Below, piece by piece: positions 1 to 64,000 of a stretch of 64,000 bases of DNA (the stretch's first letter is position 1; each line of letters opens with the position of its first letter). Under the pieces are notes generated by a model. That model was not told the DNA's origin. It did not search any database and worked only from the letters and a program-made list of their open reading frames with translations. Origin of the DNA: Datisca glomerata. Its lineage: Eukaryota; Streptophyta; Magnoliopsida; Cucurbitales; Datiscaceae. The DNA lies in NCBI GenBank assembly GCA_003255025.1, contig QANY01013423.1, positions 2,283,779-2,347,778 on the forward strand, given 5' to 3'. Position numbers and translations under genes: made by a program.

Positions 1-600
1 GATTATCAATTTTTTTTACTAACCTACAAACAAATTATTATTGAATAAAAAATAAAATATTGTCAAGTGAATCAAATGAGAAAACAGGTGAAATATCTCA
101 TTTTTGTTATATTTTAATAGACTTTAAAGGACAAAAGGGATAATAAAAAATTTCTTCAATTTAAGATCATTTTAATATAGTATAGATATATATGTGAATT
201 AAAAAAAATAGCGGGCAAACTAATTTCATCTATAATCAGGAGAAATTGTATTGCTTTTAGAAAGAACCTTACTAGATTTGTTACAATATTGATGATTTTT
301 CATGCTCTAATATAAAATTTCATGATAATGAATCATATCAATAAGATGTGAAAAATCTACTTTATATTGTATTTTAAGAGCGCTTATATGGTTTATCTTT
401 TTTAATATAACTAGTAGAATCATATGTGCGTCTTGATTTTTAGGTAACTGACATAGTTATAGTACCGAATTAAATATTTTATTGCTTTAAAAATGTACGA
501 CTCAATCATTAATTATAGAAAAAGTACATTATTAATCAATTTTGACCAACAGTTTTGCTTAGATTTAAGGACTCATTTATATAATAGACTAGTAGAAACG

Positions 601-626
601 TACGTGCTTCGCACGTATTAAACTAA
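601..626 (+). repeat. Helitron-type 3' hairpin plus CTAA, copy 1
   Basis: Seven-base arms TACGTGC (601-607) and GCACGTA (611-617) enclose a TTC loop. CTAA follows at 623-626, then T. This fits the hairpin and CTRR rule for Helitron 3' ends. Confidence 0.55.
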
Positions 627-1645
627 TTTAAAAATATATATAATTTTAAATTGATGTTAACATTAAAATTAATACATTATCTTTAAAAAATATTCTATCT
701 CTAACTAAAAGTAAAATAGTAATAATAATAATAGATTGTTTATAACATTAAAATTATAATGCCATTTGAATAGTATAGAAAATAAATTTATTTCATCAAT
801 TTGTCATATTTTTAAAAATAATTATATCATATTAAGAGATAATTTATCGTAATCAAAGTATATGAATATATTTCTTCACAGATAACATAAATAATACAGA
901 ATACTTAATTTATAAATTTATAATTAACAAAAAATTATTGACTTATAATCGAATATTAGTTATAAATAAAATATCTTGAATTCAATATACGGATATTCAC
1001 ATCTCTTATTACATAGGATTATATTTTTTTTACTAACTACAAACAAATTATTATTGAATAAAAAATAAAATATTGTCAAGCGAATCAAATGAGAAAAGAG
1101 GTGAAATATCTCATTTTTTATATTCTAATAGAATTTAAAGGACAAAAAAGATAATAACAAATTTCTTCATTTTAAGCTCCTTTTAATATGGTATAGATAT
1201 AGATGTGATTAAAAAAATAGCGGGCAAAATAATTTCATCTGTAATTAGGAGAAATTGTGTTGCTCTTAAAAACAACCTTACTAGATTTGTTACCAAAAAA
1301 TTATATTATTGATGATTTTTCATGCACTAATATAAAATTTCATGATGATGAATTATATCAAATAAGATGTGAAAAATATACTCTATATTGTATTTTAAGA
1401 GTGCTTATATAATAAAAAATCAAAAGTTTATCTTTTTAAAGATTTTTTAATATAACTAGTTGAATCATATGTGCTTCTTGATTTTTAGGTAACTAGCATA
1501 GTTGTAGTACCGAATTAAATATTTTATAGCTTTTAAAAATGCACGACTCAAGCATTGGTTATAGAAAAAGTACATTATTAATCAATTTTGACAAAGAGTT
1601 TTGCTTAGATTTAAGGACTCATTTATAATAGATTAGTCGAAACGT

Positions 1646-1670
1646 ACGTGCTTCGCACGTGGTAAACTAA
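1646..1670 (+). repeat. Helitron-type 3' hairpin plus CTAA, copy 2
   Basis: Six-base arms ACGTGC (1646-1651) and GCACGT (1655-1660) enclose TTC. CTAA follows at 1667-1670, then T. It is the equivalent of the copy-1 hairpin one repeat unit later. Confidence 0.55.
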
Positions 1671-2590
1671 TTTAAAAATATATATAATTTTAAATTGATG
1701 TTAACATTAAAATTAATATGTCATCTTTAAAAAATATTCTATATCTAAACTGAAAGTAAAATAATGATAATGTTAATAGATTGTTTGTAACATTAAAATT
1801 ATAATGCCATTTGAATAGTATAGAAAATAAATTTATTTCATCAATTTGTCATATTTTTAAAAATAATTATATCATATTAAGAGTAATTTATCGTAATCAA
1901 AGTATATTAATGTATTTCTTCACAAATAACATAAATAATGCAGAATATTTAAGTTATAAACTTATAATGAACAAATTATTATTGACTTATAATCAAATAT
2001 TTATTATAAAAGATCTTGAAATCAATATACGGATATTCACATCTCTTATTATATAGGATTATCGATTTTTTTACTACTACAAACAAATTATTATTGAATA
2101 AAAAATAAAATATTGTCAAGTGAATCAAATGGAAAAAGAGGTGAAATACCTCGTTTTTGTTATATTTTAATAGACTTTAAAGGGCAAAAAGGATAATAAA
2201 AAATTTCTCCAATTTAAGCTCCTTTTAATATAGTATATGTATGTGAATTAAAAAAATAGCGGGAAAAATAATTTCATCTATAATTAGGAGAAATTGTATT
2301 GCTTTTAAAAATAACCTTACTAAATTTTTTACAAATTTTTTATATTATTGATCAATTTTCACGCTCTAAATATAAAATTTCATGATAATGAATTATATCA
2401 AATAAGATGTGAAAAATCTACTTTACATTGTATTTTAAGAATGCTTATATGGTAAAAAAAATAAAAAATTTATCATTTTAAAGATTTTTTAATATAACTA
2501 TTAGAATCATATGTGCGTCTTGCTTTTTTGGTAACTAGCATAGTTATAGTACCGAATTAAATTTTTATCAAGTTTTTAAAAACATTAGAT

Positions 2591-4759
2591 TTTCTTTCAA
2601 GTTTTTCTAAATTTTCTAAATTTTGTAATCTATATACTATAAAATGTCTTTCATCATATATTTGAAATCATGAATAGGTGACTCCAAGAAATAAGGAATT
2701 TAAATCTCATAAATTATAAATTAAAAAATTCATCTCTACTGATTAATCTCTTAATTAATATAATTCAATTTAATATCAAATATTACTAATTTCAAGAACT
2801 CTCTGTAAAGATCACCAAAAATTTCTCTCTCATATTCCAAATCTCAACAAATCTACTCAAATCACTCATCATCTCTCTCAAAAATTCATTTGTTATGTAC
2901 AAAATGATATCATTTACGTGAAAATTTACATGGTTAAAGTACATTCATGTTAATAGTAGCTGACACAGCGACAATTTAGGTTGTATATTCTCGAATCTAA
3001 AAAAGATACAATCGTTAATGCATTTTTTTTGTTGAAAAGGTAAATATATAACAAAAAATATTGCACAAATATAAGAGACATACCACATGACAGAAGAGCA
3101 CAAACAAATAACATATAAAACGAGGGGAGGACAAAACCCATACCCTAGCATTATACTAGCCAGCAATCAAGAAGAGAGTCCTTAAAATTAATACATGTTT
3201 TTTTATAATAGAAAAATGAGAAACAGATGGAGGGACAGTCAAATGAACATAGCAATCTAAAAATGTTCACCAATTGAAATCTATATGTACACGTGTATAT
3301 AGTTGTTTGATACTATGTAAATTGGATATGTGTTTTATAATTTGGTTATAGTCTTTGTAAAATCTATTCTCGATAAATCTTAATGTGTAAATAATTTTTT
3401 AGATCATGTGTAAATAATCATTTGAGTCTCCATAAATTAGTTTTATTTACATGTAAATAATTAACTACATGTAATTAAAATGATTTAATTTTAATACTAA
3501 TGTGTATTTACAAGAATTGTACATTTTTAAACATGTAAATTTTATATGTATCAACATGAACATTATATCTTTATGTATTACTTATATATATTATCGATGT
3601 CAGCGACTATTTACATTGATTTTACTTTGTCAAATTACGAAAATTTTATCTATGCCCTGTAGCAATTAACATGAATATAAACGTAAATTTATGTATTAAC
3701 ATGAATAATCATAACATTAATATAGTGAAACTAATAACTATATTAGCGAATATCAAAATTCTTTGAAAATAAATAACTTTTCATAAATGAGAAAATAATT
3801 ATAACTTTCATGTATTTTTTCATGAGATAAATATAGGAATAAATATTAATATATTTTAAAAAGTAAAAAAAACTCTGAAAAATAGGACAGTTACTGATTC
3901 AAAATATTCCAAACCTTAAATATATGGATACAAGAAAAAAATAATGAAATCTATGACTTTTTAAAAATTAAAAATTCATTAAATGTAGAGCATTTTACCT
4001 AAAATATGAATAAAATAGGACTATTAAATATAATTGCCTTAAGTATAAACAAACATTAATTAAGGAAGAATAAACAATTCTGGATATTAATTTACAGAAT
4101 TTCTACAAAAAAAAGAGAGAACAAAAGTCAATAAATTAAAAAAATCAATAAAAATTTAACTATCACACGATAATAGTTTCCCATATATAATATAGTACTA
4201 TTAAATATAGACGCCTTAATATGTATATAAATATTATTATTTAATTCAGTAAATTTTAATTCATAAATGTTAAAAATTACTAGCGAAAGGAAATGACTAT
4301 GCTTAAATTTTTTATGTAGCGATGAGCCATTAAAAAACTACAGAAATTGCACAAAAAATAGATTTTACACACTCAGTTAGATTTTTTTTATCAATATTTT
4401 GATTTCTTTAGATTTCTATAAATTTTATATTTTTAAAAAGTTATAGCATTTTTCGTAGACCATATTTACCCCTATAATGAAATAATTATCTTTTTTTTGG
4501 AAGAAAATGTTAGAAGTTTTTTTTACGGTTCTAACATAATTAAGTAGTTATTATCCATGTCCCTTAATTTAAGGGATATGGACAATTACCTGTTTATTGA
4601 TATCTTTTTAATATAATATATTTTTTAAACCATTACTTTGAATTTAATATCAAGTGTTTTAATGGAAATTTAATTTTTTATTATTTTTATAGCTAGACAA
4701 CAGTAGACACTCACCAAATAATGTATCTTGTACATTATAAATTTTAGATATTGTATATA
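2591..4759. other. AT-rich DNA, no gene seen
   Basis: No coding pattern, RNA gene or clear terminal repeat was recognised. A short inverted repeat (about CATGTCCCTTAA / TTAAGGGATATG) sits near 4,557-4,585. The ORFs near 2,945-3,166 have no family resemblance and no exon-like context. Confidence 0.5.
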
Positions 4760-5350
4760 TTATAATTTCTTTGCTCGAATATAATACAAATAAAGTATAA
4801 TTAATGTATTACATTAATATTTAGATGCTTGAAATTGTACTAAATAACAAATGATTTTCTTCCATCAGTTTATCACATTCATTCTTAAAAGATGATTATA
4901 TAGATTGTTAAATAATATAATAATGTCTTTCTCTAAATTTATTTGTATGAATTTTGGTGTTACTAATAACACAATACTGCATAATATAAATTTTACAAAT
5001 TAGTAACGAAAAAATTTATTATTAACTAAAACATAAATCTTTCTTTTGTATAAAAAATATCTCAAAATTAATATTTATGAACATTCAAGGTTCTGATTAG
5101 ACAATATTCAAAAAAAAATATTTTGAAAACTATTAAAATTTTTATCATGTATATGAAATAAATGAAGGATTAGGTGAAATATCTAATTTGTATGATTTTC
5201 TAAGAGTGCTTGAGAAATTAAAAATTTCTCCCTTTTAAGTCCATGTTAATATAGTATATGTATAAATATAGATATAGATATACATAAATGTGAGAACTTT
5301 TAATACTTTAGAAACAACCAACTTGATATTTTGGTTAAAAAATTTCGTTA
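4760..5350. repeat. Diverged copy of the ~1-kb repeat
   Basis: Several phrases appear in the same order as in the 1-2,590 repeat: a TTTCTTCCATCA-like start, a stretch resembling the ATAACATAAATAATGCAG segment, an ACAAATTATTATTGAC-like stretch, TATAGATATAGAT, and the AACAACC...TTGATATTT...GTTACC block. Identity is low. I read it as an older relative of the same family. Confidence 0.35.
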
Positions 5351-6655
5351 CCTTACTATATGAAAAAGAGTTTAGAGAGGGAGAATTTTTTATTTCTCTT
5401 TTAACTCGTTAACCTCATTTGGATGTATGATTAAATATGTTTTAATATTTGTTATCATTGTATATTTTTTACATAAAAACTTGATTTTATGCAATATATA
5501 ATTTGGAAAAATGAATTTCGTTTTTTTCACCCTTTTGACAAAAAAAATGAATTCCATTATTTTTTTTGTGTAAACTCCTCTAAAATATGTAAAAGTTTTA
5601 ACAAGATTTACTCTATAAATCTGATTTAGATATAAGATGAAACAACTATTTTTATTATTTTTTCATTAACTCTTTTGTACATTGAAATTTTATTTTTATT
5701 GAATATTATTTTTACCATTAATAATTTATAAATAAATGTTATTTTTTAAACATCTATACTGTATGGAAAAGGCAAAAATATTCATGTATAGTGAAATAAG
5801 CATTTAAAAAGACAAAAGAACTTATCATCTTGATATTTTAATGGATGTAACTTGTTATAGGAATAAGAATGATTAAGTGATTGTAAAAATCATTAACAGA
5901 TAATTTCATTTGTAAAGTCTAAATAAATTATTTTTATGGTTCAACCGATGTGTGTTTCAACTAGTTTTATGATTTTAACACTATAACGAGTTCAAGTGTA
6001 AATAGATTTTTACAATAAATATGAAAATAAAAATTTCTTATCAATTTTTTTATCTATAACTTTTTATTTTTTATTATTTTTTCCTGCTTTAAAAAAAAGC
6101 AAACATGATGTTTAATGACAAAAAATTTACATTATTGTCAATTTTTAATCTCTAAAGGTTTTTGCTTGTGTTTTATAGATTGAATTTTCTTCAGTAAATA
6201 TGAAATTTAAAAATTCTCAAAAGACATTTATCTATATTTAGAAGATTTTTATTGTTTTAAAAATCCAATTACTCGATATTTGGTTGCCAGAAAATTTATG
6301 TTATCGATGAATTTTTACAGTTTTACTTACAAGGGGGTTTACCTTAAATATGATATTTAAAAAAGTCTTATAACCAAATGACTTTTATCTATAATCATGA
6401 GAGTTTTTATTTGTTAAAAATCAACTACTCAATATTTGGTTGCAGAAAATCCATGTCCGTAATGAAGTTTTTATGTTATAAAGAGGTTTATAGATACTTT
6501 AGAGAATTTTTATTGCTTTAAAAATAAACTATTTCGATATGAAAATTTATAATATTGATGAATTGTAATGCTCTGAAAATGTACCTTTAACAACAAACAT
6601 CAACTTTGTTAGTAATACCATTGTCTTAAGCAATGAAATGGTAATTAGTTAGCAA
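5351..6655. other. AT-rich DNA with faint ~150-bp repeats
   Basis: No gene was recognised. From about 6,170 to 6,560 a motif (TTTTATTG..TAAAAATC..CTACTCGATATTTGGTTG..GAAAAT..ATG) recurs three times in degraded form. It may be related to the block at 240-340 of the tandem repeat. Confidence 0.35.
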
Positions 6656-6665
6656 ATGGATGTAG

Positions 6666-7103
6666 GGTGTTCAAAATCAAATCGAACTGAACTGAACCAG
6701 AAATTATCGGTTTGGTCGGTCTTTATATATGTTCGGTTTGATTTGGTTCAGAAAAAACGTCAAACCAAAGTTTCAGCTCGGTTTGAAATTTTGGTAGTTT
6801 TCAAATCGAAACTTTAAATTTATATTATCTTTTTATTTTTATTAATAATTTTTTATAAAATCGAACCTAACTGAAGCAAAACTTTAATTATATATGTATA
6901 TTTTAATAATATCATTTAAAAATTACTTAAAAAATTATTTTTAATTAATAATATCGAACCGAAGAACCGAACCGAAATTCATGGCTCGATCGGTTCGGTT
7001 TTTTAGTATTCATGGGCCGGCTTGGTTTTAATGTCAAACTAAAATTTCGATTCGATTCGATTTTCACTAAAAACTGACCGAATCGAATTGTGAACACCTT
7101 TAG
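6666..7103. mobile_element. MITE-like element with GAACCGAACC-type internal motifs
   Basis: The segment starts GGTGTTCA and ends with its complement, TGAACACC (7091-7098), plus five further bases. Inside are repeated GAACCGAA / TTCGGTTCGG words on both strands around an AT-rich core. A perfect 10-bp direct repeat ATGGATGTAG flanks it at 6656-6665 and 7104-7113, consistent with a target-site duplication. No coding sequence is present. The length of the duplication suggests a MULE-type (9-11 bp) rather than a hAT-type (8 bp) origin, but the terminal repeats are too short to be certain. Confidence 0.6.
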
Positions 7104-7299
7104 ATGGATGTAGTGACCAAATTCTGTTTGTCGCTAAAAAATTGGTCCCTCAAGGCATTTTTCTTGTAATGACACCCACTAAATCGTGAAACTTCAAACT
7201 TATTATCTTATTTTCCTGATTTTTAGGAGCTCCAATTTGTTTGATTTGGTGTTTCTACAGTTTGTATGGGTTCTTATTGTCATAATAGTTATTACGTTA

Positions 7300-7425
7300 T
7301 TACTTTTTTTTGAAAACTTACATTACAAATTTTGAAAAGGAATTGGGGAATATGACTCGAACCCACGACATCTAGAATATGATTGTAAGAATTTAACCAA
7401 CTGCGCCAACTCAAGTTGTCAATTA
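7300..7425 (-). mobile_element. tRNA-derived SINE
   Basis: On the minus strand a box-A-like sequence (TTGGCGCAGTTGGTTA, near 7,397-7,412) and a box-B-like sequence (GGGTTCGAGTCATA, near 7,350-7,363) are spaced as in a tRNA gene. The anticodon region does not fold as a functional tRNA and no acceptor pairing was seen. An unrelated body follows and ends in an A-rich tail (complement of the T-run at 7,306-7,313). This is the layout of a plant SINE with an internal RNA polymerase III promoter. Confidence 0.6.
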
Positions 7426-9727
7426 AGGTGTTACTTGAGGTATAATATTTATTTACTTACAACGCATACATGTGTGTTCATGTTTATACAATATATGTTT
7501 TATGATTTTTTTTCCTATTTTGGTTGTGCTTGTTTATATGATTCTTGTTTATTTTTGGGGTTTTAGGGTATTATACCATTTAAAAACATTTTGTTAAATA
7601 GTCAATAATAATAATAATTAGGAAAATAACTATTTTAGAAAATATCAACAAATTATAAACTACATTTACTATAATACCTCATTAACTACATTTATAAATT
7701 ATCATTTATCCTAGTTAATAGTTAAACTAAATAATTTTTTATTTTTAAATTGTAGGAAAGATTTATCCATTTTAAATTACTTAAAAATAAGAGATTGGAT
7801 TATTATCTTTAATTATAAATAATAAATAATTTAATTATTTCATATGTACCTATTTAATTATAAAATAATAAGTTTTTTACTACTATTTCCATAGAAACAT
7901 TAAGTTACAAATTTTTGAATGTTAATATAGATTTTTTATTTTTATTATACAATCAATATATATTAATTGATACTGCTAAATACTATTCGTAATAATCCTT
8001 TTCACTTTTAATGTAATTTATGTAAATAACTATTATCAAAGTAACGACGAATGTTTTGATGAATTAACTAAAGTAACAATCTTTACGTACATAATTATTG
8101 CAATCCATACAAATATATATATATTTCTTTATCTAAACAAAAGTATGTAAATATATATCCAAAAGTAGTTTGAAATATATTTATTCTAACTTTATATTTA
8201 TTTATTTGATTAGCGTACACATATTTGCTTAAGAACCACCAATTATTTTCCCCTAAAAATAAGGAATTGCCCCATCTTAAAATAATATACAATTAGTGAA
8301 AAAATTATAGAATTTAAATGTCTACGTTCAAAAAATATCCAGTTATTGTGAATTTATATTTATTTATTTTATTCATAAATATATATTTTCTTAAAAATCA
8401 TAACTAATTTCCTAAAGACAAGAGATTGCTCCATCTTTAAAAAATATGAATTTAATGAAAAAATTATACCAATAATTATAGAAAAAAATAGTTAGAAATA
8501 ATTATTTTCATTGATTACATAAGTATTTATGGAAATAAAATAGACCAATGAATAAAAATAATTACATAATTCATGTTATTCTTATTTCGTCATATGATAT
8601 ATCTCATATATATAATAATTTTTTGTGGATTTTGTGTCATAAGTGAAAGTGTTGAATCCATTTTTTGATATTATTAGTGTTAACCAGATTTTTTATATAT
8701 CTCATATATATATTTTTTGTCTTATCAATTTTTGATATTATTAGTCTCACAATTTTTTTTATTTAAATAAGAAAATTGAAATATTTTTTTAAAAATTTGT
8801 TAAATGACAATTGAGTTTGATTTTTAAAAATCTAAATATTACTTATAAATAATACATGTCTATTTTTAGTAATTTATTTAACATATAATAAATATATTAA
8901 TATTATTTTATGGAAGGGTGTGAGAATATAAAATTATGATCAAACTAACTTGATTATCAACTTAATTATTTTTAAAAATGATAAAAACTATAGCATCTTA
9001 CTAAAATGGTTAATTGCTTCAATTTCGGTTTGTTTTTTAGTATATGTTATGCGTACTAAGCGTATGACATTATTTACATAAATCGACGCATGGCCTACTA
9101 TTAAATTTTGTAAATTGCATGTATTTGCAGTTACGACTATGAATGAATAATATCAACATCTTGCATGAGAATGACTCTATTGAGATTTACATATTTTATA
9201 TGTAAAGGAAACCCTCAAAATAAGGAAAAAATGTTTTGGTTCTATATTCTAGCAGCATTAAGTAGTGAATAAATTCTATATGCACTGCAAATTAATATAC
9301 CGTTGCTATCCTACAAGTAACATGTTCCAATTTTTTAGACCATAGTTGCTAATGCGTCAGATTATTTATAAGAAACTAAACTTTTATCAAAGTCAATACA
9401 CTATTACGATTTTGAAAAAAAAAAATCATATTGACCGGACCCCAAGTGAAAGATGCTGGGTCTGCCTTTGAAGATGACTAGCAATCACTATTAGAAGATG
9501 TTTATATAGCTTTTTGATTAAAACAAGAAAAAAACCTAGTCTGAACACATTTGAACAAACTTGTTCTGCAAAACTGTGTTCTGAAAATTTATTTCGGAAA
9601 GATCTGTTTAACCAAAAAGAAAGATCAACAACAAAATCAACTGAAAACTACTGATCACAGTGCCACAAATTACTCATTAATGATCACTTCATGTGGTACC
9701 CATTGAATAGGATCCCCAGGTTTAGTT
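7426..9727. other. AT-rich intergenic DNA downstream of MATE gene 1
   Basis: No gene was recognised. Two loosely similar blocks near 8,150-8,300 and 8,330-8,470 share the order ATTTATTTATTT..ATTGC(C/T)CCATCTT..AGTGAAAAAATTATA, which suggests an old local duplication. The last few hundred bases before 9,728 would contain the 3' UTR of the minus-strand transporter gene. Confidence 0.4.
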
Positions 9728-10905
9728 CTACTGAACAATATCAGTATCATGTTCTATCTTCTGTTTACTGATGTCTTCGCCGCCCCATTTCTCCATGCGC
9801 TGGGTTGTTTCTTCTGCCTGCAATGTATTTTCAAAGTACATATATTAACACACATGGACATAAATCAAAATCAACCACTAGAAGTAGCATCCAGTAGGAT
9901 GTTTTTAATAAATTTTCAGTCATCTCAAAGCAAATGAAACTGAAGTAAAGATTTCGTCGAAAAACTTATGTGCACGCACACACATATGCAGCTACACAAG
10001 CGCAAAAGATCGTTTATATATGACATCGCTATTACTTATTCATAAGGGATTTTTACTTACTTCTTTGTTCCAGTTGGTTCTATAAAGCACGATAAGGAGG
10101 AGCAAGGTTTGCATTGCAGTTCCACATATCATGCCACCCCAAAGCCCCTAGAGCCATGAAAAAGAATGTGCCAATTAAGGGTCTAGCGCTAGCATGATAT
10201 ACTCAATTGTCAAAACTACGTAATAATAATTAAGAATATTTAATTACCTGTACTCCTAGATGTGCTACGTAGCAAAGAATGGCTCCAAGCGGGAGACCGA
10301 AAATGTAGTAACAACCTAAATTGATATAAGCTACTAATGTCTGCCATCCGGCACCAATAGCAACACCTACGAGATTAACAAAAAGTTAATTCAAAAATCA
10401 AACAAGTGACAGGATGGAATTAAGATGATTAATGACTTGTTAATAATATAAGTACCTGATATGACTGGCTGGACACTGTTAAGTACAAAGGTAATACCAA
10501 GAAGGTAAGCTAACTTGGCGACGTTATGCTGAACAACCTTGCTGCTTGTGAAAATTACAGCAAAATCGTCCTTCACTAGAATGATCACAGTCATTAAGAT
10601 AAGGCCAAGGACAAAAGATTCTGTTACTGATACATATACAGAATATTTTGCGGCTCTTGGACGTCTCTTTCCAAGCTCATTGGAGACCCTGACACTACAA
10701 GATCATGAAGGAGAAAAAAATGCAGTAATTTAGACATGATAAAGAAAAAAAAAGTTTAAACAATTTTAATTGTGATTAAATTAATTAGTGGTTGTGACTA
10801 ATTTACCTCATAGCAGCATTTACTCCAATGAATAAAATAGTTTCCAACCCGTTCAAATTCAGGCTGAAATTTACCCATCAATGAGTTAAGAATATCTTCA
10901 TTAGA

Positions 10906-10936
<31 letters not shown>

Positions 10937-13900
10937 TGATAATAAGAACACAACCTGCTTGGTCTATTTGGCAAATAAACATTGTCTAAACATTTAAAAT
11001 TTTCAAATTTAAAATCTTGAAAGCTCACCATACAGAAAGGGAGTCAACTGCAATCACGGCATTCTTAAGGTGGCCGGTTAGAATAATAATACTGGTGTTA
11101 TACCATACTTCTAAGCAAAGCATGACAGCTGATGAAAGGGAGAGCTTTAGAAAGCCCCATAAATCCCTGAATGCCAACCATGATAACCCATGCCATGTAT
11201 CCTTGCACCAACCAATGATATAGATTACTTGAGCTATGGAAATTCCCCAGCTTGTGATGTCCATTGCTACGGCTGCACCAGTTATACCCCAACCAAATTC
11301 ATAAACGAAAAGCCAGAGCATAAGAGCATGTAGTAGTAGAGCCACTAATGCAATCCATGCAAGTGTTCCAACCTTGCTCTGAGCCTGAAGAAACTTCTGA
11401 GTTGGGAAAGTTAATGAAAACGATATCAATTGGGGAATTGTTAAGATACAGAATCTCCCAGCAAGATCCGCAACATCATCTGCTTGTCCAATACCTTTTA
11501 GAATTGGACTGGCAAATATATATATTGGCGTGATGATGATAGAGCAAATGAACATTATAATCCATGCTCTTTGCATGTAGACACTAAGCATGTCAATGTT
11601 CCCAGCGCCAAATGCTTGTCCACAAAGCGTCTCAGTTGCACTACCCATGCCATACTACAATTTGGATAATATAAGAAATTAAGTTCAAGAATAATATAAA
11701 AAAATTTTAAACATGATATTTCATCTATTAGAACATCTTAATCTTTCAGTCCTATTTTCAAAAGTTTAATTCTAGAAGCAATGCTCAGGTTTTCATGGCA
11801 TGTTAAATGGTAAGCTAAATTTTAGGCTTAATATAGTTGAGGCTGACGTGAATAACTTTTTAAATCTCCATTACTTCACATATTGAATTCATATCACAAA
11901 AAAAGTGCTAAAAACTTTGTAAAGAACCTCCCTACGTAAAATAAGCAATTACAAAAAAAAAGATAGATTAAAGGAATATCTATTAACACTCCCAAAACCT
12001 CCATACACCATTTTCTAAACACAATCTAGACCAAATTTATAACTTCTAATTATATCTCCATTCATCCTATAATGTTCCTACCGCCATCTCTCAATCTCTT
12101 TAATGCTTTAGAAGTCTTCTACGTTTATCTATCTCAACTTCTATGGATGATTGAAACCTCAAGTCTTAAATCTCAGTTAATTTTGTTGTTCTATTTTAAT
12201 TTAATCAACTTTAATTAGCTTATTTTCAACACTTGTTTCCTATTTAGTGTCCAGGTTTTGAAGTCTCTCAAATGAATTGCATATTAGTATATCAAAAAAC
12301 CAAAAGATCAATGTTAAGACTAAAATAGATAAAACAAAAGAAATGACAAAAACCAAAGGTTATTGAAGGGGTTTAGCAGGAGGGACGGAGATGGGAGACT
12401 GGAGAGAACCTACACTACAGGATCTGTGTATGGAGAACACTTATTAAGGGCGTGAATAGAATTTCCCTATATTAAAAAAGGATCAAGTTTTTTGTCAATC
12501 CTCATGTAATGATGTGCTGGTCGCTCAAATGGGTATGGAAGCGTTGTGTCTCTTTCAGCCTTAAGCTTATCGACTGTACCAGCTAAAGGGTCCAAATTCA
12601 TATCAGCCTAGCTTGGGTTAAGAGACAGGAGGTTTATTCGGGTCAACCTTATCAGACCATTCACTCCCTCCATCTGGCTTAGGTAGTCCAATGTGACGGG
12701 TAAACTTATGGTCGAGGTAGCCCCATGTGAACGAGGTAACCCATAGGATTGAAGCAGACCCATGTGAACGACCTTGACTGAGCCTGACCCCTATGACCAA
12801 GGCTGATATTGATCGAGATTAACCTTGGCCGAGACACCATCCCGACTAAACTCACAGTCCCACTTGTAGTCCACGTTAGAGTCATGATCCACATGATGAG
12901 TCACACCTCAAACTTAGAGACTTAACAAGAGTCAGAGACTCACCTAGTATTCAACTTATTTCATCTAGAAAGACCTCACATGAGATAAGGATCTGTATAA
13001 AAATTAGGTGTATCAACGAATCATACGTAGATATGATCTCTATCTACATGGTAGGATGACTTTTATGGATCTATGCCGATAGATCCATATTAGTCAAATT
13101 ATAATATTTGAAATATTTGGGTAATTTTTTAGATATATAAATGTAATAATTTTATTCTTCTTTTAGGTGTTTGTTCTCGATTTAAAATTCAAAGTAAGTT
13201 CTAGTGAATATGAATAACTTTAGGACCTAACAACTAGATGTTAATGACAATTTAAGTCTTTAAATAGGCCCCACTAGTGATAGTGTTATCCGATTTTAGC
13301 TTACATGGATTAACGAGAATTTGAGTTTTGTTTGATTAATGAAAATTTGAGTGATGACTCATTTTTCATCTTCTTTGGTATTCTCAGAAGACAAATACTT
13401 TGATGCATTATTGTTATAATCTGGCGATAATCAACGGGTTTCAGGAAGATTTTTTTTTCCAGTTCAATCACGATTTCATCAGTTGATTTCAGAGCCGGAT
13501 ATCTTGTGACGATGACACAAAAAGCGCCCGGAAACAAAAAGTGATGCACAACTGCTACAGCAAGGCAAGCTGTTAACGCCACAACTAGCGAGAGGTGACA
13601 TGTTCTCCTTCATAAGAACGCGAAATCCAAAGAAGATGATTCAATCAACTGCGGACAGTAATGATGGTAGTTTGCAGATTGGGATCATCACCAATATTTG
13701 ATTGATGACTATAAAGTTGAACCTAGAGAGAATTTGGATGAAGTCTCAGATGACTGCAAACTGGAGAAGAAGCAAATGAAACCCCAAAACATTTGCTCAA
13801 TTTTTTTGGAAAAGTTTAGTTGACTTCACTGGAATTAGAGATGCTCATCTTAATATGGATTTTCTTAGGCTTTAACCGGTTCGGTTCAGTAAGATACGGT

Positions 13901-15023
13901 TTAGGGGTGGTAGCGAATCAAACCGTAAATGCAGATTTTCATTAGTAGAAAACGAACCAAACCCGAACAATGTACATAAAAGGAACCTAACCATAGGGGA
14001 CCAGGAAATATAAAGAATCAAGAGAATTACATCTTGCATTATAGACAAAAAAGAACAGAAAACACAGAGGGTTGATAACCAAGAGAATTACATCTTGCTT
14101 CCCAGAGGAAGGGGGATCGAGTAAAAACATAATTTCAGTATTAAAATCTGACAACAATAATTGAAAAACGGAAAAAGGGATCTCCACCGGAAAACAATAA
14201 TTGCCAATTTCCGTTATAAATTGGATGGATTCTGTGAGGGAGGGATCAATTGGAACAGTAATGAAAAGTATATGGATTAAATTGGCAATTTAAGAAGTAT
14301 CTTGCAAAAATCTGGAGGTACCAGTACAGGGTTGCGTGATTTCCATTTTAGCCTAAAAAATCCCTGACAACAGTTTCACCTTCAACTAAATCCCTAAAAA
14401 AGAAATAAATCTAACAGCAGCACACAAAACAAACAAACTTCATTGCTAACATGTTTTGCCCTGATTTGACCTACCCGGAGATGGAGTCGGGTTGTTGCTC
14501 TCATCTGAAAAGAAGACGATGGAGATGGGTGGTAGCAGTTGATCGCAAAACAGAGAGGGAGGTACGGGCACAGTCGCGAGGAGACGACGTCTCTCTGAGG
14601 GAGGGACAGAGCTCTCTGTGTGTGTGAGGGAGAGAGAGAGCGAGAGAGAGAGAGAGAGAGTGGAATGTACGCCTAGATACCCAGAGGACGATGAGATTAT
14701 ACATGCTTCTCACAGAAAACACACATAATATATATAAATATATAAACACCAAAGCTACGCCGTTTCACATATAGACCTATTCATAGGACTAACACGTTGT
14801 CAATGGAGAAGGGAAATATAGACATATTTTATTATTTTTATATATTTATTTATGTAATTTTCAGTTTTATTTCTCTCTTCCCACTTTTCCCCATCCTCAT
14901 CGTTAACGGCTGCCAACAACCACACAGCACTCAGCTCCTCACAAGACTAAGACATGTAGCTTAATTGGTACAAAGCGAGAACATCATTTTTGGTTAGGGA
15001 AGTTAACTAACAATTATTTATTT

Positions 15024-15072
<49 letters not shown>

Positions 15073-15352
15073 AAACCATGAAGCCAAAACTGAAGCTACC
15101 AACGACAGAAACAGCAATGGATACTCCAGAGAGCTGAAGCTCACCAAGATGGCCAACAAATATAGTGGTGATTGTGTTGACGCTGAATTGGCATATTATT
15201 TGAAAAACTACTGGACCCGCTATCCTACATGTATTCACTGTTTCCTTCCACACTACACTCCTTAACTCCTTAAAACTCTTTACGGGTGCATAGTCTGCAA
15301 TTTTTTGGCCGTTGGATACCTCAGTATCCCCCAGCAATGGCGCCGTCTCCAT
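9728..15352 (-). CDS. MATE/DETOXIFICATION-type multidrug and metabolite transporter, gene 1
   Basis: Seven coding exons were placed by GT/AG junctions: 15077-15352, 11029-11654, 10807-10863, 10456-10694, 10248-10366, 10061-10147 and 9728-9817. They join in phase into 497 residues, the usual MATE length. Membrane antiporters of this family exchange organic solutes (flavonoids, alkaloids, xenobiotics) for protons, mostly at the tonoplast or plasma membrane. Family marks are CGQAFGAG (residues 103-110), RVSNELG (322-328) and a C-terminal RMEKWGGE. From family knowledge it resembles the plant DTX33-35 clade; the substrate cannot be read from sequence. The start is ATG at 15352; an upstream in-frame TTG at 15376 was rejected. 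Intron 1 is 3.4 kb and holds unrelated DNA. Gene 2 (22,256-25,313) is its paralogue, with exons 2-6 identical in length. Confidence 0.93.
10906..10930. repeat. (TG)n microsatellite in MATE gene 1 intron 2
   Basis: An uninterrupted TG run lies between exon 2 and exon 3 of MATE gene 1. It generates a His-Thr repeat in an opposite-frame ORF, which is not a gene. Confidence 0.9.
11660..15026. other. Contents of the long intron 1 of MATE gene 1
   Basis: This 3.4-kb intron has no equivalent in the paralogue, whose intron 1 is about 0.44 kb. A segment at about 12,400-13,100 has visibly higher GC and a different base composition from its surroundings, and looks like an inserted repeat, but no LTR ends or coding domain could be named. 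A (GA)n run lies at 14,632-14,660. Short words like GGTTCGGTTCAG (near 13,878) resemble the MITE family at 6.7 kb. No separate gene is supported. Confidence 0.45.
15027..15071. repeat. (GA)n microsatellite beside the exon 1 donor of MATE gene 1
   Basis: About 22 GA repeats. In the sense strand of the gene this is a CT run that begins five bases after the exon 1 splice donor (GT at 15075-15076). The second MATE gene has a CT/C tract in the same place. Confidence 0.9.
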
Positions 15353-15392
15353 TTCTCTGTTCCGGGAGTCGACCAAGTTTGTGAGAGTAGTT

Positions 15393-15410
15393 TATATATA
15401 TATATATACA
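15393..15410 (-). promoter_or_regulatory. Possible TATA box of MATE gene 1
   Basis: An alternating TATATA run ending TATAAAC on the minus strand lies about 40-55 bases upstream of the ATG at 15352. Position and sequence fit a TATA box, but a start this close would leave a very short leader, so it could simply be a microsatellite. Confidence 0.4.
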
Positions 15411-16315
15411 TGCTTCAGGTTTCCACAGTACTATATATTAGTCCTTCAAACTTGGAAATCTCAGCTTGTTGAACTATTTTGCAATTAATATACCATTTTT
15501 TTATTTTCTAATTTTAAGATATCAATGGTTAAGAAAAATTCCTTCCTCGTCAAACCTAACCTCTTTTTGAGTTTTTTCTTCAACACAGTCAAACCTAACT
15601 TTCTTCTGACGTAATGTACACCTACCGTCCTACCGTTCTTACAACCATCTTTTTTTAAATTTGCCAACTAGCAAGCTTTTTGTTTGTTGAATTAGTTTGT
15701 TACTATGATATTTATATTTAATTAGTTTGTTTATAACAAAGTAAAATTCTCAAAGATGTCTATCAAAATCTCTGGAGAAGAAACATAATGTACAACTTCC
15801 TGCAAGTAACCTGGAAGCTAAAAAATGATAATCCCACTTATAACGTACTTAGAACGAGCATGAAATAAATGATTTGACCCACAAACACAGTAAATGTACC
15901 CATTGTCACAACATAAAGCTTGAATTGAAGGTGTGAAAAAATATATACATCACATCACGAATAATTGTGGTACCCAACAAACTTCATAAAAAATGATCAA
16001 ATTATTGCCTAAATGTAACGTTGTAATACTGTGAAATTCCTTAGATTATTTTTCAATATAAACAAGGTCAAGATAATCACAACTCTTGTCATTCCACTGC
16101 TCGTGGAGTTTCTCAAGTTCCAACTACTCAACTGGTATATTAAGGGAGCTAGAAAGCTTACTATTACGGTTTCAGCTTAGGAGTGAAGTTTACAAGCTAT
16201 GACGAATTTGCAAGTGTAGCATGTGTGGTATACATAAGGGTTGATGACCTCAACGTTAACTCCCCGTGAAGCGTAACTCTTACGGCGTATTGTGAGTTTC
16301 TCCCCCAAGGATGCA
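15411..16315. other. Intergenic DNA upstream of MATE gene 1
   Basis: No gene was recognised. It should include the promoter of the minus-strand transporter gene. Base composition becomes GC-richer from about 16,200, where the retroelement-related sequence starts. Confidence 0.4.
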
Positions 16316-16473
16316 CCATGGAGAGTCGCCGCTGGGATGCGCCATGGAGTGTCGCCGCTGGGGTGCGCCATGGAGTGTCGCCGCTGGGGTGCACCATGGA
16401 GTGTCGCCGCTGGGGTGCACCATTGAGTGTCGTCGCTGAGGTGCACCATTGAGTGTCGCCACTGAGGTGCACC
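16316..16473. repeat. 26-bp minisatellite, six units
   Basis: Units begin at 16316, 16342, 16368, 16394, 16420 and 16446, each close to CCATGGAGTGTCGCCGCTGG plus GGTGCA. The last two units share CCATTGAG. Partially related GGTGYCACC words continue to about 16,560. Overlapping long ORFs here on the minus strand are produced by the repeat. It may lie inside the 5' LTR or leader of the adjacent gypsy element. Confidence 0.85.
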
Positions 16474-16984
16474 CCATGGGGTGCCACTACTAAGGTACCC
16501 GTGGGGGTCGTCGTCATGGCAGCACCATGGGGTGTCACCCCTATGGTAGCACTATTTATGTCACCCCCACAGTAACACCCTTGATGTCACCATCATGGGT
16601 GTACCATGGCGATGCTTGGATCACCATTTGCAATGTAACTTGAAGACAACAATGACGCACTTCAGACAAGATGCATCACTCAGCTATCACAACGAGTCAT
16701 CACATCAGAAACCACCAAGTCAAGTGACAAAGACTTAAGTGGCTGTATGGTTACCTGGGAACGCTTGGGAGGCCGTGGATTGGTAGGATTAAGGGCGAGG
16801 CTACGTTGTTTTGGAAGGGGACATACCTCTTTAGTACGATTGCTCTAGACATTGAGGAAGTGCTACCCTCCCACATTGGGGAAGGGTTTGGTTTGAGAGA
16901 ACCCTTTGAGAGGATGTGTTGGGTGAACATCGCCGTTGAGCCCCACCGGCTAGGCATGTTCTCCCTAGATCATGGTCACTACAC

Positions 16985-17402
16985 AAAGATCCACGTTGTG
17001 CCTCCTGATTGGTTCATGTGATATTCTCCTCTTCCCACCTAAGCATAATTAGTCAGCTGAGGTGGCACGATTTGATTGGCGAGATTGCAACTAATCAAAT
17101 GATTAGTTGCAATGGCCCCCTCCTTTTGATCACCTATAAAAGGAGGGTTCCTCCTTCATTTTGAGGGGAATGAAACTTTAGAGAGAGAAGCTCCCATTCT
17201 AGAGAGAGAAACTCTCATTCTAGAGTGAGAAACTCTCATTTCGAGAGAGAGATAGAGAAATCATTTGTCACCGCCCTTAGGTGTTTAGGGTGCTCCCCAT
17301 TCACCTCCTGGTATCCTCCCCGACGTTCCTAGACGTTGTTCCGGTCATAAGCTAGGATTAGACCACTCTCGCTCTCACCCACGTCATACCCTTGCATCTA
17401 CA
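16985..17402 (+). repeat. Left LTR of the gypsy element (shared part)
   Basis: It matches 20769-21155 over its whole length, including the promoter-like block CACCTATAAAAGGAGGG and a GAGAGAGAAACTC repeat region. The true LTR may start further left. It ends ...TCTACA just before the putative primer-binding site. Confidence 0.8.
17115..17150 (+). promoter_or_regulatory. LTR promoter TATA box
   Basis: CCTATAAAAGGAGGG within the left LTR is conserved in the right LTR near 20,915-20,930. The sequence and its position before a GA-rich leader fit the retrotransposon core promoter. Confidence 0.6.
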
Positions 17403-17694
17403 TATGGCGACTCCATTTGAGAGTGGTTTGTCACTCTAGCGAAGGACCACCATGGCCGGACGTGCAAAGGGAAGAGTAGCTCTGTCACGCATAGAGGGAG
17501 ATGCACCCATACTCAACGATGAACACAGAAAGGAGAAGCAGAACACCTTTTTCGAGTTACCACCAAATGCACCTACATAAGCGCAAGAGCAAGCCAAAGC
17601 CATTTGGGAAATCCAAGCTTCTATCAGATGAAGAGAGTTATTGATATATTGAATCCGTACATCAGTGCCACCGGACCACAACACCCACTGTCAA

Positions 17695-17903
17695 CCTCCA
17701 CCATAGGGGTGCAACATGCCTCCATCATAGGCTCGCAACCGAATACCTAAATCGTGGGTGCATAACCGACCACCTCCATCATAGGCACGCAACGGACTAC
17801 CTCCACCATGGGTGTGCAACCGACCACCTCCATCATAGGCACGCAACCGACGACCTCCATCATGGGAGCATAACAAAACTCCACCATAGGCGCGCACTGA
17901 CCT
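17695..17903 (+). repeat. 27-bp minisatellite in the gag region, about eight units
   Basis: Units starting CCTCCATCAT or CCTCCACCAT occur at about 17695, 17719, 17746, 17773, 17800, 17827, 17854 and 17878, mostly exactly 27 bp apart. Twenty-seven bases equal nine codons, so the repeat would have coded a nine-residue repeat (around TSIIGTQPT) in the amino-terminal part of gag before stop codons accumulated. Confidence 0.8.
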
Positions 17904-18499
17904 CTCTCATGGGCGTCCAACCACCATCCGTTGTTGGTGCTCAATCACAAGCATTCACCCGGAACCATGTTCAACTGAACATTCAAGCCAACACTCAAAC
18001 TCTTGCATAAGTCAATGTTATACCAATACCTCTAGACAACTTCGGTACCCCGACTACTATAATAGCTCAGACCAACCTCACCTTAAGCGTAAACATCCTT
18101 GTTGGAAGCAGTCATTTTATTACCCATGAAGCCCTCCAAAAGGTACTCCAAGAGGAGAGAGTAAGAACATCGTTGAATGAGTCTGTTATCGACTTTAGGC
18201 CACCATATTCGGCTGACATAGCCTTGAGACCATACCCGACGGATTATGTTCCCCCAAAGTTTTGAAAGTATAATGGCCGAAATAGGTATGCCAAAGAACA
18301 TGTGATACGTTCCATTGATGATATAAGACCATATGGTTATGATGAGTTCATGCGTTTGAGGGAATTCTCCAAGTCCTTTACTCTTGGTATGCGAGCTTGG
18401 CACCCGAGTCGACCTTGACATGGATGTAAATGGTATCAACCCTCTCGGTGAAGTTATTTTTCATAGAGGAGAAGACTAACATACTAGTTCTAAAGAGGT

Positions 18500-18760
18500 A
18501 AAGGATCAGTGATGACATTGTGTCATACGTTCATCGGTTCAAGGAGAAGGCCATGGATTGCCAAGAGGATTGTAAGGAGGAAGCCCTTGTGAAGATGTGC
18601 ATCAGAAGGATGTTGGGTAATTACAAGGTCTAGCTTGAGAACTTTGGGATTGTCACCTTCGCCCGCTTGATAAAAGCGTCCAGGAGGACAAGCACTTCAA
18701 CACGTGGGCCACGACAACCCTAGATGAATGACCATCCTGACAGCCCTTGGAGACCCACCA
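18500..18760 (+). pseudogene. gypsy gag remnant
   Basis: Reading from 18,514 gives a gag-like stretch containing VHRFKEKAMDCQED and later LENFGIVTFARLIKASRR, interrupted by a TAG after NYKV. This fits the capsid C-terminal part of plant Ty3/gypsy gag. An upstream piece near 18,290-18,400 reads RSIDDIRPYGYDEFMRLR. No intact frame remains. Confidence 0.6.
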
Positions 18761-19389
18761 CGTCATGCTACCATCCTCAAGTAGCGACTGCACAACCATA
18801 GGGGCACGGTCATAAGAGAGGCAAAGATGATAGGAGTGACCTGCCACATTTTCCTTGCACCATGGATAAGGTGGAAGCACTAGTGGATGTATGAATAAAA
18901 GAAAGAGATTACTTTGCCTTAGGTCATCGTGATACCTACAATGGAGGAAATGAGTTCACCAAAATTTTACATACATCACCGCGCTACATCACACCCCACC
19001 CAAGAGTGTAATTTTTTAGAAGATTCTTTGATGAGAAGTTGAAGAAGGGCGGGATCAATACAGAAGGTGTCAGACCCGCGGATCCATCCCTTTTTCCCCA
19101 ACATGCCAATGTCAACATGATTAGGATCTACCTCATATGTTACCATAGTGGAGGAAGCACATGAGGAAGCAACCATAGGGAGAGACGTCGCTTCCATAGA
19201 TAAACTCTTAAACACAAAGACCTGTAAAAACTTTTTTGATACACTTGGGTTGGATGATATTTCACGATGTCAAATCTTCAAAACGCTAATAGATGTCGCT
19301 CAACAAAATTATGTTTGGATGAATTGTTTCTTTGCACAACCGCCTTTGAGCAAAATGAGGTGGAATGAGGAGAGTATCATCACATTCGC

Positions 19390-19545
19390 CAATGTTGATC
19401 GACATGTTAAGAGGATAGGACACAATTGCCCCTTTATGTGGAGGCAACGGTCAATGGCGTGCAAGTAAGGCGCGCCCTATTGGACAGTGGATCGGGAGTG
19501 AATGTCATGTCCCATGCTACCTTCAAGGAGGTTGACATCTAGAGA
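19390..19545 (+). pseudogene. gypsy aspartic protease remnant
   Basis: After a frameshift near 19,430 the sequence reads LYVEATVNGVQVRRALLDSG followed by SGVNVMSHATFKEV, where D-S-G is the catalytic motif of retroviral-type proteases (codons 19483-19491). It ends at an in-frame TAG. The upstream frame carries ITFANVDRHVKRIGHN, the usual lead-in. Confidence 0.75.
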
Positions 19546-20410
19546 GGAGACTAGTGATACAATCAATTGTTGTGATAGGTTTCTCATCAACGAGTGTGAG
19601 GATGATGAGTTATGTCAATGTGGAGTTGTGAATTGGACCAATAAGAACCACCAATTGTTTCCATGTGATCAAGTACAATATGCTCTACCACATTGTTGGG
19701 GAGGCCATGAATTCACGACCACGAATGTGTCCCGTCAATCTTCCATCAATGCTTGAAATCACAATGGCGTGGTAACAACATCACGGTGGCGGCTACCAAA
19801 GCGCCATTCGATGAGACCGAGGCTCACTTGATAGAGACAACGCTCTTTGATAAACTTACGACGGCAGGAGCCATCACACCTAGAAGGATTGTTGTCACTC
19901 CTTTGCAAAAGTGGGAGGTTGGGAAAGGAAAAGAAGCACTTGCATCATGGATGGAGTTGGTAACCCAAAAGAATTTTCCAAACAGAAAGAGGGCGTATCG
20001 CTTATGCTGGTGCGTGGGGTCAGGCGTACAACCTGATCCCCCTGGTGCTGAAGAAGATGAGGATATAATGACGGATGAGACATTCACTAGGCACAAGGGC
20101 TTATGCAAGGGATCTATGTGATGAATTGTGACCACTAGAGGTGCATCTACCAACCAACCCATCACCACCGCAGAAGGAGCTAGAGGAAGTCATTATTGGG
20201 GAGGGGAGCACAAATATGTCAGTGTTCCTAGCAAAGGATTTGGAGAGTAAACAACGAGATGACTTGATAAAGCTTTTGAATGAGTTGAGGATGTCTTTGT
20301 GTGGTCGTACTCTGAGATGCTGGGGTTGGATTCTGCCTTAGTGATGCATAAGCTAGGGATCTCCGAACAATGCACATCTCAAGCAACATCCTCGCCATAT
20401 TTGCCCCGAG

Positions 20411-20768
20411 GTGGAGCTCCAAATCAAGTCTGAAATTTCAAAGATCATAAAGGCGGGATTTATCAAGCCTATTAAGCACCCCACATGGTTAGGGAACATT
20501 GTTCCGGTAAAGAAGAAAAATGGTCAGATTCATTGTTGTGTTGATTTTAGAGACTTAAATAAGACATGCCTCAAAGATGACTTTCCGCTACCTGATATAG
20601 ACACCTTGGTCGATGCTACAAAGGAACACGAAATGCTATATTTCATGGACGGGTTCAATGGATACAATCAAATCAGGATGGCGATTGGAGATGATGAGAA
20701 GACCGCATTAAGGACACCATTTGGAAGCTTTTAGTATCTGGTGATGCCTTTCGGAATGAAGAATGCAG
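20411..20768 (+). pseudogene. gypsy reverse transcriptase, N-terminal half
   Basis: The reading contains GFIKPIKHPTWLGNIVPVKK, then CVDFRDLNKTC, DDFPLPDID and FMDGFNGYNQIRMA, all standard Ty3/gypsy RT blocks. An in-frame TAG interrupts TPFGSF*YLVMPFGMKNA, and homology stops there, before the YVDD catalytic block. The right LTR follows immediately. Confidence 0.85.
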
Positions 20769-21155
20769 AAAGACCCACGTGGCGCCACCTGATTGGCTCA
20801 TGTGAAATTCTCCTCTTACCCACCTAAGCATAATTAGTCAACTGAGGTGGCACGTTTTGATTGGCGGACTTGTGATTGATTAGTTACAATGGTCTCCCCC
20901 TCCTTTTGATCACCTATAAAAGGAGGGCTCCTCCTTCCTTTTGAGGGGAATGAAACTTGAGAGAGAGAAACTCCCATTCTAGAGTGAGAAACTCTCACTT
21001 CTAGAGAGAGTGAGCATTTGTCATCACCCTTAGGTGTTTAGAGTACTCCCCCTTCACCTCCTGGTGTCCTTCCTGACGTCCTTAGACGTTGTTCCAGTCA
21101 CAAGTTATGATTAGACCACTCTCGCACTCACCCACATCACACCCTAACATCTACA
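20769..21155 (+). repeat. Right LTR of the gypsy element (5'-truncated)
   Basis: A direct copy of 16985-17402 with visible substitutions and small indels, ending TCTACA at 21155. Its left edge abuts the RT fragment, so a deletion endpoint lies inside the LTR. Confidence 0.8.
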
Positions 21156-22255
21156 TCTGGCAAGTGCGACCATAATAGACAAACTTGTAAAGAAACAATT
21201 CCACTTCATTCTCCAAAGTTTAGTAGTAATAATGTATAGTTATGTATGTTTTGTTAATCGCACAACTACTCATCATAATGTCTTGAACGTAAATTTGTAT
21301 CCAGGGTTAATTTTCTACTTCAAGAAGCAACTGCCTTACGTTATATACTTGTTTCCATCGGTGATGCAGCTACCTGTTCACAGCATGTAAACAATTCCAT
21401 CGAATTGTTGTTTGTGAGCAAGTAGCAAATGCATTTTTGTTTAGTTTTGAACACATGAATAGTAGAGCTATTTGCGCAGAGCAAGTAGTCTATACTTGCT
21501 TTGAGTGAGCATGTAGAATGCAGCACCTTCATTGTCACAGATCTTAATTTAGTGAGTGCTTGCCGATTTTTAACGAGATCTCAGAAGATATTGTTTGAAG
21601 ATTGACAGAGCAGTGAAAGAGTTGGTGGTCCAAGCTTGATGGAGCACAGTGAAAGAGCTATTTTTGTTTTTAAAATGACACCATAGGTATGAAACAAAAG
21701 GGACCGGAAATTGTGAGCTAACACAAAATTATGTCCCTTGAAAAATCGTCATGTTTACTAAACTCATCATATTTTCTCAGTTTTACAATATTGTAGGAGG
21801 ATCACCCCTTTCACATAAATGTATTCAAGGTTTAGTTCGGTCCGTTATACTACGAAAAACGAGCCGATACTAACCATGCTTAGAGAAATAATCGTGAGAA
21901 TCTGTTTTGCTTGGTTCAGTTTTAATTAATTCAACATGATTAAGTACAAAACTCTGATTACAACATAGTTAATTCAAATAACATCAAATATAGAGTCTTC
22001 TATTGCAACATGAAATCCAACATAAAATACTCAAATGCAATATTAAATGTAAATGGACGGTGGAGTTTCCTCAAAAAAGATATTGGGAGGCCTAAGTTTA
22101 CTCAAAAAAACATACCATGCTTGCTATTTCACTAGTTATTGTTTATGAAAAAATGTGTTCATGTCATTGTCATCGTAGGACTATATCATTTCAAGTAATT
22201 CCTGCAGTAGGGTCTGCTATGTAGCTCTAATAAACAGTGAGTCACGCAGTAACTT
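21156..22255. other. Intergenic DNA downstream of MATE gene 2
   Basis: No gene or repeat with clear ends was recognised. The part next to 22,256 should contain the 3' UTR of the minus-strand transporter gene. Confidence 0.4.
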
Positions 22256-25200
22256 CTATTCACCAATGGCTTGGCCACCCCATTTCTGCATGCGTTCTGT
22301 TGTTTGTGCCGCCTGCAATTAATGTCCAAAGTAATTCTATTATGACAAGGGAACAAACAAACAAACAAAACCAACCAATACCTGGCCATTTCTATGGAAT
22401 TTCATCGTCTCAAAGTAATTCGATAGTAGCAGACGTTGGAACCTTTTAGTTTGTGTTCATGAAACAATAAGAAAAGTACATTTAAACGGTTTACGCTTAC
22501 TTCTTTGTTCCAGTTGGTTTTGTAAAGTACGAGCAGGAGAAGCAACGTTTGCAATACAATTCCAGTTATCATGCCACCCCAAAGCCCCTAGAGCAATGAA
22601 AGATTTTGACAAACTGAGATACAAGATTACTTTTAAAGTTGCCCTGCTTCTAAACAAGAGAATTATTTCAATAGAATTGCGTACCTGTACTCCTAGCTTT
22701 GCTACGTAACCAAGAATGATTCCAAATGGAAGTCCGAATATGTAATAACTACCTAAATTGATATAAGCCACCAATGCCTGCCATCCCCCACCAATAGCAA
22801 CACCTACAAGATTTACAAAAGTTAAATCAAATCGACAGCATTGAAGACGTATCAAATCACCAGATCAAACTAGCTAACTTAACTACCTGATATCACTGGC
22901 TGGACACTGTTGAGTAAAAATGTAATGCCCAGAAGGTAGGCTAATTTGGAGACACTATGCTGCACTACTTCACTGCTTGTGAAAATAAACGCGAAGTGAT
23001 CCTTCACTAGAATGATTAGAATCATGAAGAGAAGGCCAAGGGCAAAAGACCCTGCTACTGTTACATAAACTGAATATTTAGTGGCCCTTGGACGTCCCTT
23101 TCCTAGCTCATTGGAAACCCTCACACTGAAAATATATAACAGACAAACAGTTAAAAATAAATGTTTGAGGCCATAATTGTCAACTTTGAAGCCTACTCAG
23201 AAAGCAACTGAAGAGCGTTTCTTGTGGTACAGTCATGATTTCTATTGTGTGGATACGTATATACATTTAGACACACACACACCCTTCTAATTAAAACACT
23301 GACTCACAATCTAATTAACCCCAATGCATTCAATTATGATGCTATTACAGTCTTCTCTACAACACGGAAATTATATGCACGGGTTTATTTATATCTATGG
23401 TAGAATTTTCCTAATCATTGGTTTCCTAAATTGGAAAAATAAGAGATTTCCTAAAACTCATTAAATACAATAGTAAAGTCGTAAATTTCGTAGACCCCTA
23501 AAGTCACAAACCTTAAACGTGGGTAGAATTATCCTAACCATTGGTTTCCTAAACTGGAAAAATAAGAGATTTCCTAAAACTCATTAAATACAATAGTAAA
23601 GTCGTAAATTTCGTAGACCCCTAAAGTCACAAACCTTGAAGGAAACACCGCTTAGAGTTGAGAGAGAGATAACAAATAAAGAGCAAACCATTATGTTAGT
23701 CGCAATTTCAATTTCATAAAACAGCATGACTTTAATCGCAATTCAAAAATCAACGGTTATGGTAAGTTGTTTTTGTGATTTACCTTATCGCAGCGTTTAC
23801 TCCAATGAATATTATATTTTCCCACCCGTTCAAATTCATGCTGAGAAAATAGATAATCAAGGAAGTAACAAAATGTCAGGTCCAAAACATCAGGAAAAAA
23901 TATGAGAATATAGAAAGCTGTTGATTGATGCTAACATGCTAATTAATCGGTCAATGACAAATTTGTACTTCAGGGTCTCACCATATGGAAAGGGAATCAA
24001 CTGCAATCACAGGGTTGTCAAGGTGACCGGTGAGAATAATGATACTCATCATATACCAAATTTCTAAGCAAAGCATCACAGCAGAGGAAATGGAGAGCTT
24101 TACAAAACCCCATAAGTCCCTGAAAGCCAACCATGACAGCCCATACCAAGAATCCTTGCACCAAAAAATGACATAGAGAACCTGAGCTATAGCGATTCCC
24201 CAGCCAGTGATGTTAAGTGCTATAGCTGCACCAGTAGTACCCCAACCAAGTTCATAAATGAAAACCCAAAGCAAAAGAAGGTGTATTATTAGAGCCCCAA
24301 ACGAAATCCACGCAAGTGTAGCAACCCTGCTTTGAGCCTGAAGAAACTTCTGGGTAGGGAAAACTAATGCAAATGAGAACAATTGAGGAAGTGTCATGAG
24401 ACAAAATCTCCCAGCAAGTTCTGCAACCTCATCTGCTTGCCCAATTGCCTTCAGAAGTGGAGTGGCAAATATGTATATAGGCAAGATGAGGATGGCGCAT
24501 ATGAATGTTATAATCCATGACCTTTGCATGTAGACGCCAAGCATTTCGAGCTGCCCAGCACCAAATGCTTGACCACAAAGCGTCTCAGTTGCACTTCCCA
24601 TTCCCAACTACAAAGGAAAACAAAAAATTGGCACACCGACACTGATTCAGTTTCTTACTTTAGATATCGGAGAGGAATCTACAAATTTAAAAATCGAGGG
24701 GGAGACGGGGCATTGTGCTATTACTACTAAATTTCTATCTTAATACTAAATTACCCATTCTCAAATTTAGTCTATCACCCAAAATCACTTAAATTACTAC
24801 AAATTTCTAAGTACTAAATTCTAACCATCCAAACTATCAAAAGACCTACCAAAAATCAACAAGTGATCTGAAAGTAGCAGTCCCCATGACGAATATGTAA
24901 ACAAATGGTCACATTCTTGATAGCTGATAATACATCATCAAGTACTTTACTCCAACAGAAAGTAAAACAGAGAGAGAGAACTATGCTGGTCTTTCTAGCT
25001 AGCTAAAACAGAGAGAGGGGGGGGGGAGAGAGAGAGTAGGGCAGACCATGAAGCCATAAGCGAAGGTGCCAACGACAGAAATAGCAATGGAGACACCAGA
25101 GAGTTCAAGTTCACCAAGCTGGCCGACAAATATATTGGTGACTGAGTTGGTACCATATTGACAAACTATTTGGAAGATAATAGGACCTGCTATCCTCCAC

Positions 25201-25313
25201 GTATCGATGGTCTCCTTCCTTACTACTGTCTTTAGTTCATTAAAGCTTTTAATGGGCTCACAATCTGCATTCTGGTGTTGAGGTACCTCATCGCTGAGCA
25301 ATGGCGTCTTCAT
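22256..25313 (-). CDS. MATE/DETOXIFICATION-type multidrug and metabolite transporter, gene 2
   Basis: Seven coding exons, all with GT/AG borders, are 25047-25313, 23982-24607, 23784-23840, 22887-23125, 22685-22803, 22501-22587 and 22256-22312. They join in phase into 483 residues. Family marks are LGMGSATETLCGQAFGAG (CGQAFGAG at residues 100-107), RVSNELG (319-325) and the C-terminal RMQKWGGQ. It is a multi-pass proton-coupled efflux carrier by family; the substrate is unknown. Exons 2-6 have the same lengths as in gene 1 and the proteins are clearly paralogous; only exon 1 (267 vs 276 nt) and exon 7 (57 vs 90 nt) differ. The start is the ATG opening MKTPLLSDE. The two genes share orientation and are separated by about 7 kb containing a gypsy remnant, which fits tandem duplication followed by insertion. 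Confidence 0.93.
23399..23641. repeat. 123-bp tandem duplication in intron 3 of MATE gene 2
   Basis: The block from GGTAGAATT to CACAAACCTT occurs twice in succession (starts near 23399 and 23522) with only a handful of differences. It lies wholly inside the intron between coding exons 3 and 4, so it does not affect the protein. Confidence 0.9.
25010..25037. repeat. GA/G tract beside the exon 1 donor of MATE gene 2
   Basis: A GAGAGAG run, a G10 tract and another GAGAGA run lie about ten bases inside intron 1 (donor GT at 25045-25046). On the gene's sense strand this is a CT/C tract. It matches the position of the (GA)n run in MATE gene 1. Confidence 0.8.
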
Positions 25314-26925
25314 CTCTGATGTGGTAGTAGGACACTAGTAGAGACTGGACGTTGGAAATCATTTTGACATGTCCTTTTATTCGTTAATGCGCAGTCACTC
25401 GGATTTAGGTTGTCACTGTTCAACATATATCCAATCCAAGCCGTTGTTTAAAAATTAACGGCACAGATCCGTTTTAAAACGAACAGATCCAACTCTCCGT
25501 CACTCACTTGCCCCAAAAAGGTCTTCTTGATCGTGTTTGATTAATTAGAAGAATACGAAATATAATTAATTAGTCCCAAATCTGTAGACCGACCTTGTTG
25601 AAGAAGGAAAAGCTACAGTCTCAGAAGAAAATCTTCATCATAGGTAAAAGAGGGAAGCAGAACAGAGACTTTCCCAAACACAGTAGATGTCTAACCATTT
25701 CTGGTAAAAAACGATTTCAGGCTACAAGTAGGCATCCGTTGGATTCATAGGAGATCATAGGCAACCGTTAGAATCACTTGTATATATACATCATCCCTCA
25801 TTGTAAACAAACATAATTTTATCTTCAATAACAGATCAGAACCAAAAAAGGGTTCATCATCTCTGAAGCTCATCACTTCCCAAAGATCAGAACCAGACAG
25901 GTTCATCATTTCTACAGACCTACTCTCCCATTTAAAAAGAAATTTAATTAATAAATTATTTAAAAATAATTGATCAGATTGGTCTGCATTGTCAGGTGTC
26001 ACCGTCACCGTCACGTATGGTCGACCATCTTGTTTAAGTAACAATTTAAAAAATTTGGAAGGACATTAATAACTTGAATAAAATAAAACATGACTGGAAG
26101 TCTGGAACTGGATGCGTCCTGTCCTGTTGCGATAGAAATGGAATGGGGATTATAAATAATTGTTTGAATTACAAATAAGCACAACACATGAATCACGTTT
26201 TACCTTTTTATATTTAAACGATTATTTGGTTGGATTTCTGAAATCCTCTGCAGTTTAATTAAACATTTTATTATCTGTTGCTAGCTGTTAAAAACACACA
26301 AAAACAAATGGATAGCTAAAAGATGACACTTCCAAGTACACACTTTCACGTGAATCATGACTTCTTATATATATATATATATATTTATCCGCTTAGCACA
26401 GATTCTTTAAAAAAGGATTTCTCCTACCTCTTCATATTAAAAATATAATAAACAATTAATTACATGTAGCATCGTCATTAAACTGCGATCTTTAATCAAT
26501 TCTCCAATTTCTTCACTCTTTTGTCAATTCAAAGACTATATATATATATTAAATTATTAGAGTTTATAAATATTGGCTGAAAATCACGTGCACCTTAGAC
26601 AATTTATTATATTTTATCAATACACATTAAACAAATATTTAAATAGCCACCTCATATTAAATACGGGATCTTTTGGTCAATTAAAATTATTAATAACATG
26701 TAGATTAAGATGGGGACTTATATGTATTATAGAATTATAGTTGTAGATTATACATATGAATGCTAGTCAATTTTATAACAAGAAGGTGACGAAAGATCTT
26801 AAGATAAAATTGGAGGTGTTGTGAAAAAAATTCTAGACGAATTTCTTCTCATTTTTTTAAATCACGTAATTATCCTTCAACTTAAAATTAAATGATATAT
26901 TAATGATTTTAAAATAAGTACTACT
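25314..26925. other. Intergenic DNA upstream of MATE gene 2
   Basis: It should include the transporter promoter. A (TA)n run lies near 26,365-26,384. Nothing else was recognised. From about 26,930 the MULE/Ulp1 block begins with its first palindrome. Confidence 0.4.
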
Positions 26926-26928
26926 TGA

Positions 26929-26944
26929 AAGGTTCAAGTAGTTT
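26929..26944. repeat. Isolated palindrome of the CTACTTGAA family
   Basis: ACTACTTGAA, AGG and TTCAAGTAGT form one copy of the palindrome that makes up the arrays further right. A degraded second copy (CCCTTCAGTAAGTAATC) follows. It marks the left edge of the block carrying the arrays. Confidence 0.7.
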
Positions 26945-27040
26945 TATATAACTATTCTAACCCTTCAGTAAGTAATCAAGTACTTTTTTGTGTATAAATA
27001 AATTATGATACTTACTTTATATCTACATCCTTCAACAGAT

Positions 27041-27446
27041 ATGGCTCCAAAAATTCAGTTGACTTCAGTCTTCAATAATGATGAAATTATTCATGGAAAA
27101 GTGAACTGTCTCTCTAGCCTAAATGCTATTATGAAGGTGAATGAAAAGCTTACCGAATCTCAGAAGACTCTGTTTAGGAAGACATGTTTCGGTCATTTGC
27201 TGAACATACGGAGTATCCAACTTTCTAGAAACATATGTTATCACATGCTTCTTGGAGAAGCCACGACAAAGGATTTCACTACTAAAGATAAGATGTACTT
27301 TTGTCATAACTGGAAAAACAATAAGGTTCTCTAAGATAGAATTTTCTTTGATAGTTGGCCTTCACTGTGGCACTCCTCTTGACCTTGGGACATATGACAA
27401 AGCTGCCCCAAGTAGTCAGATACAACTACTTGAATCATTCAAGTAG
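27041..27446 (+). pseudogene. DUF1985-like exon of the Ulp1-type gene
   Basis: It starts at ATG (MAPKIQLTSVF), preceded by CAG. The first frame runs to 27334. The second frame picks up as TFVITGKTIRFSKIEFSLIV up to 27446, so one extra base near 27,300 breaks the exon. The frame then runs into the palindrome array. Confidence 0.6.
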
Positions 27447-28201
27447 TGATTTTTATTCTGAAAGTCTAGAAGTCAAAACATGCAACTACTTGAAGGGTTC
27501 AAGTAGTTATCTGACTACTTGAACCCTCCAATTAGTCATTTATTCACTACTTGAAGGGTTCAAGTAGTTGTATCTGACTATTTGAACCCTTCAAGTAGTG
27601 GTTTTGATTCGGAAGTCTGGAAGTCAAAACATGCAACTACTTTAATTGTTCAAGTAGTTGTATCTGACTACTTGAACCTTCCAAGTAGTCATTTGTTCAC
27701 TACTAAAAGGTTTTAACTAGTTGTAACTGATTACTTATACCCTTCAAGTAGTCAAAATATGTAACTTCTTGAAGGGTTTAAGTAGTTGTATCTGACTATT
27801 TGAACCATTCAAGTAGTGATTTTGATTCTAGAAGTCTAGAAGCCAAAACATGTAACTACTTGAAGGATTCAAGTAGTTGTATCTGACTATTTAAACCCTT
27901 AAAGTAGTCATTTATTCACTACTTGAAGAGTTCAAGAAGTTGTGTCTGACTACTTGAACCCTTTAAGTAGTGATTTTGATTCTGAAAGTCAAAACATTTA
28001 ACAACTTGAAGGGTTCAAGTAGTTGTATCTGACTACTTGAACCCTTCAAGTAGTGATTTTGATTCTGAAAGTTAAAACATGTAACTACTTGAAGGGTTCA
28101 AGTAGTTATATTTGACTACTTGAACCCTTCAAGTAGTCATTTGTTCACTATTTGAGGGGTTCAAGTAGCAGTACCTGATTATTTGAATCATTCAAGTAGT
28201 C
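27424..28201. repeat. Palindrome array 1, about 21 units
   Basis: About 21 copies of a 21-25-bp palindrome (arms CTACTTGAA and TTCAAGTAG, centre GGG or CCC) at roughly 37-bp spacing. GGG-centred and CCC-centred units alternate. The short spacer after a GGG unit is TGTATCTGA-like. The longer spacer is TGATTTTGATTCTGAAAGTC-like or TCATTTGTTCA-like. The array lies between two coding segments of the Ulp1-like gene, presumably in an intron. Confidence 0.92.
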
Positions 28202-28232
28202 GTTATATCTGCACCTTTCAATAATTATTGAC

Positions 28233-28960
28233 ATGTTTTTGACTTTGAACCCAACTGACCAAGAAGAACAAGAGCCATTCTGGAAGAATTTTACAGAAGT
28301 TCATAAAGTTGGGGCTATTGCTGGGGAAGTTAGGGTTGTTGTTGAGGAAGTTGGGACTATTGCTGAGGAAGAGGTGGACTTGCCGAGTCCTTTCCTTGAA
28401 AGTGGAATTGTGCCTGAAGAAGTTCCACTATTAAAGTATACTGCTTTTGGGGTTGTTGCTGGTAGTGGGGATGATGATATCCATGCTTTCATGCATGAGA
28501 CCAAAAAGAAACTGGACATCATGGCTTCTAATATTAAAGAACTTAAGATTGACTCAACAATACTGAAAAAATAAGCTGCTGATATTAAGAAGGAATTAAA
28601 AAGCATTATAGGTCAGCTACAAGTCCTTATTGATCAACAAGTGAGATCCCCAATTGGGTAAAAGTTTATGTACATTCTTTTAAGAAAGCTGTTAAGAATG
28701 GTCACAACAAATTTGACAAGATGGATGTTAGACATGAAGAAAAGTTGGATGGTATTGAGGGGGAAAATTTGGATGGTACTAAGGGAAAATTTTGGATGAT
28801 ACTGATGATAACACATCTAACATCATTCCTCAAATTGTTCAACAGTACAATACTGAATTATTGAAAGAGACAACCAATGAATAGGAACAGCCCACTATTG
28901 AGCCCACTGTAGAAGCAAATGTTGAGATGCCTACTGAGAAGGCTGGGACAAAGGTGGTAG
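28233..28960 (+). pseudogene. Middle segment of the Ulp1-like gene
   Basis: It codes a low-complexity acidic stretch (repeats like EEVGTIAEEE) followed by a lysine-rich, coiled-coil-like stretch (KKKLDIMASNIKELK). TAA at 28572 interrupts it, but the same frame resumes as ADIKKELKSIIGQLQVLIDQ. The segment ends at the solo LTR insertion point. Confidence 0.5.
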
Positions 28961-29640
28961 AGAAACTGTAACGCCCCGATCCCCGAGGGTTAAACATACG
29001 TGTAATTTCATAATTTTAAAATCTCCAATTCGAAACAAACCCTAATTTTGAGAAAATTCCCAAATTGAAAATTTGTAATTTACCCATGATGAGAAAAACC
29101 CTGACCTTAAATAGCGAAAGCATTAAACTTATCCATGATCAAAATCTTAATCATAAAATATCAGAAGCGATAAAGTGTCTTAAATGAATAATTAATAAAA
29201 CCTCGAAAACCTGAATTAAGTTATGAAATAACGTCAAAACTTGAAATCCATAATCCATAAAACTTTCACTCATCATAATTCGTAGAAAATCATATCGTAA
29301 AATAAACTACTTGAATAACCAAGTTTAACAGAAAACATTTTCCTAAGTTTTAAATCAAGTCATAAACTGAAAACATAAACTCATGCTGCTCGCCATCACC
29401 ACCTGCATAAAAAATAGCCTGTGGGGGAATGTGTATTTTAACTTGACATATATCATAAATAAAATAAAATAATGTACTTGATCATGACATGGCTTAACAT
29501 AGCACGCAGATAACATGTGTCTCAAACAGAATCATTTAACAATCTTAATCATATCTTGGCTTGCATATCCTCTAGTTAACAACCTAATCAGAACTGATCA
29601 CACTTTAACTAAAACACATCATGACGAATTGGGCGACGAA

Positions 29641-29845
29641 ACAGATGACACACATCGGGTGATGAAACAGATGACACTCATTGAGCGATAGAACAGATAG
29701 CACTCATAGGTGATGAAAAACGTGAACAGATGACACCTCATGAGTGACGGAAAATATTTACAGATGACACCCAATGAATGACCAAAACATGAACAGATGA
29801 CACCCTATGTATGACGAAAGCATGAACAGATGACACCCCATTCGT
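29641..29845. repeat. ~26-35-bp minisatellite within the solo LTR
   Basis: About seven units begin ACAGATGACAC at roughly 29641, 29667, 29693, 29725, 29760, 29792 and 29825. Spacers read like CATGAGTGACGAAAACATGA. Confidence 0.8.
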
Positions 29846-30774
29846 TTAACAGAATATAACGTGAACAGTCCTGATTTCTTGTTAATTAAAGGTCATGTTT
29901 AAATTCATATTTTGCTTGATTACCACTTCAATGAATTAACCTCATAACTTACAGAATCCAACGTATGACAAAAATTAATCATATAATGCATACTGATACA
30001 TATAACAGAATCAAACATGATAACATACTAACGTAAAATCAGTTATACTCAGACATTTATCTCATGATAATCACATTAATAACTGAACAGTAATCAATTA
30101 CCAAAGTGTTAACCAAATATAATAATTATTGAAACATGTTTAAACAGATAATGAATACATGATACTATTATAATATCAAAATCACATCGTTATATAAGTC
30201 AATTTACACAAACATATATATGAACGTAACATGCTTACAGACAATTAAGCTGATGAGAATAACACATATTACATTTATCACACGTGGGTCACATTACAAT
30301 GTAATTTCACTTACTCAAGCACATATATTTATCACACATGGGTCACATTGCGATATAAATTCACTTACATAAAGCATATACATTTATAACAATGGGAGTC
30401 ACACCATTATATAAGCCCACTTACCTGAAGTGGAAGAATGAATTAAACAATTAATGACCTGAAATCCAAAAAAGTATAATCACTAAATTATTTGGAAATA
30501 AAACAATATAAACACATTTTCGATATCCTGAAATAGAAAATATAGATTTAATTAAAACAGTGCAAAATGGTAAGGAAGAGGTTGGAAAATAATATATCAG
30601 GTCCAGAGTCAAAAGATAAAGCTTCAGGTCAAATGGTTCAGACCGGGCTGGTTCAGACCAGTCCGGTTCGATTTTATCTGATGGCTTGGTTCAGACCGGT
30701 CTGAGTAAGCTGAACCGGTTTGGTTCGTGATGAACCGATTCAGGACAGAGCAACTGAGTGCAAGACCCAGTTGC

Positions 30775-31355
30775 ACAACAGAAAGCACGAGGAAACAGAG
30801 GGGAAAAAGGGAGAGAGAAAATGAAGGAGAGAGAAACAAAGAGGGGAAGAAAAACAGTGAGGGAATCTGAGAGGGGAAGAGAGAGAGGGATGTAGAAAGA
30901 AGCAGAGAGAGACAGAGATAGAGAGAGAGAAACAGAGGGCGAGAGAAAGGGAAATAGAGGGAAGGGGAAAAGGGGCGTCGGTGATAAACCGTCAGTGATG
31001 GCATAAGCAAAGGGAGGGAGGGAGAGAGAGAGAATAAAGATGCAGAGGGAGACAGAGAGAGAGAGAGAAAAAATGAGAGAGAGAGAGAGAAACAGAGAGG
31101 GGAAGAAAAACATGGAGGGAATCTGAGAGGGGAAGAGAGAGAGGGATGTAGAGAGAAGCATAGAGAGACAGAGATAGAGAGAGAAAATGAGAAGGAGAGA
31201 GAAACAAAGAGGGGAAAAACATAGATGAAGATGAAAGAGAGAGAGGCCGAAAGAACAGAGATAAAAATAGAGAGGGAGGGAGACGAAGCAATGACGAAAG
31301 AGAGAGGGAGGGAGACGAAGCAAGGATGAGAGAAAGAGAGAGAGAGAGAGGACGA

Positions 31356-31393
<38 letters not shown>

Positions 31394-31440
31394 TCAAAGA
31401 AAGAAATCAAGAAAGAAAGAGAAGAAGATTACCCAAATTC
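30775..31440. repeat. GA-rich low-complexity tract in the solo LTR
   Basis: GAGAGA, GGGGAA and AAAGAG runs dominate. They produce long Ser/Leu-rich ORFs on the minus strand and an Arg/Glu-rich ORF on the plus strand, none of which is a gene. Parts are locally duplicated: the block with GGGGAAGAAAAACA...GTGAGGGAATCTGAGAGG at 30,840 recurs at 31,096. Confidence 0.85.
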
Positions 31441-31873
31441 AATTAGAGAGAGACCAACGAAAGAGAAGAGTTGCTGGCCTGCATGTGGCTGCGCGGGGAG
31501 GAGAGAGCTGGGAGAGAAGAAGTTGTTTTGGAATATATATATAACAGGTTAAAGGTTGATTTAGGGTGTATATGCATGTAGTGTGAGTGATTTTCAATTG
31601 AGGTTGAGATTGCCTAATCAAGGATAAAATAGGGTTAGGGTAATACTAGGGTATACATAAGCATATGGTGTGAGTGAGCTAAAATTTTATAATATAAATT
31701 AAAACTCTTTTAAAATTGAATAATTGAATTTTAAACTAAACCATATATAATTAAAATTATTTTACCAAAATTACAAATAATCACTTTTTAAAATCAAATT
31801 TTAAAATCATTTTATCTTTGAAATCAATTTTACAAAAATGCCCATTTACGAAGAGTCGGGATATTACAGAAAC

Positions 31874-32075
31874 CTTCTAAGGGGACTGACTCAAAAGTGG
31901 ACAAGTCTATTTTAGAATCAGAATCCAACGTTGTAGAGGTGCTTGGGGAGTTGGGAAAGAGAAAGCACCTTCCTTCCCAATATGTCAAGTCTTCATGGAC
32001 AGATCCGACAAGAAAACAATGTCGGATAGAACAATTTGAGAAAGATACCCCCACTACCATTCAAACGCTTTGATG
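31874..32075 (+). pseudogene. Ulp1-like gene segment after the solo LTR
   Basis: It reads KGTDSKVDKSILESESNVVE and then GELGKRKHLPSQYVKSSWTD, in the frame continuing from the segment before the LTR. The KRK...SPY/SQYV phrase is common in MULE-borne Ulp1 proteins just before the protease domain. It ends at TGA near 32,070. Confidence 0.5.
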
Positions 32076-32302
32076 AACTGACGGAAGAAGATGAGAAATT
32101 TTTTTCCAATGGTATGACTCCGTTGATGATAAGTAATTTCCTAAACTTATGTACATATATGTTCTGTTTTGTTTAAAAGAAGGTTAGATGATTGTACATA
32201 AATATTTTGTTTTGTAGCACTACCATCCAACTTAGCATTTCAACTATTCGTAAGAAGTTCTTCTCCAAGCTCTTGGATCCAGTTGAATGGTTGGAATCAG
32301 AG

Positions 32303-32691
32303 GTTCGTATTTAATTAATTTAGAATTTTTTGACTACTTGAACTTTTCAAGTAGATACTTTTTAGTCATGCATTAAGTTAATCCAATGAGAATAAGACTA
32401 CTTGAATGGTTCAAGTAGTCTTTTTTTACTATTTGAGCCCTTCAAGTAGATATTTTTTAGTCTTATATTAAGTTATCCAGTGAGCATACGACTACTTGAA
32501 GAGTTCAAGTAGTTTTTTTTTACTACCTGAACCCTTCAAGTAGATATTTTTAGTCTTGCATTAAGTTATCCCGTGAGCATAAGACTACTTGAAGGGTTCA
32601 AGTAATCTTTTTTAACTACTTGAACCCTTCAAGAAGTATCATTTTCTATGTTCTGCAACATATAATAGATTTTTCCTTATTTTTTTGGCAG
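32303..32691 (+). other. Intron of the Ulp1-like gene filled by palindromes
   Basis: Donor GAG/GTTCGT at 32303 and acceptor TTTTTTTGGCAG at 32691 bracket the intron. The exons on either side read RKKFFSKLLDPVEWLESE and YIDERSLKIWRGLHDF, as in Ulp1-type genes. Seven palindromes fill most of the intron. Confidence 0.6.
32331..32638. repeat. Palindrome array 2, seven units, inside an intron
   Basis: Seven alternating units of the CTACTTGAA/TTCAAGTAG palindrome, with spacers different from array 1: CTTTTTTTA-like short spacers, and AGATATTTTTTAGTCTTGCA-like long spacers followed by GTGAGCATAAGA. Confidence 0.92.
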
Positions 32692-33743
32692 TATATTGAT
32701 GAGCGCTCGCTCAAAATTTGGAGGGGTCTTCACGACTTCCACTCAGATTGACGAATCAATATTTCTAAAATTATTTTTAGGTAAGCTTTTAGGTTTTTTC
32801 TAAAATACAAATTCATTGCGAACTTAGTATGTTATATTGATAATTTTGCTGACCTCAAATGTAGGCTAACATGTATGGTAGATGTGAACTATTTGATGCT
32901 AATCCATCCGAATTTGCATTAGAAGATAATGACCTTTTGCGAGCTTATATAGTCGGACCGAGACCACATTTTAGAAGAGATTGAGATTCATGTGATCAAG
33001 TATGGTTTTTCAAATTATGTCCTTTAGAGGTTGTTTTATGCAAAGTTTACTGAAATACTATTGTATAGGTTTTGTTTGTTATGAATGTGAACAAATCTTA
33101 CTGGATAACCATGGAGTTGGACCTCAATGAACAAGCTCTCAAATCAATGAACAACGTCACTCAACAAGCCCACCTCCGTCCACTAATGCGACCCTTCACC
33201 CATCTACTCCCTCATGTACTAAAAATTATGAACTTTTATTAAAATAGAAAAAAGTTCATAAAGTACTTGATGAGTGGACTCTAACTCATGTCAAGGTTCC
33301 TCAGCAAGGGAACACGTGAGCTTGATTTGATTTATTTTGACCTTAATTCATGAAAGAAGGATATTTGATTTATTTTGCATTTGTTTTGTAGGTTTGATTG
33401 TGGTGTTTTTGCCTTAAACTTTTTGGAGGCATTGGCTTATGGTCGGGGCTTAAAAACTATAAAGCAGAAACTTATGCTACAATTTCATAAAAAGTTGGAT
33501 GTGGACTTTTTTTTGTCATACATCTCCACTTGAAGGTCTTACAGAACTATGAACCTTTGTTTTTTATTTATTGTTTAGATGTCTGAATTCTTATAAATAA
33601 TTATTTGGATAACAAGTTTTTTATTAGATATATTTGTTGATTGGAATTTAAGAAATTATAAACTGATGAGGGGTTAAATATTGATTACTGCATGAATGAT
33701 GTCAATTTATCTGTCTAGATTGCTCACTAACAGTAGATAAAAA

Positions 33744-34130
33744 TGATACTTGAAGGGTTCAAATAATAAAAAAGTACTACTTGAACCCTTCAAGTAGTAA
33801 AAATATACTACCAGTAGTTACATGCTCTCTGAATAAACTTAGGGCAACAAACAATATGACTACTTGAAGGGTTCAAGTAGTAAAAAAATACTACTTGAAC
33901 CTTTCAAGTAATTACATGCTCTCTGAATAAACTTAGGGCAACAAAAAATATGATTACTTGAAGGGTTTAAGTAGTAAAAAAATACTACTTGAACTCTTCA
34001 AATAGTAAAAAAATACTACTTGGACCCTTCAAGCAGTTACATGCTCTCTGAATAAACTTAGGGCAACAAAAAATATGACTACTTGAAGGGTTCAAGTAGT
34101 CATAAACCACTACTTGAACCCTTGAAATAG
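33744..34130. repeat. Palindrome array 3, nine units
   Basis: Nine units lie between the stop of the Ulp1-like gene (33533) and the end of the MULE transposase (34257), that is, in the shared 3' region of two convergent genes. Spacers carry TACATGCTCTCTGAATAAAC followed by TTAGGGCAACAAA, repeated three times. Confidence 0.92.
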
Positions 34131-34256
34131 CCATCAAATATATGCAATTTCCATTAGTTTGCTTACTAACCAAAACAAATAACTACTTAGGTTGGTAAAA
34201 ATAGATACAAAATTCTTACAATGTACATACAAAATTTTACCAGTATACATAAAAGT

Positions 34257-36434
34257 TTATATGCCTGGTTGTGATTCATCACGCATGTGAAGGGGGGTAG
34301 GATGTTTGCATGTCTCTCTATAGTGTCCGCTTAAACCACATCGACTACATTTATTTGGTTGTACATCTTCACCTCTAGATGGTATTTTGTTTACCTTGGG
34401 CCTCCCACTAGACCGCCTCATCATAGGGGGGTAAGACAATTCTTTCTCTCATCCCGTCACTGATAGTCCAGTCAGTAGGATTTCTGAGGGGGTGAATTGT
34501 TTATGCGTAAGCTGCCATTAGTGCCCGAACCTTAAAATACTTCGAGCATAAGCTGTAAGAAGATATGTTGCATTGTCGACAACAAGATAATGCATATGCA
34601 CAAATGTATTGGTCTAGATCAAATTCACGATAATGCATATTTTTATGCAAGTTTACAACGTGCTTTCTATCCCTAGTACTTACACGAAACTCATGAATAT
34701 CTGAGGCAGCCATTGAAAGTCTATGAGAAGCATCATGATTCTTTTTAAGCTCATTCTCACACCATTTGGTCATCTGTGTGTGCATCTCATAAGTAGTTGT
34801 CCGACATTGATAATACCACTATTGCATCAAACCACGCAGATGTTCTATTAAACTTATTATTGGAAGGGCTCTAGCATCCTTTAGTATGCTATTCATGCAT
34901 TCAATGATGTTGGTAGTCATTATGTTATAGCGTCTACCACCACAATGAGAAGGAGCCCATCTATCAAATTCGGCCGCCTCAATATAGTTTTCAATACCAG
35001 GATTAACTTGGTTGATAATAACCATATATGCCTCAAATTATGATACACGATAGGCATTGGCTGCTTTGAAAAACAAATGATTGACGTTGCTAGTTTTGAA
35101 CGTTGATTTTATATTCATTCTCATATGGTAGATGCAAGCTCCATGGAATGATTATGGGAAGAGAGTTTGTATTCCCTTTACTATACTTTCATTTATGTCC
35201 GACACAAATACCAAGTCATTCAAGTCTCTAATAACCACGTGCAGTTTATTAAAGAACCATTCCCACGATGCGTCATTCTCAGAGTCAGCAATCTCAAAGG
35301 CAAGTGGATACACTTAGTTATGTCATCTTAGAAGTTTCAATGAACATTGTCCCCTATACTTTGCTCTTAATGATGTTCCATCGACAGCAATTACGGGACG
35401 TATACAATTAAGACATCCATGAATCGAGGCTCCAATCGACATGAAGAAGTATTTGAAATGGTTATGTTCATCAGTTTCTATATGAGTAACAGTATCTGGA
35501 TTCTTCGTCTTTAACATGTGACAGTAAGATGAGAGCCTCATATATGAACTTTCAGGTGAACCTCGAACTAGAGCCAATGCAACTTCCCTAGCCCTCCAAG
35601 CTTTGTCATAACTTATATTGATTCTATAATCCTTACGAACATCTTCGATGATATCTTTCAGCCTATATATCTATCCACCACTAGTGTATTTTGACTTTAT
35701 GTAATGACCGACCAATAAGCTTGTTACTTGACGATGATCGTGTTGTAAGATGTCAAAAGAGCACGTATTAGTATTTATCAACTTTGTTATTTTAAAGTAC
35801 TCTGAAAATCACACCTTAATATCCTGTAGCCTTCATGAACATGTTTTCTCAGTAGAAATAATCACCAACAATTTCGGCGTAGATTTGAAGACTCCAAGCT
35901 CTAAATTTTGATTGATTGCCAAGAGTCCAACAAGTCTTCAGAGCTCTTCTTTGTTTTGGTAGAGTTATTTTATACCTAACATCTGATACACTTACATGCT
36001 TGTGATCCTTTAGTTGTGATAAGCTCAGAGCATTATAGGATGTGATGAAGATGCAATGTTACTTAGCATTATGAAGGGTGTGCATTAGCTTATGATCTTC
36101 TATTCAAATCTGGTAAGGTAGAGGGATCATCCCAGATTGTTTCTTCATATAATCTAAAATCAAGATCATCATCAACGTCAATATCAAGCCCACCATCACT
36201 GTCAGGATGTTCAAGTTCATCATCATTAATATCTTGTAGACAATCATCATTATCATATCTCCCACCGTAATACTTCTCTGAATGCAAATTGACATTATCA
36301 TTGTTCTCATCATTATCAACCATTGTTTCACCCATGAAACATGGAATGTGACCATAACGATCTTGTTGCGAGGAAGTTGTTACTGCTTCTGCTTTATCTT
36401 CTTCTTCTTCTTCTTCTTCTTTTATTGTTATCAT
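34257..36434 (-). pseudogene. MULE (mudrA-like) transposase, broken
   Basis: Minus-strand pieces follow mudrA order. An acidic linker is at 36090-36434. A DDE domain with RPVIAVDGTSLRAKYRGQ is around 35340-35410; then LAFEIADSENDASWEWFF and VFVSDIN are read across frameshifts near 35,200-35,330. FDRWAPSHCGGRRYNIMTTN followed by IIECMNSILKDARALPI (34819-35025) and a SWIM-like stretch (34550-34700) come next. Last is a zinc knuckle CSRCGLSGHYRETCKH after RRSSGRPKVNKIPSRGE (34257-34439). Stops and frameshifts separate the pieces, so it is inactive. It converges on the Ulp1-like gene; palindrome array 3 lies between them and array 4 upstream. Confidence 0.85.
36399..36422. repeat. (TTC)n run
   Basis: On the minus strand this codes the glutamate run at the start of the acidic linker of the MULE transposase fragment. 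Confidence 0.8.
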
Positions 36435-36602
36435 GATTATTCTTCTTTATCATCTTCTTATTCTTATTTTATTCTTCTTTGACTTCTTTAAGACACTATG
36501 ACCCATCTTTTTTCAGCGAGACCCGACCATTCTTCTCATTCTTCTTCTTCAACGAGAGTAGACTAGTACCCATTTCTCTCTTTTTTTTATGCATAAAATG
36601 TT

Positions 36603-37454
36603 TCAAGTAATGATTCGAGTAATGATAGAATAAAACCAATTATTTGGACAGAACCACTACTTGAATCCTTTGAGTAGCCACTTATGTTTGAGTTGTTGAT
36701 GCAAGAAAAAAATAACTACTTGAAGGGTTCAAGTAGTTAGAGACCCATTCTTAACCCTTGAAATAATTAAGTGGTTTTTACTTTACTGCTGCCATAATAA
36801 AATAAACTATTTGAAAGGTTCAAGTAGTTATAATAACTACTTGAACCCTTCAAGTAATCACATGTTCTCTAGATAAGTGATTGAGAAATCAAAATGACTA
36901 CTTGAAGAGTTCAAGTAGTTATAAAATTATATTTGAACTCTTCAAGTAGTCACAAGCTCTCTACATAAATGACTACTTGAAGGGTTTAAGTGATATTTTA
37001 TAACTACTTGAACCCTTCAAGTAGTCACATGCTCTCTGGATGACTAACTGCAAGAATCAACATAACTAATTAAAGGGTTCAAGTAGTTATAAACTACTAC
37101 TTGAACCTTTCAAGTGATCACAAGCTCTCTAGATAAATGACTACTTGAAGGGTTCAAGTAATATTTTATAGCTACTTGAACCCTTCAAGTAGTCACATGC
37201 TCTCTAGATGATTGACTGCAAGAATTAAAATAACTACTTGAAGGGTTCAAGTAGTTATAAACCACTACTTGAACCCTTCAAGTAGTCATAAGCTCTCTGG
37301 ATAAATGACTACTTGAAATGTTCAAATAATGTTTTATAATTACTTTAACCCTTTAAGTAGTCACATGCTCTCTGGATGACTGACTGCAAGAATCAAAATA
37401 ACTACTTGAAGGGTTTAGGTAGTTATAAATGACTACTTGAACCCTTCAAGTAGT
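36603..37454. repeat. Palindrome array 4, about 19 units
   Basis: About 19 units of the alternating palindrome lie upstream of the MULE transposase. Short spacers are TTATAAA(C)-like. Long spacers carry CACATGCTCTCTGGATGACT followed by GACTGCAAGAATC. The CATGCTCTCT word is shared with array 3, while arrays 1 and 2 have other spacers. Confidence 0.92.
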
Positions 37455-37565
37455 AAAATGTTTTTTGGTTATTTAATGAGAATAAATAAAGTTATTATTC
37501 ATAAAAAATAACGACTACAAAATTAAATAAACTTTATAGGTGAAAGATTTTTGTCTTAAATAGAT

Positions 37566-38054
37566 ATGTCTGAAATTCGGATATTGGTGGTATACGGTGA
37601 TGAATGGGAGAGAAACGATGCTTCATTCATTTTTAATCGTATGGTAAGCTCACTGTTAGATACACCATCAAACTGTACTTACCAAGAGTAATCCAGTATA
37701 GTATACGATTAAATAAATGTTGATCCAACAAAGTACAATATTTCAATGAATTTTTTATACAAGACTCATGTGCCTTCCCCATCTGTTAAAATTTTAAATG
37801 ATCGTCACGTGAGGTTTTTCATTGTCAAGAATAGTTTGGAAGCACTTCGTCCTCCTTTATATATTGCTCCCAAACCCAAACCTAGGATAATTGTTGATAA
37901 TCTTACATGTCCATGTCAAAGTTGGGTTCTTGAAACAACTCTCTCACAACAAGATCGTTTCGTCACATTCCATGCTTTATGGGTGAAACAAGAGAAGAAG
38001 AAGAGACGAAGAAGAAGTACATTTTTGTTGAAGAAGAAGAGAAAAGAAGCTTGA
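37566..38054 (+). pseudogene. MULE transposase N-terminal fragment on the opposite strand
   Basis: From ATG 37566 the reading is MSEIRILVVYGDEWERNDAS..., then after two stops VDPTKYNISMNFLYKTHVPS and VRFFIVKNSLEALRPPLYI. This matches the PB1-like amino-terminal domain of plant mudrA proteins. It then contains a stretch (TTLSQQDRF..., around 37,940-37,990) whose DNA is homologous, in inverted orientation, to the TTSSQQDRYGHIP stretch at 36,330-36,375 in the minus-strand transposase. So it is either a second partial copy or an inverted duplication. It is not functional. Confidence 0.7.
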
Positions 38055-39439
38055 AAAGAGAGCTAAGAATGGGGGAGTGAGTATTTGTTAACCATGGTTG
38101 ATTTGATCTTTGCATAGGCAAAGAAAAGGAAATGATGAGGAAAGAGAGAGTTGTCACCGCTTGATGTTGATAATAGTGGGCCAGTAGTTTAAAATTCTGA
38201 GTTTTAGAAAAGAAGTATAAAAATCCTAACAAAAAATAGAAAGGCTATATTTATCCAAAAAACCCTAAAAGTATATACATTTTTTCTAATTGTCTTGATG
38301 AGATTATTTCATTTAGTTCAAATAAAGAGAGAGAAATATAAAACTTGTAAGCTTCATACTCTTGACAATAGATTGTGACAATATAGGCATATCATTAAAC
38401 TCTTCACTTAATTTTTCTATTAATATCTCACGGTTATGAAAAATCTCATTATGTATATTCAATAAGAAAATGAAAGGACAAAAGAGTAACTAACATGCTA
38501 AATGAATTTCAGATTTTAAAAATTATGAAATCAATTTATACTGATTTTCTTTAATTGATGATTAAACGTGCATGAGAAATTAGATTAGTTTTGTTTCGAG
38601 GATGAATTCCGAACTGGATCGGGTCATGAATGGAGAGTTGTCTATTCATCGGAGAACCCTTGGGAATGTGGAGGTCTAGCACGGAGGAAAGGATGAGCAT
38701 CCTTAATGGCCTAGACAATGGCAAATATACCTCCTTAGGGTTGCAAAGGAGAGGGAGAGGGAGAGAGATCCCCTAAATGTATGTGTATAATGTCCAAATA
38801 TCCAACCCCCCTCAATAGGAGTGTTAAGCATCTTTATACAGAAAGTAAGGGGTAAACCCTATTTTATGATTGGCCAACCAACGATTGCTAAGTGTAAGTA
38901 GATGCAACATATAAGATACTGCCACGTGTTCCTAGGTTCATCCTCAACGAGAGGATGATGTATCTAAAACCTACTGAGGAGGTCATGATGATGGACCGAC
39001 ACGATGAACCTTATCCTAATCTTACCAAGTCATATGCCTCCAATTCATTCCCAAGGCAGTAAGAGTTCATCCAAGTCTTCTCACTTGATTTGATAGTTAT
39101 AGGTAAATAATCATACGGGTCTGACCAGTGCGGGTAGACCCAGCGGGTATGTCCAGGGTAGAAAATTTATGTATAAAAAGCTTATTATTAACTTTGAAGG
39201 TTCATGATAAGAACATAAAATATACGTATCTTAATTAACTTTTAATAAGAAAAGGAGATCAAATGAAAGTGATCTTACAAAAAATAAATAGATCAAAAAG
39301 ACTTTAAAATTCTACTATTCACTATATATACTTTATTTCAGAAATTAACATATATTCTGATACATAAATGTTGATTTTCACGTGAAACACACGTGTCAAA
39401 GAGTAATTTATAGAATAGATGCAAACGCAATGAAAATGA
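38055..39439. other. Non-coding stretch between TE fragments
   Basis: GGCTATATTTATCCAAAAAACCC ends near 38,266; its complement would look like a MULE terminus, but no partner end was found. The segment at about 38,590-39,190 is GC-richer than its surroundings, with GAGAGGGAGAGGGAGAGAGA, and may be an old LTR fragment, but no coding or paired end supports that. Confidence 0.35.
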
Positions 39440-39640
39440 GTGGCTAATATCAGTATATTGAGTAGAAATATGAAATGCTGCAAAAGGAACTACTTGTTCA
39501 TGATACAAAAACAACATTTCTCGAAACACACATCTTATATCTTTGAGAACATCATTACAAAGATAACCCTTATAAGATGGAATATAATCCAAAAAAACAC
39601 AACGAGTTGTCATTAGTTGAAGTTTATTAGAATTATGCAC
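39440..39640 (-). pseudogene. Ty1/copia integrase C-terminal fragment
   Basis: On the minus strand the reading NKLQLMTTRCVFLDYIPSYK followed by GYLCNDV...FREMLFLYHEQVVPFA matches the post-integrase block of copia Pol (CVFLGYS...KGY...DV.F.E..FPF). It stops abruptly at the edge of the gypsy LTR next to it. Confidence 0.65.
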
Positions 39641-39689
39641 AAGTAATTGATAACATGCACACCTAAAACTCTTATGATGAGTTTGTTAG

Positions 39690-40159
39690 TGTTTATAACT
39701 GAACATGTAGAAAATATCCATTGTGCCATGTGGACGGAAATGATCGATCAAAATATAGTAATGAGATCTCCATCGCACGAGAATAGGGAAAAGGAGATCC
39801 GAATCACGAGAGAAGCTTACGCAGCTACGACTAAAATGGTAGCTAAAAGACAGAGAGATGAGACAGCTGAAGGGAATGAGTGAAATGAAGGGACTCACGG
39901 CTGACAAGAAATCCCATAAGTATGGGCGAGATCCATTAAGCATGATAAAACCCCCAAAAATATTGAGGAGAGGGGAACGTTCCCCTCCTTTTATTACTTT
40001 TATTGTTAAATTGAGACCTATATAAGGGCTCGTGTAATAAATGAGAAGGGACAATTTTTCAATACAACAAAAGCAATACTCAGAGCATTTACTACACTCC
40101 ATCTCTCACTCTAACCCTTTCATCATTTTTCATCGATAATTATTGTGACTCTACTGGTG
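39690..40159 (+). repeat. Left LTR of the outer gypsy element
   Basis: It matches 54230-54704 from about GAACATGTAGAAAAT to CTACTGGTG. Its left edge lies next to a copia fragment and may be truncated. A minus-strand ORF inside it (39686-40102) has a diverged relative in the other LTR and no recognisable domain. Confidence 0.75.
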
Positions 40160-41138
40160 CAGTAAATGCTCTGAGATGACTAATTTCTCTTTGTTTCTCT
40201 CGTCTCGTCTCGTTAGTCCGTCAAAACACACACTCTCTCTCTCTGCCTCTTTATCAGCTCGAGCTCGAGCTCATCCCTTTCTTTGTCTCTTTGAAAGTAA
40301 TTTAAGGTTTCAAAATTATAGATTGATTTAGGGTAAATTATTTGTTCTAGTTGATTTAGAACCTAAAATTTGTCAAATATACAAATTCTTTATTTTTTGT
40401 GCAGATTCTTTAAAGTTCACATCTTAGAAAATAGTTCATATAAGTTGGAGTGCATAATTAGAGTTATTTTGTTTTGTGTATGGATTCATTGTTGTTATGT
40501 CTTTTCTGATTTAGCTCTTTTATTCGTTTGAGTGCGGACTTATTTTTTTTCCTATGTTTTAAGCCTCTGTTTTGGTATTTTAAGGTTGTGGTGTGTTCGA
40601 CCATATGCTTTAGAAATGTTGTTTTAAAAATCAATGCTTAAGTGGAGACAAGCTTCATTGAATCCTTTGTAAGCATTTAGACAAGCTTCATTGACTTGTA
40701 CGTTGGGTCTATGTTGAAGGTAAGCCCAACTTTTTTTTATCTGATTTGTTTGTATGGTTTTTGATATTCAAGTTAGTATAAAAAACATGGAATTAACTTA
40801 GATTGTTAGACATTGATGAATCTTATTTCTTTCACATGCATCTAACGATAAAGTAAATAAAGAATAATGGGAGGAAGAAATATTTGACTCACTTTATATC
40901 TTGTTATCATGGATTTAAGGGTATGAACTTTTAATTTAAGGTTGGACATATGGGTGTAGATAAAGCTATATGCAGTGAATTTATGAACCTATGGTTATCA
41001 TCTGCTAGTGATAACTTAATGCTACTATTGTTTAACAAATACATAGATATTGAGATTAGGGAAATTTCGGGAACAACTCTTGGTTGTTGGGTATATCTAA
41101 ACAAATTCATGTCTGTTATAAGCTATCTTTCATGTGGA

Positions 41139-41209
<71 letters not shown>

Positions 41210-42190
41210 GATGTAGATTTCATGATAGATGGAAAGGGTTAAATACATACTGCGATGAGTTGTTATATGTCCTCAATTTCTTGTTTGATAGCCATTAAAG
41301 GTTTGAATAAGCAAAGTCTAGATATTTTGTTGAGAAGATAACTAAGACGTTAATAACACACTTTAATGCCTATTTTCCCTAAACTTACTAACTTTATAAG
41401 TTCATAGGTAGATACAAACTCTGTTATCAAGTGCAAATGCGTATTTATATATAGATAATGCATTCTTGTTGTAAAAGATATGGGATGTTAAATCAGAATG
41501 TGTGAAATTTATAATATAATTTTAATGCACAAAACTTAACAGTTTTGACACTTTGAGTATTGGTAACTCGAAGTATTCTATTTTAATTTGGTGTTGTTAA
41601 GGACAACAGGTAAGTAGAATTTTATGCATACTTGAATGTTATTATATTAAAAATTTATGATGAGTGATTATATGCCATGGTGCTCTTGCTTGATTCTTTG
41701 TGGGTGAATCTTACTTATGTGATAATTTTCTTGTTTGAAAAACTATGCTTAATTATATGTTATTGTGCGATTAATTATGTGTATGTATATCGTTTATTGT
41801 AATGTACAAGAATACATATATATTATTCATCAGCACAACTTTAAGGGCTATATATAGTTTTTCTCTATCCTTTCTCATAGATATAAGGGCTACATATACA
41901 TATTATATATTGTTCTTTGAAGTAGTATTTGATTACTATTGCTTATATTATTCTTGGTTAGTGCTCGTGTCTATAAACACCTGCCATTTTCAAACTTGAG
42001 TGGATTAGCCCATGGATCTTTCCTTGGAGGTTAGATGTTTTTGCTCGATGATCTTTACATCTAAAGTTGAAAGCATGATTATGGACTTTGCATTGCAGTC
42101 ATATAGCTTTATGTCCATGCATTTTAAAGAAATCTGAAGGGGACTTTACATTGCAGTCATAAGCTTCAGTTTTTTTTAAAATTCACCTTA
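40160..42190. other. AT-rich interior without recognised genes
   Basis: No gag text was recognised where gag is expected. It includes an (AAT)n microsatellite at 41,139-41,210. It may be the body of the CACTA-like element whose right end is at 42,466. Confidence 0.4.
41139..41210. repeat. (AAT)n microsatellite, about 24 units
   Basis: A perfect run of about 72 bases. It generates a poly-Asn tail in an otherwise unremarkable ORF. Confidence 0.95.
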
Positions 42191-42466
42191 TGGCGGCGGT
42201 TTCAAAACCGCCGCCATATATTTTGTAAAGTTGAATCATTTAACGGCGGTTTGAAACCACCGCCAAATGTAAAAACAACCCGCCGGCAAAAACGCATTTT
42301 GCCGGTGGTCGCCCGGCGGTTGAAAAAATCGTCGCAATAAATCTTTACGACAGTAAATTTGGCGGCGATTTCTTAGAATTTGAATGAGTCAAATGTAAAA
42401 AAAAAAAATCACCTCCAAAGACAAAAAAGCCCACCGCCATAGGCGGCTTGGATTTTCTTATAGTGA
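42191..42466. mobile_element. CACTA-type transposon end with palindromic subterminal repeats
   Basis: The right edge read on the minus strand is CACTATAAGAAAATCC, a typical plant CACTA (En/Spm) terminal repeat, followed by GGCGG-type subterminal motifs. A perfect palindrome with 12-bp arms (TGGCGGCGGTTT / AAACCGCCGCCA) lies at 42191-42216, and several GGCGGTTT/AAACCGCC words follow. The matching left end was not found, so the element is truncated or its left end has decayed. Confidence 0.6.
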
Positions 42467-42519
42467 GAGAATTTCAATGGGAGAGCAGGAGTTGCAAGAA
42501 ACTTCACAACCGTTGATAA

Positions 42520-42800
42520 GTTTCAATAGGGCCATCAGCTACTCAGAGGGAACCCTTGTTCTTCCGGTGAGTGTAGAACCCTTCAACTATATGAGTGAGT
42601 TTATGATACTGAGCACATCGTCCCTGTACAACACTATCCTAGGAAGAACCTAACTCCACAAAATGAAAATCGTCCCTTCATCTTTCTACCAAGTACTGAA
42701 ATATGGGTAACCAGAGGGAGTTAAAACGATAAGAGAAGATTAAGCCGCTGCCCGCATCTTCTCCGTGACTGCTCTGGAACTCGTAAAGAAGAAGGCTATG
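42520..42800 (+). pseudogene. Outer gypsy protease to pre-RT remnant
   Basis: The reading includes SEGTLVLPVSVEPFNYMSEF, then STSSLYNTILGRT, HKMKIVPSSFYQVLKYG and EGVKTIRED, with stops. This matches the protease C-terminal part of Tat-like gypsy Pol (YNAILGRP...KFPT..G...). It stops where the copia LTR starts. Confidence 0.65.
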
Positions 42801-42920
42801 GAAATGGCTAAAGAGAAACGACCCCTGAATTTATAGAAATCATAGGAAGATGGGCAAGATGACCCGAGGCACGAGGCGGGGGAAGAAACTGAACTTGTGT
42901 GGTTAGAGGAAGGAACTCAA

Positions 42921-44801
42921 TGTTAGAATTGAGTTTTAAAATTTAAGGAAAAATCATTGAACCACGAACTATTCATGGATGGAATATCAAATTTTTTTAC
43001 ATCAATCAATTTAACCATATTAAATATTAAAATCATACATCCGATTATGTATACAAAGTTAAAGGTATTCAAAAGAGGTATAAACAATTTTATACCTTTC
43101 TTGTAGCGGAGATATTCTGATTCAGTGGAATCCTATTAGTCATCTCACGTTTTTCGTTCTTCATAGAATTCAAATCAGTCTTCACATCAACAACCACTTG
43201 TAGAATTTAGAAGTATATCTTAATTGAGTGTTGATCAGGAATTGAACGTGTGCTCTCAAAACAACTGGAGAAGAAAAATCAAAATTTTCCTTCTCCCCTA
43301 TAGATTTTGGAGGCAAACAGAGGAGGGAGAGAAACTTTTTCCTGCTCTGTGTAATCACACCCTATGTTAGGGTTAGAGATGCAACCCTATTGCCATCCCT
43401 TATATAATAATTACGGAATTCATACACATTAACTTACTGAAAATTTACCCCCTAATTTTTACTATTGCCAAAAATTATGTATCTTCTTAGAGTCAATATT
43501 GTATCCAAATTCATCAATTCAAATTAATATCCATCAATTGATTAATTAATTAATTTTTTTACTAATTATTCAATAATTAGAAAATGACCAATTAATTAAT
43601 TTGAACATTAATTACTTGGTTGTCACTAATTAAGTGACAACACCCATAAAATATGAGTTCGAGAAATATACATTGATCCAAAATATGTTTTTGGTCAAAA
43701 TAGTGTTGTTTTTCATTTTTGTCCTAATGAGCTACTCTTGAGACCGAATGGGCCTCATATAGTCTTATTCATATGGGTCCATTCAGTCTCAAGAGTAGCT
43801 CATTAGGACAAGAATGGACCCACATGAATAAGACTATATGACTTAAATACTCAGTGAATTTATCTCTATAGATTCCCGACCTATTTAATCTTAACATCAT
43901 ACGACTCCACTATAAATCCGATGCTGAATCAACTCTTGATTCATACGCGCTACATTTTTGTTGGTGCAAAATAAACACTTTTATTTTACTGTCCACAGAA
44001 TATTTAACATATTAACCTTCGTGAGTATCAGAAACAAGAGTGGAATGTAAAATTACCATTTTACTCATCTTGTTATTATTTCCGTAACTCATTTATTGGC
44101 TATGAATAAGAAAGACATAATAGTGAATTATCTTGTACAATTCCACATCTTATTCAATTATTCATTTCATCGAGTACCTAGTCAGGTTAATTTATTCACG
44201 CACCCATCAATAAAGCATGAGGTGATATTATTACATTTTGCAATCTAACCACGAATTTTCATATCTGTATATCGCGCAACTCCAGCATAGTTGAATCATG
44301 ATCCCAACAGTTGAGGTATTGCCCAGCAATTCGAACTCACTCATTTGGTGTATCAAAGATCATAACTAACTAGGTCAAGTTTCGTATTCACCTCAGGATT
44401 AAGGTAATTATGAAAATACCCTTAAGGTGCAACAATTAGATTTAAAGCTAGATAAACGGCTTTACTCTAAACTAATTTGTTACTGATCTATTCAACATAT
44501 TTCATAACATGTCTAGGTCCACCGTTAGAGTTTCCACTCTCATGCCCCGAGACCAGCATTCTTTGGTTCAACCTAACAGTCATAATCAGACTCAATTATC
44601 CAGTCAATCCTAAGACTGCAAATTTCAAAAGAGTTTATCTGGAAGACTCCTCTGTCTTTACTCTTCTTACGTTGACAATAATTCCAGAACTTGAGTAAAT
44701 TATAAAACACTTTAATTAATAGAAAAACTTGCATTCATTCATTAAACTCAGTAATACAAAATGTCTGAGAAATAACTAAATACTCAAAAATAGTTATTAC
44801 A
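42921..44801 (-). repeat. 3' LTR of the copia element
   Basis: It aligns with 49406-51206 over its whole length and contains an extra inverted copy of about 60 bp at 43,752-43,810. A minus-strand CDS ending at 44843 stops just before it. Confidence 0.85.
43721..43842. repeat. Interleaved inverted repeats within the 3' copia LTR
   Basis: Four blocks are arranged X-Y-X'-Y': X 43721-43751, Y 43752-43783, X' 43784-43810 (complement of X), Y' 43812-43842 (complement of Y). The other LTR has only X-Y'. So an inverted copy of X-Y' was inserted into itself. Confidence 0.85.
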
Positions 44802-44842
44802 CCCTACTTTATGAACATAATTATGAAAATCTTTCACTTGGA

Positions 44843-45130
44843 CTAAAGTAGACTTGTACAATCTCGTATCCCCATGCTCTCCAGATGACCATTAAAGACT
44901 TTACTGCTTAAAGTTTTTGTGAATGGATTTACCAAGTTATTGACTGTCGATATATATCTTACTACAACATCTTCACGCTGAACAATCTCTATAATCGGGT
45001 GACACTTACACTTTATGTGCTTGGATCTTTTGTGGCTCCTTGGTTTCTTCGAGTTTGCTACAGCCCCACTGTTATCGGAATAAAGTGTCATGTGCTTGTG
45101 TGCTTTTAGAACAACTTCCAGAGTTTTCAA
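44843..45130 (-). pseudogene. copia RNase H, C-terminal end
   Basis: The reading has LYSDNSGAVANSKKPRSHKR followed by SKHIKCKCHPIIEIVQREDV, then NNLVNPFTKTLSSKVFNGHL. These are the conserved copia RNase H blocks (SDN, HKRSKHI, VADPFTK). It ends at TAA 44843, followed by a purine-rich tract next to the LTR. Confidence 0.85.
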
Positions 45131-45430
45131 GAACTTTCTCAGCTATATAGTCTCTTTAGAAGCTTCACAAACTATCACATATTCAGCTTTCATGGTAAAA
45201 TCAGTAATGCAAGATTACTTAATACTTCTTCATATAACTGCTCCACTGGTTAGAATGAACACTGATCCTGAAGTGGACGTCATAGAATCCTTGTCTTCTT
45301 GGAAGTCAGAATCAGTATACTCCATCAGATTCAGGTCAGTACCTGAATACATAAGCATGTTGTTCATTTTCCTCTTAAGATACTTAAGGATATGCTTGAC
45401 GACATTCCAACGCTCGATTCCAGGATTAAA

Positions 45431-46304
45431 TTAGATTTGACTCACCACGCCCACTGTGTAGCAAATGTCTGGCCTAGTACAAAACATCGCATACATGAGA
45501 CTTTCTACGACTGGGGAATATGAAATATTTCTCATGTTTTCCTCTCCTTGAGGAGTCTTGGGAGACTGCTCCTTGGGAGAGTGCCAATTGTTTGTTCTTC
45601 CGATCCTGAAAGATCTGAATACATAGGACAAAGGCAGCTTCTCCAAGATCTTTCATATCACATTGCTTTGCAAGTCAAATCTTGACATCAGATAATTTTC
45701 CTACATCATTCCCGATGAGTAGATCATCATCTACGTACAAGACTAAAAAAATCACTTTCTATTTGTGTATCAACTTATACACACAGGGTTCATCCATTAA
45801 CTGTTCAAAGTCAAAGTACTTGATAGTTTCATCGAATCTAATATTCCACTACCGTGATGCTTGCTTAAGTCCATACATGGACTTCAGCAGTTCGCAAACC
45901 TTACCTTCTTAGCCTTTCTCCATGAACCTGTCTGGCTGAGCAATATAAATTCGCTCTTCAACATTGGCATTCAGAAAAGCAGCCTTGACGTCCATCTTTC
46001 AGATTTTATAATCGAGGGCAGCATCAACGGACATGAGGATTTAGATGGATATAAACCTGGCTACTTATGAGAAGGTATCCTCACAGTCTATACATTCCTT
46101 TTGGGTGTAGCCCTTGGCTACTAACCTAGCTTTGAATGTCTCCACATTCCGATCTGGACCTCTCTTTTTCTTATAGATCCATTCACACCCTACAAGTTTT
46201 TCCTCTTCAGGAGGATCTAAAAGTTTCCAGACTCCGTTCGAGTACATTGAATGTATATCAACATTCACAGCTTCTTGCCATAGGTTTGTTTCAAGACCAG
46301 TCAT
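45431..46304 (-). pseudogene. copia reverse transcriptase, broken
   Basis: The start reads WQEAVNVDIHSMYSNGVWKL, then CEWIYKKKRGPDRNVETFKA and RLVAKGYTQKECIDCEDTFS (46065-46304). The catalytic YVDD block (VLYVDDDLLIGND) is near 45,710-45,760. The end is ESLMYAMFCTRPDICYTVGV (45431-45500). Frameshifts and stops separate the parts. Confidence 0.85.
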
Positions 46305-46633
46305 GACCTGAGAGTAGGAGATAGGTTCATCATGATCATTATTTGTGACTGTTGTTCAAGCATCTTCATAAGACATGTACCTGTCAGGCTGTCTCACAAC
46401 CCTCCCACTACGTTGAGGCTCCATAGGTTCTCGCCCCAGCTGCGGTTCTTGCATTATTGAATCATAAATAGTTCCTGATTAGGGAGTCGATGTCCTCTCA
46501 CTCAATAATTCCTCTAGCACAAGAATGATTCTTGGCTTTACACTTCTTATATGGTCTTTCAAGAAAACGTGCATTCATTCTAATGAATATTTTCTTATCA
46601 GTCGAACTATAATAGATATACCCCTTTGTTCCT

Positions 46634-47353
46634 TTGGGATATCCTACAAACACGCATAATTCTGATCAACTGACCAACTTGCCAGTCTTCAGTTTCAGAA
46701 CATATGCTCGGCATCCCCATATTCTAAAGTGGTTAATGGACAACTTTCGTCCATTCCATCTTTCATATGGCGTGCCAGGCACCGTCTTCGACGGAAGTTG
46801 GTTCAAAATGTATGCTGTTATTTTCAAAGCATATCTCCAGAATGAATCTGGGAGGGATGTGTAACGCATCATGGATCTAACATATCAATCAGAGTTTGAT
46901 TCCTTCTCTTTGACACACCATTTTCTTCCTTAAGAAAGTCTTCAAACTCTTCTAGCAAGTACTCTCCACCACGATCATATCGTAGCGTTTTGATTTGTTT
47001 CTCTAATTGCTTTTCGACCATAGTCTTGTACTCTTTGAACTTTTCAAAGGTTTCAGACTTTTTGGTGCATTAGATAAACATGTCCAAAATACGAGTAGTC
47101 ATTAGTGAAGGTTACAAAGTATTCATGCCTACTCTTTCTTGTATATTTAATTGCCCATATATATCACTATGAATGAGTTCGAGGCATTGAGTGGCTCTCT
47201 TTCACCATTCGCTGAAAATAGTCTCTTGGTCATTTTACCTTTTATACAGGATTCACATGTGGGTAGTGATCTCACACTTAAAGTTGGTAATTGACCATCC
47301 TTTGCAAGTCTTTTAATCGTGTCCGGGTTAATGTCGCCAATACGTAAGTCCAC
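46634..47353 (-). pseudogene. copia integrase and GAG-pre-integrase, broken
   Basis: The GAG-pre-integrase part reads RLAKDGQLPTLSVRSLPTCE followed by SCIKGKMTKRLF (47147-47353). The integrase C-terminal side reads LPDSFWRYALKITAYILNQL followed by PSKTVPGTPYERWNGRK (46666-46872). The catalytic core between them is broken by stops. Confidence 0.8.
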
Positions 47354-47543
47354 AAATAGATGAGATCGGTTGAGTCAGACTTCAACCTTTTACTATCCCT
47401 TTGTAAATCAGTATTTACTTCAGTGTCACATATCATCGGAACTATCGATTTTACATAAACAATTTAATTATCAAATCTGTAGTAGTAATTAAACAATCAT
47501 TTCTAAAAGTACTAATATCTTTATCAATGAAATTCAAACTAAA

Positions 47544-48200
47544 TCATTCCTCAATTAAACTATCTACTGAAATAAGGTTCTTCCAAAATATCAGGATATA
47601 ATAAACATCACATAAAACGATAAAATTGTTATCGAATGACAATTTAATAGTTTCAAAAGATACGGCCGATACTAGTGCTCCATTTCTCCAACGGAAGTTG
47701 AACTCACCCTCGTCAAGCTTTCTGATTTCCATGAACCCCTGCAGGGAACAACATATATTTATGATTCAATAGAGTCAGCCACATAACATGCCTCACCAAC
47801 AAGTATTATACCTTAAGATCTCAACTCCTTGAGATAGTCTTGGAAGTTAAGTTTCCAATGGTCGGTGACTCCATAATGATGACACTTGTCTTTCGACTTG
47901 TCCACATTGGTAGTGCCCTTACCTTTCGCAGCTTTCGACTTCTGCTTGTTAGCCTTCTTCAGATCACTCCTGTGTTTGTTTTTAGCATCAGAGGTGGGAG
48001 GCTTGCTTTCAGTAAAGTTTGCCTCTCCAGTCTTCTTCTTGCCCTTCCTTTACAAGCTTTAGCCTCTTAAGCAACTCAATGACTCAAAGCAACACAATTC
48101 TCAAGTTTCTACCACTGAAGAGACGACCGCTAGGGTGCCTCTAAACCATTCCTCGGACCACGATCAAGTTTGCTTTGGGGACCTTGAGAGCTTTTCAACA
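47544..48200 (-). pseudogene. copia protease-side and gag zinc-knuckle region
   Basis: FRWRNGALVSAVSFETIKLS and YYILIFWKNLISVDSLIEE (47544-47732) match the region between protease and integrase. At 47,815-47,895 the reading KCHHYGVTDHWKLNFQDYLK corresponds to a gag zinc knuckle with two of its cysteines replaced. A lysine-rich stretch precedes it. Confidence 0.6.
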
Positions 48201-49390
48201 TAAACGACTCTTCCAGTTAGTTTTTGAAAAAAATAATTTTTTTCGTTATTTTTTCAAAAATTATAACTCTTTATTAATTTGGAAAAAAACAAGTTTCAAA
48301 ATTATAAGCTTTTAAAAAATTTAAATCCCAATTTAAAATTTATAACTTTTGTAAAATTCGCATTGCATTTAAATTATAACCCATTATAAATTAAACTACA
48401 ATTATGCATGTACATGTTACATGACATTTTGATATTAACATATCCCTATTTCTATATGATATGTTATATGATAATGCGAGATTAATAATAAATCATCTAT
48501 TCAAAATTAACCTCCATATTGGTTCATTTCTTATTACAATCCATAAAAGAACAATAAATAAATTAGAATCAATTTAAATACTAGTCTTCATGGTCTCTGT
48601 AATTATCTCCTTGTCCTTCAGGAAGTTAGACCAATTTTGTAACTCTTTACAACAGTGCAGTCCCATTTTCAAAATTCAAAATTTTGATCAAAACCATTTA
48701 ATCAAGGGAAACTATTTCTCTAATTAAATAATCCATTTAAAATCCTTTTAAAATTTAAAATTCAAAACATAAAAAGATAAATTGATAATTATCTTTTAAA
48801 TTTGAAATTCAAAAGATAAAATATATAATATGGATATTTATCTTTTGAATTCAAAATCCAAAATCCAAAAGATAAAAATTGATAATTATCTTTTGAATTT
48901 TAATTGTCTTTTATCCGTTTAAAAATTAAAAATCAAAATTTGAAGTTTAAAAAATAAAAGATGAGATTATAATTTTTACAAAACATCACAGAATTTTCTA
49001 AAACCTAATTGTTATCGTTTAGAGTTTCACAAACCCTAGTCACACGCAGGGCATGACAGCGGACAGTAGGAGATGGCGGCAGCGACTGACAATGGTGGCA
49101 GTGGTGACGTCTGGTGACGACGGTGGTTTTTTGAGGCGGTGACAAATTACATGAAATTTTAAAAAAGGACAACTTTTGCAAGAAAATAAATTACATAAAA
49201 TCATATGCCTCAATTTTAGTGTACATAAATTCCAAAATTGAAAATGAAAATGCCTAGAGCCAATAGATCGGGATCTATTTATAAAACACATTCAAAACTA
49301 TTTTGAATCTACTATACAAAAATATGTCAATATCACAATATCCAACGATACATACGTTTAATCACTGAATATGCATAATCAAGAAACTTA
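48201..49390. other. AT-rich 5' interior of the copia element
   Basis: Expected to hold gag, but no gag domain was recognised beyond a short piece (LHCCKELQNWSNFLKDKE, near 48,605-48,660). A run of AAAAGATAAA/TTATCTTTT words at 48,760-48,960 is a simple-sequence expansion. Confidence 0.4.
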
Positions 49391-49405
49391 GGCTCTGATA
49401 TCAAT
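49391..49405 (-). other. Primer-binding site of the copia element
   Basis: On the minus strand, directly after the LTR end CCTAACA, the sequence ATTGATATCAGAGCC resembles the initiator-Met tRNA primer-binding site used by copia elements (TGGTATCAGAGC). It fixes the element's orientation. Confidence 0.7.
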
Positions 49406-51206
49406 TGTTAGGATCGGGTTTTAAAATTTGAGAAAAAATCATTGAACCACGAACGATTTATGGGTGGAATATTAAATTTTTTACAACAATTAATTTAATC
49501 ATATTAAATATTAAAACCATATATACAATTATGCATACAAAGTTAAACGTATTCAAAAGAGGTAGAAATAATTTTATAAATTTCTTGTAATAGAGAAATT
49601 CTGATTCAGTAGAATCCTATTAGTCATCTCGCGTTCTTCGTTCTTCATAAAATTCGAATCAGTCTTCACACCAACAACCACTCGTAGGATTCAGAACTAT
49701 ATCTCAAATGGATATTGATCAAGAATTGAGTGTGGGATCTCAAAACAACTTGAGAAAAAAAATCAAATTTTCCTTCTCGTCTATAGATTTCTGCAGCAAG
49801 CAAGGAATGGAGCGAAACTCTTTTCTGCTATGTGTAATCACATTTTGTGTTAGGGTTAGAGATGCAATCATATTGCCATCCCTTATATAATAATTATATA
49901 ATTTGCACATATACCCCTATATGTTAAATTACAAAAAATTCACCCTCTAATTTTTTCTATTGCCGAAAATTGCATATATCTCTAGAGTCAATGTTGTGCC
50001 CAAATTCATCAATCTAAATTGATAAATTAAATTGATCTACATCAATTAATTAATTAATTTTATGTACTAATTATCCAATAATTAAAAAATAACTAATTAA
50101 TTAATTTTAATTACTTGGTTGTCACTAATTAAGTGACAATACCCATCATATATAGGTTCGGGAAATATCATTGGTCCAAAACACGCTTTTGGTCCAACTG
50201 GTGTTATTTTTCATTCTTGTCCTTATGAACTACGTCTGAGACCGAATGGACCCACATGAATAAAGTTAAAGGATTCAAATACTCGCTGAAATCATCTCCA
50301 CTATAGATTTGATACCGAATGAACTCTCGATTCATGCACGCCACATTTTCTGTTGGTAAAAATACATACTTTTCACAGTCCATAAAATATTTAACATATC
50401 ACTCTTCATGAATATCAGTAATAAGAGTGAAATGTAAAATTATCATTTTACCCCTCTTGTTATTATTTCCTTAACTCATTTATTGACTGTGAATAAGAAA
50501 GACATAATAGTGAGTTGTTCCGTACAATTCCACATGTCTTATTCAATGATTCATTTCATCGAGTAATTGAACAAGTTAATTTACTCACACACCCATCAAT
50601 AAAGCATAAGACGATACTGTTGCATTTTACAATCTAACCATGAATTTTTATATCTGTGAATCACGCAACTCCAGCATAGTTGAATCACGATCCCAATAGC
50701 TGAGGTATTGTCTGAAAATTTGAACTCACTCCTTTGGCGTATCAAAGTTCATAACTAACTAGGTCAAGTTTTGTATTCATCTCAAGATTAATGTAATTAC
50801 AAAAATACCCTTAAGGTGAAACAATTAGATTTATAGCTAGATAAATAGCTTTAATCCAAACTAATATGTTACTGGTCTATTCAACATGTTTCATAACATG
50901 TCTAGGTCAACCGTTAGAGTCTTCACTTTCATGCCCCAAGATCAGCATCCTTTGGTTCAACCTAACAGTCATAATCAGACTCGATTGTCCAGTCGATCCT
51001 AAGACTACGAATAACATTCTGAAATATTTCAGAAGTGTTTGTCTGGAAGACCCCCCAATCTTTACTCTTCTTACATTGAAAATAGTTTCAGGACCTGAGT
51101 AAATTATAAACATACTTTAATTAAAAGAAAAAGTTCCATTCATTTATTAAATTCAGGAATACAAAATGTCTGAGAAATAACTAAATACTCATAAATAGTT
51201 ATTCCA
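49406..51206 (-). repeat. 5' LTR of the copia element
   Basis: Direct repeat of 42921-44801 with many substitutions, bounded by TG/CA. It lacks the inverted insert seen in the other LTR. Confidence 0.85.
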
Positions 51207-51350
51207 GAAAGAGGGAAATATTGGGCCAACATGGGGAGGGCCATATATTATCAATGAGATAGGGGGAAGCGGCTACTACCGTTTGAAACAAAAGAAGGAA
51301 TGGGCCTGCCAAAATCGTGGAATGTAGCCCACCTAAAGAAATACTTTGTT
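51207..51350 (+). pseudogene. Outer gypsy integrase C-terminal remnant
   Basis: The reading GPTWGGPYIINEIGGSGYYR followed by LKQKKEWACQNRG matches the GPY/F module at the end of gypsy integrase. It begins right after the copia LTR and confirms that the copia element sits inside gypsy pol. Confidence 0.75.
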
Positions 51351-53600
51351 TAAAGTTGTAAAGAGCATTATAGTAAATATTTTCCTGTAGTTTTTTCTCA
51401 CAAGGATTTTACACGTAAAAACTCTTGGTGTCACCTCTCCTCATCTCTAATAAAAACAACAAAAATAAGGGCGTAAGTCTTTGGGATGTGCAGTTCATAA
51501 GTCTTACTCTCAGAAGGAACTAAGGACATAAATAAGTCAATGGGAAGGGCAGTTCATAAGTTCTTGAGAGGGGCGAACAATAAATCATACTCTAAAAATA
51601 ATTAAGGGCGTGAGTCCTTGAGAGAGAGATTTCATAAGTCTTACTCTCAAAAAGAAAAACATCTTTTAAAATGGGCGAAAAAGAAGAAGAATGAATGTCT
51701 TCAAACCAGAACGACAAATAAACTGAACAACGGATGGCTCGACTAAACAGGAACATTCATGCTCTATTGTATTTCAACCAAAGAAAATCCTACTCTTTGA
51801 GCCAACTAAAAAAAGGAGCGGAAATGGGTAAACAGGTAACTACATTTGAGTATTGAAAAAAGAAACGCTGATAAAAATAGTGAAATGGGAAAAATCTTGT
51901 CATTGACCTCGGGAAAGTACAAGAAGATCTGCTAAAAAGTTATAATACAGGAAAAGTAAAAGTACATGTTAAAAGGAAATGAACTAAGACTCCCCTTCGG
52001 AGTAGCCTCTGCAGGAGGGTCAGAAGCCGTAACATGAATGTCTGGTCTAGGTTCGGCAGGGTCGTTGTGAAGATTAACAAGGTGCATGTGGGGAACCTTA
52101 TCTCATTTGACATCACGATAACCTGTACAATAGGCCATACCCTCAGCCTAATCAACCATGGCCTGGTACTCGGCCTATATGGCCTTGTTGCACTCCTCTA
52201 AGTGTAAGAAAAGGACAGAAGAAAGTGGAAAGAAGTGTAATAAAGAAGTATGCTAAAGGAATAAGAGTTACCTGCATCAAGCTATGACTGAGGTCAATAA
52301 ACTTATCATTGATGGAAAGTTGGTGGAGAGCGGTCGTGTCTACGTCAGTTTGGATCCTGTTCAAGATGATGTGTGAAGAATGGGGATCCTTCAAGAAGCT
52401 AACAGAAGTCGGGACGGGCAGAGCCACTGTGTTCTTCCACCACCTCCACCAGTCGGGTTCCTCAGGCCTCTCTTAAGAACTGGCGGACGAGGAGGGGGAA
52501 AACCTCTAAGCAGGTGGAGGATGGGCTAAAGAAGCTTTTTCTCGTGCTGGAGTATCTTCGACTACGGGAGCAGGAGAATCAGTTGAAACGGCGGAGGTGG
52601 AGTAGTGACAACAGGAACGGGAACTGGCGGCACAATAATATGATGAGTGTCGCGAGCAGTTCCAGTAGCTTCTTTTCTCAAATAGATGTCTCTCTCACCA
52701 CTAACGGTTCCCCACAGGTTGCTCCATAGACACTTTGAAATCTCCAACTCTTCAATAAGAGCTTGTAATAGTGCGTCTTGTTCTTTTGCCTTTCGCTGCT
52801 CTACCTCTCAGTCTCATTCTTCTTCCTCTTCCTCTCACTCAGACTCAAAAGACTTAGAAGGACTGGAAGCCACAACGTGGAGGAAGGTAGGAACGGGGAT
52901 GGCTGTGGGATCTCTGAAGTTAGAGAAAAAGAAGCGGCAGCTCCGGCTACAGGAACGAGAACGTAGGCAATGTTGATCTACCTACTTGGATCGAAGAGAT
53001 CTTTCTAGTCACATTCTGGGCAGTTGTAGACAGCGGAGAGTCGAGCAGCTGCATCTTTGCGAACAAAGAATCTTTTGTTCCATTTCTTATATGCACAAAC
53101 GAAGAGATGAAGAAAAGTTCATAACTAAAAAAAGAGAGAAAATGGAAATGACAAGAAATTGGAGCTCTAGCTACTTACTGAAAGATCCACATGTCCTGAG
53201 GACGATCCAGTGGCCATCACTGCCATAATTCTCGCCGATCAGAAAGGTCCCGTCTTCCCAGCCTTTATCTCCCCTTAAGAGATCAATGACTGAACCCCCT
53301 CGTTTCTCGCTAGCATGGGGAGCCATGTACGTGCTGGGGGTGTTTTGGGAAGGGCAAGATAAAAGGTACCAAAAAACTATTGAAGGAGGGGGAAAAGAGG
53401 GAGCTTCAATCCTAAAGCTATATACATGGGTACTAGGGTGATTTGGTATGGGGCATGGAAAGTGAAAGACTTAAGTATTCCATCATCAAAGCCGCAAATG
53501 ATATCTAAGGGGAAGACACCTTTATGACGATCCATAATCCGTTTGAACTCGTCCTGGTTCCTAACTAAGGTTACGGTAACCTTAAACTCTTTTTCTCCCC
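51351..53600 (-). pseudogene. Antisense ORF remnant in the gypsy 3' region
   Basis: Read on the minus strand, about 53,300-53,590 gives VTLVRNQDEFKRIMDRHKGV, then FPLDIICGFDDGILKSFTF and ITLVPMYIALGLKLPLFPLL. The last phrase resembles the domain annotated as putative gypsy-type transposon protein (PF04195), found in antisense ORFs of Tat-lineage elements. Further pieces at 52152-52427 read PTSVSFLKDPHSSHIILNRI followed by TALHQLSINDKFIDLSHSLM. Frames are broken. The repeated GGGCGTAAGTCTTTGGGA/TTCATAAGTCTTACTCTC words at 51,470-51,650 are an unrelated local repeat. Confidence 0.5.
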
Positions 53601-54229
53601 TAGTGAGTGTGAAATAAAACTGAGAAAGAGAAAGTGAAAGAAGTGGAGCAGAAATTGAAGAAGAAGAAGATGACTTAAAGGGGGTAGGGCAAACATGAAG
53701 AAAAAAATGACGAAGACAAAGGCCTTATGTAGGCTATGAATGCCAAAAAAGAATGCATTGAAATTTATGATTCTGAACAAAGAATAAAACAAAATTAATT
53801 CTAAAAAGGAGTGGAGTGCACCAGGCGTATAAAATATAGCGCTTGAAATGATAGCACTAGCCGTCATCCGCAACTGGAAAATGACGAGACGACGACTGGA
53901 AATAGGACGAAGCAAGTCTTGAAAACTCGCACTAACCGAGAACAGGAAGGTGAAATGATGCAGGCAATACCTGAGAACGTGAACTAAAAACCCACGTTTA
54001 TTTTCGAGAACCGAGAACGAGAAGGTGGAACGACACATACGAGTGACAAAATACCATTCCCGAGAGACGTGAGGAAATGATTGTATATGTTTTTATTATT
54101 TAATAATGTCCTTTCTACATGCTATTAATATTTGTAGGACCAATACAGCAGTGAAAAGATGAAAAAAGATGGGGCTACCAATCCCCTGCCAAGACACGCG
54201 TGAAATACACTCATTACGTCTCAATGAAT

Positions 54230-54704
54230 TGAAATTCATTGAGTTAATGAGGGTAAATGAACAGGTAAAAATCTTTACTGTGTCACGTGCACGGAAATGA
54301 TCGATCAAAAGGTAGTAAAGAGATCTCCAGTGCACGAGAACGAAGAAAAAGAGATTTGAATCACGCGAGAAAATTACATGGTTACGACTGAATTGGTGGT
54401 TGAAAAACAGGGGGATGAAACAATTGAATTGAGTGTGTGAAATGAAGGGACCCACGCCTAGCAAGAATCCCATTGATATGGGCGAGATCCTATAGGCATT
54501 ATAAAACCTTCAAAAACATTGAGGAGGGGGATCATTCCCCTCCTTTTATTATTTTATTGTTAAATTGGAGCCTATATAAGGGCTCGTGTAATGAATGAAA
54601 ATGGACAATTTTTCAATACAACAAAAATAATTCTCAGAGCATTTACTACTCTCCCCTCTCACTCTCTAACCATTTCATCGATAATTACTAAGATTCTATT
54701 GGTG
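54230..54704 (+). repeat. Right LTR of the outer gypsy element
   Basis: Direct repeat of 39690-40159, including GATCGATCAAAA, the GAGGGGAA/TTCCCCTCC inverted word and CCTATATAAGGGCTCG. It may start further left, near 54,085, after a purine-rich tract. No flanking target duplication was identified. Confidence 0.75.
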
Positions 54705-56221
54705 TGGGGAAAACTTCTAGAGATGTTTTTTTATTTAAAATAATAATATTTTAATTTAGAATTGTGTCAGATCTATTTTTCTAAAAATCACTTATGTTTT
54801 AAAAAATATTTATGTGGACTGCATGCATATATAAACATTTTAGAAATTATTATAGTATATGCTTCTTCTAGAAGTCATTTGACATTCAAAATGTATTTTA
54901 GACAAAAACTTTTGCCAAATACACGTTAGACGAAATACTCTCATACTCACCATTAGTTTTAGAAAAGAAGGATAGGAGACAAAAAGTTTTTTTTTATCAT
55001 CGTCTTCTTGTTAACGTCTTCATGCTATATCATAGCCAATTCTGGACTAATGTCTAGAATGCAGCAAAACGTACAACTATTTTTTTTTATGAATACTTAT
55101 TGAATACTTTCATTTGTTTTAGAATTTTTGGTAGAGTTATTTGATTTAATTATTTAGAGGATATTTTAGAGTTTAAAATTGAAATATGAAATCTATGTTT
55201 CAGCATATGAATTAGGAATCATTTTAGGACGATATAATTAGTGTTTAATTGTTGTAATTTGAATTGGATTTTTATGAATAAAATAAAATTTATGTTTAGC
55301 CTCATATTCCATCGTTTTAGTGGTTCGGAGAGAATTCTAGGATTTGATGGTGTTTTAGAACGCCGATCGGGTTTGTGACATTCACCGTATTTCTCATCCA
55401 AATTCCACACTATATTTATGACACGTTACTTGCATTTAGAATTTGATGAAATTTGAAATTGAATTTCTTAATAATGATTAAGAATCAAAATCTGAAATCA
55501 GATTAATGTATTTATTAATCGTTAGAAATCAGATTCAAGAATCAGATTATTGAGAATAAGAATGATTGTTTGTATTTACTATATCAATGAATCGAAATAA
55601 AACATATGCCATTACTAAAATCTCTTTCAAAGAAAATAAATAGAAGAAATGATGGCCGAGTAGACAAATATTTTGAAGACATAATGAACTTTTCACAATT
55701 TATTTCAAATAAATCAGAAATATGGAATCTCATTCAAGTCAAAGCTATGTGAACTATTTGGAATCGGATTTTAAAATCATAATGAATAATAATTTAGAAT
55801 CGGATTCCGCGAAATCCAATTCTAAATGAATCAAGTAAACAAGCCATAATTGATATTCGAGCTAAAACTCACTAGTGATCTCTGCAAGTAAACCTTGATG
55901 ATCATGTAATGGGAGCTCATGAACGTGATAGAATTGTGGAATTGCTACAACAATAGAAGCTATTAATATGATAACACGCCACAATTATTTGTAAGTTGAC
56001 AATTCTCATTCACATTGCGTGTATATGATAAATTTGAAGAAGATGATTACAATCATTAAGTTTTTCGATTGAAATGATTTGGGCAGAGAAAATTTGACGA
56101 TCATAGTTTTGTAGATTGATAGTCGTCACAAAGCTACAATGATTACAAGAATGATATTTTGAAGTGTACTTTGTGGATAAGTTTGATGAAAAACAACTTG
56201 AAATGCTTAATAGGTTTGAAC
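54705..56221. other. AT-rich intergenic DNA, possible MITE
   Basis: No gene was recognised. At about 55,565-55,850 a segment ends with TTTAGAATCGGATTCCGCG and AAGTAAACAAGCC and starts with GATTGTTTGTATTTAC, which loosely pairs with the end. It resembles hAT- or Harbinger-type MITEs, but no target duplication was found. Confidence 0.35.
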
Positions 56222-56230
56222 AATAAATAT

Positions 56231-58107
56231 GGTTTTTTTGCAAGATTATACCTTAGGAAAAATTATTTTGTAAAATTATACCCATTCAGTAATTTATGCA
56301 CTCTCTTCACTTTTCTCTTCTTTATCTCTCATTGCATTTCTTACACATTGGCTCATACTCTCTCTCTCTCTCTCTCATTTTTTCAGAAACTCATTTTCAT
56401 TTTTTATTTCTTCATGTTTCATTTGCTTCATAATTTTATAATTTTTTTATTTTCTAATGAAGAAAAAAGTAGTGGGCAGTTAGTACACGATCGTAGTGTA
56501 GTCATTGCGTAATGTAATTTTAATGAGTTTTGTTAACTTTTTTAGGTCTTGTTAATTTTTGTTTTCTTAATTTTAGTAGATTTTGAGAGAGAACGTAGAG
56601 AGAGAAAGATGACACGTAGAGCTTAGAGAGAGATGGAGAACGTCGAGAGAGGGGGTACACAATGCCCTTGTACCCATCTTGTAGACTACAAGATAGCTAC
56701 ACGATACTCGTGTACCTATTGTGCAGTCTACACGATCGTAGTGTAATCAACGTGTAATGTACACGATCATTGTATAAGCATCGTGAACACTACATATATA
56801 ATATATTAATTATATTTATTTATTTAAATATTAATAATATGAAGGTTGAGTGTTAAAGAAAAATGATTTGACATTTGATTTGATACTGTGTAATAAAAGT
56901 ATTAGAGGAGAATGAAGAAACAGTAGTAGGTAACTAGTACAAGAAGACTGCACGATTATAGTGTAACCTTCGTGTAGACTACATGACGAGGACCCATCAC
57001 CCACAATCCACTTATTTTTTCTTTATTCCTTCCCCCAATACTTTTCTTACATAACATTAAATCAAATGTCAAATCATTATTTCTCAACACTCAACTTTCA
57101 TATTTATTAATATTTAAATATATATGTATATATATAATTAAACATATTACATGTGTAGTGTACACGATGCCTACACGACGATCGTGTACACTACACGGTG
57201 ACTATATTGCGATCGTGTATCCATTACCCACTACTTTTTCTTCATTCTTCCTCCAACATTTTTCTTACACAACATCAAATCAAATGACAATCATTCTTCT
57301 TCAACGATCAACTTTCATATTTACTAATATTTAAATACGTATATAAATTTAAATATATTACACATGTAGTATGCGCGATGCCTACATGATGATCGTGTAG
57401 ACATCGTGTACACTATACGATGATTACACTATGATGGTGTAGCCATCATGTACTCATTATCCATTACTTTTCTTCATTCTTTCCCCAATTCTTTTCTTAC
57501 ATAACATCAAATAAAATGTCAATTCATTTTTGTTCAACACTCAGTCTCCATATTCATTTATACTTAATAAATATATAAAATTAAATATGTTACATGTGTA
57601 GTGTACATGATGCATATATAATGATCATGTAGACATAGAGTACACTATACGATGTCAGTATAGCCATCGTGTAGGCTACACGATGTCTGTATACCTATCG
57701 TATAAGCTTGTACCCAAAATTAGTAAAACTCATCAAAATTAACAAAACCTATAAAAATTAACAAAATCTATTAAAATTAACAAAAATCATTCTCTCTCTA
57801 CAGTTTCTTTCTCTCAACCTTAAGTTTTTAAAAAATAAAAAAATTATAAAATCATGAAACAAATGAAACATGAAGAGATAAAAAATGAAAATGAGTTTAT
57901 GAGAAAATGAGTTTCTGAAAAAATGAGAGAGATATGAATATGAAAAATGAAGAGAGAGTGTAGGCCAATATGTAAGAAGGGCAATAAAGAAAAAAGAAGA
58001 GAAAAAGTGAAAGGAACGTGGACCCGAGGTTAAAGAGTGCACAAATTACTGAAGGAGTTAATTTTATAAAATACTTTTTCATTAAGTATAGTCTTGCAAA
58101 AAACCCC
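56231..58107. mobile_element. Foldback MULE, 1.9 kb, with 9-bp target duplication
   Basis: The left end reads GGTTTTTTTGCAAGATTATA, and the right end, complemented, GGGGTTTTTTGCAAGACTAT. Beyond this the arms stay complementary for hundreds of bases, for example left TTCAGTAATTTATGCACTC against the complement of right GAGTGCACAAATTACTGAA. A perfect 9-bp duplication AATAAATAT flanks the element (56222-56230 and 58108-58116), the hallmark of Mutator-like transposition. The centre (56,670-57,710) carries repeats rich in ACACGAT/ATCGTGT words. No transposase is encoded; the ORFs at 56159-56512 and 57758-58042 are mirror images read from the two arms. Confidence 0.85.
56670..57710. repeat. Internal ~220-bp repeats with ACACGAT motifs
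   Basis: At least three direct units in the right half (starting near 57,010, 57,235 and 57,470) each hold a TTCTTACATAACATCAAAT-like block, an AT-rich block and a cluster of CATCGTGTA/TACACGATG words. A fourth unit in the left half (about 56,690-56,960) is inverted, as expected from the foldback symmetry. Confidence 0.75.
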
Positions 58108-58116
58108 AATAAATAT

Positions 58117-58704
58117 ATATGAGTATCTCTCTAAGAAATCGTGATATCAAGATCTATGTTGATTAGTTTACTTTTTACTATTTTGATTGAATCTATTTAT
58201 GAGTTGTTTGTTTTTGCATATACTGTGTTATTTCCTACACCTCTGATGGTGAGTTTGTAACCTATTTGTTGGAATGCGTTAAGGCACCAAACCTGTTTTC
58301 TTAGGTTGTATTGAGGAATGCTTCATGACGGTGTAAATACTGTGACAGTTTAAGTTACTGTGTTGTAATAGAACTCTCATGTTCACGTTTTAGAGAGATT
58401 TGAACCAACTAAAGCAATAAAATCACCAAAGTAAGTACCTTCAACATATTTAATGTACTTATTAAGTACTCTAATTATACTAGGATTTTTACCTAGTACC
58501 AAGTGTCCTGGTCTTGAGAAGTTTCATCCGCCACATCCCACCAACGAAATTTTACAGAAAAATACTTCGACTTAACCAGGGACCATCGATGCAATTATTC
58601 CAGAAAGAAAAACCAACTAAAAGGAGGAATATTCGATGATAAACGGGGCAAAATCCTGGCCGACAAAGGAAATAAGGGAACAAACAACAAATTTGTTTTT
58701 ATAA
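58117..58704. other. Intergenic DNA downstream of the SDR gene
   Basis: No additional gene was recognised. The part nearest 58,705 should contain the 3' UTR of the minus-strand SDR gene. Confidence 0.4.
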
Positions 58705-59592
58705 TCATTTCGGATTGAGACTTGGATTGGTGACACTGAAACCACCATCAATTACCAGATTAAGCCCACTGACGTACTTGGACTCATCACTTGCCAAAAA
58801 CAAAGCTGCGTTGGCAACGTCCTCTGCTTCCATGACTGATCCTTTAAAGTTAGCCGATAAAGAAATGAAATCTTCCATTTGTCTCTTAATCACAACATCA
58901 TTAGTTTTCAATAACATAGGAGTGACAGTAACAAAAGGAGAAATGCAGTTAACTCTGATTCCATGATTCCCCAATTCCACACTTAAATTCTTAGCAAGCC
59001 CAACAATAGCATGTTTAGAAGCAGTATAAGCATGAGTAGATCCAGAACAGCTAACAGAGACGACACTTGAAGTGAAAAGAATGCATCCTTTTTTAGCTGG
59101 AATCATAACTCTAGCTGCATGTTTAGCCCCTAAGAAACCACCAAACAAATTGACATCAAACACCCTTTTGAAATCTGCTAAATCAGAGGTTAAGATTGTT
59201 GACTTTACATCTCCTGGTATACCGGCGTTGTTAAACATGATGTCCAGCTTTCCGTATTTAGACACGCATAGATTTACGGCGTTTTCCACATCGGATTCTT
59301 TTGCTACATTACAATGAACATAAGAGACAATGGGATTTCCAAGTTCATTGCAAAGTGCCTCACCCAGTTCATCTTGGATATCTGCAATTAGGACTTTGGC
59401 ACCATGTTCCACAAATAACCTCACTGTGCATTCGCCTATGCCGCTAGCTCCACCTGTTATCAGTGCCACCTTGCCTTCTAGCCTGAAAAACAGAGACAAA
59501 CCAACTCTCCTCTTAATTATATATGAAAAATCAACTTATCAAATAGAAGAAAGAAAGATTGCGTTTCTTAATTACCTTTTATGGGTGCTCAT
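58705..59592 (-). CDS. Short-chain dehydrogenase/reductase (plant SDR110C-like)
   Basis: Two exons (59576-59592, only 17 nt; 58705-59482) with GT/AG borders give 264 residues beginning MSTHKRLEGKVALITGG. It is a classical cytosolic-type SDR. It has the cofactor loop TGGASGIG (15-22), Asp40 after the second strand (suggesting NAD(H) rather than NADP(H)), NNAG (90-93), and the catalytic Ser145, Tyr158 and Lys162 (YTASK). The size and the HAYTASKHAIVGL phrase match the plant SDR110C group, which includes secoisolariciresinol, xanthoxin, borneol and isopiperitenol dehydrogenases. It probably oxidises a secondary alcohol of a specialised metabolite, but the substrate is not predictable. It is divergent from the P450 gene at 59,917. 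The frame from the exon 2 ORF start at 59499 was rejected in favour of the spliced start. Confidence 0.93.
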
Positions 59593-59916
59593 CCTTGATC
59601 TCCTAGACTTGATATTGAAGAAGGGAAGAACTTAGTTTTACGTTTTGAGTCTCTGCATTTTGGGATTCAGTAGTTATTTGCTCTTTATAGAAGAGGCAAG
59701 AGACCCACTTGTAATTTCGTGGATTATAATTTTTTTTAGGGGGAGGGGGTGGGGGGGATTTTTTTTTGGAACTAAACCACATGATACACGAGGTTGGTCG
59801 AACAGAACAAAAAAAAAGAGAAAATTATTGTGGCTGCATATGTATCTTAATAACAATTCGTAGCTATATAATAAAGGCCATACTCTTGTGTACAATCATC
59901 CAATCAAAGTGGCGAA
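59593..59916. promoter_or_regulatory. Shared divergent promoter of the SDR and P450 genes
   Basis: The two start codons lie 324 bp apart on opposite strands. On the minus strand CTATAAAG (59684-59690) is about 95 bases upstream of the SDR ATG. On the plus strand CTATATAATAAA (59864-59875) is about 45 bases upstream of the P450 ATG. Between them are a G-rich tract (59,740-59,757) and a T-run. The layout allows coordinated expression of both genes. Confidence 0.6.
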
Positions 59917-61581
59917 ATGGGGGAAATCATGAGCACCCTCGTGTACTCAGCCTTGTCGATTTTATCCCTCCTCCTTGCGTTCAAACTTCTGGTAGCGAAA
60001 AACAAAACAAACGGGCAAAAACTCCCTCCAAGTCCTTTTGGTCTTCCAATTATCGGACATCTCCATCTCCTCAAACACCCAATTCATAGATCTTTGCAAA
60101 AGCTATCCGAGAAATACGGTCCAATCTTCTCTCTCAGGCTTGGATCCCGTCTTGTTGTCGTTGTATCGTCGCCAGCAGCTGTTGAAGAATGCTTCACCAA
60201 AAACGACATCATTTTCGCCAACCGTCCCGATTTCGTCTCAGGCCAAGCTCTAAGCTACGGCAACGCGACCCTGGGAGCAGCTTCTTACGGCGACCACTGG
60301 CGCAATCTCCGGCGCCTGAGCACTCTCGAAGTCTTCTCATCAACCCGCCTCAACATGTCTACGGGGATTCGGAAGAACGAAATCAACATTTTGCTGCACA
60401 AGCTATATAGAGTGTCGAGGGATGGTTTCGCAAAGGTAGAGCTGAAATCATTGCTTTCAGAGCTCACTTTTAACATGATAATGAGAATGGTGGCGGGGAA
60501 GAGGTATTACGGAGAGGAAGTGAGTGGAGTACAAGAAGCCAAGGCGTTTCGGGAGCTTATGAGCGAGGTTTTTGGATTGGGATCGTATCCAGGTGATTTC
60601 TTGCCTTTCTTGAAATGGGTTGATGGACAGGGATACCTGAAGAAGGTGGAGAAACTTGGTAGAAAAGTAGATTCGTTTTTGCAAGGTTTAATTGATGAGC
60701 ATAGAACTATCAAGAAAAGTGGTGAAAATTCAAAGAATGTGGAAACTGAAAACACTATGATCAACCATTTGCTTAGTTTACAAGAGACGCAGTCCGACTA
60801 CTATACAGATGAAACTATCAAAGGCCTCATCGTTGTAAGTACTCACGTTTCTACTTGCTTTCATATGCATGTTCTTATCTATAGTTATCTTGCATCTAGC
60901 TAACTAGTTGAATTAGTATTCTGAAAATATATAAATCTTTGTATGCACCAGACCATGCTATCTGCAGCGACCGAAACATCATCAGTGACATTAGAGTGGG
61001 CAATGGCCAATTTGCTGAACCATCCATCTGCATTGAATAGGGCTAGAGCTGAACTGGACACAAGCTTTGGGGAAGAACGGTTATTGGATGAAGTAGATCT
61101 GCTCAACCTTAAGTACCTGCAGAACATAATGTCTGAGACTCTCCGATTATACCCACCGGCTCCATTATTAGCTCCACATTTGTCATCAGAAAGCTGTAGC
61201 TTAGGTGGGTATCATATCCCTGCTAATACAATGTTAATGGTAAATGCATGGGCTCTTCACAGAGACCCCAAGGTGTGGGAAGATTCAACAAGTTTTAAGC
61301 CTGAGAGATTCCAGAGTGGGGAGAATGATACGTACAAGTCATTGCCATTTGGATTGGGAAGAAGGGCTTGCCCTGGGATGGGGATGGCTAACCGTGTTGT
61401 GGCCTTAACATTAGGCTCACTCATTCAGTGCTTTGATTGGGACAGAGTCGACAGTGAAAAGGAAATTGACATGACTGAAGGCCAAGGACTTTCTATGCCT
61501 AAAGTTGAGCCATTGATAGCTTTGTGCAAACCTCGTCCACTCATGAACAAGCTTGCCTCTGAATCTGTAATTACCCTTTAA
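59917..61581 (+). CDS. Cytochrome P450, CYP81-like
   Basis: Two exons (59917-60834 and 60952-61581; donor GTAAGT, acceptor CACCAG) give 515 residues. An N-terminal hydrophobic anchor (about 8-27) and the proline hinge PPSP (37-40) indicate an ER-membrane P450. Other marks are C-helix WRNLRR (from Trp128), I-helix AATETS (311-316), ExxR as ETLR (368-371), PERF (423-426) and the heme loop FGLGRRACPG with Cys446. The single intron sits just before the I-helix, as usual for A-type P450s, and phrases such as YGDHWRNLRRLSTLEVFSS and LEWAMANLLNHP point to the CYP81 family, whose members hydroxylate or bridge phenylpropanoids, isoflavonoids and lignans. The exact substrate is unknown. The I-helix has AATET where AGTDT is common. 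A second in-frame ATG at 59929 could also serve as start. Confidence 0.93.
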
Positions 61582-64000
61582 TTATTTGATTGATAGATGA
61601 TGCAAGTCTGGAAGTGCGTTTTTATTTCTTTTGTTTTTTTATTGAGAAGTAATGAATGTTTGTTCGATCTTTAATTAGTTTAGCTTTCATGTCATGTAGT
61701 TGTAAAGCTTGTGTTTGAGCCATTCAAACATTAGTTATATTCCAAGTGCTTATAGTGAGAATTCTTACTGAGATCAGCGAGTAACGGAGTGATAGAGAGC
61801 TCTGTAAAATTGAATATGATGTTCTTCATTAATAAGAACTGATGGAAAAATTAATCTTTAAAAATATGACATATAATAATTGACAACTGTCATTGACTAT
61901 TACAAACTAACAAGGTTTTAAAGAAGGCCGAGGAGCGGGGTTGAACGCTTTGATTTTTATGCTTTGACCTTGCTTATATATTAAGGTTGAGTCTAACTTC
62001 TTATGTCACGATGAATGGGATGAAGGAAAGCCAGCATGCCGACAAGTAGACCAAACTAACTATTAAAACAGTGCTAGTTTACATGCCCCCAGCTATGTCT
62101 GTAGAACATAAATAAGTTACCACTTCAAACAAGTAAATAGTGAGTTTAGGAGAGCATTAATTGAAAAAAACACTTAAATGTGTTGTAGGAATTTACATAG
62201 AGTAAATTTTCTGGAAAGAATGAATATACCAGAAATAAAGTGAGGCAATTTAGTATTTTAAAACACTTCTACAAATGGCGTACGAAAGTATTTACTATAA
62301 GATGCATCAGCATATAAATAAATACTACTCAAGTGCTACATGAGTTTGGGAGTGTTTATGAGTAGAAACAATTCTACTCGTTAAAATAACACTATTTTAT
62401 TTAAAATTGTTTAATATCTAGCGTTATATGAAACAATTAAAAACGTTGTAAATCATACTTCTTTATATTTAAAAATTATTTGGCAACGTTGTTACGGAAA
62501 CGTCAAAGAACAATAACAAAACAACATGTTTAATGTGGATATATCATTAACATTATCATTAGATACTCAATACCGACACAACCACCTAATCATAATCCTA
62601 TTACACTTAAATCTAAACTCAACACATATAAAATTATACCTTGAAAATCATAACTAGTTTAAACAAAAGTCATCATTTCTAGATTTAACTATATGCACTA
62701 CTAATTTAGAAACTATCATCAGCATTGACAAAATCATTTGACTAGTCTCTCAACATAGGGTGTCCCCTCCTTAGATAGAGTTCTTTCTCACAACTTAAGG
62801 ATGTCATTTATTTCTTAAGGGCAGAGCCTCCTAAACACGAGATGTTCTCTTTAGGGTAGAGCCACCCCTCACCCTCTTTCAAAGTAGAGACACTGAACCC
62901 TAAACCGAAACCACTTATTTATAGGCACGCCAACAAATCCTAACTTTCTTATTCAAAATAGGATTCTTATTCAATATCAAATTACACTACTCAACAAAAG
63001 TTGGATCCTTTTATTGAGGTGTATATTGTAAGACTTTATTTAATTATTTTGTTTATCATTATATACGTGTGTGTTTAAATTTCACTCTATTCGAGTTTAA
63101 AAAAAACTTTCGTAAAACTTGTGTATTTTACGAAAAGGTCAGCCATTAATGTCAGCGAAAGCCTTTGTTAGGCATCGTTAATATGATCACGTACTTTTAA
63201 TGATAAAGTTTGGCTCTCAACGATCATCAATGACTACCAATATATTGTCGACCAATCCATTCAACCGGGGTGAATGGATTTTATAAACACGTTGGTTGAA
63301 AAAGAAAAAGAAACCGAAATTTCAAAGCTGTGTAGATATACAAACAAGTAGATTTCAAAAATTCAAATAGGGTAGAAGTTTAATTTTGGTCAGGTCACTA
63401 AAAAGAGTATAAATATCTAAAAATTATTATATTAAAAATCCAAACATAAAATAAAAGTAAGCGGGGCGACATGATTCAACCGACTCTAAGGTGGCTTCAC
63501 TACTGTTTATGTCAAATTAAACAAGAGAATTCAATTTTGAGTGAATATGCAAAAACAAAATTAATGTTAAAAAATAAGTGAATTACGTTGAAGAAGAAAC
63601 TTTGGCAAGGTCATTTCGTTTCTCTTTTTTTATATATTAGTTGAGCACGTAGCGTTGCATGTAATTAAGCAAAGTTAAAAATACACTTAAGTTTTTAAAT
63701 ATTATACATAAAATATTATGGTCTTACTCAAGAGTAAGAAAAATGTCTAATAATCTGAAACTAAAAACCAGATTAAATATAAAATGAATAGTAAAATCAT
63801 CATAATTGCAATCCTCAAAATTGATTTTTAGAATAGAAGGTTGGGCAAATATATTATATTAATGGTTCATTTAGGGAAATAATTCATTTTTAAAAAATAA
63901 GGAAGAAAATGACCAAAACAAATTATTTGTAAGATTGATCAATTTTTTCTAAGTGTAATTTTTGATAAAATTGAAAAAAAAATTATGTATGGGTGTACTA
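61582..64000. other. AT-rich DNA downstream of the P450
   Basis: It begins with the P450 3' UTR. A segment near 62,750-63,030 (AGGGTGTCCCCTCCTTAGAT..., ACTTATTTATAGGCACGCC, ACTCAACAAAAGTTGGATCC) looks LTR-like, but no second copy is in the window. GCACGTAGCGTTGCATGT near 63,645 loosely resembles the hairpin of the Helitron-like repeat. No further gene was recognised. Confidence 0.4.

Follow-up and report, generated by a model that had tools for sequence, protein, structure and literature searches.

Palindrome arrays in Datisca glomerata MULEs as probable binding sites for a VANC-type protein of the same elements

The 64-kb stretch of Datisca glomerata DNA analysed here (the window) contains a MULE with an Ulp1-like gene and several arrays of a short palindrome, and raises the question of what these arrays are for. 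The repeated unit, motif A, is a dyad-symmetric 23-bp near-palindrome, ACTACTTGAA-GGG/CCC-TTCAAGTAGT. With up to 4 mismatches allowed in the 20 arm positions, 56 copies lie in the window, all within 26.92-37.45 kb, so the roughly 57 palindromes of an earlier note, in four arrays plus one single copy, are real. No palindromes with ≤4 mismatches arose in 20 second-order Markov background simulations. The reported absence of the palindrome from the rest of the 64 kb is also borne out, with zero copies at ≤5 mismatches outside this interval; 11 copies with 6 mismatches occur elsewhere in the window against 3.9 expected. All four arrays (A1 to A4, Table 1) have the same 23-bp consensus, and their centres alternate between GGG and CCC except at a CC step in A3 and a GG step in A4. 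Tandem amplification on a local scale is evident (periods 93, 94, and 168). The A arrays are almost without CG; CG-free arrays as a function were dropped as a general rule because a second motif, described below, contains CG.

The window copy of the element is a dead, 5'-truncated, and partly inverted MULE relic. Its Ulp1-like gene lies on the + strand and its transposase on the - strand, an opposed arrangement also present at loci L019 and L022. The DUF1985-like exon matches PF09331 with E=1e-3, which is below the curated cut-off and covers profile positions 10-41 of 141 (frameshift read as X); within a set of 120 proteins it matches the DUF1985 part of P0071 (33% over 97 aa, E=2.5e-11). It matches L024 at 66% and L019, whose MULE is of a sister type, at 29%. 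The Ulp1 catalytic part (pieces joined with X) and the transposase (stops read as X) both score above their cut-offs, with E=1.6e-11 for PF02902 and E=1e-11 for PF10551, respectively. Several stops, six of them within the part searched, make the transposase a pseudogene. Its N-terminal exon, which best matches residues 1-102 of melon MULE proteins, is on the MURA strand in L022, L031, and L032, and a 59-bp inverted duplication (36,323-36,381 and 37,934-37,991) is present in the window copy. The right terminal inverted repeat (TIR) matches its profile with E=9.8e-33, this same end being among the 12 used to build the profile; in palindrome-masked blastn, window positions 38,098-38,268 match L010 (E=2.4e-24) and L008 (E=6.7e-18) at their left ends.

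Table 1. Features of the window element and of a second element in the window.
Feature	Position	Strand	Remarks
Last palindrome pair of array upstream of DUF1985 gene	26920..26973		one of the 56 copies; GGG copy 26,920-26,942, decayed CCC copy 26,951-26,973; alignment to L024 6,883-7,005
DUF1985-like exon of Ulp1 gene	27041..27409 (end approximate)	+	frameshift near 27,327
Array A1, 21 palindromes	27425..28200		inside Ulp1/DUF1985 gene, splicing there not established
Middle part of Ulp1 gene	28201..28966	+	degenerate
Later insertion, solo-LTR-like	28967..31868		ends TG...CA; 5-bp duplication GAAAC
Ulp1-gene exons	31869..32303	+	degenerate; up to ...WLESE
Array A2, 7 palindromes	32333..32637		intron; acceptor ...TTTGGCAG / TATATTGATGAG; one-base ambiguity at the GT donor
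Ulp1 (Peptidase_C48) catalytic part	33069..33531	+	PF02902; with frame breaks
Array A3, 9 palindromes	33745..34131		between convergent genes
MULE (MURA) transposase	34290..36446	-	PF10551; CCHC knuckle
Array A4, 18 palindromes	36656..37454		upstream of transposase; in inverted block with N-terminal exon
Transposase N-terminal exon	37566..37904	+	inverted relative to rest
Right terminal inverted repeat	38118..38265	-	outer end GGGTTTTTTGGATAAATATAG; L010 left end GGGTTATTTGGATAAATATAC
Separate non-autonomous element, sister (B-motif) type	56231..58107		TIRs; 14 CTACACGATG half-sites; duplication AATAAATAT (printed flanks)

The array positions confirm that the palindromes sit between coding parts of the Ulp1 gene, in one of its introns, in the space separating the convergent genes, and upstream of the transposase. 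The copy near 26.93 kb, previously described as isolated, is followed after 31 bp by a decayed CCC partner (26,951; 6 mismatches). Since 26,920-27,040 aligns with L024, where 13 copies stand, it represents the final unit of the array that precedes the DUF1985 gene. The remainder of that array was not found in the window, nor was the left TIR in a profile search; duplication and TIR searches for the left end gave chance-level matches or overlaps with the 26,920 palindrome, one of the latter scoring 38 against a shuffle maximum of 32. A1 might be a duplicate of the array upstream of the gene: the array of L021 has matches in A1 and also in the L024 array, but the next 25 bp score barely above shuffled sequence (15 against a 95% limit of 14). 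Relatives vary in array content: L022 has 2 palindromes after the exon matching the one before A2, while at the position of A3 L032 has 7 and L031 none.

A genome search with the arm and centre pattern, as the earlier note had suggested, returned 9,447 exact motif A cores (reversed control, 0), so the motif is not limited to the window locus. The array-bearing MULEs have TIRs of ~150 bp, 9-bp target duplications, and a transposase gene with a convergent DUF1985-Ulp1 gene; five elements have TIRs of about 150 bp or more at both ends, and the window copy has one at its right end. Among the 11 first-listed A clusters, which are not a random sample, five lie between two TIRs and four are accompanied by MULE coding sequence or one TIR. 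As for the other two, L021 matches the DUF1985-upstream array and L013 shares only non-coding MULE sequence. An array independent of any element, as expected of a simple satellite, was not found among these clusters. The proposed link between arrays and the MULE/Ulp1 element is right, and holds at loci outside the window. Five elements (L008, L010, L015, L017, and L019) keep TIRs and arrays with no MULE coding detected. Target duplications scored on these five match at 9/9 positions in L017 and, as read from the printed flanks, in L019, 8/9 in L008 and L010, and 6/9, at the TIR end, in L015. L019 was rejected as an A-type MULE: its MULE is of the B type, and an A-type element without coding sequence adjoins it. 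None of 7,996 candidates scored for Ulp1 protein relatives reached E ≤ 0.001, none of 45 pattern matches in IMG/VR was a MULE relative, and the 18-base core gave three isolated, single, chance-like matches in a prokaryote collection and 0 in viral contigs. In literature text, 2 of the 4 half-sites occur together in 24 papers; among the 20 listed, none was on plant transposons by title.

Twelve MULE loci of a sister subfamily are without the motif A palindrome and have another motif, CTACACGATG / CATCGTGTAG, instead. Motif B, with 1,225 copies in the genome, is a 30-bp near-palindrome with variable 10-bp centres among the copies listed, and occupies places corresponding to those of motif A in elements with their own divergent MURA, DUF1985, and Ulp1. 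In a transposase tree, the A and B types separate into two sister clades with local support of 0.999 and 1.0. In a comparison of 16 loci, with the position to test set beforehand and single half-sites (L035, L046) scored as absent, motif A was present upstream of the transposase in 6/8 close-subfamily loci and 0/8 sister loci, and motif B in 0/8 and 8/8, respectively. The other two close-subfamily loci are without motif in the tested piece, and one sister locus has 2 B half-sites only. The distribution is exclusive but for one or two stray half-sites. As MURA and DUF1985 change together, the motif switch itself cannot tell which of the two proteins reads the motif.

The geometry of the arrays is also conserved. 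All 25 GGG-to-CCC steps in the window measure 29-31 bp (23 exactly 31), and this step holds while the 8-bp spacer differs between arrays. In the fetched loci (371 units), whose 142 G-to-C steps are the basis of the spacing claim, 122 are exactly 31 bp; the genome-wide count for the 7-bp gap is 120. Neighbours alternate in orientation 273 times and share it 61 times. Motif B spacings fall at multiples of 10.5 bp over many different lengths: 10.5 bp is the best period for the pooled spacings (R=0.78, n=171), and distinct spacings only give R=0.51 (P=0.018). For motif A the helical reading derives from 31 being close to 3 x 10.5, or about three turns; a period of 15 fits A distances equally to 10.5 (R=0.53 each, same strand), and when its other spacings are each counted once, their peak is at 9.75 rather than 10.5.

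This organisation has precedents, contrary to the earlier note, which knew of no such plant element. In Arabidopsis, the VANC protein of a VANDAL element binds short-motif arrays within that element (PMC5735166). VANC contains DUF1985, and its motif arrays lie in the introns of VANC and VANB and upstream of VANA. The motif varies from one VANC to another (YAGTATTAY for VANC21; AGTTGTCC/AGTTGTAC for VANC6). VANCs carrying Ulp1 exist, and a review states that the elements of such (KIU) genes recognise motifs in their own non-coding DNA (PMC13317346). The Datisca elements are likewise MULEs with a DUF1985 gene, albeit by a weak and partial Pfam match in the window, and with arrays of short motifs that lie in introns, between genes, and in upstream regions and differ between related families. 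Unlike in VANDALs, the motifs here are near-palindromes of 23 bp (A) or 30 bp (B), an Ulp1 domain is present, and the A palindromes alternate, whereas VANC21 motifs have one orientation. VANDALs also have no TIRs or short degenerate ones, in contrast to the long TIRs here, although TIRs are reported for some Brassicaceae elements grouped with VANDAL (PMC6446971). Kaonashi (KI) and KIU elements resemble the Datisca MULEs in having the Ulp1 (C48) gene in reverse orientation to mudrA; in KI-MULEs the Ulp1 domain is in the gene opposite to mudrA (PMC2528002). KI-MULEs are described as non-TIR, unlike the elements here, and motif A differs from the VANC motifs available for comparison.

By analogy with these systems, we think it likely that the arrays are binding sites, probably of the DUF1985-Ulp1 protein of the same MULE acting as a VANC-type anti-silencing factor. 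In support of this, spacers differ around a constant 23-bp palindrome and 31-bp pairing, A and B are exclusive by subfamily in corresponding places, and the arms mutate independently. The DUF1985-Ulp1 protein would bind arrays in the non-coding DNA of its element, as a dimer to judge from their dyad symmetry, and the bound protein would then strip silencing marks from tag-bearing copies, autonomous or not. In VANC-type systems the protein binds its motif and causes loss of DNA methylation, and the same would be predicted here. Lineage-specific, dyad-symmetric, and alternating, these arrays on TIR elements are best read as a new form of the known VANC-type motif arrays.

Alternatively, the arrays could bind the transposase or enhance transposition, and would then compare with the subterminal tandem repeats of Muta1 from Aedes aegypti. 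Muta1 shares with the Datisca elements long TIRs, 8-9 bp duplications, many non-autonomous copies, and short repeats, and subterminal repeats of 9-15 bp are reported in 10/12 long-TIR MULE families of Aedes (PMC5225508). That the elements with no MULE coding detected retain both TIRs and arrays, and that motif type tracks transposase clade, would also suit a transposase. However, Muta1 repeats are within TIRs, whereas the palindromic, alternating repeats here are internal; their placement in an intron and between or upstream of genes weakens the case, as does the presence of a DUF1985 gene, for whose kind of product DNA binding has a precedent, and we consider a transposase target unlikely. 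A passive, functionless minisatellite, born in a MULE and spread by slippage, is a poor fit and seems quite improbable. Tandem amplification, variable array copy number, and the death of the window copy speak for it; one consensus across four arrays with differing spacers, a fixed G-to-C spacing, mutually exclusive A and B motifs in corresponding places, and the 10.5-bp phasing of B speak against it. The remaining proposal, that the GGG/CCC pairs persist because their RNA forms hairpins serving as a small-RNA source or in splicing control, is very hard to credit. Long hairpins are indeed predicted for five of six tested pairs, with z from -8.0 to -11.6, against z -3.8 for the pair with the decayed copy. 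Such folding follows from the palindrome itself, however, and the arms do not covary: in 371 units, compensatory arm changes number 17 (18.5 expected) and matched partner changes 9 (13.7 expected). In addition, the centres of the listed B copies vary, and no Rfam family reaches its gathering score in 26.5-38.5 kb.

More tentatively, at somewhat less than even confidence, we suggest that TIR MULEs of this genome carry two or more anti-silencing systems, orthogonal and each self-addressed, in which a dimeric DUF1985-Ulp1 protein polymerises along one DNA face over dyad arrays spaced by helical turns (31-bp steps in A, multiples of 10.5 bp in B). If so, VANC-type systems would have altered their address code in symmetry and geometry as well as in motif. 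Dyad symmetry, together with the helical spacing of B, predicts such dimeric and face-aligned binding. The field has yet to explain how a transposon can escape silencing while its rivals stay silenced, a question for which Arabidopsis VANDALs provide the experimental precedent. Two sister MULE lineages with separate tags in one genome make the specificity code directly testable by protein and tag swaps, and the tags may mark the non-autonomous members of each lineage.

The palindrome arrays are real, genome-wide and lineage-specific tags on a family of Mutator-like elements (MULEs). Motif A, ACTACTTGAA-NNN-TTCAAGTAGT, occurs in 56 copies between 26.92 and 37.45 kb of the window (at most 4 mismatches in 20 arm positions), in agreement with the roughly 57 near-perfect palindromes with GGG or CCC centres counted in the earlier note. 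As also claimed there, the remainder of the window contains none, here at up to 5 mismatches; 20 simulated backgrounds contained none at up to 4. The centres, mostly GGG or CCC, alternate. The step from GGG to CCC is exactly 31 bp in 23 of 25 cases and 29-31 bp in all 25, independently of the 8-bp spacer sequence. A 23-bp consensus is identical across all four window arrays; their flanks differ.

Features of the window (L numbers denote loci elsewhere in the genome; TIR, terminal inverted repeat)
Feature	Position	Strand	Remarks
Single motif A copy	26,920
Array A1	27,425-28,200
Array A2	32,333-32,637
Array A3	33,745-34,131
Array A4	36,656-37,454
Ulp1 gene, DUF1985-like exon		+	PF09331 E=1e-3, partial, below curated cut-off
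Ulp1 gene, middle part		+	degenerate
Ulp1 catalytic domain		+	E=1.6e-11
MULE transposase		-	PF10551 E=1e-11
Right-end TIR	~38,118-38,265		palindrome-masked match to left ends of L010 (E=2.4e-24) and L008 (E=6.7e-18)
Insertion interrupting Ulp1 gene	28,967-31,868		TG...CA ends, 5-bp duplication GAAAC, long GA-rich tract
Local inversion	36,323-37,991		transposase N-terminal exon and A4; 59-bp inverted duplication at break points
Non-autonomous B-motif-type element	56,231-58,107		TIR outer ends GGTTTTTTTGCAAGATTATACC / GGGGTTTTTTGCAAGACTATACT
Direct duplication, 1.5 kb	1-2,582		88%
Duplicated segment pair	42,917-44,798 and 49,401-51,203		83-85%
Duplicated segments	10,056-11,660 and 22,496-24,613		77-82%; overlap MATE-type transporter coding (best-scoring protein match Cucurbita pepo, 71%)

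The genome search proposed in the earlier note, with the arm and centre pattern, found 9,447 copies of the exact 18-base core in the 678-Mb assembly and none of a reversed control; the motif is not limited to the window. Only the first core places were listed, so the 11 clusters obtained (three contigs, 199 kb fetched around them) are not a random sample. Five of these clusters are each enclosed by a matching pair of TIRs and flanked by 9-bp duplications (L008 and L010, 8/9; L015, 6/9; L017 and L019, 9/9), and no MULE coding was detected inside them. Three more (L012, L022, L024) accompany MULE coding, which bears out the suggested link of arrays to MULE/Ulp1 elements. The L023 cluster, next to L022 on the contig, has one TIR. 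L021 matches the array that precedes the DUF1985 gene, and L013 has only non-coding MULE sequence in common. Since 12 of the ends recovered by the TIR profile, the window end among them, had gone into building it, its independent matches are limited to L031 (E=2e-20), L024 (E=5.8e-15) and L037 (E=1.1e-11).

Both genes of the window element are broken, and the breaks were read as X for domain searches. Better support for the DUF1985-like exon is its 33% match (E=2.5e-11) to a mango protein, in the DUF1985 part; this protein includes a MULE transposase as well. The best-scoring protein match of the window transposase is from Malus sylvestris (46%); such protein matches mark the DNA as that of a eudicot. 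A left end of the element was looked for and not found. Homology to L024 begins exactly at the 26,920 palindrome; this copy is present as reported but hardly isolated, its L024 counterpart closing a row of 13 copies that precedes the DUF1985 start. The A1 region (27,409-28,232) resembles the L021 array, which matches the L024 array upstream of the DUF1985 gene, and a weakly similar 5'-UTR-like stretch comes after A1; A1 could have arisen from that upstream array as a displaced copy. The Ulp1-gene insertion has the appearance of a solo LTR. Compared with the remainder of the element, the N-terminal transposase exon is inverted. At L031 and L032, array, N-terminal exon and transposase follow in that order on a single strand, and at L022 the exon likewise lies on the transposase strand.

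Searching the genome with the transposase gave at least 118 matches (100 of 5,966 candidates scored), broadly in two groups, close and sister, with 56-80% and 46-52% identity to the window copy. A palindromes number 9 and 22 at two close loci. They are absent from three sister loci, which carry 39, 13 and 34 half-sites of a second motif, B (CTACACGATG), often arranged CTACACGATG-N10-CATCGTGTAG. These half-sites lie beyond the transposase 3' end, in a transposase intron and upstream at L028 and L030, and mainly upstream at L029. The MULE at L019 is also B-type (42% identity in the transposase; Ulp1 and DUF1985 both present), its half-sites lying between genes and between Ulp1-gene exons. It (1-6,300) directly adjoins an A-type element without coding (6,774-9,501; 9-bp duplication AAGTTTGAT). 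With a free 10-bp centre, motif B has 1,225 exact copies genome-wide, and its reversed control none. The window's non-autonomous element holds 14 of the 15 CTACACGATG half-sites of the window and is flanked on both sides by the duplication AATAAATAT, read from the flanks (7/9 by automated comparison).

The two motifs exclude each other in the loci examined. A place approximately 1.1-2.0 kb upstream of the transposase core, fixed beforehand, was inspected in 16 further loci (8 close, 8 sister) hand-chosen from the match list; presence meant at least 2 half-sites, a threshold not fixed beforehand. Motif A was present in 6/8 close loci (11 to 26 half-sites) and 0/8 sister loci, motif B in 0/8 close and 8/8 sister loci (2 to 14 half-sites); the other two close loci had neither there. 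Single half-sites below the threshold occurred at L035 (B) and L046 (A); shuffled sequence gave means of no more than 0.16 (A) and 0.08 (B). A FastTree phylogeny (eight copies, ten further plant proteins) places the transposases of type A and type B in sister clades (local support 0.999 and 1.0; jointly 0.993). Between types, the DUF1985 part is 29% identical, lower than the transposase (42-50%), and within type A 66% (one B copy and one other A copy compared).

Neighbouring B half-sites are best fitted by a common period of 10.5 bp (R=0.78; 171 spacings, 12 loci), and the 29 distinct spacings alone give R=0.51 (P=0.018). For A, 273 neighbouring units alternate and 61 do not, and the G-to-C step measures exactly 31 bp in 122 of 142 cases (20 loci). 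The commonest same-strand A distances are 31, 93, 62 and 124 bp. A period of 15 fits them as well as 10.5; helical phasing of A is thus no more than a suggestion, drawn from the closeness of 31 bp to three turns. Motif sequence, density and helical periodicity are reportedly the determinants named in the abstract of Sasaki et al. 2022. The earlier suggestion of small-RNA hairpins fares poorly: although palindrome pairs can fold, their arms change independently (compensatory changes, 17 observed against 18.5 expected; matched partner changes, 9 against 13.7), and the sequence therefore looks kept as double-stranded sites, not as an RNA or DNA hairpin. Per site, C-to-T/G-to-A changes occur at five times the rate of the opposite changes (11.3% against 2.2%), as expected of past DNA methylation, other causes being possible.

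According to passages in PMC5735166 and PMC10398659, VANC proteins of Arabidopsis VANDAL MULEs contain DUF1985 and bind short motifs, densely arrayed in the introns of VANC and VANB and in the region upstream of VANA. DNA methylation is lost through their action, and the motifs differ between related VANCs. Ulp1-carrying VANC genes (KIU) act likewise according to a 2026 review (PMC13317346), which cites Sasaki et al. 2022 and describes strong conservation of the Ulp1 domain across the eudicot clade. The present arrays agree with this picture in position, density and lineage specificity, and for B in phasing; unlike it, they are dyad-symmetric, and A alternates. Assignment to VANDALs was rejected because the present elements carry long TIRs, whereas VANDALs are described, in a passage of PMC6446971, as having none or short degenerate ones. 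The claim that no described plant element is so organised does not hold, the VANC/KIU arrays being comparable; titles and abstract openings, for the most part, of the open-licence literature yielded no description of this motif or layout. The tags, their location in MULEs, their mutual exclusion at the loci examined and their geometry are established. We consider it most likely, by analogy, that the arrays are a VANC-type address system, in which binding by a protein, the identity of that protein, its dimerisation and an anti-silencing effect are predicted.
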